NCBI GenBank assembly: GCA_003194525.1
Contig: NBIV01000017.1
Span: 248,001-312,000, forward strand
Length of the DNA stretch: 64,000 bases
Direction of reading: 5' to 3'
Origin: Gracilariopsis chorda
Lineage: Eukaryota > Rhodophyta > Florideophyceae > Gracilariales > Gracilariaceae
The notes below the pieces were generated by a model. It had not been told where the DNA came from. It ran no database searches and saw only the letters and a list, made by a program, of their open reading frames with translations. Position 1 is the first letter of the stretch. Every line of letters begins with the position of its first letter. The position numbers and the translations under genes were made by a program. Of the stretch, positions 1-64,000 are shown piece by piece.

Positions 1-531
1 ACTGGAAAATATTTGCAGTTTTTGAGTAGGTTTTTACATCACGTTGGGGGCTTCATCTGATGCCTGTTGGCTTGCATTGCAAGCAATGCAGCTTTCTTGT
101 CAGTACCATTTTTAATGAATACAGTCATGGGGGTTGCAAAAAGTGTGTCTACCTTGCTACTTTTTCGCCAAAACTTTGACAAGAAGTCCTTCTTGTCAAA
201 GTCACGGAAATACATTTTGCACAGGTCCGTGAAGTCTCCTGAGCGGAATAAATTTTTGGAATATGAGTTTCGCGGTGGTGAACCATGTCACGCTGGGTGT
301 CACAAAACCTAAGAAACGGGAACATAAGACGTCAACCTCCTCAGTAGACCTAGAATCTAAAATCCAGTATTCTACGCAGATTGAACAGTAGCCCGAATTC
401 TAGTTTGCACTAAAAAACTTCATAAATGGAATGGCTACCCACAACATCTCCAAAACACTTTGTTTGTAGTACAACCTTTGTTCAACTCTGCAAAGCTCAT
501 CTCTTCTTTCTTGGCGAGTTACCTACCGGAC
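1..531. other. No gene recognised
   Basis: Short open frames occur here but none has a recognisable domain, and they overlap on both strands. I see no element termini. The stretch runs into the tandem repeat that starts near 532. Confidence 0.5.
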
Positions 532-1016
532 ACCATGATTTGTAAGTGGAAGTGGCATAACCAGCCCTCCTCGTGGCACCGAGTGGGCATAGCCCACCTA
601 GTGCTACAGCGAACAAAGCAGAGGTGGTTTAATCGCCTTTTTCATGACTTCCAGCGGGCATGACCCACTGGACGCCATGGATAGTAAGTGCACGTGGCAT
701 AATCAGCCCTCCTCGTTGCACCGAGTGGGCACAGCCTACTCGGTGCCACAGCAAACAGAGCCGAGGTGGTTTAGCCGCCCTCGCCATGATGTCCAGCGGG
801 CATATCCCAATGGAAGCCATGGATTGTAGGTGGAGGTTGCATAACCCGCCTTCCTCGTGGCACCGAGTGGTCAGAGCCTACTCGGTGCCACAACTTACAG
901 AGCAGAAGTGGTTTAACGGCCTTGGCCATGACATGCAGTGGGCACAACCCGCTAGAAGCCACGGATTGGAGTTCGAAGTGGCATAATCAGCCCTCCTTGT
1001 GGCACCGAGTGGGCTT
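532..1016. repeat. 142-bp tandem repeat, about 3.4 copies
   Basis: The motif GTGGCATAA (with small changes) recurs with its last base at 560, 702, 844 and 986, exactly 142 bp apart each time, and the surrounding sequence matches across copies. Each unit carries GTGGCACCGAGT followed after a short spacer by its inverse. In the third copy the 12-bp arms 857-868 and 880-891 are perfect, with an 11-nt loop; in the second copy one arm has a single mismatch. Several short open frames cross the array in different frames, so it is best read as non-coding satellite-like DNA. Confidence 0.85.
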
Positions 1017-1757
1017 TTGCTTCTTGGTGATCTTTGTAAATCTTAGTCTTTCTAGTTAGAATATTATAAGTATTAAATGTGGACTGATTATCAAAATGTA
1101 ATGATATTGTGGGTGTTGTGTGGAAACTATTGTATACTTTGCACAAAAGGTAAACGTTAGCTTCTTTTCAGTATAGCAGATATGGATTAAAGTCCTACTT
1201 GAAGGTTAACGTCCTGATTGAATCCGTCAATAGCTGCTTTCTATTGTTCAATACCTCCGTCTTCGATGATCCGTAAGATAACTGGACCGAACTCTGATAC
1301 TAGTTCCATAGGAAACCCATTTCTATCCCCGTACCCATGGCGTTCCATATTCTAAGATAATCGTAGTAGCTTTGAAAGATGTTGATAAAGGAAGTCTTTG
1401 TGTTTGGTACATGTTAGAAATTTACATGTGTATAGAGACTCAACTTATACAATCCATTTTACAGTTCAAACTAGCAAAATAACGAGTCTGGGCGATTATT
1501 TTCACAGTGTGAACCTTTTTCGAACCCATGTGTGAAACCTCCAGTGGGTGCAATTAATTTATCTACATGGTTTTCAGTCAACGGATAGATTGCTTACTGG
1601 AGATAAATCACAGTCAACGTAGTTGTTACTGAAAGTTTGTTAAGCTTCTCTGGGCAATGTTGTTCTGGCTGGATTTCGAGTTATAATCTATTCTTACAAT
1701 TTGCTTTCGACGGCAGAAATTCTTTAGAAAGTAGCTTTTGGGCACTTTTTGAGGTCA
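1017..1757. other. AT-rich spacer, no gene recognised
   Basis: No long open frame, no domain and no repeat termini were seen between the tandem array and the first Helitron-like element. Confidence 0.5.
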
Positions 1758-2221
1758 TTTCAACACCCCACTCTTAATGATTTGCTCATGTATGAGGGGG
1801 GTGTTGTTGACTGATGGGAGGCATTGCGGAACAAAATCGCTTTGCACGCCCCAGTTTGCGCATGCAAAACGCCCATTTTGCGCAACGCCTCCCTACCGTT
1901 TAAAACATTCAGCAGCAGCAGCAAAGCTTGGTGCTTACTGGCTGGCACTCCCATAATGACTGCAGTCCCAGCCACTTACACAAAGCAACGTGTCGCGCTT
2001 TCTCATCATTGGCTGGCACTGCAGTCAATTTAGGCACCTAAACACAAACCCCTACGGATCCACATAATCTACGCGCCGCGGCGCCCCGTGGTTCTACGAG
2101 CGCTATTGTGAATGCAAGCGAGCAAAGTGCTCGGAGAGCCTCCGAACGCTACTAAATACACAAAGCTACAAAAACAACGCGGTGCGGAGCGCCGCCCACG
2201 GCCGAAGGCCGTTTCCACTTG
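1758..2221 (+). mobile_element. Non-autonomous Helitron-like element, copy 1
   Basis: This 464-bp unit has no coding capacity. It starts TTTCAACACCCC, with the inverse GGGGTGTTG at 1798-1806. It carries (CAG)4 and ends with the hairpin ACGGCC-GAA-GGCCGT (2198-2212) followed 9 nt later by CTTG. The same body recurs at 26140-26609 and 26673-27143. The 3' end matches that of the long Helitron whose 5' end starts at the very next base. A hairpin about 10 nt from the 3' end is a hallmark of Helitrons. All visible junctions have T on both sides, which resembles Helentron/Helitron2 insertion between two Ts. Confidence 0.8.
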
Positions 2222-3269
2222 TCTCTCCATAATAAGTATTTATACGCGTATGAGGGGGGTGTTCTTGATTGAATGGAGGCGTTGCGCCACAAAACCATTT
2301 TGCATGCCCCCGTTTGCCCATGCGAAACGCCAATTTGGCGCAACCCCTCCCTACCATTTAAAACATTCAGCAGCAGCAGCAGCACCAAAGCGTTCAGTTA
2401 ATTAGCTGCTGCTGCTTCATGTTGACTGTGCAATGGCTGCTGAATGGCTTGCAATACAGTCAAATTGTAGTGCCAGCCACTCAGCAGCAAACCCCCGGCT
2501 GTTCATTCCAACACGTGGCAAATTGCACTGCGCCAGTGCAGTGCATTCCGACAAGTGGCGAATTGCCCTGCACCAGTGCAATGTATACTGAAGTGTCATT
2601 GCAGATATGCCTGCAACAGACGTATATACTCCACTGGCCCAGTGCCAAATGCATCTCGCTTGCTGACCCTAACCACTATTTTCCATCACATTCAGGCTTG
2701 GCCAATAGCGCAGTGTCGTAACCTTTTGCTACTTTGGGCACTGTTCGCTGGCCTGGGACCTAGGCAAGGCCGAGCTCGTGTGCAAGTCACCACAAGAGTA
2801 ACCCACTAAGTACCACGGATCTGCGAAAGGTCAGTTGCTCCTCTGTGGTATACTGGTGGTTTGACGGCGATCAGGAAGTCTGTGGGTTTACCGGACCTAA
2901 TACCAGCTTGCTGTGCAGGGTCCGGGGCGGCCGCCGTGTCGTACCTCTTGGGGCCGGAAAGCACACTTCGGTGTGTGAGTAAAGTCAGACCAATCCTTAC
3001 AACCGGACGCGAATTGAACATCAAACGGCTTGAAAACCGGCTGGGCACGCTCCGCCCGTCATAATTCAACAGGAGTGTGTCGACAGTCCCTATGCTGCGC
3101 ACGACTGCATCGGGTAAATATAAGCCTTGCAGCAATTTTTTTAATTGCTGCATGCGACTAGGCCCGGTGGGTGCAACGAAACAAACTGTAAGCAGTTTTT
3201 CACTTTCAACTTTGTGTTTTACTGGGAATTAATCTGGAACTCTGGCAAATTTTTTAACGGTTTAAAAAC

Positions 3270-3728
3270 ATGGAATTGTTATTTTCTTTACTTTGGTATA
3301 TTGAAATCGCGAGAGGAGGGCGACGTCTGAACTCTGGTGGCGTCCGATCTAACTCAGGAGGTGCCAGAGACAATTCTGGAGGTGCCAGGTTGAACGCAGG
3401 CGGTGCAAGGCAAAACGCTGGTGGTCGTCGCGTCGGCAGTGGTGGAGCACGGGCAGGGGCTGGAAGACCCCGAAGGGCAAGGGCTCCCCCAGCTCCAGAT
3501 GGGTTGGGAGTAAATGAGAGCGGAGCACACGTTCAAGGACCTATTGTTCCAGCGGTTGAAGAAGACGAAATTACTCCTGCACCTACTTCGGTTGCAGCAG
3601 CAGTTAGCACAAGCGCCGCTGGAGCCAGTGGGTCCGTTGCCGCAGATCTACCAACTTCGTGCCCAATTCCTGGATTTCTGGAGTTTTTGAGAGGCCTTCC
3701 AAGTCACATTACACCGCCTCCGATGCCC
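3270..3728 (+). CDS. N-terminal accessory region of the Helitron protein
   Basis: The frame from ATG 3270 encodes about seven imperfect repeats of the type NSGGAR/NAGGAR, then AGAGRPRRAR, an Arg/Gly-rich AT-hook-like stretch. Next comes an acidic VEEDEITPAP motif that recurs further down in the Rep frame. The shared motif suggests one original protein. The frame changes near a C-rich run at about 3726-3740, by slippage or an unseen intron. Function is inferred only: the basic GRPRR part would suit nucleic-acid binding. Confidence 0.45.
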
Positions 3729-3865
3729 CCCCTCTCCCCCCGATGCCTGCAGAACAGATGCCTGTTGCGATGGAAGTGTAAGAGGATGAGATCACCCCTG
3801 ATCCATCACAGCCACCGCTGCCACAGCAGCCTGCTCTGCCACAAGCTGAACAAGAGGAAGAACAG

Positions 3866-6800
3866 ATGCCAGTCCCGATGGAAGTGGAAGAGGATGAGAT
3901 CACCCCGGCTCCCTCACACCCGCCGCTGCAGCCCGCGTTGCTACAAGCTGAACAGGAAGAACAACAGATGCCCATTCCAATGGAGGTGGAAGCGGATGAG
4001 ATCACACTGGCTCCCTCACACCGGCCGCAGCATCAGCCACAGCAACAGCTTGATACGACGGTCATGCACTGTGCTGGGCGTCCTGATCGAGGAGTCTATT
4101 TCGTGTACTATGTGTGGGATTCCGTGGCAGTTCAGGCGAGGAAAGATCCGGCCATCCGTGCAAGCGTGCCGGAGTTTGAGACGCTACCCACTGCAGGTCA
4201 AAGGCGATGCGGAAGATGTGGCGAACACTCTCACACTCTGCCCTCCTGCCCGTACGCGGACTGGTCATTGAAAATTCATAGCTGCAAGTATTGCGGTTGT
4301 GTTTTGCTTGGCACAGAGGTCACTGGAATGTTCTGTGGAATGAAAAGAATGTCAGGATGGGGCGTCACGTTCCGCAGAAGGCATAGCAGTGAGTTGATTC
4401 GCAGTCCTTATAGCCTGACAGCCTTCCACAGCCATTTACTCAACTTTAATACGCTTTTCGCAACGACGCAAGCGTTCATGTACATGTCGTATGTGACGGG
4501 AGGCGGTCCCTCCTTTCTCAGACTTGAGGGCAACGCAGCTCTCCCTCTACCCACGCAGAACCAAAACAACACGCGCTACAGCTTTCTGTGGGGTACCGGT
4601 TCGCCTTCCTTATATCCATCTCACTATGCGCGTGCCAATTTGCGTGCGTTCATTCAAGACATCGACGTACGAGATATCGTGCCCAAGTTATACGATTTGA
4701 TCCATCCCAAGCCACAGATGGTGCGTGAGCGGTACCGATCCATGCTTAGCACGCAACAACAACAACAAAATGCAGATACCGCCGTCGATATCAGCATGCA
4801 GGCAGCAGAAGAGGGAGTAGTTGTACGTGGTTACGAAGGAACCGGAAGTGCCACAGTCAGTGCTCCTCACACAGGTGCTGGCACTCTCCCTGAAGATGTT
4901 CCTGGTGGCGGGCCAACCATGATGAGAACGCTCGTCGTGGATCCAACTGGCCTGTACCGAGTGGAGTCTCAACTACCGCGCTTGGTAGACGGAACCGTAA
5001 CCGAAGAGCACGCTGCAGTGACGAGTTCGGCTGCTGCTGGAGCAAGGGCGACTGCGAATGCCGCAAACAATGCGCAAGTGCGGTACCGACTTCTAAAACC
5101 GGCATCCAAAATTGCAGAGATGTGGACTTTCCCTCTTCTCTACCCGTATGGTGATCAGCACGAGCCGTTTGACATCGGCCTGTTTCTGGATGCAAAGAAC
5201 TCTACACAGCAAAGCTCGGGTCTCAGCGTCATCGAGTGGAAGCTCCAAAAGCTAACTTGGGCTCAGAACGCGAAGCGACGTTTGTACTCAGACAACATCC
5301 TCCTAGACAGTGGACCGTTGATGCAGATGTGGATGCTCTGCATGCACAAAAACATTGAGGACATTCGACTACGTTTCCTGGAGAGAGAACAACAGGCAGG
5401 TATTCTACAAGAGCAAGAGATCCAGCAAGCACAACAGCAAACAGCTCATATGTCACTATCACAGTTCGCACAAATGGGACGCATATTTCTGCCCGATGAC
5501 TCGGTCAACTCAGCAGCGTACTGGAAGAACAAGCGCATGGATGTACAGGCGATCGTAGCGCGGAGAGGACCGCCTTCTCTTCTCATTACAACCACCATGA
5601 ACATCTGGAGAGAGGATTTTCAGTGCCTTGGTATGGATACCAGCAATCGGAGCGGATTTACGGCACAGAATAACTGCCCTCGACCGTTGGACCCACCTGA
5701 TCTGATTGCAAGGGTGTACAACCAGTACGCAAACGATTTAAAGAAGGACTTGGAGAAGAACTCGGAGCACATCTTTGGATTTAAGTGCCTGGGGCTTGCA
5801 TCAAAGCTTGAGTTTCAGGAGCGCAATGTTGCTCATCACCACATGCTCGTGTGGCTCGAAAAAGGCGTGATTGAAGACGTTGATGTGATCGACGAGCTGA
5901 TTCGTGCAGAACTTCCTCTTCCCGTTGAAGACAACGCGTTGCGTGCCCTCATTCGTTCCATGCACAGGCACCGCCACTCCACCTATTGCCGGAATCGCGC
6001 TGGGCGTTGCAAGTTTGGATACGACGGCAACAAGATTGTGCCGGAGACGTACATTGAAGATGGCACGAATCGCGTGTTCTACCGCAGAAGAAGGCAACAT
6101 GACCTCAAGATAGTGCCGTACAACCCAACTCTGACCAAGAAGTACTGCTCTCATATTAACGTAGAGCGCACGCAAGGAGGGGGCGCAGTGGCTTATCTGA
6201 TGAAGTACGCGTTTAAGCAGCCCAAAGCTCAGGAGGTGGTGATCAATGTGAGTGGTGCTAATGAGACAGGCACACACAACGACCAGCAACAAGAGCCGCA
6301 GGTGCAGAACGACATTCGTGCATACATGCGAGCACGTGTGGTGGGCGCCGTCAATGCAGCTTGGAGAATTTTCGAGTTTCGACATGTTCACATCGTACCA
6401 AAGGTAGAGCGAATGACCATTCACTTGGAAAGAGAGGGCACATTCCTGCTAAGAGGTCCAAATCATCTTCTTTCTGCATCGCAGCCGTCTACACTGGAGA
6501 GATACTTTGCAAGGCCCGAAGCATACGCAAACCTAGACTACCTTTCGTGCTTTGAAAAAGTTCGATTGTGTCGTACGCTTCCAGCCCACGTGCTTAACCA
6601 ATCCGACGGAGACAGCACTCAGTTGCCCACAGACGACTGCGATCCGCCCATGTACATGGTACAGCGCACGGAAGACGAGCAGTGCGTCGCAAGGATCAGA
6701 GGTGTTTCACCGTCCGACATTGAGCTCTTTGCTCTGCGCTTGCTGCTCATGAATCACGGCTCGAGCTCTTATGAAGACGCAAGGACTTTCAACGGACAGC

Positions 6801-7033
6801 AGTATGGAACGTATCGTGTAACTGCGATTGTAAGCGGACTGCGCGCGGACGGATCCGAGTTTGATATTGCATTTCAAGAAGCAGTGCAGATCTACAGCAC
6901 GCCCTCCGAGCTACGACGTCTGATTGTCACACTATACCAACAAGGGGAAGACCCAGAAAAAATGCCCGTCGAAACCTGGGAGGCGCTATGTATCGACATA
7001 CATACAGGAGATGAGCAGCAACGAAAGCAATAA
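3866..7033 (+). CDS. Helitron Rep protein (HUH endonuclease, Helitron_like_N)
   Basis: This 1055-residue frame encodes the rolling-circle initiator of the Helitron. It begins with two copies of a PMEVEEDEITPAPS-type repeat; a further copy lies upstream beyond an in-frame TAA at 3779. Cys pairs around residues 115-143 (CGRCG and CKYCGC) look like a zinc-binding region. The HUH motif is VAHHHMLVWL at residues 655-664. The double-tyrosine motif is YLMKYAFK at 777-784, with Tyr777 and Tyr781 as probable nicking and joining residues. In this family Rep nicks one DNA strand at the element end and joins it to the target. The frame is open from 3782; I chose ATG 3866. The helicase normally fused to Rep follows downstream after a stop. 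Confidence 0.85.
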   Translation: MPVPMEVEEDEITPAPSHPPLQPALLQAEQEEQQMPIPMEVEADEITLAPSHRPQHQPQQQLDTTVMHCAGRPDRGVYFVYYVWDSVAVQARKDPAIRASVPEFETLPTAGQRRCGRCGEHSHTLPSCPYADWSLKIHSCKYCGCVLLGTEVTGMFCGMKRMSGWGVTFRRRHSSELIRSPYSLTAFHSHLLNFNTLFATTQAFMYMSYVTGGGPSFLRLEGNAALPLPTQNQNNTRYSFLWGTGSPSLYPSHYARANLRAFIQDIDVRDIVPKLYDLIHPKPQMVRERYRSMLSTQQQQQNADTAVDISMQAAEEGVVVRGYEGTGSATVSAPHTGAGTLPEDVPGGGPTMMRTLVVDPTGLYRVESQLPRLVDGTVTEEHAAVTSSAAAGARATANAANNAQVRYRLLKPASKIAEMWTFPLLYPYGDQHEPFDIGLFLDAKNSTQQSSGLSVIEWKLQKLTWAQNAKRRLYSDNILLDSGPLMQMWMLCMHKNIEDIRLRFLEREQQAGILQEQEIQQAQQQTAHMSLSQFAQMGRIFLPDDSVNSAAYWKNKRMDVQAIVARRGPPSLLITTTMNIWREDFQCLGMDTSNRSGFTAQNNCPRPLDPPDLIARVYNQYANDLKKDLEKNSEHIFGFKCLGLASKLEFQERNVAHHHMLVWLEKGVIEDVDVIDELIRAELPLPVEDNALRALIRSMHRHRHSTYCRNRAGRCKFGYDGNKIVPETYIEDGTNRVFYRRRRQHDLKIVPYNPTLTKKYCSHINVERTQGGGAVAYLMKYAFKQPKAQEVVINVSGANETGTHNDQQQEPQVQNDIRAYMRARVVGAVNAAWRIFEFRHVHIVPKVERMTIHLEREGTFLLRGPNHLLSASQPSTLERYFARPEAYANLDYLSCFEKVRLCRTLPAHVLNQSDGDSTQLPTDDCDPPMYMVQRTEDEQCVARIRGVSPSDIELFALRLLLMNHGSSSYEDARTFNGQQYGTYRVTAIVSGLRADGSEFDIAFQEAVQIYSTPSELRRLIVTLYQQGEDPEKMPVETWEALCIDIHTGDEQQRKQ

Positions 7034-7237
7034 ATGTATCGACGTGTGGTGGAGATCTCAGACCGGCACGGAGGACGACTTCTTCGCGATCACAGCTTCT
7101 TCTCCCAACACCTACAGCACGATCATCCAGCATTGAATGAGGCAAATCGAGCTACAACACCTCGAGACGTGCGAGTGGTGCGAAACTCGTCAACTTTGCA
7201 GTCAAGTTACGCCACCTAAAAACCTCGCCAACGATAA

Positions 7238-8716
7238 GTCATTGATACGGTCATTGCCACATTGCAACAACGACAGGCGCTGCAGGAGCGAACAAGAACT
7301 CCTGGAAACGTGTTCTTTGTGCAAAGATCCGCAGGAACCGGAAAGACATACGTGCTGAACCTCCTTCGTGATATCGTTGAGTCGGAAGGAATGCTCGCCG
7401 AAATGACTGCTACAACAGGCATTGCAGCTTCGTTGTACGAAGGTGGCCGCACTTTACATAGCGTTCTCGGACTCTATGTAGCTGATAGGGACAGCACAAG
7501 CAGCACTACAGCCACTTTGTCAGCGTACGGTCCCCGATCTCAACGTGCAGAACTGCTAGGCGAAATAAAACTGCTCGTCTTGGATGAGGCGTCCATGCTC
7601 TCAAGAAAGCTCTTCGAGCTCATGGATGGGTTGCTCAAAGATCTTCGCTGCAGTGGAATGGAAAACCCGCCTCCGTTTGGGGGCTTGACCATCGTTCTAT
7701 CGGGCTACTACTCCCAGCTGCTTCCAGTGGTGCTGCAGGTGTACATGGAGGCCGAGCCAACTGGAAATGTGAGACGAGTGTACACAAACATTCTCAACGA
7801 ATTGGCGTGTAAAAGTGATCTGTGGATATTGTGCTCAGTTCAAGTATTGTACCTCACGGAACAAGTACGCCAAGCCGATGATCCGGCATTTGCGTCACTG
7901 TTACGTTCCATTGCACGAAACACAATATCCAACAACGCTCTACTACCACTTAGATCTACCGGTGGCATGCAAACCGCCTACCAATTCCTGTGGAAGTGGC
8001 TCACAACACGACGCAAAGAGGATGTGGATCTCACCAAAATGCTCATTGCCTCCACAAACCAGTTGGTCGACGAACATAATGTGGCAGCGCTAGATCTGTT
8101 TCCTGGTGAGCACTTCACTCTTCCGTCAGCGACAAACGTGCAACCTGTTCGTGGACAGAACCCAGAGTCTGACTTCGCCAGTACTATCGTCTCAGAGTTT
8201 GCATATCAGTATGCGCCTACTGGATTATCGCCTCATAACTTGGACTTCAAAATCAGTGTGCCAGTTATGGTCATTCCGGACGTGCTGCATCCCGCTGTGG
8301 TCGACGGAAAGCTGTTCGTAGTCGTGCTTGTCGATCAATTTACAATGCAGGTGGCTCGATTCGACAAGAACGGACAGGTGCTCGAACGACAGCTCCTGCA
8401 TCGTATCGACTTCGAGTTTTCTTTCGCAGACATTCGCATGATTCGAAGGCAGTTCCCCATTCGTCTTGCACTTGCAGCTGCAGTTCACAAAGGACAGGGA
8501 AAAACCTTGAATGGCTTGGTTGTGGATGTACGATCCAACTTGTTTTGCGCCGGTCAGCTTCATGTCGCATTTTCGCGCGTTCGAAGGAACAACCATGTGC
8601 TACTCCTGCATGACCCGCAGCTTACATCCACAAATGCGCACATAATCCATCCCATGCCTGTGGCCATCGCAAACCCAGTGCTGCCTATAGCAATTCACTT
8701 CTGCATCTCTCCATAA
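7238..8716 (+). CDS. PIF1-like helicase of the Helitron
   Basis: The frame is open from 7238, after a TAA at 7235, and has no obvious ATG before the Walker A region. That fits a once-continuous Rep-helicase protein. Visible motifs are Walker A SAGTGKT (about 7328-7348), TTGIAAS, Walker B LLVLDEASML (about 7571-7600), a Q-containing motif SGYYSQLLPVV, and the C-terminal AAAVHKGQGKTL and VAFSRVR motifs typical of the PIF1/RecD superfamily. The helicase unwinds donor DNA during transposition. Two oddities: the first Walker A glycine is Arg (RSAGTGKT), and the usual GDF..Q of motif III reads GYYSQ. The stretch 7034-7237 between the two genes has no recognised domain. Confidence 0.85.
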   Translation, partial: VIDTVIATLQQRQALQERTRTPGNVFFVQRSAGTGKTYVLNLLRDIVESEGMLAEMTATTGIAASLYEGGRTLHSVLGLYVADRDSTSSTTATLSAYGPRSQRAELLGEIKLLVLDEASMLSRKLFELMDGLLKDLRCSGMENPPPFGGLTIVLSGYYSQLLPVVLQVYMEAEPTGNVRRVYTNILNELACKSDLWILCSVQVLYLTEQVRQADDPAFASLLRSIARNTISNNALLPLRSTGGMQTAYQFLWKWLTTRRKEDVDLTKMLIASTNQLVDEHNVAALDLFPGEHFTLPSATNVQPVRGQNPESDFASTIVSEFAYQYAPTGLSPHNLDFKISVPVMVIPDVLHPAVVDGKLFVVVLVDQFTMQVARFDKNGQVLERQLLHRIDFEFSFADIRMIRRQFPIRLALAAAVHKGQGKTLNGLVVDVRSNLFCAGQLHVAFSRVRRNNHVLLLHDPQLTSTNAHIIHPMPVAIANPVLPIAIHFCISP

Positions 8717-8839
8717 CCATAATCATATTTTTTGCGTTCTTCATTCACTGAATTAAACTACTTGCTTTTCTGCTTTTGCTTTCTTCACCCATTCTTTCTT
8801 CTCACCGCTGTTTATGAATCCTTCTCCGCGGCGCGAAGC

Positions 8840-8870
8840 GCCACCCGCGGCCGAAGGCCTCTTCCTCTTG
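8840..8870 (+). repeat. Helitron 3' terminal hairpin and end
   Basis: GGCC-GAA-GGCC (8849-8859) is preceded by a second GC-rich arm pair (GGCGCGAAGCGCC, about 8830-8842) and followed by CTTCCTCTTG. The short copies end GGCCGTTTCCACTTG, so hairpin and spacing are conserved between long and short elements. Confidence 0.75.
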
Positions 8871-9021
8871 TCTAGGAGGACAGTAATGATTACAATGTGT
8901 AACGGGGTTTTTCACTCACTTACAATGTGAGGTAAGAGTGACTTACACCAGCAAACCTAAGGAGGGGGTTCAATTTGGCTCGTAATCCATCATTATGCTT
9001 AGGAATTAAAGCAGTATTGTT

Positions 9022-9063
9022 TAGGAATTTGGGAGTTAATCTGGGTTTTGTCCCAAATTCCTA
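9022..9063. repeat. 13-bp perfect inverted repeat
   Basis: TAGGAATTTGGGA (9022-9034) and its exact inverse (9051-9063) are separated by 16 nt. The right arm covers the first bases of the left LTR of the copia fossil that starts at 9049. Role unknown. Confidence 0.7.
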
Positions 9064-9220
9064 CAACTTGGCATGCTTTCATTGCTCTGAAAGCATGAAT
9101 TCATAACACTGCCAGAGTGCACACACAAACGACACATGCGAACACTTATATGTACAACATAGCTGGACCGCCGTCGCTGCACTTTCCAAGTAAAAGGGGA
9201 GCAAGGCCTCCTTCGATACA
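9049..9220 (+). repeat. Left LTR of copia fossil 1
   Basis: It runs from TGTCCCAAATTCC to ATACA. It shares AAATTCCTACA, the CACACACAAACG region and a near-identical block TTCCAAGTAAAAGGGGAGCA with 12937-13090. No target duplication was recognised. Confidence 0.6.
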
Positions 9221-12200
9221 GGTAGTGGGACCCACGAAATGCTGAAAAAACGCACCCTTCGTGATGTCTTGGCCACCCCAACACTCCAAATCCCTCTACT
9301 ATCTTTTCTACTTATCACTCTCGCGCTTAGAACCGTCCTCCAAAAATAAATTTTTCTATTTCGTCCTCTAAACCCCTCCAACGGTTCAGAAAAATCCCAG
9401 AACCCAGCGCAGAGAACTTCTATTACGCCTTGTCGACTAACTCCACGATATGCAAAAACTCTGGCACAACGGTGGCATATCCACTTTAGAATTGTACATT
9501 CCGACAGACAATACAAAAATTTCCACAAGAACCTGGATAACATGCTGAATGTCCATAAACTCGACAGAAACCACTAATCTTTTTGGAACGTGGTGCTGAA
9601 TCCCACATTCCCAACGTTAGACGAACTTCATCACGTCACAAGCAACCCTGCTGTCCTGCAAGACGCAGCACAGGTCTCGTCTTTCAACAAGAAGCGACAC
9701 ACGCTCCCCGTACCTGTACTCCCTACCATCCCTTCCGACGTCCAAAAGCTTTTAAGCATGTTAGCAGACCCATCGCCAAAGGACCTCATACACGCAGTTC
9801 TTACCCATCTCAATAGAAACTCAGCAACTGACGACAAAGTTCGTCAATCTGCAGCCACCAATCTTAATCTCAGCATAGAAATGACAAAACATGAGTATGT
9901 AGAGAAACATTACATCCTGCACACACGCCGGCAACATATAGATCCGCCTACACCGTAATGACCGCATTCGTCGCGCCCTATGTGTCGCTACCCCATCTTT
10001 GCATTCAATCTTCTATTAGTCTGTGTCACTGTCGCTCATTACGGCGCAGTACTCTTCACATGCCGAGATGGATACTTCCTCAACCTCAGAGAAACCAAAA
10101 AGCCTTTGATAGTCAGCACCGTCTATTGGCATAAACATCGATATCGTCTCCAATCTCTATCACCCCCGACCAAACCACACGCGTCCAGTGCCCGCAGCAT
10201 TCCCCTTCGCCAACGCCAAGTTAGCTCGTGCAAGCTACACACCAAACCGAACGCATCACAACTCCCACCTTCCTCCCTCCGTCGAACGCGAGCCCTACCC
10301 TCAAAACGATATCCAAAACCATTAATCACATTAAGACTGAACCAGATTCTTCCACCCCATGACACTCTCGCAACAAATACTATAGTTCTCTTGGCACGTA
10401 TTCTTCAACAGCATTATCATACCCTTACTCCAGCGAGACCGAATCAACAAAATCCTTCCAATAATACCGCAAACCTTCCGCAACGTGCGGCCTCACCTAA
10501 CATGCTCCACTGGCTCTGCCGCCAAACTATCTCCCCTCCCACATCCTTGCCGAATATACACGTACTCCATTGGCTCGTATGTCAGCGGCAACACAGGCGT
10601 GTTACTCACTACACGCTCGAGGCATGAAAATCTCCAGTTTGTCACCTACTTGGACGTCAACATCCGCTACCTCATCCTATTCGTTATACCTGACTGCTCC
10701 ATAGTTAAGCACACAACCCCACCGGCAGTTGTCTTCATCATTGCATAGCACAGCCGCCCCCCGAGTATTTACATACCCTACAACGTGCGTGAATTTCAGA
10801 GCAAAGAAATGAACAAACTCGACAACTCTCACGGTTTTGCATACAGCTCTAACACACCCCACCAGTCTCAAGAAATTTTATGGCTGAACGAATCAACAGA
10901 ACCCTTGTCACTGCCACCAGAGTCACTCTCCACCATTCAAAACTGGACGACTCGTTCTGGGAAGATGCCACGCGACACTTTACATTCAAATACAACATCA
11001 ACATACACGACGATACCGGAATATTCTCATACCAACTGTGTCACGAAAATAAATCAAACCGACCTCGACTGTTTGCCTTTGGCTAGTTAGGCACGATCCC
11101 AAACAATCACACGAACAAGAAAAAGCTCCAACCACGCGCCGGCCGTGCAAGATGCCTGCACAACACGTCCACCACGCACATTGTCGCTCTGACTCTCCGC
11201 ATCCAAACAGTACACTCATTTGTAATCTATTGAGTTCAAGCCATACTTTCATCATCTCGAACCAATTTGTTTTCACCCCAAGCACTTGCATCCTCTCCGC
11301 GAACGTTACCACACATCCCTTCCAACATCACTGACTCTGCAACACACCCCTTCTCAGTTAAGCAAGCCAGACTATACTGGATGCCTCCAAGTGGGCAATA
11401 TCTCACGACGAGGAACTAGACATCCTCGACCAAACCCAAACAATATGATGGGTACCAAATCTCGACATCCCTCCCCACAAAAAGATCATTCCTTTGACAA
11501 TGACTTACAAACGCTCAGATGACGGTGCTAAAAGGCGCTATAAGGTGATATGCAACGTTCGTGGAGACTGCATGGAACCCTAAATCCACCTCAACCACGA
11601 ACAAGGAACAACTTTCACTGCAGAACGCTCATCTATTCCCACAATCATGAGCCTCGCTGCCTGTTTCAAAAAACACATCGAACAGTTTGACATATCCTCA
11701 GCGTTTCTCCATGAAAATTCTATTCATTCAAAACAGTTCTTCTTCTGAGAGCTGCTTCGCTTTGATGGCTCGAATACACTCCCCTGGAAGACAGGAAGAA
11801 AATCGGTTACTTGTACGGCATACCCCCGGCTTTCTTTATCTATTTCAATGCAGTCGCCAAATTACTCAAAGCTTCTGGATACAAACAGGCTGACAGCGAC
11901 ACTTACCTCTTCTTTCGATACACAGCGCATGGCTCTATCTTCATCACCATCACCATCGATGGCTTCTTTATCGCAGCCTCCTCAACAATTGCCATCGACG
12001 ATGTCTACTGTACGCCGGCACTTTGTTACAAAATCTGACAACTTAGACAGCCAAAGCTATTATTAAACTGGTACATCGAACGATATCCCAACGGCTCCAT
12101 ACATATCTTTAGGCCCCACACCGTACACACAGTTCTGGAGAAACACAAGTGATTTCAATACAACCCGTAACCCACGCCCTATGCCAACTCCAAAGCACTG

Positions 12201-12936
12201 ACCACCTCCAAGACCACTCAGCCTCTATCAGCCGAAAAGGCTTTTAAATTCGGTCAGACTGGTGGACAGCTGCCTTAGTTAGCTAGCTGGACACATACAG
12301 ACATTGCTCACACCGTCACCGGCCTCGCCACGTTCATTGACCCGCCACGCAAAACAAATTGGTCTCAATTCAGATATCTCCTAAAGTACTTTAAAGTATC
12401 CCAACACTATGCAATACTATACAACACAACTCCATTCGAGCACCTTGCCACTTACGCCAACGCTGGCTTTGTCAACTCGAATGATGGCCAATCTTACACC
12501 TGCATCATCCACACCCTTTCGTGCAGCCCCATAATGTTGCAATCTCACAAAGAGAAGACAGCCGCAATGTCGACAAGTGAAGCAGAATACTTGTATGCAT
12601 ATTCCGCTGCACATCCATTTCTATGGATACAATGAATTCTTCCAGACATTGGCCACAAACTTGTGAAAGCCCCTGTACTTTAATGGGCAAAAACGACCCG
12701 ATCCAAGCTGCTCGGAATACATCGGCAACCAAACACCACAATTCTTTTGACATACGTCATCAATTTCTCCACGATCGTCTCGATACCAGACGACTCGACA
12801 TCAATAATGTGCCAAATACGCACATGATTGCATATCTCCTTGCAAAGATCCTAAAACCCCAGCGCTTCGCAAAACTCCGACAGGCGCTGAACACCGTCCC
12901 CCCTCTTCCACGGACATCCATCAGTGTGCCGGGTAC

Positions 12937-13090
12937 TGTCAGAGCGAAATTCCTACACGCTGATAGGAGTCTGGGTTTCCGCCAAAGCGCACACACGAAC
13001 GGCACGTGCAAAAACTTTGATCTAGAGCAGATCCCGACCACCATGGCCTCATTTTCCAAGTAAAAGGGGAGCAAGGCCTTCTTCGTCACA
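12937..13090 (+). repeat. Right LTR of copia fossil 1
   Basis: It runs from TGTCAGAGCGAAATTCC to TCACA and is the partner of 9049-9220. Strong divergence outside two conserved blocks points to great age. Confidence 0.6.
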
Positions 13091-13539
13091 CACTCACCAG
13101 AAACAGCGCACAATCTTTTCTGGTGTTCTGGTTATAGACATGAAACGGTACGGTTGCCATTGGAGATAGTTTTAGAAAAATGGGAGTGCATTTGGAGCCT
13201 GTATGATTGCTGAGTATGTCGCATGGAAGCCAAATGGAGGGCATCGGGAGGTATCGCAATCTCTGTTTCTGGCCTAGGTTCGAGGTTTCGAAATGGAATT
13301 TTCAAGTACTACAAGTGGTAGGCTGATGAATTGCTGGTGATAAACTTTTCATTCCATTTATACTCCAGCTGGATTCCTTTGAAACCGGTCATTCTCCATT
13401 TTCAATGCGTGGGACATCCAAAAAATGGAAAAGTTATATTTTTGTCTGCCAGAGGTGTCTATTTGGATGATACACAGTGTTTTGCTTGAACTAGAATCGA
13501 GTGCGAGACGCTTGAATATTGTACTCCAACTGCACTTCT

Positions 13540-13940
13540 CAAAGTGCAAAAAGTTTCTCCTAGGGTTGGTACTGTCGTGTGAATGCATTGCCTGTTTTTC
13601 TCGCGTCATATCTTCTACAATTAAAGTGTGCAGAGGCCGAGAGTGTGATTGTAAACTTGCAAATGGTAGCTATGGACGGCGTGTGGCGCGAGCATCGTTT
13701 AGCTACGCCATGAAGCTCTTCTCTATAGACAAACTTCTGATAAACAACACAGCTGTGCTTTCTCCTTCAAGGTGAAAAAGATGAATTTTGTAGCAGTATC
13801 TTTAGTGCGGAGATGGTCGCAGCGGCGGCGCCTAGTACTGGCATAAGCGGTGCAGATGCACCCCAAGCAACCTAAGAAAACCATTTAAAATAAATCTCCT
13901 TGGGTTCTCTGCCTTTGCATAAAGAGCGATTGGTTATCCC
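13540..13940 (-). repeat. Dispersed LTR-like repeat, copy A
   Basis: It matches 48538-48920 through several blocks: GTTTTTCTCGC, ATGGTAGCTATGGAC against ATGTTAGCTACGGAC, GCTCTTCTCTATAGA.AAACTTCTGATA, and a GCGGAGATG...GTAAGCGGTGCA segment ending near CTTGGGTT. Its position next to an RNase H trace suggests an LTR. Confidence 0.6.
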
Positions 13941-16045
13941 TCCATGTGCACCCTAGCATCTCTTTAGCCGCCACAGTGACTCTTCATGAGCCTTCATGAG
14001 CTCTGTACTGAAACAAGCTGCTGATAACATTCAATACCGTGCGACTAGACCTCCAGGTAGCACCAAAATCCACTGATGCCCGTCGAAACAATGCAAAAGC
14101 GACGTGATAGTGGCATATAAAGGTCTCTCATGATTAATCACGGATTATCAACTGCTCATAAGTGATCTAACGTCCCCTACTCCAATGCAGTTCCCAGCGC
14201 TGCTTGGTGCATGAACTTGGTAAGTCCATCTGCCATGTTCTGCGAACGTCTTACAAATCCGATAACTGATATCACTCTTTCTCGGAATCTTTCCCTAGCG
14301 GAGATAATGGGCAGTGTCTGACATAATTTTTTCTCCGGTGTTCAGGACATTTTAGAAATGACATCAAACAGGGCCTTGCTTATTTTAGAAGCTGAACAGG
14401 AACCTTTCCTATAGTCAGTAACCGCAGTTCCTTGGGTAAAATAGCTGCGACATCAAGGAGATTGCTTAACGCGATTACTTCTCGCGCTATAGAAAAGCGG
14501 GTCACTTCTCTCGACTTGTCGTATTTGAAAGAAACTGGTACAAATGCACTACTTGCATCTCCAATATAACAGACGTATCGCAGTTGCGAACACAAATGAG
14601 CATTGTTCGCAAACGATAAGCCTGAGAAGCCAATGAAGCAGAGCGTGCGGGTGTTCAAATTGAAACATTGCGGAGACACGCGGTGCGTTTTAGTGTACGG
14701 AACAGCACGTTTGAGTTATCTAATAAATCTTTTCTTTTCAATTTTGAACATCAATTCTGTCACTTGCAACAGTTAGAAGATTTCTAGAACGCACTCGGGT
14801 CTATGCTTCGAAAGCCAGGCCATTTCCACTCGACCTGAACAAAATTCTTTGTAGTGCAATGAAATTTTCAGCTCTTCGTCCTTTCGGAGATAAGCAATCT
14901 GATCTTGAATAATCATCCCATTCCGATCAAGATTACACGAAAGGCCTGTAAACCTACAGAGAAAGCATTGATCTGCAGCCATGTCGAAATGCTTCCGGTT
15001 AAGCTGAGAAATCTTCTTAAACTCTTCATCGTCCGCACGGCGTCAATCGTCGACTTTTCCGTCTGATAAACCCTTTACCAAACCTTCTTTCATGAGGATG
15101 TAAAGGGTTAGGTGGGAACGTACCTGCCTTATGTCTAAATCCTTTGTATTGTTCTGATCCATTGTTCGATAGTAAAGATCACCTGACTCACAAACGTCCA
15201 TATAACGGTTTGCGCAGCTGCAAGCACGCACATGGCTTGAGCTCAAACTCAGGTGCCGGCGTGGCGATAAAGATACCACGTGCTAAGGGTTCTGAGTATT
15301 GGAGGTAAGACTGACTCACATCAGACCTCCAAACTTCGAAACCAAAGATCGTTGCAAGTGTGAGCACTAAACAAATTGACTGGGACTGGAGCTTTGTTGC
15401 CGAATGCAGCATCATATGTTTCACTCGATCACGATGGGTGCCTATGACGTATCGTACCCCCCGCGTAACCTCACCGTCTTCGGCCAAATTGATTGCTAAC
15501 ACGCTTCTGCCCGGGAGAACGTTTTCATGAGCAGGAATTTCTTCTCGAAGGATATTTTTGCAAGCACCACGGTCTAGGAAGTCCTTCATCTCTCGCTCCT
15601 TTTCCTCCTTCATCTCCTTCGAGCTTGATCGGGGGCCGTTATTGTCAATTATCTCCATCATGAAGAACTCTTCTTCGAATGGGGGTAGCAAATGAATAAA
15701 ATGTACCTCCCAGATCTGAGCAGAAAGAATTCGCATGTCCCTCAGTCTCATAGTATCTTTTCATTTACGCGAAGTTGAAAGTTTTTGTGGCACGCATGTT
15801 TTCATCCTAAACATAGACAAGTTGCTTTCTTTCATCGATTGCCCTGATCGTAAATGATCCAGGCAATTATCCAATTCGAATGCCCACGACTTTCTCCTTC
15901 CAAAGCAAAACCTTGTCTCCAATTGTAAAGCTCATATCTGCAGTGGCGAGTTTTTTCTGCTTCAATATACAATTCAGTCGTTACCATGACATAAACTTTC
16001 GCATCTCCAATCCAGCGGCGTTGGCATTCATAGTTCGGCAAGCTA
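13540..16045 (-). mobile_element. Copia-type fossil of a second clade
   Basis: Minus-strand traces, read right to left, are an integrase-tail-like piece (about 15832-16041), reverse transcriptase (about 15190-15750, with a THRDRVKHMML-type motif and SDVSQSYLQ), further RT (about 14770-15280) and an RNase H-like end (about 14380-14680). This RT type belongs to copia elements common in fungi and oomycetes. The repeat at 13540-13940 lies where its 3' LTR would be. About ten or more breaks are visible. Old. The right boundary is not defined. Confidence 0.6.
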
Positions 16046-17770
16046 CAGATGCAAGTTGGTCTGAAGCTTCTGACCGAGTATGTGTGAGGTAGTACGAGCT
16101 AGTGTGCCACAGGAAGAATATGTATGGAAACGGTAACGATGGGTATCCCGCAACGGGGCGTAGGTCCGTGCCACTGCTGAGTCTGCCACGTCGGAACTGT
16201 GAAGGTGCGGAGTAGCGCAAGACGCTCTGTGGAGAAGCCAAGAATGGATATACGTGCAAGCCAAAACGTTATCGCACGCCTCTCTAGAGAATGAAATAGA
16301 GGTACGATGATTGCTATGCACAGCTTCTGCAGGAATTTGACGGGCTTCGTCTCTTACTATGTCTGAGAATCTTTGCTAGAGATACATGAAGAAGATCCTA
16401 GTAGGTAGCACCTTAGTTTACATGGCAAGCTCACAGGATGCGCTAATCGAAAAAAATATCTGGCTAGAGCGCACCACACTTGTACGACATACCGTTCCCA
16501 GGGCACTAGCTGCCACTCGCACACATATGCGCTACTGAGAGTACTACACTAGCCAACTATCCGAAGAGCTGCAAATGCCAGAATATCACTCCTGCACCCT
16601 GTACGCACCTCCTTACAAACCCCTCTTCTCAAACCGTGGCCGTCCTCGGCGAACCATCTTTGCCAATCTTCGCATACCAATTTCGGTTTGGGTTGCTCGA
16701 TCGAGAATGAGGCTCAACACTTGCTTTAACTGAAACATCCATTCGTAGCAAAAGCGCTCGATCACCGGTTGGCGCAATCCATATGCCACGAGGTCACTGT
16801 TCATGGTCCTTCTTCGTTAATAGAGCTAGCAAACACAAACTGTGTGGGGTATATGCGTGCCCTTGGGTCGTGTGGCTTGAATGAAAAACTGACGCGGTCT
16901 TGAGAGGGTGGGTAGCCAAACTGGATCCCGCTCAGAGCGCGCCACTTCCTTCGTGACACTCCCCCATCCGGTATAGTTGCGTACATTGTACGCAAAGTGA
17001 GAGCGTCTGATCTAGGTCTGTGCCAGAATGACAACGGTCCGTGTATTTTTTTTTTCTGTCTGCCTGAAGGCGATCCGCGTCCGGTACGTAGTACATCGAG
17101 ATTTAGGCACTAATGTCCCAATAAAAAATACGCACGTTTGTTGACAATCCTCATCCGCACGGCGGTGGGGACGTGCGATCGCCACGTTCATTGAGGCCCC
17201 GGTCAAAACTAATACACAGTTCATGGTTACCAGTCCCTCCAATGAGACCGGGAGGCGTTTGTGAACAGTTTTGGAGAACAGAGAAGCGTCAGCAGGCAGT
17301 ATTCTGATCATGGCGTCCGACCCAGGCGTTCCGACACATAGCAGGATTGCCGAGCAGCCTCGAAAGACTAGCACGGCATGGCATGTGCTCGACGTGGCCA
17401 GACATGTCCGTTATTCATTGAGGTTTTCCCAGATTTAAGGCAGAAAATTCTGGGCATTACGGCCCACCAATGATGAGCCATTCTGAGCGGAATAACTAAC
17501 TCCTCTCTCTTCTTCGTTCCCATCTCCCTTCTCGACCCCACCGGCATCAATCCTTCCTTCCTTCTTCAAATTTGTTCCCCAGTAGTCCCCAACTTCGTCA
17601 ATATCCTTCACGTTCCGCATATATTCCGGCCTCGATGCCGCTCATCAACTAACAGTGGCTTTCGCCTGATTCATAGTACGATCACTGCTGTCTCCGGTGA
17701 CAGTTACCAAATAGTTGACGCTCCATAATTTTTCCATGCTTGGCGAAATATTACACCTCCTTATCAGTAG
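16046..17770. other. No confident gene; degraded coding-like minus strand
   Basis: Several broken minus-strand frames (for example 16613-16804, 16801-17034 and 17012-17374) have protein-like composition but no domain I recognise. They may be remains of a mobile element. Nothing else was seen. Confidence 0.35.
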
Positions 17771-18304
17771 AATGGCCTCACGCTGCTCGATTCGCAGATA
17801 TTCCAGTCAATCCCGTACCAGGCTACTTGGCGGGGAATAAGCTTCTTCGGGATGCGACTTAACGTGCTCGATGGGAAAACATGCATATTTGCATCGATGA
17901 TGGGCCTGTCGCGAACGGAAGTTGTGGACACGCCGACATGGAATTCCACATGCCTTGTGTTCGATGCACACTGGGGCGGGCGCTTGTATGATCGAGTGCT
18001 TGCGGGGATCCTTGTCCGTGTTCGGGATGACTTTGCGAGGTTCGCACATCCAGTGGATCCCATTGCGTTTCCACCGGCACACTATAATATTCTTAGGCTT
18101 TTAGCTTAAAAGATGCTGCTTGATAATTTCTATCCCTTCTCCGACCACCTGTACTTGGGGGACTACGTTAGCACGGAAGCGCGAATCTGGGGCGGGTATC
18201 AGTTCTTCTTCTGTTGCCATGTCCAGAAGTTTCATGACCTTGTAAAGCCGAGGTGGAGGGAGCATTACTTGGAGGTACCGGATGAGGAGTTCTTCGCGTT
18301 GTAG
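17771..18304 (+). pseudogene. Unrecognised coding-like fragment
   Basis: The frame 17771-18109 begins directly after a stop, with no ATG at its head. It encodes a protein-like sequence rich in aromatic residues (IPYQATWRGISFFG, FDAHWGGRLYDRVL). A second frame, 18113-18304, starts with ATG four bases later and is also protein-like (WGGYQFFFCCH, KPRWREHYLEV). I recognise no family. The fragment ends just before the left LTR of the gypsy fossil (18310), so it may be older host DNA or the tail of another element. The opposite strand also has an open frame here, so the strand call is not certain. Confidence 0.35.
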
Positions 18305-18309
18305 TGATA

Positions 18310-18418
18310 TGTGCGCGGTTCCGGCGCAGAAAGAGTTTATACTCTTCTGAAAGTGTGGTAGGCTCGATGCGCCCAGATTTGCTGAGAAGCCGGGTGATTG
18401 TCTTTATGAAAGGGTTTC
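18310..18418 (-). repeat. Gypsy left LTR, part 1
   Basis: It matches 31761-31869 over 109 bp without a net gap. The LTR is cut by the copia element at 18419 and resumes at 23148. The plus strand starts TGTGCGCGG, the inverse of the expected LTR-end CA. Confidence 0.7.
18414..18418 (+). repeat. Target duplication GTTTC (left)
   Basis: GTTTC here and at 23148-23152 flanks the young copia element exactly. Confidence 0.85.
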
Positions 18419-18733
18419 TGTTGTGAGCAGTATGCCATTGAGCACTCACAATGTTCTCACGTAACACTCTTGCAATATGTGATGTGACGCGCTGGTGTTA
18501 CATGAGAGTGTTACGAGAGGTGATGTGTCTACATCTCGGCCGCAGATAGTACGATACTATTCATTTTTATGTAATATCCGATATGTGTGTTTCCCTGCAG
18601 CTCAGTGATAGAGCTTTGACCACAAGTTAGAAGTACCTTTGATTTTGGCAGGGTTTTGCCAAGGTACGCTTCCATATATAAACGGGATGAGGTTCTTGAA
18701 AGTACAAAGAACTGGTCCCAACCATACCCAACA
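18419..18733 (+). repeat. 5' LTR of young copia
   Basis: 315 bp, TGTTGTGAGC...CCCAACA, about 97-98% identical to 22833-23147. It carries a TATATAAACGGG stretch (about 18675-18686) that is the likely element promoter. Confidence 0.9.
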
Positions 18734-21700
18734 GTGGTAGCATCGCGCTCCACTGGCAACCAACGCTCTGAACTAAAAGAAGCCGTTCCTTAATTGCTTT
18801 CTCAAAGTGTTACAGGACTTTGCTTCAGTGCTGCTATGGATGAAGACAGTTCAAGGAAGGTTCCTCGCTTCTCTGGAAAACCCCACGAGGACTTTACTTT
18901 GTGGATGATGCGAATAGAAGCACTACTGGAATCAAAGGAACTCCCGAATTTAGTTCTAGAAGATGCCGTTGGGGAAGAGACAATTGATGCCCTACCCATG
19001 GAAGTGAAGCAAAACCTCTCAAAGGCTCGCATGTATCTTTTGCAATCTCTTGGAGACAAACCACGACGGGCTGTTGCCTCCGAACGTCAAAACCCATTCG
19101 TTATGTATCGAAAACTGCGTGAAAGGTATTCAACGGAGAATGCTGCGACAAGGGTACAGTTGCAAACGAAGCCACACCAAACTCGGTTTACTGAAGGAAC
19201 AGTAATGTCGGACTAAGTGGATGATTTCGAGTCTTTATTCTCAAGTTTGGAAGCTATGGGAAGTTTTATAGGGAATAGTATGCAGATTGCTATCCTGTTC
19301 TCCAGTTTTGGTTCTACTGGAGAGACGCCATATGGTCCAGTAATATCAGCCCTACAAACTTTGTCGGACGAGGAGTTGTCCTGGGAGAAGGTACCCGCTC
19401 GACTTCTCCAAGAGTATGACACCAGGACTTCAGAGAGGAAAACAGGAGGATCAGGCCCGGCCGGTCCTTTGGGTACGGAGAGGGCATTACAGGCGAAAGT
19501 GAAGGGTAGATGTTTCAAATGTGGCCGAAAAGGACACTACAAACGAGACTGTAGATCGGTCAAACCAGATCATCGTGCAGGTGACCCAAGTACCCATCGA
19601 GCTCTCGTGACCAGACAAGGTGACCACCAATTCATTGTTGACTCTGGTGGAACTAGTCACATGATTGGGGACCGTGCTTTGGCGCATTTATTTCACCGCG
19701 CCCAGCAAAGAGCCATTGTGTTGAGCGATGGTAGGGGTGTGACAGCATCAAAAACAGGACACCTTTGTCTTAATGTATCGCAGCCTGGAATATGCTATGT
19801 AAAGATACTACTGCATGACGTTCTTTACGTTGAAGAAATGGACTGCAACTTAATATCTTGCTCCCGCCTAACGGAGGAACAGTACCAAATATCTTTCGAT
19901 TAATCGGTGTGTCTCATCAGAGGATCGGATGTCATGATCAGAGCACCAAAAAGGTCAGGGGTTTATCAGATTTGGGGCAGTCCAGCTCCGCATGTTGCAT
20001 ATGTAGCGAAAGAACCGCAAGGCCTACAGCTTTGACATGAGAGATTTGGACATATCGGAATCCAGAGAATACGACGAATGACAAGCAAAAACACTGTTCA
20101 TGGACTGGACGTCAATGTATCTCCAGAGCACAGTACCGACTGCACTCCGTGCATTGAACGAAAGATGACACGAAGGAGTCTAGGCAGGAGTAATGATGCT
20201 GCTATGATCGGGGATGTGATATACACGGACATATGCGGTTCTATGAGTACCCCAAGCATCGGACGGAAGAGATACTTTGTGTCTTTCATCGATATAAAGT
20301 CGAGGTACAAGGACGTACGCCTCATGACGAAAAGAAAGGAACTGACACAGGAGTTCAGATGCTTTCAATTGAAGTTTGGGAGACAGGCTGAAAGAAATAT
20401 CAAGGTCGTTTACTCTGATAATGGTCCAGAGTACATTTCACTTCGAAAATATCTCTCCGAAGTCGGAATAGATTGGGAGAACAGTGCTCCATACACTCCG
20501 CAGCAAAATGGAGTCGCAGAACGATTTAACAGGTCGGTTATGGAGATGACTAGAGCAATGTTACGACATGCAGGCCTCCCACAGAAGTTCTGGGCTGAAG
20601 CAGTCGTTACTGCTACCAGAACAATGAACATCATCGGTTGTGGAGCAACTGATGGGAAGACACCTCACGAAACGCTCACTGGGAGGATACCAAACGTTAC
20701 CTCTTTAAGAACGTTTGGATGTGAGGTCTGGGTTCATGTAGCTAAACGGAAGAAGTTAGAGAGCAAAGCTCGCCATGGAATTCTCTTACGCTGCCTCCCA
20801 CACCAGAATTATCGCGTCTATGACATTGAACGTGGAGATATTACGTTCGCAAGGCATGTCAGTTTTAATGAAGCAGTTTTTCCGGGAAGACGATTGTTCA
20901 ACACTCAAGAACAGAAGGAATTGAATGCCATACCTGAAATTGCTGACCGACAGCAAGAATCAGCTGAATCAGATGATGATGGAGAGCCAGAAGCAGAGGG
21001 ACCAGATGGTGCTGAAGCTGACAATGAAGAGGAGCTGGAAACTGGACAGGGTGGAAGTAATGAAAATGTAGATGAAGTCGTGGAAAGTGGTACGAATGAA
21101 GATGAAGAGGACGATCAAGTACTTGAAGCAGAATCGGACCATTTCCCAATGACACCCAGCATGCAAGAATTTTTGACACACTACCCAGTACGCCGCTACC
21201 CTGACCGTCAGCGAAACCCTCCAAATCGTTATCAAGACACATACCATAACAGTCTTGTGACAAGAGAACTATCAATAAGTACCGTCCCTGAAAGCTTGCA
21301 GGACGCGAGTGATTCGCCTCAGTGGCAAAGATGGAGAAAAGCTATTGACGAAGAACTCTCTTCGCTTATGTCGATGAAGACATGGGAAGTTGTGGACAAG
21401 GCTGTTGGAGAGCATATCATAGATTCCAAACTCGTTTTCGCTCAAAAGCATGACGATGATGGCTCTATCAAAAGATACAACGCTCGCCTTGTAGCTTAAG
21501 GGTGCCAACAAGGGAATGTCACAGGTGTCTACTTTCCAGTTGTTGACTTTGGAACTGTACGACTAGCATTGACATTGGCAGCTAGGATTGACTTTGAAAT
21601 ACACCAGTTGGATGTCAAATGTGCATTTCTGAACGGACATATCGATGACAAGAAGCCAGTCTATATGTCTCCACCCAAAGGTCTGGACTTTGGTTTACAA

Positions 21701-22832
21701 AAGAATCAAATACTCAAATTGAACCGGTCAATATATGGTCTTAAGCAATCCAATGCAATTTGGAGCCGACTGTTCACCCAAAGGTTGACGAAATTAGGCT
21801 TTATACAATGCATGACAGACCCTTGCTTCTTCTACAAAACCTGGGGAGGACACCAATTATGTATTATATGTTGATGATCTCTTGTTGATCGGCAATGACC
21901 CCAAGAAAACCAGCAAGGTGAAAAGTATGCTCTTTTCAGAGTTTGAAATGAAAGAATGCTATTCTACAGACAGCTTCTTGGGGTTTACATGCAATGTGAA
22001 GAAAATAGAATAACTCTGCACCAACGTCCAGCTGTGGAACGAATCCTACAGAAGTTCAACATGAACACCTCCAAGCCGGTTACTACACCACTGAGTCCGG
22101 GATACAGACCTGTATCAGCATCAGAAGCAGACCAATTCAAGCCTAAATAACTTTATCGGAAGGCAATAGGGTCCTTGCTGTATCTATCTTCACGAACTAG
22201 GCCAGATATCTGTGATGCCGTCAATATTCTTTCACGGGATCAGTCAAGGCCTACATTCATACACTGGACTGCAGTGAAGAGAGTCATGCGTTACTTGAAC
22301 GGTACAAAAGATTACGGCATGCACATAAAGAAAAATTCCGAAACCCACCCCGTCCTGTGTGCATACGCTGACGCAGGTTGGGCTGGAGATGACACGGATC
22401 GCAAATCTACAAGTGGATTCTGTGTGTTACTTTTTGGCAACGTCATATTGTGGAAAACATTAAAACATAGAAGCATTGCAACGTCAACTACAGAGGCTGA
22501 ATATATTTCATTATCAGATTGCTTCAAGCAAGTGAGGTGGGTTCGCAATTTATTATGTGAAACAAAGCTTGTATCAGTTGAACAACCTACAATCATTTAT
22601 GAGGACAACACCGGGGTGTTAGATTGGGCCACTGGTGGCAGAAGAGCGAAGCATGTTGAACTACGATATCATTTCGTACAAGAAGGTGTTGAGCAAAAAG
22701 AAATCGTCTTGAGTTACTGCTGCACAGGAAACATGCTTGTCGACATATTTACTAAGGCTCTATCACAGAGACGCCACCAAGAACTGCAAAGTTTGCTTGG
22801 ACTTGTGAGATGCTCTTGTGGAATGGGGAGGA

Positions 22833-23147
22833 TGTTTTGAGCAGTATGCCATTGAGCACTCACAATGTTCTCACGTAACACTCTTGCAATATGTGATGTG
22901 ACGCGCTGGTGTTACATGAGAGTGTTACGAGAGGTGATGTGTCTACATCTTGGCCGCGGATAGTACGATACTATTCATGTTGATGTAATATCCGATATGT
23001 GTGGTGCCCTGCAGCTCAGTGATAGAGCTTTGACCACAAGTTAGAAGTACCTTTGATTTTGGCAGGGTTTTGCCAAGGTACGCTTCCATATATAAACGGG
23101 ATGAGGTTCTTGAAAGTACAAAGAACTGGTCCCAACCATACCCAACA
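22833..23147 (+). repeat. 3' LTR of young copia
   Basis: 315 bp, TGTTTTGAGC...CCCAACA. A polypurine tract abuts its left edge and the target duplication GTTTC follows at 23148-23152. Confidence 0.9.
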
Positions 23148-23315
23148 GTTTCAGAGTCTTCCCCTATCTGGAACCACCCTGCTGTGTATTGCTACCTACG
23201 AGGCGATGGATACGCACTGCAACCCATGCATTGGGTTGCAGAGCCCAAACTGAGAGGGTGGCAAGGTCCCGAAATGGCAGTGGATGCGTGGCATCCAGTA
23301 TATACTTCTCTCTCA
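23148..23315 (-). repeat. Gypsy left LTR, part 2
   Basis: It continues the gypsy LTR after the copia insertion and matches 31870-31911 and then 34095-34197. It contains the uninterrupted site TA at 23193-23194, where the right LTR carries the pogo-like element. The end near 23315 is set by TCTCTCA, the inverse of a TG start, and is approximate. Confidence 0.65.
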
Positions 23316-23749
23316 AAGACCAAGCCCCTTACGGGCTCTGGCCGCCAAGCCTGGCAGTTTGTTCTTTCGGCGCAGTACTGTGAAGTCCATTTTGGGAACA
23401 TTTTCGTACATTCGATGTAGTGATTTCAATGTTTCTTTAAACTTTGAAAGTCCTTCCCAGCGCACATGCACGAGAAGTTGCTGCTATTGAACGACCAGTT
23501 TCAACAGTCGCAGAACGTTCATCCCACTCTAGGAAGAGAGTACATGTGATATTAGAGAGCTTACGCCTTCGCGGAATTCTGCGAGCCACTCACAGAATTC
23601 CGGCAAGTGTGCATGCCCACGTGTAAACTAAAATTGATACAGAATTCTGTTGTCGGAGGGTTTACGCAAGCACGCAGAAGTTGACTCTTGAGTATTATGC
23701 AGGGAGCCCTCAGCATCTGTCATTCTCCTGGACTCTGGCAGCAGCCACC

Positions 23750-24883
23750 ATGTCTGGTCATCGCCAAAAAGACCACATTCTAGTTGGAATTGCAACTAGA
23801 TTCCTCACTTCTACTGGCGCGTTAAAAGCTGTCGTTCGCAAGCGTAATGTGCACAAAGCCTCTGCCTTTTGCTCGTACCATGCGTTACTGCAGCTTGCGC
23901 AATACTACATGCGCCATCGTGATAACTAAACCAACCACCTCCGCCGTCGTAACCGTGTATCTCTTACTGACTTTACATTTAACTTCAATTTGCTTAGCGA
24001 CTTAGATGGTCTAACCCAATTTCGTTTTTGTAAAGATGATCTTACTAAGCTCGTTCCTGTTATGGCTTGGCTCTCTGTTAAGACTTCAACTATTCGTAAT
24101 CGGTACGCCTGCACACCTGTTCTAGCCACTTGCGTCGTATTTCGTCGACTTGCTACTCCAGCGCGTTGGGTAGACTTGGAAGAGCTCTTTGGCAAACACG
24201 CGTCACAACTCTTCGAGATATTTTGGGAAGCGATAGAGCTATTGCTTGATACAAGAAAGCATTTGCTCACCAGTCCTCTCAGCGCCTAAGTTCTCAGTGC
24301 AAGACTTCCTTTATATGCGAAAGCGATTAATTAAAGGTCCAATACGTTGTCGAACTGCATCGGCTTTATAGACGGGACTGTGCTTGGCATAGCACGTCCG
24401 AAGGGTAACGTTGCGCAGCGTGTCGTCTACAACGGACATAAGCCCAAGCATGCGCTTAAGTACCAAGCCGTACATACTCCCGATGGACTTATCATGCACC
24501 TACATGGCCCACTCGAAGGGCGTAACGACGACTGGACCTTATACATTCGCTCCGGACAGGACGACGAATTGCCAGAAGTGCGGCTGCATGAAGAAGTATC
24601 GTACTGTATATATGGAGACTCGGGTTGTAACGCAAGGTGGTTTATGGTGGTGCCCTTTCAAGATGCAACCCTATCACCAGCACAGAAAGCTTTCAACAGC
24701 GCTATGTCAGGCGTACGTATCAGCGTAGAGTGGGTCTTCAAAGAGCTCAAAATGCACTTTGCTACAGTGGACTTCAAGCGCAAAATGAAGGTTTTCGAAT
24801 CACCTATCGGTGTGCTATACACAGCATCGATGCTGTTGTCGAACTTCCGCAACTGTTGCTATCCCAACCACATATCAAAGTAA
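23750..24883 (+). pseudogene. Harbinger-1 transposase (DDE_Tnp_4), interrupted by stops
   Basis: One reading frame runs from ATG 23750 to the TAA before 24884, with three in-frame TAA codons (23927, 24287 and 24332) and no frame change. The N-terminal part has the family's helical region (FRFCKDDLTKLVPVMAWLS, CVVFRRLATPARWVDLEELFG). The catalytic triad is visible: Asp in IGFIDGTVL, Asp in YGDSGC, and Glu in VRISVEWVFKELK. The transposase would cut and paste the element together with its Myb-like partner. As it stands the protein cannot be made in one piece, so this copy is probably dead, though only recently. Confidence 0.8.
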
Positions 24884-25096
24884 TTCGGTGTGCCTCCTCC
24901 CTCTCTTGAGAAGTATGTATCGCATAAAGAATAGCTCGCGGAGAGTCCCGAGGGGCGAGGAAAAAGTCCGCGTCCCGAGGCGACCGAGGGCGCGAAGCGA
25001 GCGGAGCTCTCCGGGAAGAGAAGCTAGCGCGATTCTGATGGTAGAAGATGCAGTTCGTTACTCCAAATAGGGCCATGGAGAGCGAAAAGGTTACTT
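24884..25096. promoter_or_regulatory. GC-rich structured spacer between convergent Harbinger-1 genes
   Basis: The stretch about 24945-25015 is dense in short inverted repeats (CTCGC..GCGAG, GCGAAGCGAGCGGAGCTC) and contains AAAGTCCGCG. A similar spacer with the same motifs lies between the two convergent genes of Harbinger-2. A shared 3'-end or termination role is inferred. Confidence 0.4.
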
Positions 25097-25929
25097 TTAC
25101 TTATGCTTAGCCAGTAGGTCCAGTAGCTCTTTATGCTTCTCCAACTCCAGCTTACTATGCTCGAGACGCTCTTCGCGTCGCTCTTCTCGCTCTATGCGGC
25201 GCTCCTCTCTACCTTCCTCGCTCTCCTTCTCGCCCTCGATACGATCTGCAATTGCGCGTTCCTGCTCAAAGACCAAGCGTTCGCGTTCGAGATCTACGCG
25301 AGCAAGATCAGCCTCTTTGAGATGAGAGCCAAAGCGATCCATCTCACTCCCAACAACTGGCGGACCTCGGCTGCCCTTCTTGGCTCTCTTCCTGCTTCTG
25401 CTCCCCTTGTCCTTCTCAGGGTCCGAAGACTCCCCATTTACTGACGAATCGCTGCTTCCGGCTTCACTTGCAGTCTTACGTTTTGTAGCGGCAGACATGA
25501 GAGTGGCACCCATGCGTTCCTTATCTTCTTCCTTTTTTGCGCTCAGCCGTTTTCAGTGCCTTTTTTTCTGTGAATCTTAATCGTCTTTTGCCTCCCGCAT
25601 TGTCATGAGCAGATCTGCAAGCTCCCCCATCTCCCCTCCCCCACTCCTGACAGCCGCAAATTACCATCATCAAGCTTGCAGTATTGCTCCTTCATACGCT
25701 TGTAGCGGTCGTGAAGTGGCTTCCAGCCTATAGGTTCACCAGCAAAAGCAGAGTTTGCGTTGACCTTTGTGGCTGCCTCTTCAAACCGCTTTCTCGTCTC
25801 GCCATACGGAGGCGTATGCGCTCTTGCAGCTGCGACTTCACGCGCAATGACAAGATCTTGCGCTGCTGTGTATCGCGACTTCTTTCCGAGGGTTAGGGGC
25901 ACAGCTTCAACGTCGTAAACTTCTCCCAT
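25097..25929 (-). CDS. Harbinger-1 second protein, SANT/Myb-like
   Basis: The upstream part (25929-25603) has a SANT/trihelix-like domain (YTAAQDLVIAREVAAA, GWKPLHDRYKRMKEQY). The downstream part (25513-25097) is in another frame and encodes a Lys/Ser-rich basic segment (RSRKRAKKGSRG), then a Glu/Arg-rich coiled coil ending LDLLAKHK. In this family the protein binds element ends and helps bring transposase to the nucleus. The frame change between the parts may be a frameshift or a short intron. The two genes converge across a GC-rich spacer. Confidence 0.6.
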
Positions 25930-26139
25930 CGTGGCTGCGTCGCGGTTGCTGGGCGTGGCTGTGTTGCGGTTGCTGGGTCGTATGGTGCTCGCGGTGGTGC
26001 ACGTAAGGTTAGCTCTTTACCGCGAAATTCGTGAAATGCATTACACGTGGTACTCCTAGCTTTACTCACGCGACTTCCGTAACGACGCACTACTCAGCAT
26101 TATTCGTGAAGTCTTCGCTAGAGAATTCTGCATACTAAA

Positions 26140-26609
26140 TCTCTCCATTATAAGTATTTGTTCTTCTATGAGGGGGGTGTTCTTGATTGAATGGAGGTGT
26201 TGCGCCACAAAATCGTCTTGCACGCCCCCGTTAGCCCATGCAAATCGCCCATTTGGCGCAACGCCTCCCTACCATTTAAAAAATTCAGCAGCAGCAGCAG
26301 CAGCAGCAGCAAAGCTTCCTAATTACTGGCTGGCATTCCCATAATGACTGCAGTGCCATCCAGTTACATAAAGCAACGTGTCGCGCTTTCTTATCATTGC
26401 CTGGCACTGCAGTCAATTTTAGCACCTAGACACAAACTCCTACGGCTCCACATACTCTCGGTGCCGCGGCGCTCCGTGGTTCTACGAGCCGTATTGCGAG
26501 CGCAAGCGAGCAAAGTGCTCGGAGAGCCTCCGAACGCTACTAAGTACACAAAGCTACAAAACCAACGCGGCGCGCAGCGCCGCCCACGGGCGAAGGCCGT
26601 TTCCACTTG
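26140..26609 (+). mobile_element. Non-autonomous Helitron-like element, copy 2
   Basis: The 5' end (TCTCTCCATTATAAGTATTT, then TATGAGGGGGGTGTTCTTGATTGAATGG) matches the long Helitron at 2222. The body and 3' end match copy 1. It carries (CAG)8 and ends CCACTTG. It is joined directly to the next copy at 26610. Inserted in Harbinger-1. Confidence 0.8.
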
Positions 26610-26672
26610 TCTCAACACCCCCACTCTTAATGATTTACACATGTATGAGGGGGGTGTTGTTGATTGACGGGA
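26610..26672 (+). mobile_element. Truncated Helitron-like 5' fragment
   Basis: It starts TCTCAACACCCCC and breaks off at GATTGACGGGA, where a complete copy begins with the same bases. The first ~60 bp are duplicated almost perfectly, so an aborted or rearranged tandem copy is likely. Confidence 0.75.
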
Positions 26673-27143
26673 TCTCAACACCCCCACTCTTAATGATTTA
26701 CACATGTATGAGGGGGGTATCGTTGATTGACGGGAGGCGGTGCGCCAATAACCCGCCCTGTATGCCCCTCTACGCGCTTGCAAAGCTGCCATTTGGCGCA
26801 ACGCCTCCCTACCACTTAAAAAATTCAGCAGCAGCAGCAGCAGCAAAGCTTCCTGCTTACTGGCTGGCACTCCCATAATGACTGCAGTGCCACCCAGTTT
26901 CAAAAAGCAACGTGTCGCGCTTTCTCATCATTGGCTGGCACTACAGTCAATTTTAGCACCTAAACACAAACACCTACGGCTCCACATACTCTCGGCGCCG
27001 CGGCGCTCCGTGATTCTACGAGCGCTATTGCGAGCGCAAGCGAGCAAATTGCTCGGAGAGCCTCCGAACGCTACTAAATACACAAAGCTACAAATCCAAC
27101 GCGGCACGCAGCGCCGCCCACGGCCGAAGGCCGTTTCCACTTG
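26673..27143 (+). mobile_element. Non-autonomous Helitron-like element, copy 3
   Basis: A full-length short copy: TCTCAACACCCCC with inverse GGGGGGT at its 5' end, (CAG)6, then the 3' hairpin ACGGCC-GAA-GGCCGT (about 27119-27133) and CCACTTG. The 5' end is of the copy-1 type rather than that of copy 2. Confidence 0.8.
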
Positions 27144-30100
27144 TTTCAGTGTAATGATTTTGGCAGAATTCTGCTTCGTACTCTGCAGAATTCTGAATGC
27201 GTATGCTCATTATTATAGCTTCAGTCTCCAAGGATGCTTCATGGTAAAACTTAAGTCTCGTGCCGTGTACATCTGCTACAGCGCCATTTCGAAGATCCTT
27301 GACCCGAAATCAGTAATCGAAAAGGGCCTCTACGATGCAACGCGGACCTCGCCAACGAAGTGCTAATTTATCACTGGCAAAGGATTCTTCACAGGCGACT
27401 AAAACAAAATCGCCGATTGCAAAGTCTGCCAGATGGCCCTTAGAACCACGAGAGCAAGACCAGTTACGATTGTGATGGAGTGCATCATGTACGGCGGGGT
27501 GTAACTCTGCACATTACGCCTTCAATGCTTCGATTTTAAGGCATCGTTACCGTTTTGCGACATTGAGCGTGACTGAATAGACTGTGGAGGAGCGCAGAAA
27601 TGCCCAGATTGGTTGCGTCTGTTCCATTCCCATAAAGGCAGTGACTGGTGCGGTATTGTTTTGCGGCTCTGTGATGGAGCATTGTTTAGTGCGCTCTGAT
27701 TGATCGGAAGCAAGTCTGGCCAGTCTTTGAAGTCCATTTGAATTTTGGACACCAGAGCACGAAATGTTCGAACACTTTGCCAAAACGCTGAACTGCGCCA
27801 TTACCATTACTACAGGGTGTGTAGGGAGGAGTGAAATATTGGGGGAGGCGAAGATTTTTGGTGAAGAGACGCACTGTTTCGTTCTCGAAATCTTTTGGCC
27901 CATCGGACATTAAACTATTCAGCACGATGAAGGCTGCGCAGCAATCGATGATTGCGAGGGCTGCGTTCTCAGCTGCGGTTCCAGACGTGGAGAAGGACCA
28001 TTTATAGTCTGAATGGTCATCGTGCAAAATGAGAATTTGCTTCTGGCCAGTGCGGCTGGGACCTATTTCGATGTAGTCAAACTGCAACAAATCATTCGGT
28101 TGCGTGCCATGAACAGCTGGTACAAATGGTCTCGGTACTTTCTGGCCTCCAAGCGTGGACATGAAGTGAATGCATGCTTTGACGAACGTGTGCACATCAG
28201 AAGAAAGTGTGCTCCAGAAGTAGTGTTTCGCCAGAGTCTGCAATGTTACCTGTTGACTGCGTTGTCCGGCAGGACCAGTGTACGCGATGGTACAAAGTCG
28301 GAGTTCGATATTTGTAGCTTCATCAGGAATCCAAATTGCATTGTCAGCAGTGTTCCATATCCCATCGACTTTATTCCTGTTTCCGGGGCGGTTGACTGGG
28401 CGGCTGGACTGGAATTTTGCGATTTCTTCAGCGGATAGCCAGGAAAATGAATCCAACGCGGTAGATGGTAGCACCGAAATCTGCAATAAACCAAATTTAT
28501 TTGGCACAGACTAGCGGGTTAGCATGTAAGCCCAAACGTTGCCCAAACCACTGGTATGAAGGAAGCTATAAGTGTATGCACTGAGGCAACCGGCCCATCG
28601 AAGTACCTTTCAAGTGGAGGAAAAGGCTGAGATCTGGCACCATTGACAGTGGGTTGAACAAGAAAATGAGATTGTTGCGATCTGTATAAAGGTCGAATCC
28701 GGCTGCTGTCACTGCCAGCTATTGCATGCGATCGACAGTTGCCATGATGGCGAAGCCTTCTTTCTCCAACGTAGACCATCCTAGCTGTTTTGCATTAAAT
28801 CTACCTGAAAAGAATGCGAGAGAACTGTGTCGCTAATTCTGGCGACCTTTTGCCAAATCTTCGTGTGGAACCTCAGTCAGGATGCTGGACCAAACTGCAT
28901 CAGATGCATTCTTCTATTTGCAAAGCCGCTGTTTTTCATTGCGATGCGCTAGAGTAATGAGGTGTGTCAGGGCCGTCTTACAAAGTTTGAATGATTTCAA
29001 TTCCTTTACATCCCATCCTAATGTTTCTAGCAAATTGAGGGCAAAGCACGCTTTCTTCGCTTCCCGGCTTGGTCATAAACTCGTTCCATGAACCTTTTTA
29101 GAGGAGATATAAGGTTGAGGAAGTCGTAGATGCCTGTTTTCAGCCATTGAAGTCGCAGAGGAACTGCTGCAGATGTGCACCAGTTGCTGGTGGATCCATG
29201 TTTACAAGGCCATCAAGTAGGCGTTGGTCATGACGAACACGATTGGTTGAAGTGGTTCTGCCACACCAGCGAATGGAAGTGGAAAACAGAATGCACTTAT
29301 TGGGGTGTAAGCGAATTGAACAACTTGCACATATCTGAAAAAGGAGGCGATTATTGTCCAGCAATCCTTAGACGGTAGTGTTATGAGTAGCATATCATCT
29401 AGCCATTAGAGTAGGTGTTCGAGGAGGTCCTTGGGCAGACTTATGGCCAGCACCGATTGTAGGTGGGTCGTTGCAAATGTGGTGCCATGGAGGACTCTGG
29501 TTTGTAGGAACACGCCATCAGAGGTGACGAATGACTGCAGCTCTTGTGATACCTTGTCCAGAGGGAATTGCCAGTATCCATGTGAGCGATGGAAAGTAGC
29601 AAAGGAACGGGAGCCTGCGAGCTTCAAAGGTTCTTGCTCTATATTTTGTATCGGATACTGATGCTACAAGTTGTAGCGGTTGACAGGTCAAAGATCGAAA
29701 GTGAAACGAAAGCGCGAGGGCCTTTGTTTGGGTGGGATGAGAGGTGCGGATGCCCATGGGGAGGAGTGGTCGAGATAGGCCATCCTGGCCTTAACGAGAT
29801 CTGAAACAAAGCTGTCCAGGAACGTTCTCTGGTTTTGTGAGTACTTACGCAGACGTACGCGTACTGGGCGTGCATCAGCTATGAGTTGGATCTTCAAGGG
29901 CGTGACCTGCGCTGGAAGCCTAGAGGACAAGGATGTTCGGAAGATTTTGATGTGATGGTGGACTATGGTCCTGAGTTGAGTTGCATGTTTATGTTGGAGT
30001 CCTTTCTCCACTGCTGCCTCGACCATACTGTTTGCCGCTTCAAGTATGTCTTCATGATTGGCGATGCAGATCGGGTCTAGTAGAGAAGGTTTGGGAAATG

Positions 30101-31760
30101 GATCGGAGTCCTGACGGGATGTATGGTAATTAACTCTAGCCCTAGCTGGTGGTAGCTGATCCTGTCCCACTGTGTTCAAAGGGCCTTTTACTTTTTACAT
30201 CCTGTGACGACTCATGTATCCTTTAGCAAGAGCAACGGTTGGATTGCCCGCTTCTGAGCAGTCAGAAGCATTAAGAGCAAACCGATTATTGTCCGACAGA
30301 GTGTAGTTGTCTACTCGTAGGTGTTGCAACACAGGCCTTCCAATTAGTACGTGTTCACAAACAAGGTCAACGTCGGCCACAAGGAATGAGATGTTCATGA
30401 GAGCGTTTCCGAAGGCGAGGTGGAGGATAGTGCGTTGTGCGACTAGTTTTCTGGAGAACGTGAAAGCTTGCGAGGAGTTTGCATTTCGTTTCTTCACAGC
30501 AACGGCAAATGACACTTTTGCAATCAGTGATATTGTGCCAATTCACTTAGCTGGTGCGGCTTCAGCCAACGAGGATGAGACAATGCTGTCGCTACTGTCA
30601 TCGCCGTGCCATCCCTTGGTATCTAAACCTGTGACGCCGTTTTACACGGTGACAGAAAACTGAGAGTTGCTTGCAGGATGGAGGCGTCCCACGGTTCCGG
30701 AGCTGCCTTGGTTCTGCTTTGGCTTTTGTGAGCGTTTTGAGCGTGCTAGCCCGTCAGCAGTTTTCCTAAAAGCGATGGTTGCCTTTAGAGCTTTTTTCTC
30801 TTCATCGGTTGATAGCGTACAATCTTCAATCCAGTGGCATTTTTCCTCGAGTTGGCATGGCGGATGGTGACAGAAAATTGGTGGCCTGTGTGACGTGGCT
30901 CCCCAAGTTACTGATTTTTGAAAGGCAGCTGAGCTGGCTGACTCAGTTTCATTCTGACTTGCAGCCGCCCGATTATTTGTGGCGTGCGTGGTGCCTCGAG
31001 TTTTTGAGCCTCTGGTTTTCGACGAAAGTCCATTGTCAATAATCTCAAACGCGTTGGCTACAGTCAGAGCATGCTTAAGGAAACCTTCGAACTTGGAATT
31101 GAGATACGCATGCACCATTTCAAGGTTACTATGAACACTTTGCTGCAAACAGCGCGGCTTAATGGCTGCTCCGACTGTGAGTTTGGGATGCTCCTTCATG
31201 AATTATGTATGTCTATTCCGGTGTAACGCAGAAACATAATTAGTGAACAGATGTTTCATTCAAGAGCGTGAAAAGGTTTCCGTCATGTCCATTGCCACCT
31301 TTTGGCGGATGATGGCTTCGATTGCAACAATGGTCATCATGTCTTTGTCTTCTTCGGCTTCAGTTTCCAAATAAGCTCGTAGTTTCTCGTCCGTTAGCTC
31401 ATCGATTTTTGTAACTCCAGAGATGTAGTCTAGATCAATTGAAGACTGCAGCCATTTTGCGTCGACGCAGTACGTCAAATTGACCAGGCGAACCGGCTCT
31501 GTTGTCGTTGACTCGACAACTGCCAGTTGGAGTGCTCCAGTTGTGACGTCCTTAATATACTATTCATAGTGACGCAAGAAAATTCGAATCGCTTTAGGCA
31601 TGGTAAAAAGCAGGCCAGGGTGATCACCGACACGGCGACGGATGATGGAGGTTGAACATTCGTCTCAGAAGGCATTGTCGCCAATGCGTCTGGCATCGAT
31701 GCCGACGCTATGATGTTGATCGAACAAGATACGATGCAACAGCAGTATCGAAGTGGTCAT

Positions 31761-31911
31761 TGTGCACGGTGGTGGGGCACAAATAATTTGTACTTGTGAG
31801 CAAGTTTGATAGGCTCGATACCCTTGGATTTACTGAGAAGCCGAGTGATTATCTGTATAAAAGGGGTTCAGAGTATTCCTGTACCTGGAAACACCCTGCT
31901 GTGTACTGCTA
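31761..31911 (-). repeat. Gypsy right LTR, part 1
   Basis: It aligns with 18310-18418 and 23153-23194 in the same order. The pogo-like element interrupts it at TA 31910-31911. Confidence 0.7.
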
Positions 31912-34092
31912 ACCCTCACAAGGGCTTAATTTGGCAGACATTCGTGTGTCTGAGAAACAGGTCAAAACAGACGCGCAGAGGTTGATTCTGCTTCATTTTT
32001 AACTGCTCCAAAACAACGGTTGTCACCAAGGGCTCAATTTGGCAGGCAGATCCCGCGCTCCGCTTCTACCTCTCAACGGTAGTGGCGAATCGCCATCAAA
32101 ACGGAAGCAGCTTCATGCTGTGCGGACGACCGAGGGCAAACATCTACAGTGTTCTTGGCTCTTCTTGGCCACATTGCGATCGGTAAGTCATCAAATTCCT
32201 TACGAGCGTTTGATTCCACCAAAGTCGGAAAGTTCATATCACCTCCCTGACCATCGTTCTCCTTATCCTGCGCTCCAACTCCAAACCCACACCCATTATG
32301 AGTGCCGTTGACATCATTCGGCGAATTGAAAGGACGAATACCTTCTGTTAGCCACAAGGCAGGAGTGCCCCCAGGATTAGTGTTGGGATTTGCTTTCGTT
32401 GGCGTTATTACCGGTGCAGGACGCCAAATTACACTATTCGCTGACGGGTTTTGTTGCAGAACGTTCTCAATCTGACGCAAGCAGTCGCTGGAGCTCGTGG
32501 CTTCGCGAGCAATTTTCCTAACTTCAGTCGCAATCGCATCATCGGCAAGTCGGGAGCTTCCTGCGGCTGGGAGGTTAAGTTGTGTACCGGGCTCTGGTTC
32601 AGGCCGTGGAGACTTCGCAAACTTCATAATTTGGTCCGTGTCAAGCGGGTATAGACCACAGTTGAAGAAGCTTCTGACAGCAAGATTTGCATTCAAAGAC
32701 CGATATGCAGCCGCTGCAAGTTTCATCTTCACGGAGATGTTTGCGTTCAGGTAAGCTCCCTTGTATAAGAACACATCCAAAGCGTTTCTGACATTCTCTT
32801 TGTACACCTTATTTATGTGATCGTCACAACGCTGTAGAAAGTGAGAGGTGTTCGCAGGGAGTTGGATGACTTCAATTTTTTTGGCTACAGCGACTTCAAT
32901 CCATTCTGTCCCCTTTCGTGAACTATGGCCGTCGATGTACAGAAGAATCTTTTCTTCTTGCGGGACAAACTTGCGCACAAAATTGTTGAAGTGTGCTATA
33001 ACTTTCGGCAGTATTTCTTTGGTGATTGACCCCTTTTTGCTGCATACGAGCGCGGTGCCTGTTGGAATCCATTCGCGTTCAGCAAGCCATTTATAGTCGT
33101 CATGATGCTTATCGGTAATGTGTTGTGGAGTGGGATTCATCCTTGATTTCACAGGACGTTTCCCTTCCGCGATGAGGAACATTGGAGCAATATGGCCTGC
33201 AGCACAACTTATGATGACGGATGTAAGGTGCTTTCCACCGTCCTTCATTTTCATTCTGAGACCTCCATTTCTCCGGTTTGCGGCATTGAAGCCACGATAC
33301 CGACGACCGTATGAAGCAGAAACGGCGGTTTCATCCAGGTTCCACACCTTTCGAGGGTCTGTGAAAGGATCTGGCATTTTCTCTTTGACCCTCTTTATGA
33401 TGTCTACTAAGGTTTGTAGGTGTTCGGTGTTTTGTGCCTTGATTCGCTTGAGCACAATATTTTCTGTGCGACGCATTGTTAGTTGGCAATTGCGAGACCG
33501 AAACGACCGTAAAGCATGTATGGAAGGTAGGCCATTCTTGAACGTCTTGCGACCATCATTGGCAATCTGACCCATCATTGACCGCAGTTCATGCTCCCCC
33601 ATCGTAAACGCGCGTTCAGACGCAAATATCGCGCGATCTACCAGCATTTGCTCTTCTGAACGTGTTAGAACTGGTGTGTGACCGGCATGGTGTTCAGTGG
33701 GTGTGAGGAGGCGGTTTAAAGTCTGTGTTTGATCCTTTTTTATAGCTTTCCTGATACGATATAGTGTTCGTTCACTTATTGACGTCGCAGCGGCGACGTC
33801 AGTTATAGTGTGATGGGCTTAAATGAGCTCATCGGCTTTTCGGCGGCGAAGTTGTAAATCTTCCCTTCTACTCTGGGCGGCCTTGAGTTTGGCCGTTTGC
33901 TGGCGCATGGACGGGGGCATGATGCGGTTTGTAGTCTCGGGACTCTGTGTGAGACGCAAAGAGGTAGAACGAAAGTGCAATGGGAGATCCGGGAGCTCAT
34001 TGGGAATAAGAATCTGTTCTCTACTGACTAACTTGTTGTCAAAATGGCTCTGCCAAATTGAGCCCTTTGCCAAATTGAGCCCTTGTGAGGGT
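31912..34092 (-). mobile_element. pogo-like (Tc1/mariner superfamily) DNA transposon
   Basis: The 2181-bp element has terminal inverted repeats ACCCTCACAAGGGCTTAATT / inverse at 34072-34092, and a TA target duplication (31910-31911 and 34093-34094). The empty site survives in the other LTR at 23193-23194. The block AGGGCTYAATTTGGCA is repeated inside both ends (about 31921 and 32029 at the left; two copies within 34050-34085 at the right). It encodes one DDE transposase on the minus strand. Confidence 0.9.
32073..33818 (-). CDS. pogo-like DDE transposase
   Basis: The frame is open from 33818 to the stop at 32073. It begins with a helix-turn-helix (ITDVAAATSISERTLYRIRKA, about 33740-33800) that lies before the first ATG (33647), so the true start was probably further upstream. 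A TAA at 33819-33821 now cuts off a basic N-terminal stretch (about 33822-34073). The catalytic core shows VWNLDETAVS (first Asp), LLYIDGHSSRKG (second Asp) and LPANTSHFLQRCDDHI (third position), as in pogo/Tigger DDE_1 enzymes. It would cut the element at TA sites. With one in-frame stop the copy is nearly intact. The tail after about 32620 is low-complexity and Asn/Gly-rich. Confidence 0.85.
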   Translation of the reverse strand, partial: AHHTITDVAAATSISERTLYRIRKAIKKDQTQTLNRLLTPTEHHAGHTPVLTRSEEQMLVDRAIFASERAFTMGEHELRSMMGQIANDGRKTFKNGLPSIHALRSFRSRNCQLTMRRTENIVLKRIKAQNTEHLQTLVDIIKRVKEKMPDPFTDPRKVWNLDETAVSASYGRRYRGFNAANRRNGGLRMKMKDGGKHLTSVIISCAAGHIAPMFLIAEGKRPVKSRMNPTPQHITDKHHDDYKWLAEREWIPTGTALVCSKKGSITKEILPKVIAHFNNFVRKFVPQEEKILLYIDGHSSRKGTEWIEVAVAKKIEVIQLPANTSHFLQRCDDHINKVYKENVRNALDVFLYKGAYLNANISVKMKLAAAAYRSLNANLAVRSFFNCGLYPLDTDQIMKFAKSPRPEPEPGTQLNLPAAGSSRLADDAIATEVRKIAREATSSSDCLRQIENVLQQNPSANSVIWRPAPVITPTKANPNTNPGGTPALWLTEGIRPFNSPNDVNGTHNGCGFGVGAQDKENDGQGGDMNFPTLVESNARKEFDDLPIAMWPRRAKNTVDVCPRSSAQHEAASVLMAIRHYR

Positions 34093-34204
34093 TACCTACG
34101 ATGTGATGGCTAAGCACTGCAAACCATGCATTGGGTTGCAGAACCCGAACTGAGTGGGTGGAAAGGTCCCAAAATGGCAGTGGGTGTGTAGCATTCAATA
34201 TAAT
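34093..34204 (-). repeat. Gypsy right LTR, part 2
   Basis: It resumes with the TA target copy and CCTACGATGTGATGGC, and aligns with 23193-23297 over about 103 bp with 14 differences. Harbinger-2 begins at 34205. Confidence 0.65.
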
Positions 34205-34368
34205 GAGTGCATGCAGAAATTGGCCATATCGCCGCCTGGTCAAAATTGCACCAATAATAAGGAGCCAAGTCGTAACTCATTTGGCATGCACTGCTCCAAA
34301 TTTGGCAGATAGAACCGGGCCTCGAAGGGTCGACTCAGACCACCAGACCGCCGGCCAGTTGATGTCTC

Positions 34369-35574
34369 ATGTCCATCATGAACATGAGACTTCGAAAACC
34401 CGCAATAGCAGCTTGTTTAGCGGCGTATACTGCCGCTCTAAGCGTCACTTTTATCATCAAGAAACGCAATGCAAACCGCAGAACGTATGAACGGACACAT
34501 ACTGCAGCCCACCATACCCGTAAAGGGTTGATACATCCAAAGACCACCAAACAGCTCACTATTTGGCAGAAAGTGCTACAACATGGTTGTGATTCAGACT
34601 TCATCGTCACTACCAACTTTACAAGATCAATCTACACACAAGAGCTTCTTCCTCTATTTGTCAAAGCCCGCTTGACAACAACTTCTGGCAGCCCTTACAG
34701 AAGGACTCAGTCCAAAAGAGGAAGAAAGGCTCTGCTGTCGTCCGTTGACTTGCTGGCGTTGGCACTTGCGTATTTGAAAACCGGAGACAAAGCGTACCAG
34801 CTGTGTCCTTTCTTTGGTATTGTACCTTCAACTCTAAGTGTATGGCTCGACTACTCTTTATTTGTGCTTCTAAAAGCGACGAAGCTTCCTGAGGCGAACA
34901 AATTTTACGTTCGCTGGCCAATTGTTGAAGAGCAAAAGTCATCTGCTTATTTACTTCGTAACAATAGAAAATTTGGCCCACTGTTAGAGGGGGTATTTGG
35001 TATCACAGACGGAGGTCGATTTCGCTGCCAAAACTATGGAGACCCCAACTTACAAAACGCGTTCTTCGAGGGCTACACGCAACAAGAAGAGGTCACCAAC
35101 TTGTTTGTCTTTAACTTTTATGGCGAGATCATACATGCGGCCATAAATTATCCTGGAACCTGGCATGACACAAGGCTTGCATCTGTCTCTGGACTGTATC
35201 ATAAACAACTAAGTGATGAAAGAACCCCTCCAGGGATGGCCATTCTTGGAGACTCTGCATTCGTAAACAATACGAGATGCACCAACGGAAAAATCGTTCG
35301 CGCACGCAAAACGAACGAAACGAGTGATATACCGCAGTCAGAGCAGCTAGCCGCGATTGATCTCATTCTGCAACGGATCCTACCAAGCGAAAGGCAAAGC
35401 GCAGAATGGGGAATTCGGGCTCTCAAAGGTCCTTCTAATCGTCTTAGCGCTACGCTAACATCAGACGCAATACGGCGTGGGATTTTACTGGAGTTGTGCG
35501 TACGGCTGTTTAATTTTCGAACACGCACATTGGGAAGGAACCGAATTGTCAGCACCTACAACCCTTCCGAGTGA
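34369..35574 (+). CDS. Harbinger-2 transposase (DDE_Tnp_4)
   Basis: A 401-residue uninterrupted frame, a usual length for the family. A basic N-terminal region (IKKRNANRRTYERTH) and a helical segment (SSVDLLALALAYLKTG, FFGIVPSTLSVWLDYSL) resemble the DNA-binding part. Catalytic residues: Asp in GVFGITDGGRF, then INYPGTWHDTRLA, Asp in AILGDSAFV, and Glu in RQSAEWGIRALKGP. It would excise and insert the element together with the Myb-like partner encoded convergently 102 bp away. ATG 34369 lies 164 bp inside the left end. The sequence differs much from the Harbinger-1 transposase, so the two elements are separate families. Confidence 0.9.
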   Translation: MSIMNMRLRKPAIAACLAAYTAALSVTFIIKKRNANRRTYERTHTAAHHTRKGLIHPKTTKQLTIWQKVLQHGCDSDFIVTTNFTRSIYTQELLPLFVKARLTTTSGSPYRRTQSKRGRKALLSSVDLLALALAYLKTGDKAYQLCPFFGIVPSTLSVWLDYSLFVLLKATKLPEANKFYVRWPIVEEQKSSAYLLRNNRKFGPLLEGVFGITDGGRFRCQNYGDPNLQNAFFEGYTQQEEVTNLFVFNFYGEIIHAAINYPGTWHDTRLASVSGLYHKQLSDERTPPGMAILGDSAFVNNTRCTNGKIVRARKTNETSDIPQSEQLAAIDLILQRILPSERQSAEWGIRALKGPSNRLSATLTSDAIRRGILLELCVRLFNFRTRTLGRNRIVSTYNPSE

Positions 35575-35676
35575 TGCGCTTTGCTCGCGCGGGGCGCAGC
35601 CCGAGGACTAAAGTCCGCGAATGCGAGCTTGCGAGCGGAAAACCAAACAGGTGAATCGCCGTCCTGTTCAGTTGCA
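35575..35676. promoter_or_regulatory. GC-rich structured spacer between convergent Harbinger-2 genes
   Basis: It contains GCTCGCGCGGGGCGC, GGACTAAAGTCCGCG and GCGAGCTTGCGAGCGG, a run of short inverted repeats. AAAGTCCGCG and GCGAGCGGA also occur in the matching spacer of Harbinger-1. Likely marks the 3' ends of both transcripts. Confidence 0.4.
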
Positions 35677-36540
35677 TTACTGATCATTTCCTTCTGGGTT
35701 GACCGCGGAGAGTTTTCCAACCAGTAGGTTTAGAGTGTTGTTGACGCCACACAGCATCTCCCTTGTGTCGTTGATGCTCTTGTTTACTTCCTTACGAAAT
35801 AAATCCATTTCGCTCTTGAGCGCGCTGGACATGACTGCTTGTTGGTCGCAAGAGCTCGAAGCAGCATCGGAGCCTGAAGAAAATGACTTCGCAATGACAC
35901 CCATAAACTGCGACATAGACTCCACGCTTGTTACCAGCGTATCTTCCGTCTTCTGCTTCTTACCGTGTAACCCAGCAAACGCAACTGGTCGACGTTTCTC
36001 ACGCGCTCCAACTCCCGCCACGTTCTTTTCGCTTTCCAAATATTTCTTTGGAGAGATGCCTTCATCCTCGTCGTCACTTTTTTCTTCAAGCAGTTTGGCT
36101 CCAATTGTTGCTTGAATATCTCGAGCAATATGTTTAGCTCTTCGCACATTAGCGGGACACAAAGGATCACCGGTAGGCTTTTTAGAGTTGCAGAGCTTGT
36201 CAAATTTGTTCTTGAGAGAATCGTGGTCGTTGAAAGGTCTGTCACTGCTCTTGCACCAGATGTAGAACTCTTCCGCTACTATGGCCCACATGTTTGCACC
36301 TATTGGTTCAATCCGTTCAACGATATCTAAAAGAGCAGTAATGTCATCTTCATTATAGTCCGGGGCTCCTGTACGATCTTTTGTGTTCTTTTTTGTCGCT
36401 TTTGTTTGTTGGTTTTGAGATGTGACAACGGGAAGACGTGCTGGAGCGACAGGTAGTAACGACGAACTTTGTTGCGGTGGACACTGATGGGGCGCAACTT
36501 GATGGTTTATATCAACAATGGTGGATGTCGGGGTATTCAT
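35677..36540 (-). CDS. Harbinger-2 SANT/Myb-like protein
   Basis: A 287-residue uninterrupted frame. Residues about 60-145 form a SANT/Myb-like domain (YNEDDITALLDIVERIEPIGANMWAIV begins it, then FNDHDSLKNKFDKL and the motif KKPTGDPLCP). A Lys-rich acidic linker (EEKSDDEDEG) and a basic stretch (REKRRPVAF..KKQK) follow, then a Ser-rich region and a C-terminal helix likely to coil. In PIF/Harbinger elements this second protein binds DNA and aids nuclear import of transposase. Gln/Pro-rich N-terminus. No break seen. Confidence 0.85.
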   Translation of the reverse strand: MNTPTSTIVDINHQVAPHQCPPQQSSSLLPVAPARLPVVTSQNQQTKATKKNTKDRTGAPDYNEDDITALLDIVERIEPIGANMWAIVAEEFYIWCKSSDRPFNDHDSLKNKFDKLCNSKKPTGDPLCPANVRRAKHIARDIQATIGAKLLEEKSDDEDEGISPKKYLESEKNVAGVGAREKRRPVAFAGLHGKKQKTEDTLVTSVESMSQFMGVIAKSFSSGSDAASSSCDQQAVMSSALKSEMDLFRKEVNKSINDTREMLCGVNNTLNLLVGKLSAVNPEGNDQ

Positions 36541-36775
36541 TGCAAAACTGCACGTTGCAAGTCAGGTTGTTCTCAGTGAGATGCTGAGATTGATAGGCAG
36601 TGATCTACATGGAGTGCGTAGGGACATGATGTATCGGTTGAGGGCTTCGCGCCATTATTTGGCGCGTTCGGTGATGTATGTATTTCTGAATCGCATGAGG
36701 TCCCCGCCAAATATTTGACCGAATGACCGACATGGAATTTCTGCATGCACTCAATATATCTCTGCGTTCTAGGAC

Positions 36776-39600
36776 AGTAGTTGATCCATTTTCCATTTTT
36801 GTTTGGTAGTTCGTTTTGACTGATGGGATTCCCCTGCGTCGTTTACCGAAAAATTAAAAAAAGTAGCTGATTTCTGATCTGTTATCAAACAACGGTTTAC
36901 ATCTTTTTACGTTTACTTGTGCTTGCGCAAGTAACAGTCTTGAGGTTGGGCTTTCAAAGGGTGACCCCAGATTTGATTTCAAAAGTCTGTACTTCTTGTG
37001 ATCTAATTTGGTACTGGCATTCGAGTGTTCCGTGCGTTCCTAGACCCTATTACTAGTCTTGGAGATCTTGGCTGGTTCTATGGGTACAGTTGTTTCATTG
37101 GCACTGACAACATGTTGGTCAGTTCCTTTGGACAGTTTTTGGGCAACGTGGATCATTTGCCCTATGCCTTCATCCTCTGCAACGGAAACAAATTCCGTGC
37201 TTGAGGCAGTATTCTCTAGTTTCCTTTTTAAACTTCTCTAACCTCACATTTCCAGTTTCCATCGATATGGGTCCGCTATTCTGCCGGTGGGTGCCTACAG
37301 ATTTGCCGAATCTAATGGACCCCCCTTTTCTATACGCTTATTCAACTTTTTCCACATCCTTCATAGAGTCTGTAAAAGATGTGTATTCTTTCATACAAAG
37401 TTCTTTCCAATTACAACTCTTCAGACCTCTTGTCTATCGGTCTACCTGTTCTTCCATACTAATATTAGGAATATCCGGTATGATCTTCAAGAAGTATTCA
37501 TTTTACTGCTGGACGTCTTTCATCTGTTTCGACTTGCTCATTTTATCGCAAGCAAGTTTTTCTTTGTTCACTCTACTGAAGCGAGTCTCTAGACCATCAA
37601 ATACCTATCAGTACGCGCCTTCCGGAGCTCTAGCACGCAGCCGCGAGCTTCGCACATAGCCTCAACAGGAAAAGCTGGTGCACTGGTTCCAACCACCAGG
37701 CAGGCCTGCACCAACTCCTGAAAGGGGACTGCCATCGCACCTTATGGTGGCTCGACTGCGGTAGCAACCACCTAAGGAGCTGAAAATATCACCATTGGGG
37801 CAGAGCCAATAGCCTGGGTAGGAGACGCAGGCCCAGCCACCGAAGGTGATGGCGACGGAGGAGCCAGAGAAACGACCGCAGGCGCTTAAAACGGAGGTGA
37901 TGAAGAAGCAGGTGGTGGCACACTCATCAATGGGTGCTGCAACGCAGGAGCTGAAAGAACCGAAGGCATTGGACCCACCCGGGAAGGAGCGATCGCATCC
38001 TCCTCCATAGGTGAAACATCCATCCCAACCGCCAGAACTGCGGGCACCGACGCCGGAATGACACTGACGGAAGCTGCAGCAGCAAATGTAGGCGTAGGAG
38101 AAGTATCACTAATAAATGCAGGAGCTACCTCTAATCCATAAACAGGCGAAGGAACTGGCGTGCGTATCGACAGGCTCTCCAACTTAGGATCATAGTCGGA
38201 GATCTGCACTCGTGACAGCTTAGGCGTCCTCTCTTCAATATGGTGGGGTAAAGCAGCATATGCGTGCCCGTTATCGTCAACGTTTGGACTTTGCCTCATG
38301 GGGTAGAACTTATCTTCCCCATAGTCATACCACAGGACACCCAGGGTCTCAGAAGAGTCCACATGAAGGTTGCAATCAAGAAGAGCCTCCGCTTCGTCCA
38401 CACTTCACGTGGTGCCCCTGATAAGGTTTTGGAAACTCAAAGAAAGAATGAATCGAATCATGGCCACCAAAAGAGGAAGTAAACGACCCGGTGTAGGCTG
38501 GTACGACGAGTCCCAGTAGAGGTAGCCATCGCAGCTCTGCGTATAGCGGAGAAACCCCTCGTCCGCCAGCTGAAGGTACGCCATAAGGGCCCCCACAGCG
38601 AACTCCGTAGAGGCAATAAACATAAAAAACCTCTCAGGGAGCCGTGGGTATCCAGTACCTCGGAGGTGTGATATGCAAGACGACGGGCGTCACCACGCTC
38701 AGGCGAGGCGACTCCAATGAAGCCTCCAGGATTTGACGATGGGGACATAGTATTTGGAACGCTGACCTGAAGGCATATCATGGAACTCCGTGTTGTGCCA
38801 TCCCAAGAAGAATCCAAAAATGTTCCTGATGCGAGTTTTGTGCGTGGAGCTGGTACGTCAGCTACTGCGTTCTAACCAATATAGGGCGTCGTAGGGAGGA
38901 AATAAGGAAGTAACGTCAGAGGAGAGCAGCCATCCGAGATGCTGGCAGGGCGACGCTCCGCATGGTGACTGATTTCTTATGAAGGAGAATTTGCAGACGC
39001 CACTGCCTTTCGGGTTCCTCGATACACCTAAGATAAGGATTGTCGCAGTACCTCACCGTGTTCGGAGCGTTACCGCCATGCACCAGAACGTAGAACCAAT
39101 GAGCGTGATACGAATCATCACGGTTACGTTTGCCCTCACTCCAGGGAGTTTCGGGAACCGCAGGAAAGTGCCCCACTTGAAAGAAGTGCGCTAAATGATG
39201 GATGTATTCACTGACGTAGCACGGTAGGCTGACCTGCCGATCGTGGAAAGGCATGAACACCCAAGTCTCGTGATGATCGAGATGCTCTTCAGGCCGGAGT
39301 GGCGCGCCAATAGACGTTTGGTATACCTGAGGATCCATGGGAGTCAAAGATTGATCGTCGTAAGCTTGAGACATTCCAAAGGAGATGAAGAAAGCATGAA
39401 GAGCAGGGGAAAGTTGTGTGTTGACACCAGGAAAGGAGGCGGATAGCTGCAGAGGAGTGCCGACGCTTATTTTTCCTTCACGAATCGCGGTACCGTCGCA
39501 ACGCCGTCTAGAAATTTGTGTGGATGACGTCTCGGAGGACGCCCGAGACGCAGGTTGATCCATTATGCGGAACCGATTCATAGTTCTGCGTTGAGGCGTT
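36776..39600 (-). mobile_element. LTR-type element fossil, gag-like part
   Basis: Minus-strand coding-like segments run from 39581 down to about 37080. They comprise an N-terminal domain-like region (38916-39581), a middle part (about 38405-38860), a long Pro/Ala/Ser-rich segment (37886-38401 and beyond) and, near 37170-37230, a zinc-knuckle-like CLKHGICFRC. This layout suggests a gag gene, although I recognise no specific family. The region is broken, with about eight or more breaks. No LTR pair was found. Harbinger-2 borders it on the left. Confidence 0.45.
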
Positions 39601-40442
39601 CCTCCAGGATATGAAAGTCACCCACACGAGGGAGCGGAGAAATGGGGCTGAAATGCACCCAATCACCAGAAACAGTTACACCTGAGGTATGGGCGGACGC
39701 GGGTGGATATGCGTGAGATTAAAGCCGATTTTTCGCCTTGGAGGTTCCGAAAGGATGCCGCACGGAAGGAAAGCGTATTCAAGGGCAGCACCTGCGATGG
39801 AGGTAACGAGACTCACCGCTGCGAGGCGCGCTCCCAGCAGAGTCGCAGAATCACCGAGGAAGACGAGCGCTTAGACGTGATGCACCTTGAAGACGTGGTG
39901 CAATCCAAGAAAGGGGGTATGTAGTACATTGGGTACTATGCATGCTCTTAAAGATGGGCTTTTACGGAAAATTCCTAAGGGGGTACTCGTATTGTCTCAC
40001 TAGTGCCACGTGGCGCACCACTCCAGAGAAATCGTTCCAGAAGACTGTACTATTAGGTAAAATAACCTAACTTAGGTTGTTATAGGGTACAGTAGATAGT
40101 TTCCGTCGAGGTCAGCTCGCGGCACTGTATATAGTGCGCTGCTGGAAGCTCCAACTCCGGGGAAGTAAACCAAGCACCCTCGAGGCTTGTTCAAGTTCTT
40201 CTAGTTCAACCTCGTGATACTCACCTTCAGGTAAAGTATTACATCATCCTCTAGGTGTGATTTCTAAGCTACCAATACCGAGCGCGTCCCATAGCAGTGC
40301 TTTTAGTATTATCATACGCCCAGTGAACCCGCTCTCCGCGTGATGCTTGTGGATCTACATTCAGGATTCCCCCGGTCGCCGCTCATATAATAGGGAGACC
40401 ACCACCTATTGGAATCCATCTATTAGGCCGAATCTAAAACTT
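39601..40442. other. No gene recognised; possible LTR remnant
   Basis: No coding frame is convincing. TATATAG near 40128 and its position upstream of the minus-strand gag-like region would suit an LTR or leader, but I found no second copy to prove it. Confidence 0.3.
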
Positions 40443-43400
40443 CTAGTTTACGGACGAAGTGCTCACCACTGCCTGTACCACATACAACAATCGCGTGGAT
40501 GGCATCACTTCCAAGAATAAATTTCCACTTCTGGCACAATAATGTGGTAGAAACCAATAATCTTCGTAGTGTTCGGAATCATCGTCTAGCGTAACTGTGA
40601 TATGCTTGGTGACGCAATTAGAGAATGTATCAGAGATCAAGGATTCACGTTCTAGCACGTCCATGACAAGAAAAGCAGGTACTTTGGCACTCACAACATC
40701 CATCTCTACTAGCATTTTTGTGGTACCTCTCGCTGCTGGTAGTGGTAAGATAATCCGTCAAAGTGTATTGAAGCTGGCATCAGCAAACCTTAATAGAGTG
40801 CGTGAGAAGGGGTTACGGAGCTTTGGAAATCAAAGCTGGCTCTTTGCAAATATCCTTCGAAGGTTTTTAGATGACTGACCTCGGAGCTCCAATACCAACA
40901 ACGAAACCATACATCCGAGAGCGAGGGCCATCTTATCTTAGATCTGTAGCGTGCACGTGAGATATATTCAAATAAATAACGGCGTGATTTTGTTTGTGCC
41001 CTAGTTTAGTAGTTTGGTTTGAAGCCACTCAACGTGCTGGGCAACGAAATAGAGGCTGATACCCTCGCTGCCAAACCAAAAATCCTTCTTATTGCTCGGA
41101 GTACTCAGATATGTATCCTTACCGATTGTGGCCAAAATTTAGTTAGTATAGCACTCCTCATCAGCGTTCTCCATGTTTTATGCAAGGTTCATATCTCCCC
41201 TGATAAGCTCGTCGAAGGTTCTAATTTCCTCTGTGTTTTGGTTTGTCTCGACATCACATTTTGTACCATCTGTGGCATGACGTCTACCAAAAACCTCTCT
41301 CTATTGTGAGGAACAGGCCCGAGACGATGTAGACTGCTGATTCAACATTGCTGATGCGCTTACGAATACTCTCCCGGATAGCGCCACTATTGGAGCTGTG
41401 CCCTGGACTCAAAGTTGAATGGCGCTTGTGGCATTTACTTCGTCTACGGCTTTCTTCAATTGTTTTCGGCTGGAGAATACATCTACGGCGATCTCCAGCG
41501 CTATTTCTGGAATACCTAGAGTTGTTACGTAGAAAGTACGTCCTCCAAGAAGTTTTGATCGCGTGCATATCACTGATACAAAGCATCCTCTTCCACCAGA
41601 GGTGTTTTCGTACTCTTGGTTGCATTCATAACTTCCTGTTCCAGCTGCAAGCTTTCCCTCAAAGATATGATGAAACTATCGTGCAATAATTCGAAGTAAC
41701 TATTTTCATGCAATGCCAAGCACGTCCTTACGAAGATAAAGGATTTTGTGAGCTTCAGAACGAACAATCGAAGACATTGAGGAGAAGTTTTCTCAATTGA
41801 GGTTGCAGACTTCGTCAGACCTTCCAAAACTTTTGTTATTTTGTTTTCGGATATCAGCGTTTCGATTTTCAACATTTTCAACATGCTAAAGACTTGTAGT
41901 TGCCAGGTGTTGCTATTATACTCGATAAGCATTAGCTTCTCCATATAATCCAAATTCATATGTTCGTTAGCATTGTTAAAGAATAAAGTACGACCGGGGC
42001 CACAGAGGCCTTTCAAGAAGTATCCAGCCTTCTGAGCTGCAATCAAACTATGCTAGCGTGCACAGACGTTGTAAGCACGAATGGTGAGCTCAATATACTG
42101 CTCCATGTCACCAGTAAAGCGCTTGTCGTTGAAGTGTAGAAAGATATAGTTTGCCTTTCGCATCTCATTCGAATGTCCAAAACTACCATTATTATAAGCA
42201 TAATTGAGCCAGCTGGCCTGGCGGGACGTTTTTTTATTGTTCATCGTAATTTGAACAGGCTTAGAATAAGGCTGTGCTTGAACAGCACTAGCGCTAGTCT
42301 GAGCTACCACATCGGCAGCACTTTATGGGGCAATGCAGACACGTAGGTTTTCTGGGTGAAGTTAGTAGTGGATTATTATGTACCGATGTGTCATCGGTTC
42401 AGGTCATGTATGAGTGGACCCCTGGAATATTTTGGGGGACATTAGGCGTAAGTTTTATTTGATGTTTTGGTACCTTTACAGGGAGAGAGTACAGTATGAA
42501 ATCTGGGACAGATGGACTTGTAGCAACCGTGCGAGCACTCTTTCAATGCTGGTGTTATTCACAAATTTCGTCTTGCGCCGTGGCTGTCCGTGCCACCCAG
42601 TGACAAAAATATGCGGACACCTGGCGTGGAGTGATATAGAAGTGGTATTCTTAGTATGACTATGATCGATTAGTACTTTAAGGAGACGAAACGGCGGTTT
42701 CCACCTGAAGTAAAACTAAGCTGTCACTCAAATCTGTGTTTATCACCTGCCACGGTTGCGAACGTTTTCTGGAGTCCTGCCAGATTGGATCTCGTTACAA
42801 TACCCCCTAAAGTGTCATTCTAGACTTTAAATCTGTTCTAACCGGTGTGTTTGTCTACTGTAACCTATCATTACCGTTGTGGTTGTCGGTATTATGTAAA
42901 TAGCTGTCCGACGCAGTATTCAGTTCTGCCTCTCTGGCGGGATAAGCTTCAGCTGCATTGCCGGGTCTGTTTTGGCTTCCTGCATGAAACTCTCAGTCGG
43001 TGCCTTTTCCTTTGCTCCGGCGTTTTTTTCCATTCTTTTTCAGGATTTTCCTTGCACAAGAGCACCACTTACATGGATCAGCACCTCAAACCAACCATCT
43101 GATACATCAATTCCTAGTTGCACTTCCATAGTTATATCCAGCAGCCACTTCTGTTGAACATCCGAAAAACGTGTGGTACGGTGCGCTCTACCGCTGAGAC
43201 TAACTCACAAGAGGCAAGGCTCCAAACACCTTGGGAAGCCTTCCCGTCAAAGGATGTTGCTCCAAAAACTTGGTAAAGGCAATCCTTCCATACGAAAACC
43301 TTCAACTGGGGCTAAGGCTAGTGTTCCATGATGTGGGACAACGAGATCACCGCTCGACTAACGAGATGCCAAACGATTACGACGATAAACATCCACACCA

Positions 43401-43718
43401 ATGTTCATAATGTCCAGAGAAGTATCAAGTAGATTCATGGAGCATATGTTGGTGATCGGAGATCGTTTACATGCTTCACATGAATCAAAATTAAAGTAAG
43501 TCTTCAGGTCTTCAGGAATGATATGAAGCTCAAGCAAGTCCGCAATATCACAGAATATCTGCACGGGGAACCACGGGCAATTGAAGACTACTTCCGTCAA
43601 AGAACTTTCCAAAGACTGTGCGAAACGTCTCATCATTTCCTTAAATTCAGCCCTATGAACGGCAGTTAACGCAATAATAGTGTTTGAATCGACCACTACG
43701 TACATTTTAAGTGTATGC

Positions 43719-43840
43719 TGAGACAGAACGTGCTCCCCTGGCCACCGTGCTTCAAGTGCGTCGGCGGCCGTGGTTTCTTTTATTTGGAATTGCGGCCGTG
43801 CTTACCGCCTGTGCACTGTAGGCCGCTACTGGGCGTCTGA
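43719..43840 (-). repeat. 3' LTR of copia fossil 2
   Basis: TGAGACAGAACG...GGGCGTCTGA on the plus strand; partner of 48260-48381. Flanked by TATGC at 43714-43718. Confidence 0.85.
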
Positions 43841-46800
43841 GGCGTCTGAGACGCAGCGTCTGCTTTGTGGTGCTCGCTGCTCCATGACTTGGTTCTTTGT
43901 GCGCTCGGCTTTGCATTTGTAGGACCTTTCGGCGTCTCACTCCCCTGAATGCAAGGGGCTAGTGCAGAACGGACACCCAAGCCCCCCATTTGGTTGGTAA
44001 AGGCCGGCTTTGAAAGCGGCTTGGCAAGTGCGTCAGTGCGCATGGATATGCCAGGAATGTGCCAAAAGTGGAATCGATTGTTATTGACGTGGTCCTGGAG
44101 GTGGTGATGTTTGATATCGATGTGTCTATGTCTTTTCGTTGGCGCGATGTTGTTGCCAATCTTGATGGCCGATTCGTTGTCGACGTACATTGTAGGCGTG
44201 GGCAGAGATTGCACAGGAAGCTCATAAAATAGGTTTTTGATCCATAGTAGGTCTTGTGCCGTGCGTGCAGCCGACACATATTCCGCTTCACAGGTGGAGA
44301 GGGCGACGGTGGGTTGGTGTTGCAATAGCCAGTACACGGTGCTGTATCGTAGCTGGTGGGCATGGCGAGTAAGAGATTTTCGTGTGGACTTGCAGGTGGC
44401 ATAGTCTGCATCGGCGTATGTAGTGAGCGTTAATCGGTTGTGTTTGGGATAAAAAAGACCATGCTTGGGAGTACACTTAATATAATTCACTGCAGCTTTG
44501 AGTAGTTTCCAGTGTCGGTCTGTGAGTTTTTGGATGGCGCGTGTAAGTGCGGATGTTGCGAAAGAAATGTCAGGGCGTGTTGAGTCGGCTAAGTAGCGCA
44601 AGTCACCAACTGTTTCACGGTAGATGCCAGCTACTTTGTCGTTTTTGGCTTCCGTTTTTGATGGAGAATCGTATCCCATTTCCGATAAGTATGGGGTTGC
44701 TACTGGATTGGCGTCAAGTAGGCGTAGTTTTTGGCCGAGTTTTGTTGCAAATGTTGGCTATGAAGTGTGTATTCCTTGGTTTGTGCGCCTGCTGTTCCAG
44801 TTGAGATAGATTCGTGGAGATCCCAGCCACTTAACTTGATATTTTATTGATAGTATGTGGTACAGCTCGTCTGTGGCACAAGTGTGAGACGCAGCGACCA
44901 TGAAGTCATCCGTTGAAACTGCGACTAGAGCATAGTTGCCACGATGGTAAAACAGAAAAAGTGAAGGGTACGATCATGTGGGTTTTAAGCCATGACGGAT
45001 GAGGAACTTCGTTAGTGCGGCGGAATAGATGTGGCCTGCCAGGGGTGTCCCATATAGATTAGAAAGTAGCTTTCCGGCCGGCTGTGAGTGCTTGTATGTG
45101 CAGTAGAACCAGGGTGGCTGCCATATGAAAACCTCCTTGGTAGGATCGTAGCGCTCGTGAAGGTAAGCATTTTTGATGTCGAAATGATCGAGGTGCAGCC
45201 CTCGTATTGCGGCAAGGGCTAGTAAGATTCGTAGGGCTGATTTTTCCACCATATAGGATGCTGTCTTGGCCAGATTGTAGTGAATGTGCGTTTTCATTCG
45301 ATCGCCTCTGACAGAGCACCGTGCTTTGCGGTGCAGCTGCGCGGTGCGTGGGGCCATTTTGTATCTGTACGTCCAGGTGTTTGGTATGATGAGGTTACGG
45401 GGGGGGTAGGGGTTTGGAATTCCAGTCAATGGCCTTCGTTGCATCGAGGGTGTTTAATTCAGTGTCGTGTGCTTCTTGCCATTTGTGCGCGTCGGGGTAG
45501 CGGCGCGCTTGCTTGGTGGTTTTAGGTGGTTGGGTATTGGTGGTGATGGTGGTAAGAATGGTCGGTTGGTTGCGCGGTTGTTGCTGGTGGGCCCTTTTGC
45601 GTGGTGCGTATCTTGTTTGAAGAGCTCTGTATTGTGGTCGGCAGGGGTAGAGTTCCGGATGGTATGGGTGGAAATTGGCGGTGCGGGCGAGTTGTTATTT
45701 GCGTGTTCTGAGATTCAGAACCGCGATGTGCTGTTCATCCACAGCGTGCATGTATCACACTGGTTCGGCCCGTCACTGCAGTTTGGGTTTGTTGGGAAGA
45801 AGGGAAAGGATGGATCCCAGCTGCCCAAAGGGTAGGATTTTCGGTATGGAGGGAGGTTTACGGTGCCAAGCGGTGAATGGTAGTTGCTTAATTGCGGGTT
45901 GGTATGTGATGTTACACTTGAATGCGGCGTCGAGGATAGCCGGTCGCCAATAGGAATTGTCGAGTTGACTGTGATACAAGGATGCTCTGGCTGTTCCCGT
46001 TAATGTTTGATTCATCCGCTCTGCCAATGAGTACTCCTGTGGTATGTACGGTATCGTCTGTGAGAGTTGAATACCACGCTGCGTAAGGAAGTTGCTGGCG
46101 ATTTTGGATGTATACTCACCGGCGTTATCGCACAGAAATAGCTGAGGGTAGTGGCCAGTGTGATTGCGAATAGTTTCAATGTGTTTTGCGATTTCATTAA
46201 AGACTTCTTTTCTTGTTGCAAGTAGCGCAATGAAAAGGCATCACGTGGCTGCATCAATTAATTTAATCGCGTATTTGCTGTTGTGTAGTCACGTTGGAGG
46301 GTGGACGGCTCCATGCACGTCGAAGGATATTTTCTGCCCTATAATCTGTGTGTGCGCGGTCCGTTTGTGCGGTGCAGTTCGCAGTTTGGCCATGTGACAC
46401 GCACTGCAGGATATTGTTGGCCATCGTTTTGGGGAGTGTGGGCGGTAGGTTCGGTAGGAGTCGCTTCGCTGCCATGATTCTGATGATTTTGGGATGGGCA
46501 TGGCCTATTTTGAGGTTCCAGTCTTTCATAAGTTTAACGGCTTTGGATTTAAGGTTAGGTGGTGTGTAGGGTGGGATGTTGTGCAAGTGGGGTTCGGGTG
46601 CCACTGGGGTGCGCGGTGTGTGAAGTGGGATGGATGTCATTTGGACGTGGGGCGTGGTTTCGGCTGATGTCTTTTGGTGTGTATTGGGCTTGGGTTGTGG
46701 TGGGGTTAGTATGTGGGGTCGGGCAAAAGTTCGGATGCCGTGAGCAGTGTAGCGTGCTGTTATTGCAGCTGTGCATGGCGTGGGTGCCATGTTGAGGGCA

Positions 46801-48259
46801 TATGTACCATTTGAATGTGTGGCAAACGCAACTACGCGGTTATGGTGTCTTCGATCATGCACAAAAGCATAATTGGTATAAAATGAGACTTTGCCGTATG
46901 TGCGTGCTAAATCATGCACGGATACGAGGTTTGATCGGAGTGAAAGAGGGTAGAGAACTTCCCAAATTTGTAGTTGTCTAGGTCTCGTGTTGATCGTTAT
47001 CTGTCCACCGTGTGTGACTGTGTGATATCGTCCGTCCGCAGTACGTGTGGTTAGGGGGTTTGCGAGTGGCGTCAGGCCACGCTTGTTAGTTATGTAGTTG
47101 GGGTTGGTGGCGGAATCAAGTGTGTATGGCTTACCGTCTCGCATGTTGTCCGGTGGGGTTTGAATGGCTTGTTCAATGGTTGTGAGGGGCAGTGCAAGTT
47201 CTTCAATTTACGAGTTGAGGTCGTTGGTCATCTGCACTGCTCGGGCTTGCATTCGTGGTTGATTAGCCAGAAGGCGGTGGACACGGCACTCGGAGGTGGT
47301 GTGGGTTCTCGATGCGTGGATGGTGCACCACGGTCCTCGCCATCCTGCGGGTTTTGGGCAACGCTGTTCGATTGGTTCACGTGGCGTGAAGGGCCATGCG
47401 CGATGGGTGCAGGATGTTTCGGGCCATGTTTGTCTTACAGGTGGTTGTAGTGGGTGCGTAGTTGACCTACTGTTGTAAGAGTCTTCTTGCTGAAGTAATG
47501 CTTGCTGGATTTGGTTGGAGAATGACTGTATGCTGGCTAGAGGATTGCCGGTTAATAGAATTGCCAGTGTGGTGAAGGAAGGGGGAAGAAGTAGCCCTTG
47601 AAGTATGAAATTGACTTTGGTTACTTCATGTAGAATATTAGGATAACTCGAATTGCTCATCTTAGTTCTGATGGTTTTTGGTTGCTCTATATATTTTTCA
47701 AGATCGGTTCCCGGCAGAAAAGAGGATGCTTTGTTCTTTGGCTTCTAAGAAGTTGCGATTTTGGCGATTGTCGTTTCTGATGTGTGACTTGATGAGTTGG
47801 GAGATCTTGAACGGAAAATTTTCGACAAATTCGCCTGTTAGTTTGGTCGCTATAGTCTCTAGAATGCTTTTCATGATAAGCAATTTTATTTTGTTGATTT
47901 TAGTGTTTTGAAGTACTTACCGAGTTGGATGAAAAGCAGGGGGGGGACAAAATCAGTGGTGAGAAGATTGGATTCTTTGAAAAGGGACGCGTTAATGGTC
48001 AGCGCAGATTTCCAAAATTGGAAGTTGTTCTAAGACATTGTCAAAGTAGGATGATCGTTGGAATTGATGAGTTTGCGTTTGGTTGAGTCGACGGAATTAT
48101 AATTGTGTGTTGTGTGCATGCGTGTGTTTTTTTAGAAGATTCTGGATTTATTCGTGCTTGTCTTGTAGTTCAGCTCGTCGATGTTGGCGGATAGAGCAAG
48201 CTGTGGGAGGTGGGGCTTCAATGATGGGGTTTGTTCAGATATGCAGAGGGACCATAACC

Positions 48260-48381
48260 TGAGACAGAACGTGCTTCCCTGGCCGCCATGCTTCACGTGC
48301 GTCGGTGGCCGTGGTGCCTTTTATTTGGAATTGCGGCCGTGCTTGCCGCCTGTGCACTGTAGGCCGCTACTCGGCGCCTCA
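48260..48381 (-). repeat. 5' LTR of copia fossil 2
   Basis: The plus strand reads TGAGACAGAACG...CGGCGCCTCA, so the minus strand runs TGAGGCGCC...TCTCA. TATGC follows at 48382-48386. Confidence 0.85.
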
Positions 48382-48537
48382 TATGCAACGTACAACCCTT
48401 AAGATGATTTTCAGTTTCAGTGGTTTTTTCACTTACAGCAGTAAAACTTTTCAGGAACTCGTAACGCGATTTTGTCTGCGCACGTATTGAAGCCATTGCT
48501 CAAGAATAAATACACAACATGATTGCTCGAAAAATAT

Positions 48538-48920
48538 AAAAAATGCAAAACGATTATGAATCCAGATTGCCGTTTTAATGCGGTGCGTGTTTTTCTCGCA
48601 TCGTAGTTTGTGCAAACGAGATAGTACGGCTCGCGAGATTATGAGTATAACGTTGAAAATGTTAGCTACGGACTGTTTGGGGCCCAACTTTCTCTTTGCT
48701 ACGCAATGATGCTCTTCTCTATAGAGAAACTTCTGATACCCAAAACTGCTATGCTTTCCCTTTGAGCTGTAGGAGCTGCATTGGTAGCATTATATGTATT
48801 GCGGAGATGCACGCAGCGCTGGCAGCGTGCGCCGGCGTAAGCGGTGCACAGTCACCCAAAGCAGCCTAAAAAACATTTTAAAATGAATATTCTTGGGTTA
48901 TCTTCTTTTGCAAATAGCAA
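48538..48920 (-). repeat. Dispersed LTR-like repeat, copy B
   Basis: Partner of 13540-13940. It lies directly upstream of the minus-strand frame that starts at 48496, where a 5' LTR would be expected. Confidence 0.6.
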
Positions 48921-50623
48921 TCGACAGGTATCAACGGTTGTGGATTGAACATCTGATATTGCCTGGTTCATCGTCATCTACACGTTGGCAAAAGGTTCTA
49001 TCTTCTTACAACAATGGAAGTCACAACTCTGCCTGGAGCGTTCCGTAGCTGCTGAAGATTAGGGCGGTTACATAAGGATACTACGCAACATTTAGGCTAC
49101 TGATATAGAAAAAGGTCTAGTTAATTTGGATACGTAGATTGTATGACAACGAAGAACATAAATGAAAAGTATTGTAAATAAACTCTATCGGAAATGAGAA
49201 AACTAGTTACAAACCGGCGTACACAATTATAGATAAAAACCTCACTCCAATAAAGATGGTCTATGTAACACCTCTTGTTTCGGACGAAACAAGAAGTCCG
49301 AACCAAGTTGCGACTTCCCAAGCCCATTGTTCTTCGCGAGCTCTGGCAGAACCCTGTACCAAGGTCCAACAGCCACTTGCAGTGTGTCCAAATCAAAATT
49401 TTGACCGTAGCCTATATGTTACATTAGTATTTTAATACGAAAGTACATCTACTGAATTCGCTACATCTGAGCTCAATAGAATACGTACAGAACACGTATG
49501 AATTGCTTTCCTTAAAGTTACTTTTACGTCTTCTCTTACTTCCGCCGTCAGGAAGTTGTACGATACGTTATAGCACAACGGCACCTAACAGAGGCGTTTG
49601 GTTATCTACTGCATTGTTATGACAGCTCGTAAGATGGGTGTTTGAAGGGAGACACGGCACGGTAGAAGCCTGTGCTGCGCTGCACGGTAAGGTAGAGCCT
49701 GTGGTGTTGAGGCGCAGAAGGCCTCAATGCTGGCACCTCGATAAGACTGAGCTGCTGTATTGAGGTGATCTCTGCTGCATACTGGCCGTGCTGTTGCGGC
49801 GTACAGGTAGTGCAGTCGTTCGAGTGATAGCCGGGATCGACGGAGGGCGGTGGGAGCGCGAGAGTCGGCAAGCAACAAGAGCGCCGACTTGGTTGTCAGT
49901 TGTGTGCGCTACGCAGGAGACTGCAACGGAACTTCCAAGTCAGCAGGTGCCAATGCGATCGACCAGAGGTCCAGTGCGCTGTCTGCAGTGCAGAACTGAA
50001 GATTAATCATCGGGTACGAAACAGGGCGATGACGCTGCGTCAAAGCGTTGACGGTTGCGGCGCTGAGGAGGGGAGCGTTTCGGCGTGTGTACATGTGTGC
50101 AGCGTGTGCGAGCTGTGCGAGCAAATCAGCACGCAGAGCAGCGCCCCGTGGGACACGCTTCAATCAATGCAATGGCAGTGCCGAGCGCGGCGTCGCGGAT
50201 CAACACGCGCCGACTGTCACCTGCACACTCTACGCGCGCGGAACAGTGGTGTGCAGCAGCGCATTTGCACGGCGCGGAGCGCGCCGCTTACATGCGTGTC
50301 TCGCCCCCACCCGCACTCTCAGCCCGCTCTCAGCAACGGCGCGCCCGCTCGGCTGAGGCAGCGCTCGCGAGGAGAACGTCTCTGCCGACGCTGATGCGCA
50401 TTTCCGCGCAGACATCTCGTTGCCGCCGCTCCGCTGCGCCACCGCATTGGCTGAGAATGCGCCACCCCCCCACAGAGTCGTATCGTCACGCCCAGCTGCC
50501 AGCCTCAACCGCTTCGTCACTCTGCTTTGCCAACAAAAAACAAAAAGACTCCCTCCGTCCTTTTCTGCACCCCACCCTCCCACTCTCTTCCCCCCCCCCC
50601 CCCGGCTGCAACCCCCTCCCGTC
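48921..50623. other. Transition from repeat block to gene island; no confident gene
   Basis: 48921-49600 is AT-rich with no gene seen. 49600-50400 becomes GC-rich, and both strands have overlapping open frames of 60-160 codons (for example minus 49606-49878 and plus 49900-50394), as expected by chance at this composition. None has a domain. An inverted CCAAT (ATTGG, about 50445) and a 14-base C run (about 50590-50603) precede the next gene. Confidence 0.4.
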
Positions 50624-51709
50624 ATGGCTGTCCTCACCAACTCTAACCCCTTCCACCCCCCTGCTCTCATTCTGCGCTTTGGCCTCTTACTCCTCATCTT
50701 CTTTCTCGGATACACTTTCGGCAAGTACACAGACCATCTGTACGCCTGTCTCAGACCGCTACGCACCCCGCTTCGAATCGACGCCCAGCGATACTCCGCC
50801 CACCCCCCTCAACATGAACCACGCAACCTTTCCTCCCCCCAGCGCGAGATCTTCCTCACACCCAGTGCAGTACGCATCGAGGGCATTGGAGCCGTTCTAT
50901 CAGGCCTCAAGCCCATTCTCATGCTGGCCAACTACACAAACGCAAAGATCACCATGCACGACAACTTCACGGGACACGGATACAACATGACCGAATATCT
51001 CCGTCTGGAAAAGCCTTTCGAACCTCACCAGCGCATTCCTTGCAAACTTAACCTCAACCTGCGCAAGTTCCTGGTAAACGTCGTCGAACACTGTCACAAC
51101 TTTCGCCCTGAGCACCTCAAACCGCTACGACTCTTTGAACGTTGCAACTCCATAAGCGTCAACAAGTACATTGCTCACCCCCGCATGTGCGTCAAACATA
51201 CTCAAGACCTTGCCAGAGACTTCACCAAATTCCAGCTGCGCTCAAACGTGCGAAAAGACAATCTTTGTGTGCTGCGTCGCGGAGGTGACATTGAAGACAT
51301 CATTCGAAGCGGTCAGGGAAACATGCATGCCATTGATGAACAACTCACTATACCCATCTTACGGAAGGCTGCTGGAAGGGGGCGCCGCATCGTACTGGCC
51401 ACTGAGACACGCTATGAACAAGAAGTTAGCGACTTGTATCGTCCGCATATCTTCAGTAACAACGAGAGTTTACCGGTGGTGGTGTCGCTCTTGGAAACAT
51501 GTCGCTGCCTGTTTGTGTCAAGCGGCAGTGCTTTTGCCGCCGCTATGATGCAGCTTGCACGCCCAACGTACCTGGTGTACACCAGTAGTCGGCCGGGTTT
51601 CTCTTTTGACGCACAGTGGTATCATTTTGACGAATACGGTGAGCAAGCTATTGACGTCACGTCAGGCAAAGACTATGTCGTGGAACGATGTGCCCCACAA
51701 CAGTTATAA
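50624..51709 (+). CDS. Type II membrane protein, fucosyltransferase-like
   Basis: 361 residues from ATG 50624 (GTCATGG context). Residues about 13-33 form a single hydrophobic anchor (LILRFGLLLLIFFLGYTFG) after a short cytosolic end, the layout of a Golgi glycosyltransferase. Two segments resemble inverting GT-B enzymes of the O-/alpha-fucosyltransferase type: CVLRRGGDIED (residues 215-225), comparable to their HxRRGD-like loop, and FVSSGSAFAAAMMQLA (about 297-312), comparable to the donor-binding Ser-rich loop. Possible N-glycosylation sites are NYT and NMT (about 103 and 121) and NES. The frame is open far upstream of the chosen start, but that part is low-complexity. Family placement rests on motif resemblance only. 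A small membrane-protein gene follows 274 bp downstream on the same strand. Confidence 0.7.
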   Translation: MAVLTNSNPFHPPALILRFGLLLLIFFLGYTFGKYTDHLYACLRPLRTPLRIDAQRYSAHPPQHEPRNLSSPQREIFLTPSAVRIEGIGAVLSGLKPILMLANYTNAKITMHDNFTGHGYNMTEYLRLEKPFEPHQRIPCKLNLNLRKFLVNVVEHCHNFRPEHLKPLRLFERCNSISVNKYIAHPRMCVKHTQDLARDFTKFQLRSNVRKDNLCVLRRGGDIEDIIRSGQGNMHAIDEQLTIPILRKAAGRGRRIVLATETRYEQEVSDLYRPHIFSNNESLPVVVSLLETCRCLFVSSGSAFAAAMMQLARPTYLVYTSSRPGFSFDAQWYHFDEYGEQAIDVTSGKDYVVERCAPQQL

Positions 51710-51983
51710 CAGTTCGTTTTGAGACCTTTTTAAGTGTATTTTCACCTATTGCTTGTCCACTGAAATGTCATATGAGATATTGACACCCTGCCGAACACAA
51801 AACGAACTAACTTTTTTCTTTTGTCTTGTTTAGAATAGCGAGCAAGCCCCCTGGGACAATCACACTGCGGTTCCTCACCTAGATGTACGATAGATTTTTT
51901 TTTACCTCTGCTTTCACACGGTTGCTGTGTGTACAAGATTCAAATAACTAAAACCAACACAATCCTTCTGGCCCCGATCAACC

Positions 51984-52376
51984 ATGCTTGCCGTACCTGT
52001 GCGAGACGTCGCTTTACTCTTCATGCGTAAGCGTGTGAGCATTCTTGCGACCGATGCCGGTGGTGGTAAGGTTCATAGCCGCATTTTGGAGCGAATACAC
52101 CATTTTGTCGGCAGTCCCATTTTCGAAACTCAGAGCGCCTACACCTTCGTCGCGTTTGCAGTCCATCTGTGGCTCTTTTACAAGGAAGTAATTCCACGTT
52201 ACTTTCCAGTATCTCGCACAGATCTCAGGACTGTGACATTTTGTATGCGCATCGTTTTTAGTGGTGGGATGTGTCTCTTTGTACTGTACACCTGTTCGGC
52301 GTCATACCTGTCAATGCTTTGTCCGCCTCCAGCGTTCAGTGCCTGCGACAGAATAGGTGCACTGAAGGATGGATGA
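51984..52376 (+). CDS. Small two-helix membrane protein, unknown
   Basis: 130 residues from ATG 51984. Two hydrophobic segments are visible, about residues 51-69 (AYTFVAFAVHLWLFYKEVI) and 84-112 (VTFCMRIVFSGGMCLFVLYT...), with basic residues between them (PRYFPVSRTDLR). I recognise no family. It is tandem with the preceding glycosyltransferase-like gene, but the spacing is too wide to imply joint expression. The single clean frame and hydrophobic pattern favour a real gene. Confidence 0.45.
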   Translation: MLAVPVRDVALLFMRKRVSILATDAGGGKVHSRILERIHHFVGSPIFETQSAYTFVAFAVHLWLFYKEVIPRYFPVSRTDLRTVTFCMRIVFSGGMCLFVLYTCSASYLSMLCPPPAFSACDRIGALKDG

Positions 52377-55300
52377 GTGCCGAAGGCCGCCCTTTCCAGT
52401 AACAGGTAAGGGTGAACATACTGCACCACGATTTTTCAGGCGCATCTGCCAAAAAAAAAGACCTCGTTGCGGACAAGTCATGCACGCTTTCGACACCAAC
52501 ATAGTATCAAGTTATTTCCTTTCTGCCATTCGCCCTCATTCGCCTCCTCTCTGAGAGTCTGCCATTACTTTGGACACGTTCGACAGTGGAACAACAGTTC
52601 CTCACAGGTTTTGCACTTCACAATTTGTTCAGTAACTGTACAGCACTACTAGCTAGTAAGGGCTAGAGAAGTAGAAACCCATTGATTTCGACGATTGTCT
52701 GACGCACAATGCTGCGGTAAGTGCAGGAGATATGCGACAGCTTGTCGGCCACAGAGGTCGAGTTGTCGGTGGCCGGTATTCAGAGTTCTTGATGGCTTAT
52801 ATTGTGCGTCTCGCAGCTCCAGTTATGTTCATAGAGTCTTGTTTTGGTAAAGAATGGTGACCAGAGTTCATGTAATACCAGTATTAGTTTCATACGAAGC
52901 ATTTGCTTTCTCGGGCAGAGACATATTCCTATTTGCCTCACGGGATAACACATCGTTTCCAAAGGAGATATTTGTCAGTCAAGCCAGCTTTTACGGAAAC
53001 CAAGAATAAACGTGTTCTCTGTTGACAAAACGAAACTCGAGATCAAATGTGCACATGTGGTCTTCCCCTTTCCATTGTACTTTCGTTCATTTTCAAAATA
53101 AAAAAATGCTGCGAACATTCCATACCGCAAAATTTCCACTATAGAATCCACCCACTCTTGCCGTTTTAACAACCACATAAAAAAGTTACATTATTGTTAC
53201 CTTCAATGATCGTTCTGCGCAAATGATTCGTTTTTAGCTTTATCGTACTCGAGACTGTTAAACACAAGCTGCAGTGATTAATGAGCCCTCTCGCGTGCAT
53301 CCACATGCTGTTTTTCCATCAGTGGCGGTGTTCATTTGTATTATTCGTTTCGGCTTGGAACGCGGCAAAAGAACTCCATAGAGACACCTCGCACTTTAAA
53401 TAACTTATAAGCGAGTATGGGGCCTGTGAAATTCGTTGATATATGGTTCTAGATTCACCTAGTGAGAACAAATCACCGGTTAGGAATATTCTTAGACAGA
53501 GCATTCTTCCTTGGCATGGCTCCTCGATTGGGTAAATGACGGGGTCCGAGTACTCGAGAGCGTCAGCAACCGAGACCAACAATTCTGCTCTTTTGAAATG
53601 AATCACTCCATTCTATTCCACTACCTGTCATGAAAAGTTTGCAAGTATTCCAATTCCTTTGAGCTGCGAAGAGATTTGTGCTTGATATCTCCAGTGCCAT
53701 TCAGTATTGTAATAGTTAGCAGATTTCATCTTTGGATTCTTTGGTCTTAGGGATCATCTTGCTGATTCTTGGAGACTCAAATCATGCATTGTTATACCCT
53801 TGTATAAAAATATACTCCAAACGGGGGTATTGGGGGCTCTGAAGGTATTTAGAAACCCCCACTTTCTTAACGCCTAATGAGCATTACCTGGGTTCAAGAC
53901 CTCGCGAGAACCAAGAAAAGCACACGTTTCAAAAAGCGTCGCAGAGTAACTTTAATCCGTTGTCGTAGATACTCTTTATACTCTCTAAACCCATTAAATC
54001 AATCCGTGTAGTTCTAAACGCTTTGACATCTTAAAACCAACACATGAAGTGCATAGTTCCCAAAAATCGTGCATTGTACTTTTGTATATGTTTCTCAGTG
54101 GCAGTGTAGTGAGATATTTTTGGACGAAGACGAACTTTCTATAGAATACACAAACTTCTTCGACCTTCAACACCCATCAGACTCTCACTAGAATTCGAAA
54201 AGTGTTGACTCTATCGTCTTATTCAAAAGCATGAGGCAAAAGTGGAGTAAGGATTCAGTGGTAGCAAACACATCGCCAGCAGGATGACGAGGCTTAGCCT
54301 TCACTGCCTTGTCATCATAGCACATGAATCCATGACAAGCGATATCTATCAGCATAGCAGAAATGGTCAGACAACAATCTCTCTTCTTCAACAGAGCATT
54401 ACTGGGTGTGAAGTTTCATCGCTGGGTGAGTCGATACGTTAAACACAACCGCTTGCAAAACGGTCATGTCACTTTCCATTCACCTTTCACGGTCTCTGAC
54501 AGGTACTTAATATGTGAAAACAGCGCTTCTCTACCAGTGTAGTGTCTTCGAGCTGCAGTTCGCAGACACTGCAACACTGCAACTAGCCCGTAGAGTCAAA
54601 TATAGGTCAAATATCGAAATCAGTGACTATGTGACTGTCTCAATGCGGTGCTCCGCAAAGTTAATCATGTTCTCGATTTAGGGTTTTGCAACGCAGTTTC
54701 TAGTGTCAAATGGGTTTGACAGTATTGATCCTTGTTTACCGTGTACGAAGTCCAATTTACTCTCATGCGTGTGCTCCTGGAGCACACGCACTATGTTCAT
54801 AACATGATACACATTACATGTAATATACTGATAGCCCGAAACTTTCATGGACTCGAAGGACAGATCACACTTGTATATTTCGAAAATATTGGAAAGAAGA
54901 ATGTAAAGATTGTTAGACGTGTGTGGGGCTACAAGGAATCCTAACAATCTGTGTAACATCGAGTTGGAGGTGTTTACCAGACTCGATCGAGTACTCGATA
55001 CTGAAGACTTTAAGAGTCCTCTCAGTCCTAATAACGGCATGTAAATTATCGACAATATCGCCACATCCCTAAATAGAAGTTGAAGATACGACATTCAGCA
55101 TTTCTGCTAAGAACTGAGAGTACTGCTGTCGCTCATGAGCTTGAAGAGCCGATGATGTGTTAGCCGGGGGGCGGGGGGAAGGTCGAAGGGCTGAGCCACG
55201 GTTTATTGTGGTCACTTTCTCATTTCTTGGACAACACACTACAGATAATGAAGTTCAATGGCTCTCTTCTCAGCAGGCCATTACTTAACCAGCAATTGTC

Positions 55301-55562
55301 GAAATTAGTTTATATTAACAAACTATGAAGAGCATGTCGTTAAAGCTCAAAATTAGATCTACTATCAAAAAACTTGGTAGGGAGGGAGCTATCTTCACCT
55401 TCCGTTGCCTTCACAAAGCATATTCTCGTATAGTTAAACCCAATGGATCAGATTCAAAGATTATGCACCAGCAGACTGCTTCGAAACTACTTCACGCTGG
55501 CATTCGAATCTGTATTCAAGGTATTACAACACAGAGCGCTTTGACTGCGAAAAATGAAGCAC
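52377..55562. other. Gene-poor spacer
   Basis: No domain-bearing frame was found over 3.2 kb. A plus-strand frame 55325-55639 (104 codons, Lys-rich start) overlaps the 3' end of the next gene on the opposite strand. It has no recognised domain and is not called. A minus-strand frame 54678-55094 is also unsupported. Confidence 0.45.
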
Positions 55563-57089
55563 TCACACCCAGCCCATTACCACGGTTTGTCCATGCGTCA
55601 CGTTGTGTCTTTGCACAACGTATCCATTTGTATACTTGACATAAATGGCATCCACCTTCGTTCGGGAGCCGAGTCCGAAGTGAAGGGTTTCCAAGTACGA
55701 ATGTGACACGGAATCACCCGGGGAACCCACTCGACGCCACATTCTTAGATTCCCCGATCTGACGAAAACAACAGCGTTCAACGGAGTGCAGCTACGATCC
55801 CACGGATTTCCCACGCGAACATGAATGTAGTTGCCAGCTGCATGGTCCGGAATGGTATTCTTGAAGATTCGGAACGTTCCACCTAGTTCAACTTCATCTT
55901 GATGACCCTCACTCATCACAAGATCCACCTTGCCATCCATATCGTAGTCCACGGCGACAGCATGATCTCCACGTGTCGTTGGACCATGCCTCGTGAGCCA
56001 GTCTACCCTACGGAAGGTACCATCCCCGTTGTTCAGCAACACTACATCGGATCCAGAAAACTGCGTGACGTGAATGTCCATGAAACCATCGTTATTAAAA
56101 TCACCAACTGTGACGCCACGAGATGCCAGTCCTCTCGGAATCCCAGCTTGGGCACCAACCTCGACATATCGTCCATTTCGATTCTCAAGTAAGTAATCCT
56201 CATACACAACATCTGGCATCCACTTTCCAACTCTAGCTCGCGCGATGTACAAGTCAAAGTCTCCGTCATTGTCAAAATCGATTTCGGCAACCGCAAGAAC
56301 CGCCCGTCTGTCAAGTCCGCGCGGCAACACGTCATCAGAGATATCCTGCAATGTGAACGGTGCCGTGAGCTTGTAAACATGCAGATTCCAGTAAGCGACC
56401 AGCTCCATAGTACCGTCGTTATTCATATCAGTAACGGTTGCCAAAGGGTTAAGAGACCATTTATACGGACCGTGTAGAGTTCGAGGCTCAAACTTGTGAT
56501 GTCCGACGTTTTCATATGCAAACTGACTGGGACCTTGCAACGCCTTGCCGTTGGTGTAAATAACGTCAGGCCAATAGGGATGTGCACCCATAGAAAGATC
56601 CATGTAAACGGCAGTGCGACCACGACCGCCCTGTACGGTAATGCCAGCAGATTGAGTTACTTCTGTAATGGAACGATTGTACGGATCGACTTGAAACATG
56701 AGTGGATGTGCAGGATCGCGACCCCAGTTGCCACCGACGGAGAGCGTAAAGCGCATGTGTTTCTGCCAGGGTGAAACTGGAAATGCGCTGAATCCATGCG
56801 AGTCGTGGAAAATGCCCCAGTGCGGTTTGTGAAAAGTGCCGTCTCCATTGTTGTAGTAGAGTTCTGTGAAGGTTGTGTCGTGGTGACAAAAGAGGAGGTC
56901 TGGTAGACCGTCTCGATCGAGATCGACAACTGCGGGGGAGCCGTACTTTTTGGCGTTTCCATACCTCAAATCGATGCCTACTGGAAGGGTGACGTCGCGG
57001 AAGGACGGGGTTGACACGGCAGTGACGAGGCGAAGGTGAAGTATACAGAGTAGCAGAAGAAGGACGTGTTGAAGTGAAAAGGGATTCAT
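55563..57089 (-). CDS. Secreted FG-GAP / ASPIC-UnbV (CRTAC1-like) protein
   Basis: 508 residues from ATG 57089. Residues 1-24 are a classic signal peptide (LQHVLLLLLCILHLRLVTA). Five Asp-rich calcium-binding loops of FG-GAP/VCBS type are visible: DLDRDGLPD (56-64), DMNNDGTME (221-229), DFDNDGDFD (271-279), DFNNDGFMD (330-338) and DYDMDGKVD (381-389), consistent with a beta-propeller. NNGDGTF motifs occur near 90 and 353. The C-terminal ~75 residues (about 430-500, RVGSPGDSVSHSYLETLHFGLG) match the ASPIC/UnbV domain. Proteins of this type are extracellular calcium-binding adhesion or matrix proteins; the exact role here is unknown. No introns. A TATAAAAG box lies 86 bp before the start. Possible glycosylation sites include NRS and NVT. 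Confidence 0.92.
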   Translation of the reverse strand: MNPFSLQHVLLLLLCILHLRLVTAVSTPSFRDVTLPVGIDLRYGNAKKYGSPAVVDLDRDGLPDLLFCHHDTTFTELYYNNGDGTFHKPHWGIFHDSHGFSAFPVSPWQKHMRFTLSVGGNWGRDPAHPLMFQVDPYNRSITEVTQSAGITVQGGRGRTAVYMDLSMGAHPYWPDVIYTNGKALQGPSQFAYENVGHHKFEPRTLHGPYKWSLNPLATVTDMNNDGTMELVAYWNLHVYKLTAPFTLQDISDDVLPRGLDRRAVLAVAEIDFDNDGDFDLYIARARVGKWMPDVVYEDYLLENRNGRYVEVGAQAGIPRGLASRGVTVGDFNNDGFMDIHVTQFSGSDVVLLNNGDGTFRRVDWLTRHGPTTRGDHAVAVDYDMDGKVDLVMSEGHQDEVELGGTFRIFKNTIPDHAAGNYIHVRVGNPWDRSCTPLNAVVFVRSGNLRMWRRVGSPGDSVSHSYLETLHFGLGSRTKVDAIYVKYTNGYVVQRHNVTHGQTVVMGWV

Positions 57090-57171
57090 TTTGGTTGAGA
57101 ACGGGGGTGCAGATGTTTTGCTTTACAAAAATGTGGAGGGACGAGGCATAGGGGTGCTGAACAAAAGACAA

Positions 57172-57183
57172 GGGCTTTTATAG
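57172..57183 (-). promoter_or_regulatory. TATA box of the CRTAC1-like gene
   Basis: Minus-strand CTATAAAAGCCC, 83-95 bp upstream of ATG 57089, placing initiation about 50-60 bp before the start codon. The identical 12-mer occurs at 60509-60520. Confidence 0.65.
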
Positions 57184-57724
57184 TGGATAGTGGGTGTAAC
57201 ATGTGATCTTGGATGGACACCAGCGGAGAGTGCAACATGATGTAAGAGAGAATTGTTTCACAACGGAGAATGATAGAAGCGCATTGAAATGGGATGCCAA
57301 GCTGGCGAGTACGCACGGCGGTTGTGGAGAAGCAGGTACGAAACCAACAAGAACAGAAGAGAGAGGGGGGAGCACAGCGAAGCGATGCGTGGATAAAGCA
57401 GCGTTCTATTGCACAAGCGCCATGTGTTTTGCAGACGCGAACGGGTGTGGAAGATGCGGCAGCGCGGCATAGCCACTTGAGAGCGTGACAAATGCTGTGC
57501 ATCTAAGCAAGCGCGGGCGAAACGCTGCACAGTCGTTGGTGCGATGGTGCCAGTGGCTGCGCGGACGTCCGCATGCACACGTGGGGGTGCAACAAACTGC
57601 ACACGTGGAAAGTGTGCGTTTTATTTCACATCATTTTGGAGCGTCCTGAGCGGACGGGCGAGAGCACGTGTGCCCGTGTAAGTCGTGTGCAACCTTCTTC
57701 TGATCCGTTGCAAGTTGCAACAGT

Positions 57725-58240
57725 TCATCGCTGAGTGGAGAAACGGGATGAAAATGCACACGTTGACACGAAGCCAACGTGTGTGTGCTGTGTGATGTGA
57801 GTTTTTGAATGGCTGGCACGCGTCGTGCACGCACGAGTGTGGCGCCTGTGACTTTGTCCCGGAGCACCGACCTCACCTGCAGACGCGTCCGCAGGTGCAA
57901 CAGCCGGAGAAGCGCCACCAGCCAGTTGGCTGTCATCAGTTGGTCGAACGTCGCCCGTGGCGGCACTTCTACGGCGCGGAGGATCGTGTCTTCCGTACAG
58001 CTCGCAGTAGCCCTTGCTAAGCACGGCTACCCGCGCGATCGCTTTGTATAACTGCGGATGGATACATCCCTGACGCGCGCCCACTTGGTGGCGTTTACGA
58101 GCAGCCTCTCCGCTCATTGGCCGCGCTGCGGACCGCACACGTCTCATCAGCCGTTCGGTGCACACGCTGGGCAAACGCTTTGCGAACGCCTCGTCGATTT
58201 CACCAACCACAGCGCTGCCCTGTTTTCCAACATATCGCAT
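57725..58240 (-). CDS. Hypothetical Arg/Ala-rich protein, doubtful
   Basis: A 171-codon frame from ATG 58240 with a plausible N-terminal part (EIDEAFAKRLPSVCTERLMRRV, QLYKAIARVAVLSKGY) and a low-complexity Ala/Ser/Arg/Thr-rich tail. It would diverge from the PP2C gene, whose start lies 133 bp away. Overlapping frames are open on both strands in this GC-rich stretch (for example plus 57809-58051 and 58058-58255), so chance is a real alternative. No domain recognised. Confidence 0.28.
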   Translation of the reverse strand: MRYVGKQGSAVVGEIDEAFAKRLPSVCTERLMRRVRSAARPMSGEAARKRHQVGARQGCIHPQLYKAIARVAVLSKGYCELYGRHDPPRRRSAATGDVRPTDDSQLAGGASPAVAPADASAGEVGAPGQSHRRHTRACTTRASHSKTHITQHTHVGFVSTCAFSSRFSTQR

Positions 58241-58373
58241 AAGTTAAAAGAGTAGCGTACAGAGCCCCTCCTTCCCTCCTTCAAGCGCCTCTCTCCGTCA
58301 TCCAGTTCCATCACAGCAGCAGCTTACCTTCTCCCTCATCCGCTCCCCAACTTCGACGATCCACCAAAGTCTC

Positions 58374-59561
58374 ATGACCAAACATATCTCCTCTCCATTC
58401 CCGGCCGCGGTCCACTCTACACCTGGACGAGCCTCCTATCAACACGACCGTCATCTCATCCACCACACCCCCAACCTCTCTCTTTTCCTCGTTGCAGATG
58501 GCCACGGTGAAGCGCCAACCGGCCACACCGTTGCAAATCACATTGTGCAAACCTTCCCAGCCCTGCTGCACACCCACGCAACTCACCTCGCAAACGATGT
58601 CCGCGCAACCTTGAGAAAGCTCATTCTGTCCTTGGACGCCTCCGCTATAGCGGCTACCAACGCTGCTCGTCTCTACGCTGGAAGCACTCTGTGCGCTGTA
58701 TTGCGCATGGGACCGCTACTCTACTGCGCCAATGTAGGTGATTCACGTGCCGTTGTCGTCTCCGCTACTCGAGTGCGCCCACTTTCACAAGACCACCATT
58801 GCGACGCACCAGCCGAGCGTGCTCGTATTGAGAGTGCTGGTGGATACGTGTTGGGCGGCATGCTGAATGGGTACATATCAATGTCGAGGTCGATAGGAGA
58901 TGATGATTTGAAGGCGCACAGGAATATCACTCCGTTTCCACAACCGCCAGGCGCGCCCAACACAGCCAAACGTCAGTATGCCCAACACTTGCTCACAGCT
59001 GAACCAGACGTGACGTGCACTTCTGTCGAAGCGGATGATCTCGTGTCTGTGGTCGCTTCGGATGGCGTGTGGACCAAATTATCGAATCAAAGCGTTGCCA
59101 AACTGGTGCGTACTGGCTTGTCGAGGGGAAAAAGCGCCCACGAGATTGCTCAAATGATCGTCAAGAAGGCTATGTCAAAGGGAAGCCGTGATAATATCAC
59201 CGCTATGGTGGCGTTTCTGTGGGATGACGATCACTTGACCTCGTGCGTGGGGCCACGATTTGCACGCTTTTCGAAGCGAAGCAATGTTCAAGTGCAAGTG
59301 AAGTCAGTTGACAGTGTTGAAAGTGGCTTGGATAGTCGTGGAAGTGAAGATGGTGATGGCACTAGTAGTGACGCTGTCGAGGCGTGTGCTACGGAGTTTA
59401 CACTGAACAGGGAGACGAAGACTACGGAACGTGTGGATCGAGTACGGGAAGCGCCTCAAGGACGGCCGAGACCCAGACAACGCCTAGTACGCTCGAAGAT
59501 GGCGCGATGGAAATCAAGTAGTGATGCGTGGCGCATGCGCTCCTTGAGCACTGCGAATTAA
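58374..59561 (+). CDS. PP2C-type protein phosphatase
   Basis: 395 residues from ATG 58374. The enzyme removes phosphate from Ser/Thr residues using two metal ions. All main PP2C motifs are present in order: RASYQHDRH (19-27, the R..xED motif with Asp kept), VADGHGE (40-46), YAGSTLCAV (101-109), YCANVGDSRAVV (117-128), RARIESAGGYV (149-159), SRSIGD (171-176), VVASDGVWTKLSNQ (226-239) and GSRDNITAMV (270-279). The catalytic domain ends near residue 285. A C-terminal extension of about 110 residues is acidic, then basic (RPRPRQRLVRSKMARW), without known domain. It may act in localisation or regulation. No signal peptide or membrane helix is seen. The first ATG gives a short N-terminus directly before the catalytic fold, so the start is reasonable. 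Confidence 0.95.
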   Translation: MTKHISSPFPAAVHSTPGRASYQHDRHLIHHTPNLSLFLVADGHGEAPTGHTVANHIVQTFPALLHTHATHLANDVRATLRKLILSLDASAIAATNAARLYAGSTLCAVLRMGPLLYCANVGDSRAVVVSATRVRPLSQDHHCDAPAERARIESAGGYVLGGMLNGYISMSRSIGDDDLKAHRNITPFPQPPGAPNTAKRQYAQHLLTAEPDVTCTSVEADDLVSVVASDGVWTKLSNQSVAKLVRTGLSRGKSAHEIAQMIVKKAMSKGSRDNITAMVAFLWDDDHLTSCVGPRFARFSKRSNVQVQVKSVDSVESGLDSRGSEDGDGTSSDAVEACATEFTLNRETKTTERVDRVREAPQGRPRPRQRLVRSKMARWKSSSDAWRMRSLSTAN

Positions 59562-60477
59562 GGAATGCGCATTGGCCAAGTGCGCATTGCACGCTTGTAG
59601 AATACGATACGGTACACACATAGTAAACAGTTTGTTAGGCAGCTGGCTCTCTCCGCTGCACGTTCGTTGACTTGAACTGCGAGGGCGATGTGTGGACGGC
59701 AGGAGGCGGGTTAAAGGGTTAGCGCTGGAGGAGAGTTGGTTAAACGGTGGCGCAATCGTAGAGCCATGCCGTGCGAAGCGCTTGGAGCTGTTGCAGGAGT
59801 GAGGGTGAGTGCCTATCTACGTGTCGCAGGGCATGGTGCCAGGGATAGTGCCTGGCACGACGTTGGTGGTGACGTAAAGTCAGCTCGAGAGCGCCGGGAA
59901 TACACGTAGCCTACAAAGATAACACGTTAGATATGTGAGTGTCATGTTGCACGTTGTCACGACACCGGACGATGACAGTCCTTTTTGTACCCTTGTTCAC
60001 TGGAGTGCAGGTCAGAAATGGAATCGTAGCTCGAGAGTACCAGCACAGGCGTGCAATGCCAATGTAGTAAACAGAAACAAACTGCGTCAAATAACCAATG
60101 TACTACGTAGCAAAGGAACCAGGTAGTGATTGTATAACAAGCGAACAAGCTTGGGACAATGTAGCGAAGAGACTGCACCAGCGGATAACCTACGCGATCA
60201 AAACCTTAGATCTAGCGTAGTGCTGATGACCACTCCTGATATAGCACCACGGCCAACACGCACGATCAAGACTTTAGGTCTAGTATGCGGCCGAAGTGCA
60301 CCGTGCCACAGATGATGAGCCCAAACAAGGGCGGTGTTAGTAAAATCACGTTTAAAGGTGCGGGAGACCAAGCCGCACCAAGTGGAAGAGTAGATGGGGA
60401 AAAGTGTGGTTGATGGCAGGGAGGAGCAGACTGCTCTAAGAGAAGGTGGGGGTTGCCGAAGAGAGGAGAAGTGGTCT

Positions 60478-60512
60478 GGCCCGAGTTGGCTTGGAGGCCA
60501 CTGAACTCGGGC
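60478..60512. repeat. 9-bp perfect inverted repeat
   Basis: GCCCGAGTT and AACTCGGGC with about 17 nt between them. The right arm overlaps the TATA-like 12-mer on the minus strand. A hairpin or a protein-binding site could form; role unknown. Confidence 0.55.
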
Positions 60513-60520
60513 TTTTATAG
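60509..60520 (-). promoter_or_regulatory. TATA-like box, minus strand, no gene assigned
   Basis: CTATAAAAGCCC on the minus strand is identical over 12 bases to the box before the CRTAC1-like gene. Leftward of it only weak frames are seen (for example 60198-60450 and 59957-60178), so the transcript, if any, is undefined. Confidence 0.4.
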
Positions 60521-60661
60521 ACAATCGTTCTAAATGAATACCCTCTAGTTTCGCATACTACGTTTAAGTAACAACTCATAACAATCGGTCATGGGACACT
60601 TCCTCGCCATGACGGACCAGTTTGGCGAAAGGCATTGTACCTCCTAGGGTATTTTTGAGTC

Positions 60662-60668
60662 TATATAG
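60662..60668 (+). promoter_or_regulatory. TATA box of orphan gene
   Basis: TATATAG lies 54-60 bp before ATG 60722, a spacing like that of the box before the CRTAC1-like gene after allowing for a shorter leader. Confidence 0.5.
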
Positions 60669-60721
60669 TACGTTGTTCCCGCACCAGATGATTCGAGCAA
60701 CATTGTTCCAACCACCCCACT

Positions 60722-61150
60722 ATGCCTAAACATCCACGTCCGAATGTCACCAGGCTTGTTCGAGAGATATCCGAAGATTCGTCCCCGGAACCACCTTGTA
60801 AACGCAATCGTTTCATCGATGACGAAGCTTCCGAGGCCGGGCCTTCCACCGAAGAGGCGCTCTCAATTCAGGCAGAGTATGGTCTGATTCCTGAGGACAG
60901 CGCCATCAACCCATCTCACGATGTTGCCCAGTTTGGTGGCCTACTCCTGGCTCTAGCGGATGGCCATCAGAAAGTAGGTGAGCTGCAGCCTTCCCTTCAA
61001 TATCGTTTGGAGCGCCTTCCCCTTTTATATATACAAGGGATTCTCGAAGGAATGGTATTCGTGGCGCGGATTCGTCGGCGTCCCCTTGTGAGGGGTGTTA
61101 TGCTTGCGGTGGCCACAGCAATAGATGAAGAATTGCAGAGGGAGGACTAA
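60722..61150 (+). CDS. Orphan acidic protein, unknown function
   Basis: 142 residues from ATG 60722. The N-terminal half is Pro/Glu/Ser-rich and probably disordered (ISEDSSPEPPCKRNRF, EASEAGPSTEEA) and includes a small basic patch CKRNR. The C-terminal half (about 70-140) looks folded and helical (FGGLLLALADGHQKVGEL, LPLLYIQGILEGMVFVARIRR, GVMLAVATAIDEELQ). No signal peptide is present, so it is probably cytosolic or nuclear. I recognise no family. TATATAG upstream, a clean single frame and a short A/T-rich trailer with AATAAA (about 61179) support a real gene. Confidence 0.6.
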   Translation: MPKHPRPNVTRLVREISEDSSPEPPCKRNRFIDDEASEAGPSTEEALSIQAEYGLIPEDSAINPSHDVAQFGGLLLALADGHQKVGELQPSLQYRLERLPLLYIQGILEGMVFVARIRRRPLVRGVMLAVATAIDEELQRED

Positions 61151-61558
61151 TATATGCTACCATCTTTCCTTATGATGTCAATAAACTGCTTCTTCTTGCG
61201 TGTATACGTTGCAATAGAGATGCGGTACTGCGAATGGTGGCGGCGGTGGTGAGACGACATGGCTGCGCGATCGCGCGCGGTGGCAGCTAGCGTGTCTCTT
61301 CTGTTTCTACACACGATGACAAAAGCTCAAAGAGAATTCAAAATGGGCAATCGATAACTTGGGCTGTATTCCTGTCTGCTCCGTATATTCTTCGCTTTGG
61401 TAGAACCGGGCCTATTGGTGTGACTACCAAGACTACGTAGGTGTAGAACGGAGAAGTTTCTCTCACACTGTTCGCGGACGTCTACGTCCACTTCACGCTG
61501 ACGTCGGGTCGGTAGCAATAACTTGCCCTCGTTCCATGTGGGCGACGTTCACGACTCC
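61151..61558. other. Spacer, no gene seen
   Basis: Contains AATAAA near 61179, which may serve the preceding gene, and the 12-bp palindrome GCGCGATCGCGC at 61265-61276. No coding frame is supported. Confidence 0.45.
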
Positions 61559-61708
61559 ATGGATGGTCGCCTAACTAATGCTTTTGCCGCCCTGGTGCTC
61601 TCAATCTTCCTAGCGCTTTTCATTTCCACGGGTATCCTTGGTGTTCCAGGCAGGAGAGGCAGGTGGCGAAGGTTGGGAGCGAAGGCAAATGGTTTTGACT
61701 CGAACTGA
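61559..61708 (+). CDS. Possible 49-residue single-span membrane protein
   Basis: The frame from ATG 61559 encodes MDGRLTNAF, then one hydrophobic span (AALVLSIFLALFISTGILGV) and a basic tail (RRGRWRRLG). Short, with no homologue recalled. It converges with the ZNF706-like gene 104 bp away. Could be chance. Confidence 0.22.
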   Translation: MDGRLTNAFAALVLSIFLALFISTGILGVPGRRGRWRRLGAKANGFDSN

Positions 61709-61811
61709 AAGGTTTCCAAGCGCAAGCGAAGCAATCCGGACAGAGATGTACATGCGCAGTAATGTGAAGTTGGGATACGGGGTGTGAGGATAGCGCTTGC
61801 TGATATGGCGG

Positions 61812-62051
61812 CTAGTTGGACTTGGCAAGATGAGGGAAGCAGTCGGTGAATTGATGCTTGGGATACTTGCTCTCAGCGTGCTGGCACAGGGAGGCTTCTT
61901 TCATAGTGCACATGAAGGTGGCGCGACAAATGTTGCAAATGATGTTCATGGCGGACTGATTGGAATCGATCTGAGAGCCCTTGGCCTTCTTGTTTTTTGC
62001 GGCATTGCACTCGCGGTTGGTGGTGGCTTTAGCTCCGTTTCCTCCTCTCAT
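61812..62051 (-). CDS. ZNF706-like small zinc-finger protein
   Basis: 79 residues from the ATG at 62051, chosen because family members begin M-x-G-G-N-G-x-K-A as here (MRGGNGAKATTNRE). The frame is open further upstream, but that part does not resemble the family. Order: a short SERF/4F5-like basic N-terminus (ECNAAKNKKAKGSQ), then NQSAMNIICNICRATFMCT and a C2H2-type finger ending CFPHL, close to plant At2g23090-type and animal ZNF706 proteins. The two Cys (CNIC) and the first His (CQHAESK) are present. The usual second His in HAEAKHP is Tyr (HAESKYP); the nearby PKH could substitute. Likely a small nucleocytoplasmic protein; the molecular role of the family is poorly known. Confidence 0.85.
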   Translation of the reverse strand: MRGGNGAKATTNRECNAAKNKKAKGSQIDSNQSAMNIICNICRATFMCTMKEASLCQHAESKYPKHQFTDCFPHLAKSN

Positions 62052-62234
62052 GACGAAGTTCAGCGTTTGCTGTCGTTGGGCTGCAGGTGAGTGAGAAAGG
62101 CGGGGGCGGTTTACAAGGTAGCGTTGGACGGCGGCGTTCCACACGATAAAGCTGAACAACCGTGTTGCAGCGCGCGAATCTGCTGAGGCGGACGCGCCTG
62201 GGGTGGAAGCGGCGAGAGGGGGTTGGCCCTTAAA

Positions 62235-62251
62235 ATGAGATCGAATCTCAT
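62235..62251. repeat. 7-bp inverted repeat upstream of ZNF706-like gene
   Basis: ATGAGAT-CGA-ATCTCAT, perfect arms, about 185 bp before the start of the minus-strand gene. Possible binding site or hairpin; unproven. Confidence 0.35.
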
Positions 62252-62539
62252 AGGGACTCCACCCCTCCCAGTCTTTTTCACTTAGGGCAACAGTTGGGGG
62301 GGGAATGCCTAACAAGATAGATAATGCTACGAAGGGTAATAGCCTTGTGAGCAAGCCCCGAGATTTGTAACTGTGCATGTCAATCAGCCTTACAGTAGAC
62401 AGAGCATACAAAAGCGAGCATCGTGAGTTCGCGACGTAAAGACAAGAGGAAGAGTCTTCCTCTCACAGGTTATGGCCCCAGGCTGCCACTAAAGGTTCCT
62501 CCCAACCCTCCTCTCAAACGCCAAGCCAAGTTCCTCGTC

Positions 62540-63245
62540 CCACTCACGTCACAACCAGCCCCTACATCACGAATTCGTTCAACCGCCTCGCACGACAACT
62601 CCACATGGAGCTCACGCGCGACACAGAAGTGTATACAAACCAGCTCTATCACAAAGCCATCACAGCCGCCAAACACATGAATATCCCACAAGATATAACA
62701 TAACAAGCAAACCACAGCATGGACAACAGCAAATCCACCAGGTACACAAGTCTTCCAAAGCTAAACCCTGCAAATTACTTTGCATGGCTTTTCGACATCA
62801 AAAACAACGATCAGAATCTTGAGCCCACTGCCCACCTTTCATCCAGCCTAGCAATCCCTGTAGACCCAGTAGAACACAATACCTGCATGCAGAAGAAGAC
62901 CAGACTCACAACCGCCATCCTCAGTAGCGTACCGCCAGATATCCTGCGACAAATCTTCATCCCAGGTGGCAGCCCCCTACTGCATGAGTTCTTCACGCTA
63001 ATCATATCTCTTATCAATCAAAGTACAAAGGAAGGTCCTCAATTTCTACAAACTGAGGCAGAGAGCATTCAATTGCAACACAACAACAAAATCGGAGATT
63101 ACATCAAAGACCACAAACAAGTGCATCAGCGCATTCTCGCGGCGAAATACCCTAACATGAAAGATAAAGCCACAAGAGTGAACTTTCTTATCAAAGAACT
63201 CAAAAGAAATCGTACGCTTCCTACCATCGTCTCCAATTCCTAGCA
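62540..63245 (+). mobile_element. Ty1/copia fossil, gag part
   Basis: The frame 62719-63243 has a copia gag-like sequence (NPANYFAWLFDIKNN; a later segment IGDYIKDHKQVHQRI). A preceding coding-like stretch from about 62540 probably belongs to it. No protease, integrase or RT follows within the window, so the element is truncated or interrupted. At least two breaks. No LTR pair could be matched. It begins the next repeat block beyond the gene island. Confidence 0.6.
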
Positions 63246-64000
63246 ATCAAACTGAAAGATGTAGAGCAACTCGCGGTGATAAATCTTGAGGCACGCTCAT
63301 ACATGCCTCATGAGGAGAGTTGGATTTAGCCACGTATATGACGAGTAGTTCCCCAATGGGTTGGCCATAGCCCACTTGAAATTGTGGTAATTGGACACTG
63401 GTGACAAGAGTACATACCGCACACGTATACGTGTGCAGGCACCCTTTTTTAGGGATACTGTTACCACTATTTATTTAGTTATCTATATACTTATCTATCT
63501 ACATAATTAGTTATTACAGTGTACAGTTGACGGCCCAGCATCCTACTTAGATAGGTGAGCTTGGGCCGTCCCAGTCAATAAACCTAACACAAGCGAGTGT
63601 TCGGCTCTGGTTCAGCAACTCCCAGTGCAAGATATCCTTCCTCGGAGAGTCGTCGCCTTCTGTAGGACTATTCATCCACCTCATGGCGCTTTCGACCACA
63701 TTTTTAGACTTTTTTTTGTCTTTTGTTGCATTTTTTGTCTCTTTTCGTCACTCTGCTATACAGGTGGCACTCGTTGTGCTTCCCTGTGAACTGTCGCGCA
63801 CGTCTGGTACGAGTGACCACCCGTTCCGCACTATCACTGCTCTGCATGTCCTCGATTCTTTTCTAGGCTGCTCTTGCACCTGTGCGCCAATCGTGAAGTG
63901 AGCCTCGGTCTACGCCCGGCTAGTTTGCTCACGAGAGGTGGTTCTGTGGCCTTGCCACCCTTGAAAGAGAGAAGGACGTCAAACAACCTCGTGCTTCGTC
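63246..64000. other. No gene recognised; possible LTR-like or 3'-end region
   Basis: Contains a 9-bp inverted repeat GACGGCCCA / TGGGCCGTC (63529-63537 and 63562-63570) followed by AATAAA (63577-63582), and an AT-rich run of TATC/TTATC units (about 63460-63510). A frame 63683-63901 starting with ATG is hydrophobic at first, without known domain, and is not called. Confidence 0.35.

Follow-up and report, generated by a model that had tools for sequence, protein, structure and literature searches.

In the red alga Gracilariopsis chorda, copies of a Helitron family are arranged in head-to-tail arrays within A^T sites, and the target DNA carries a motif, TAAnnATT, that resembles the motif at the 5′ end of the elements themselves. 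Both features go beyond the original prediction. The family inserts at A^T, and the arrays probably grow on the 5′ side, where the 5′ end of a resident element would itself be a good target. Landing beside a sequence that is also borne at the element's own front end may explain the head-to-tail pile-up.

The window, that is, the whole stretch of 64,000 nucleotides analysed (contig NBIV01000017.1, positions 248,001 to 312,000), contains the following features, numbered from its first letter.

1758..2221, + strand: short non-autonomous Helitron S1, 464 bp, type A 5′ end (TTTCAACACCCC); 5′ flank A at 1757
2222..8870, + strand: long Helitron copy, 6649 bp, type B 5′ end, adjoining the short unit directly; T at 8871
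2233..2241, + strand: 5′ subterminal motif TAAGTATTT, 7/9 letters of TAATGATTT
3270..4271, + strand: RepHel frame, N-terminal part as far as about 3710, cut off from the remainder by a frameshift (about 3711-3728)
3866..7033, + strand: Rep (HUH, Y2) region, Helitron_like_N, E 3.1e-19 (Pfam), terminating at the in-frame stop 7031
7262..8716, + strand: PIF1-type helicase region, E 1.9e-33 (Pfam), preceded by in-frame stops 7217 and 7235
8827..8870, + strand: 3′ terminal 44 bp common to long and short elements (blastn), terminating CTCTTG
8871..8892, + strand: target flank, consisting of T, 12 nt and TAATGATTA (8/9 motif letters)
26140..26609, + strand: short Helitron S2, 470 bp, type B 5′ end; 5′ flank base A
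26610..26672, + strand: partial 5′ end, type A, 63 nt, ahead of a full type A unit
26673..27143, + strand: short Helitron S3, 471 bp, type A 5′ end
27144..27215, + strand: repeat X, with target flank TTTCAGTG and then TAATGATTT (9/9)

The segment 2222-8870 is a Helitron encoding Rep and a PIF1-type helicase, as stated in the original prediction from the window. The span 1758-8870, under which the prediction was entered, consists of a short unit abutting a long unit, and the two together fill a single A^T site. The description of the long copy as a likely source element was too strong, because this copy is broken. In addition to the frameshift, in-frame stops are present at 3779, 7031, 7217 and 7235, and its P-loop reads RSAGTGKT, R replacing the first G of GSAGTGKT. 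Unbroken copies are present elsewhere in the genome. The L031 frame (1805 aa) combines an HUH/Y2 Rep nuclease and a PIF1/SF1 helicase in a single protein (Pfam: Helitron_like_N 2.5e-27, PIF1 8.3e-39, Pif1_2B_dom 2.5e-6). It carries PHHHMLVW, YLMKY and GSAGTGKT, taken here as Rep and helicase motifs. No endonuclease domain of the Helentron kind was found in this frame by Pfam scan (E up to 1). At least 44 Rep-encoding matches were scored in the genome; 23 of the 44 are stop-free, eight of these lying within open frames of 1807-1809 codons, and frames of about 1,800 codons are open in relatives elsewhere in the genome.

Similarity between the short elements and the long one is confined to the ends (blastn, S1-S3). 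At the 5′ end it covers 134 bp at 87% in S1, bases 1-163 at 90% in S2 and 159 aligned bp at 80% in S3, and the last 44 bp are shared by all three at 84% identity. The predicted sharing of ends was thus confirmed, but the 5′ share is about 135-163 bp (80-90%) and not about 180 bp. On direct reading, the window elements start with 5′ TC and end with CTTG preceded by the GGCCGAAGGCC palindrome; TC is present in most units listed, the first window unit starting with TTTC. Type B copies carry either TAAGTATTT or TAATGATTT, and most of the type A copies read carry the latter. The autonomous RepHel copies are about 6.65 kb and the short non-autonomous relatives about 433-470 bp. The short-type 3′ end (18 nt) has 409 exact genome copies as against 0 for the reversed pattern, which excludes chance; the long-type 3′ end has 184 exact copies, including deleted units of about 1.8 kb. 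Many short ends and few Rep copies genome-wide had been named as the supporting outcome; short ends do outnumber coding copies, but the coding copies are not few. The family is abundant in this genome, with coding and stripped-down members.

In the short unit at 27090-27143, ACGGCC/GGCCGT form a hairpin 9 nt from the 3′ end, with a z of only -1.70 and 14 of 200 shuffles folding as well. The 3′ end of the long copy has a different predicted fold (z -2.19). At the 5′ end, folding surpasses that of shuffled sequences in type A (z -5.3 and -2.8) but not in type B (z -0.2 and -0.9), and a 5′ hairpin was therefore rejected as a general feature. No asymmetric terminal inverted repeat of the Helitron2/Helentron type was found in the four window elements, the longest exact matches between the first 20 and last 100 nt being 4, 6, 4 and 5 nt. 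The 3′ ends are CTTG and not CTRR, the strict terminal rule of Helitron1, and the family is not filed as a strict CTRR-type Helitron1. Partial 5′ ends of 63, 39 and 28 nt were also seen. Simple self-insertion does not fit as their source because the breaks are not at A^T, and they are too few to explain.

The copies form head-to-tail arrays with the junction CTTG/TCTC, in which long and short units are mixed, and each array sits in one A^T site. A wider satellite occurring without Helitron context, named beforehand as the competing possibility, describes the data in part, as many copies lie in tandem arrays. Against a satellite, the units read keep Helitron ends, and the arrays include coding copies and occupy Helitron-type A^T sites. 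The original reading of an autonomous Helitron with non-autonomous relatives is supported.

The presence of hundreds of junctions and of a second, distinguishable short family (R1) makes the direction of insertion readable in this genome. Of 20 R1 5′ ends, 12 have a family-1-type 3′ end at or close to their upstream side: in 8 the two abut exactly, and in 4 they are separated by anything from a few nt to about 30. A family-1 5′ end comes after none of 20 R1 3′ ends (Fisher p 4.5e-5). For these counts, 20 of the 28 listed R1 5′ ends and 20 of the 30 listed R1 3′ ends were read. The 5′ ends C37, C47:198750 and C190, where family-1 ends were known beforehand (all family-1-preceded), were omitted as biased, and likewise C5, already in L038, with no family-1 element before it. 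R1 3′ end C42 (already in L057), outside the count, has no family-1 element after it either.

The arrays could also be concatemers from rolling-circle replication, in which an intermediate, either circular or due to read-through, was copied repeatedly and the multimer inserted as a whole. Such an origin would account for the precise CTTG/TCTC junctions, which resemble the way Helraiser circles are joined end to end (PMC5876387, available part), for the identical neighbouring units of 436 and 433 bp in L050 (0.0%) and the identical but non-adjacent units in L053, and for the regular spacing on C99 (1.94 kb) and C289 (866 bp). In two-unit arrays, however, the neighbours usually differ in type and each is closest to units from other arrays, and therefore separate arrival is indicated; because of these unlike neighbours concatemers are not favoured as the sole source of arrays. 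The one-sided order of the families also speaks against them, and we consider this origin unlikely. The identical units in L053 and L050 point to local duplication.

An age gradient along the arrays, which growth on the 5′ side would predict, is weakly supported, and this counts against such growth. With units diverged by at least 15% removed, the test on 17 arrays gave 288 of 20000 permutations and 95 of 5000 without L053; the figure rose to 490 of 5000 when the four longest arrays were taken out, and to 888 of 5000, with support lost, when the C38 array was. The last unit is older than the first in 11 of the 17.

Insertion at A^T without target duplication is indicated by the 5′ base, A at 19/19 array starts counted, by the 3′ base, T in 31/31 flanks used, and by an empty site. 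Repeat X at 27144-27215 is an uninterrupted paralogue of the L042 array site (GAA^TGCGTAT), and the L042 array lies at GAA^TGC of this repeat. The 19 starts omit L035 (after a 3′ end) and L047 (after CTCG, read as a degenerate 3′ end); two L049 starts, both after A, were left outside the count. Not taken as target flanks were 3′ ends with a recognisable 5′ end directly behind them, whether from the same Helitron or from a degenerate relative (e.g. in L038, L039, L040, L044, L047, L049, L077). Seven of the 31 flanks are R1 or R2 5′ ends and three lie in inverted old copies, leaving 21 host flanks, of which the two lowest-scoring (L039, L049) are doubtful and were retained.

In most cases the motif TAAnnATT lies 8-13 nt downstream of the insertion point. 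Of the 21 host flanks, 20 have TAA at +7..+13, as compared to 554 of 7009 control A^T sites, and it is concentrated at +8 and +9. The motif resembles that near the elements' own 5′ terminus (TAATGATTT or TAAGTATTT). The mean best match to TAATGATTT is 6.81/9 in the 21 host flanks and 4.67 at the 7009 A^T sites, and the host score was equalled in 0 of 200000 resamples. None of 1996 letter permutations of TAATGATTT scored as high, the nearest (6.71) being the one-base-shifted TTAATGATT. On the 5′ side, base counts in 19 flanks revealed nothing obvious beyond the A. R1 has the same target pattern in a weaker form, in 13 of 16 host flanks (20 3′ flanks minus the Helitron-derived L090, L092, L098 and L101); 0 of 200000 resamples were as high with its own motif TAAGGATTT and 0 also with TAATGATTT. 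Its motif is weaker past TAA, only 8 of 16 flanks having A as the sixth letter. A second empty site is that of the L045 unit, which sits within an inverted type A 5′ end. In type A ends the motif is at +17, beyond the usual +8..13, which counts against the common reading of 5′ end and target unless the 5′ hairpin shortens the path.

The apparent host targets could be degenerate 5′ ends of unrecognised old Helitrons, the motif then being a relic of residents, as the seven R1 or R2 5′ ends among the 31 flanks and the dispersed nature of repeat X might suggest; but the second base is C, as in Helitron 5′ ends, only in 7/21 and 1/16 host flanks, and this origin is improbable. That the motif reflects mere A+T richness, with nothing specific, is more doubtful still. 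The targets are indeed A+T-rich (0.67 and 0.68 vs 0.53), and Helraiser favours A+T-rich DNA, chiefly 3′ of the insert (PMC4778049, available part), but A+T-matched draws reached the observed means in 0 of 20000 cases for the TAATGATTT score and 4 of 20000 for R1, and the letter permutations and the position of TAA likewise argue against it. The A^T rule is not clean at the R1 5′ side: among eight R1 5′ ends without an upstream Helitron, three have A before the TC, four have G and one has C. Insertion of newcomers on the 3′ side, at a non-canonical G^T after CTTG (one of two maize models of Du et al. 2008), would likewise yield CTTG/TC junctions and these four G make a G^T start not impossible, but it is hardly to be credited when family-1 ends precede R1 elements at 12 of the 20 5′ ends read and follow them at none of the 20 3′ ends.

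For growth on the 5′ side, the reading preferred here, we infer from the likeness of the two motifs that Rep recognises the motif in both target and 5′ end. The same specificity would read both, the first nick for rolling-circle transfer being made at the 5′ end. A resident (host A followed by TC...TAATGATTT) would therefore itself attract insertions, and an incoming element, whether from its own family or from a different one, would insert directly 5′ of it. Repeated canonical insertion on this side would produce head-to-tail mixed arrays within one A^T site, and some long arrays were probably further enlarged by block duplication of units, via rolling-circle copying or recombination. A bolder version, to which we give rather less than even credence, is that target choice is origin recognition: Rep would nick at A^T plus its own 5′ motif, and a nicked resident origin would be captured as a landing site, even by other families. 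Arrays would then be a record from youngest to oldest, 5′ to 3′, and partial 5′ ends the footprints of aborted origin firing.

Known systems share several of these features, as judged from the available portions of the cited papers. The RepHel protein matches that of bat Helraiser/Helibat1 (PDB 7lcc; E 7e-79, query residues 605-1762), and Helraiser also has 5′ TC, A^T insertion and an A+T-rich preference strongest 3′ (PMC4778049). Its 3′ end is CTAG whereas the G. chorda family has CTTG; Helraiser end mutants gave CTTG ends as well, and the occurrence of such ends in maize is stated (PMC4778049). Unlike Helraiser, the G. chorda family has a discrete target motif like its own 5′ end and frequent arrays. 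Du et al. (2008, PMC2267711) described adjacent head-to-tail maize Helitrons in which the TC of another, dissimilar element comes directly after the 3′ end, and canonical A/T insertion at the resident's 5′ end was already proposed for that pair. The maize pair is one case with the order left open, whereas the 20 + 20 ends sampled here show a one-sided order. The FoHeli elements of Fusarium oxysporum have repeated partial 5′ termini (first 31, 65, 73 or 85 nt), with an occasional tandem in a related fungus, but their termini are of the Helitron2 type and bear asymmetric inverted repeats, and two of the subgroups target TNAT^T (PMC5148889); the G. chorda family has no asymmetric terminal repeat and A^T targets. 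In Gracilariopsis lemaneiformis, RC/Helitron repeats make up 1.71% of the 89-Mb genome (PMC5970526), a likeness by percentage alone and not by structure, target or arrays. The open-licence literature, in its available parts, mentions A^T and an A+T-rich preference, and a discrete motif common to target and 5′ end was not found reported there.

The 2008 maize description left open whether head-to-tail Helitrons originate as concatemers or by insertion on the 3′ or the 5′ side (PMC2267711, available part). The resemblance of the target motif to the 5′-end motif suggests a concrete reason for the arrays. Growth on the 5′ side predicts a simple DNA specificity of Helitron Rep, and would imply a route from transposons to satellite-like arrays.

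Both ends of the long Helitron at 2222-8870 recur in the three short elements (1758-2221, 26140-26609 and 26673-27143), as originally noted. In blastn comparisons 134-163 bp aligned at the 5' end (80-90% identity) and the last 44 bp at the 3' end (84%); no similarity between the long element and the short ones was found beyond both ends. The frames of the long element match Helitron_like_N and PIF1 (Pfam). The Helitron identity of 1758..8870 holds, but this stretch is a pair: the short element at 1758-2221 adjoins the long one head-to-tail, the two occupying one site. The junction and borders, read from the sequence, are:

2221, plus strand: end of the short unit, CTTG
2222, plus strand: start of the long unit, TC
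1757: A bordering the site of the pair on one side
8871: T bordering it on the other

A repeat of 142-bp period, three copies in register, lies upstream of the pair (528-1029). The long copy had been proposed as the likely source of the short ones; this claims too much for a copy that is broken by a frameshift near 3711-3728 and in-frame stops at 3779, 7031, 7217 and 7235.

Searches were extended to the 91.3-Mb assembly (1081 contigs). Exact 18-nt short-type 3' ends numbered 409 (reversed control, 0) and exact long-type 3' ends 184 (control, 0). At least 44 Rep matches were scored, with protein identity of 87-100%; 23 of the 44 were stop-free, 8 of these lying within open frames of 1807-1809 codons. 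An unbroken 1805-aa frame at locus L031 carries Helitron_like_N, PIF1 and Pif1 2B domains, the further models above cut-off being overlapping AAA ATPase models only, and its best relative of solved structure is Helraiser (7lcc, E 7e-79). No single copy was picked out as the source among the copies examined. Judged by its sequence, this family (family 1) is a member of the Helitron superfamily; its TC...CTTG termini fall outside the strict CTRR rule, and it is therefore not filed as a strict CTRR-type Helitron1.

Other features of the window were as follows.

18419-18718 and 22833-23132: 300-nt direct repeats, 98% identical, flanking an integrase frame
20078-21499: the integrase frame (rve and SH3_retrovirus)
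32073-33647, minus strand, and 34369-35574, plus strand: adjoining DDE_1 and DDE_Tnp_4 transposase frames (Pfam)
55563-57089, minus strand: FG-GAP / UnbV_ASPIC protein (Pfam), of a kind commoner in bacteria

The repeats and integrase of 18419-23132 are probably a young LTR retrotransposon. Light-harvesting protein genes gave 15 matches in the genome, some of them exon pieces; the nearest solved structures to one such protein were 9kc5 and 7y5e, the latter from Porphyridium. The organism is accordingly taken to be probably a red alga.

Head-to-tail arrangement is common in family 1. TCTCNA follows immediately on 128 of the 409 short-type 3' ends matched exactly, and with a slightly laxer pattern 133 ends run into TCTCTCCATTAT. 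Array structure was read at 25 loci and the window. Within an array, members in a single orientation succeed one another: units measuring about 433, 439, 464 and 470 bp, long copies of some 6.65 kb, and copies shortened by deletion to about 1.8 kb. Two main 5' types, A (TCTCAACACCCC) and B (TCTCTCCAT), occur. On contig C38, close to its end, an array of 15 units includes one long copy. Identical units recur in two long arrays, L053 and L050, indicating that duplication adds to array length. Older units were predicted toward the 3' end, and such a rise is weakly apparent: 288/20000 permutations for 17 arrays, 888/5000 without the C38 array and 490/5000 without the four longest, the last unit being older than the first in 11 of 17.

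Regular, satellite-like arrays of Helitron ends were also seen on C99 (8-22 kb), C121 (0-14 kb), C134 (4-28 kb) and C289 (80-85 kb), with spacing of about 1.8-2 kb, or 866 bp on C289. Partial 5' ends lie at 26610-26672 (63 nt), L051 8855-8893 (39 nt) and L053 5345-5372 (28 nt), and in each case a complete unit of matching type comes next, at a junction other than A^T (insertion between A and T). They resemble the repeated partial 5' termini described for Fusarium Helitrons in the available part of PMC5148889.

The base before the array start was A in 19/19 starts counted, and that after the array end T in 31/31 ends used. The L042 array is flanked by ...CTGCAGAAATTTTGAA and TGCGTATACTAACTATTA..., and the repeat at this site is uninterrupted at window 27144-27215 (69/75 aligned columns the same). 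At L045 a unit interrupts an inverted type A copy within its 5' end, the site reading CCCCTCA^TACATG. As read, these two sites show A^T insertion with neither duplication nor loss.

Host DNA beyond array ends looks alike over a short stretch. The test motif was the nonamer TAATGATTT, taken from the elements' own 5' ends independently of the target flanks; it occurs in type A and many type B 5' ends, other type B copies, including the window long copy, having TAAGTATTT. Each flank was scored by its best nonamer match 5-20 nt past the insertion point. The mean was 6.81 of 9 for 21 host flanks versus 4.67 for 7009 A^T sites elsewhere in the window. None of 200000 resamples attained 6.81, no letter permutation (0/1996) equalled TAATGATTT, the nearest being the one-base-shifted motif (6.71), and 0/20000 draws from A+T-matched control sites reached the mean of the family 1 host flanks. 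TAA started 7-13 nt past the T in 20/21 host flanks versus 554/7009 control sites; in motif-aligned flanks the TAA places agreed in 20, 20 and 19 of 21 and the final ATT places in 15, 18 and 20. At three more loci (L045, L063, L081) the target is itself an old copy in inverted orientation. Whole arrays sit in A^T, and targets and 5' ends carry a like motif.

Seven of the 31 array-end flanks were themselves 5' ends of other short Helitron-like repeats, five R1 and two R2. R1 is about 310 bp, starting with TCTAACCTAACTAAGGATTT and ending in the GGGCCGAAGGCCC palindrome and CTTG; R2, its 3' end not seen, we infer to be a short Helitron. R1 lies at L057 (minus strand, about 1527-1837), R1/R2 in the 3' flanks of L038 and L056, with TAAGGATT the 5' motif of both families, and R1 is 5' of R2 twice (L092, L098). 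On the minus strand of L038, the array ends at 1062 and 8637 run into TAATGATTTACA, a 5' end without its first bases; this would be consistent with an older 5' end having been hit internally.

Twenty R1 targets were read of 30 exact 3' ends listed, and T followed in 20/20; with 4 Helitron-derived targets set aside, 16 host flanks remained. The motif was present in these but weaker (TAA at +7..+13 in 13/16; 0/200000 resamples; 4/20000 against A+T-matched sites). The R1 5' side is less clean: at 8 R1 5' ends without an upstream Helitron, TC was preceded by A in 3, G in 4 (L103, L108, L116, L121) and C in 1. A family-1-type 3' end preceded 12/20 R1 5' ends read, 8 of the 12 directly abutting, and a family 1 5' end followed 0/20 R1 3' ends read (Fisher p 4.5e-5). 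Family-1-type elements thus stand 5' of R1 elements. The order is one-sided in the sample, and most two-unit arrays have unlike neighbours.

Du et al. (PMC2267711), in the part available, name both an A/T model, the one favored here, and a G/T model. The available text on Helraiser (PMC4778049) gives A^T insertion in A+T-rich surroundings, strongest on the 3' side; it also mentions that the left end contains an A+T-rich region. Within the accessible portions of the open-licence literature, neither a discrete motif common to target and 5' end nor a one-sided order of adjacent Helitron families was found.

We consider it fairly probable that Rep reads one motif at its own origin and at the target. 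A resident 5' end, with the host A still before it, would then become a new target, and arrays would grow there. The variety of bases in front of R1 5' ends, the occurrence of TAAGTATTT as a second form of the 5' motif, and hairpin statistics that are modest count slightly against both this mechanism and the bolder reading below. Control A^T sites scoring at least 7 (177/7009 in the window) would, scaled to the genome, number hundreds of thousands, yet 12/20 sampled R1 5' ends had been targeted; genuine Helitron 5' ends therefore seem to draw insertions much more strongly than chance motifs do. This greater attraction suggests origin capture, a tentative and rather doubtful reading in which target choice by Rep would be origin recognition itself, a nicked resident origin would become the landing site, and the arrays would be chronological.
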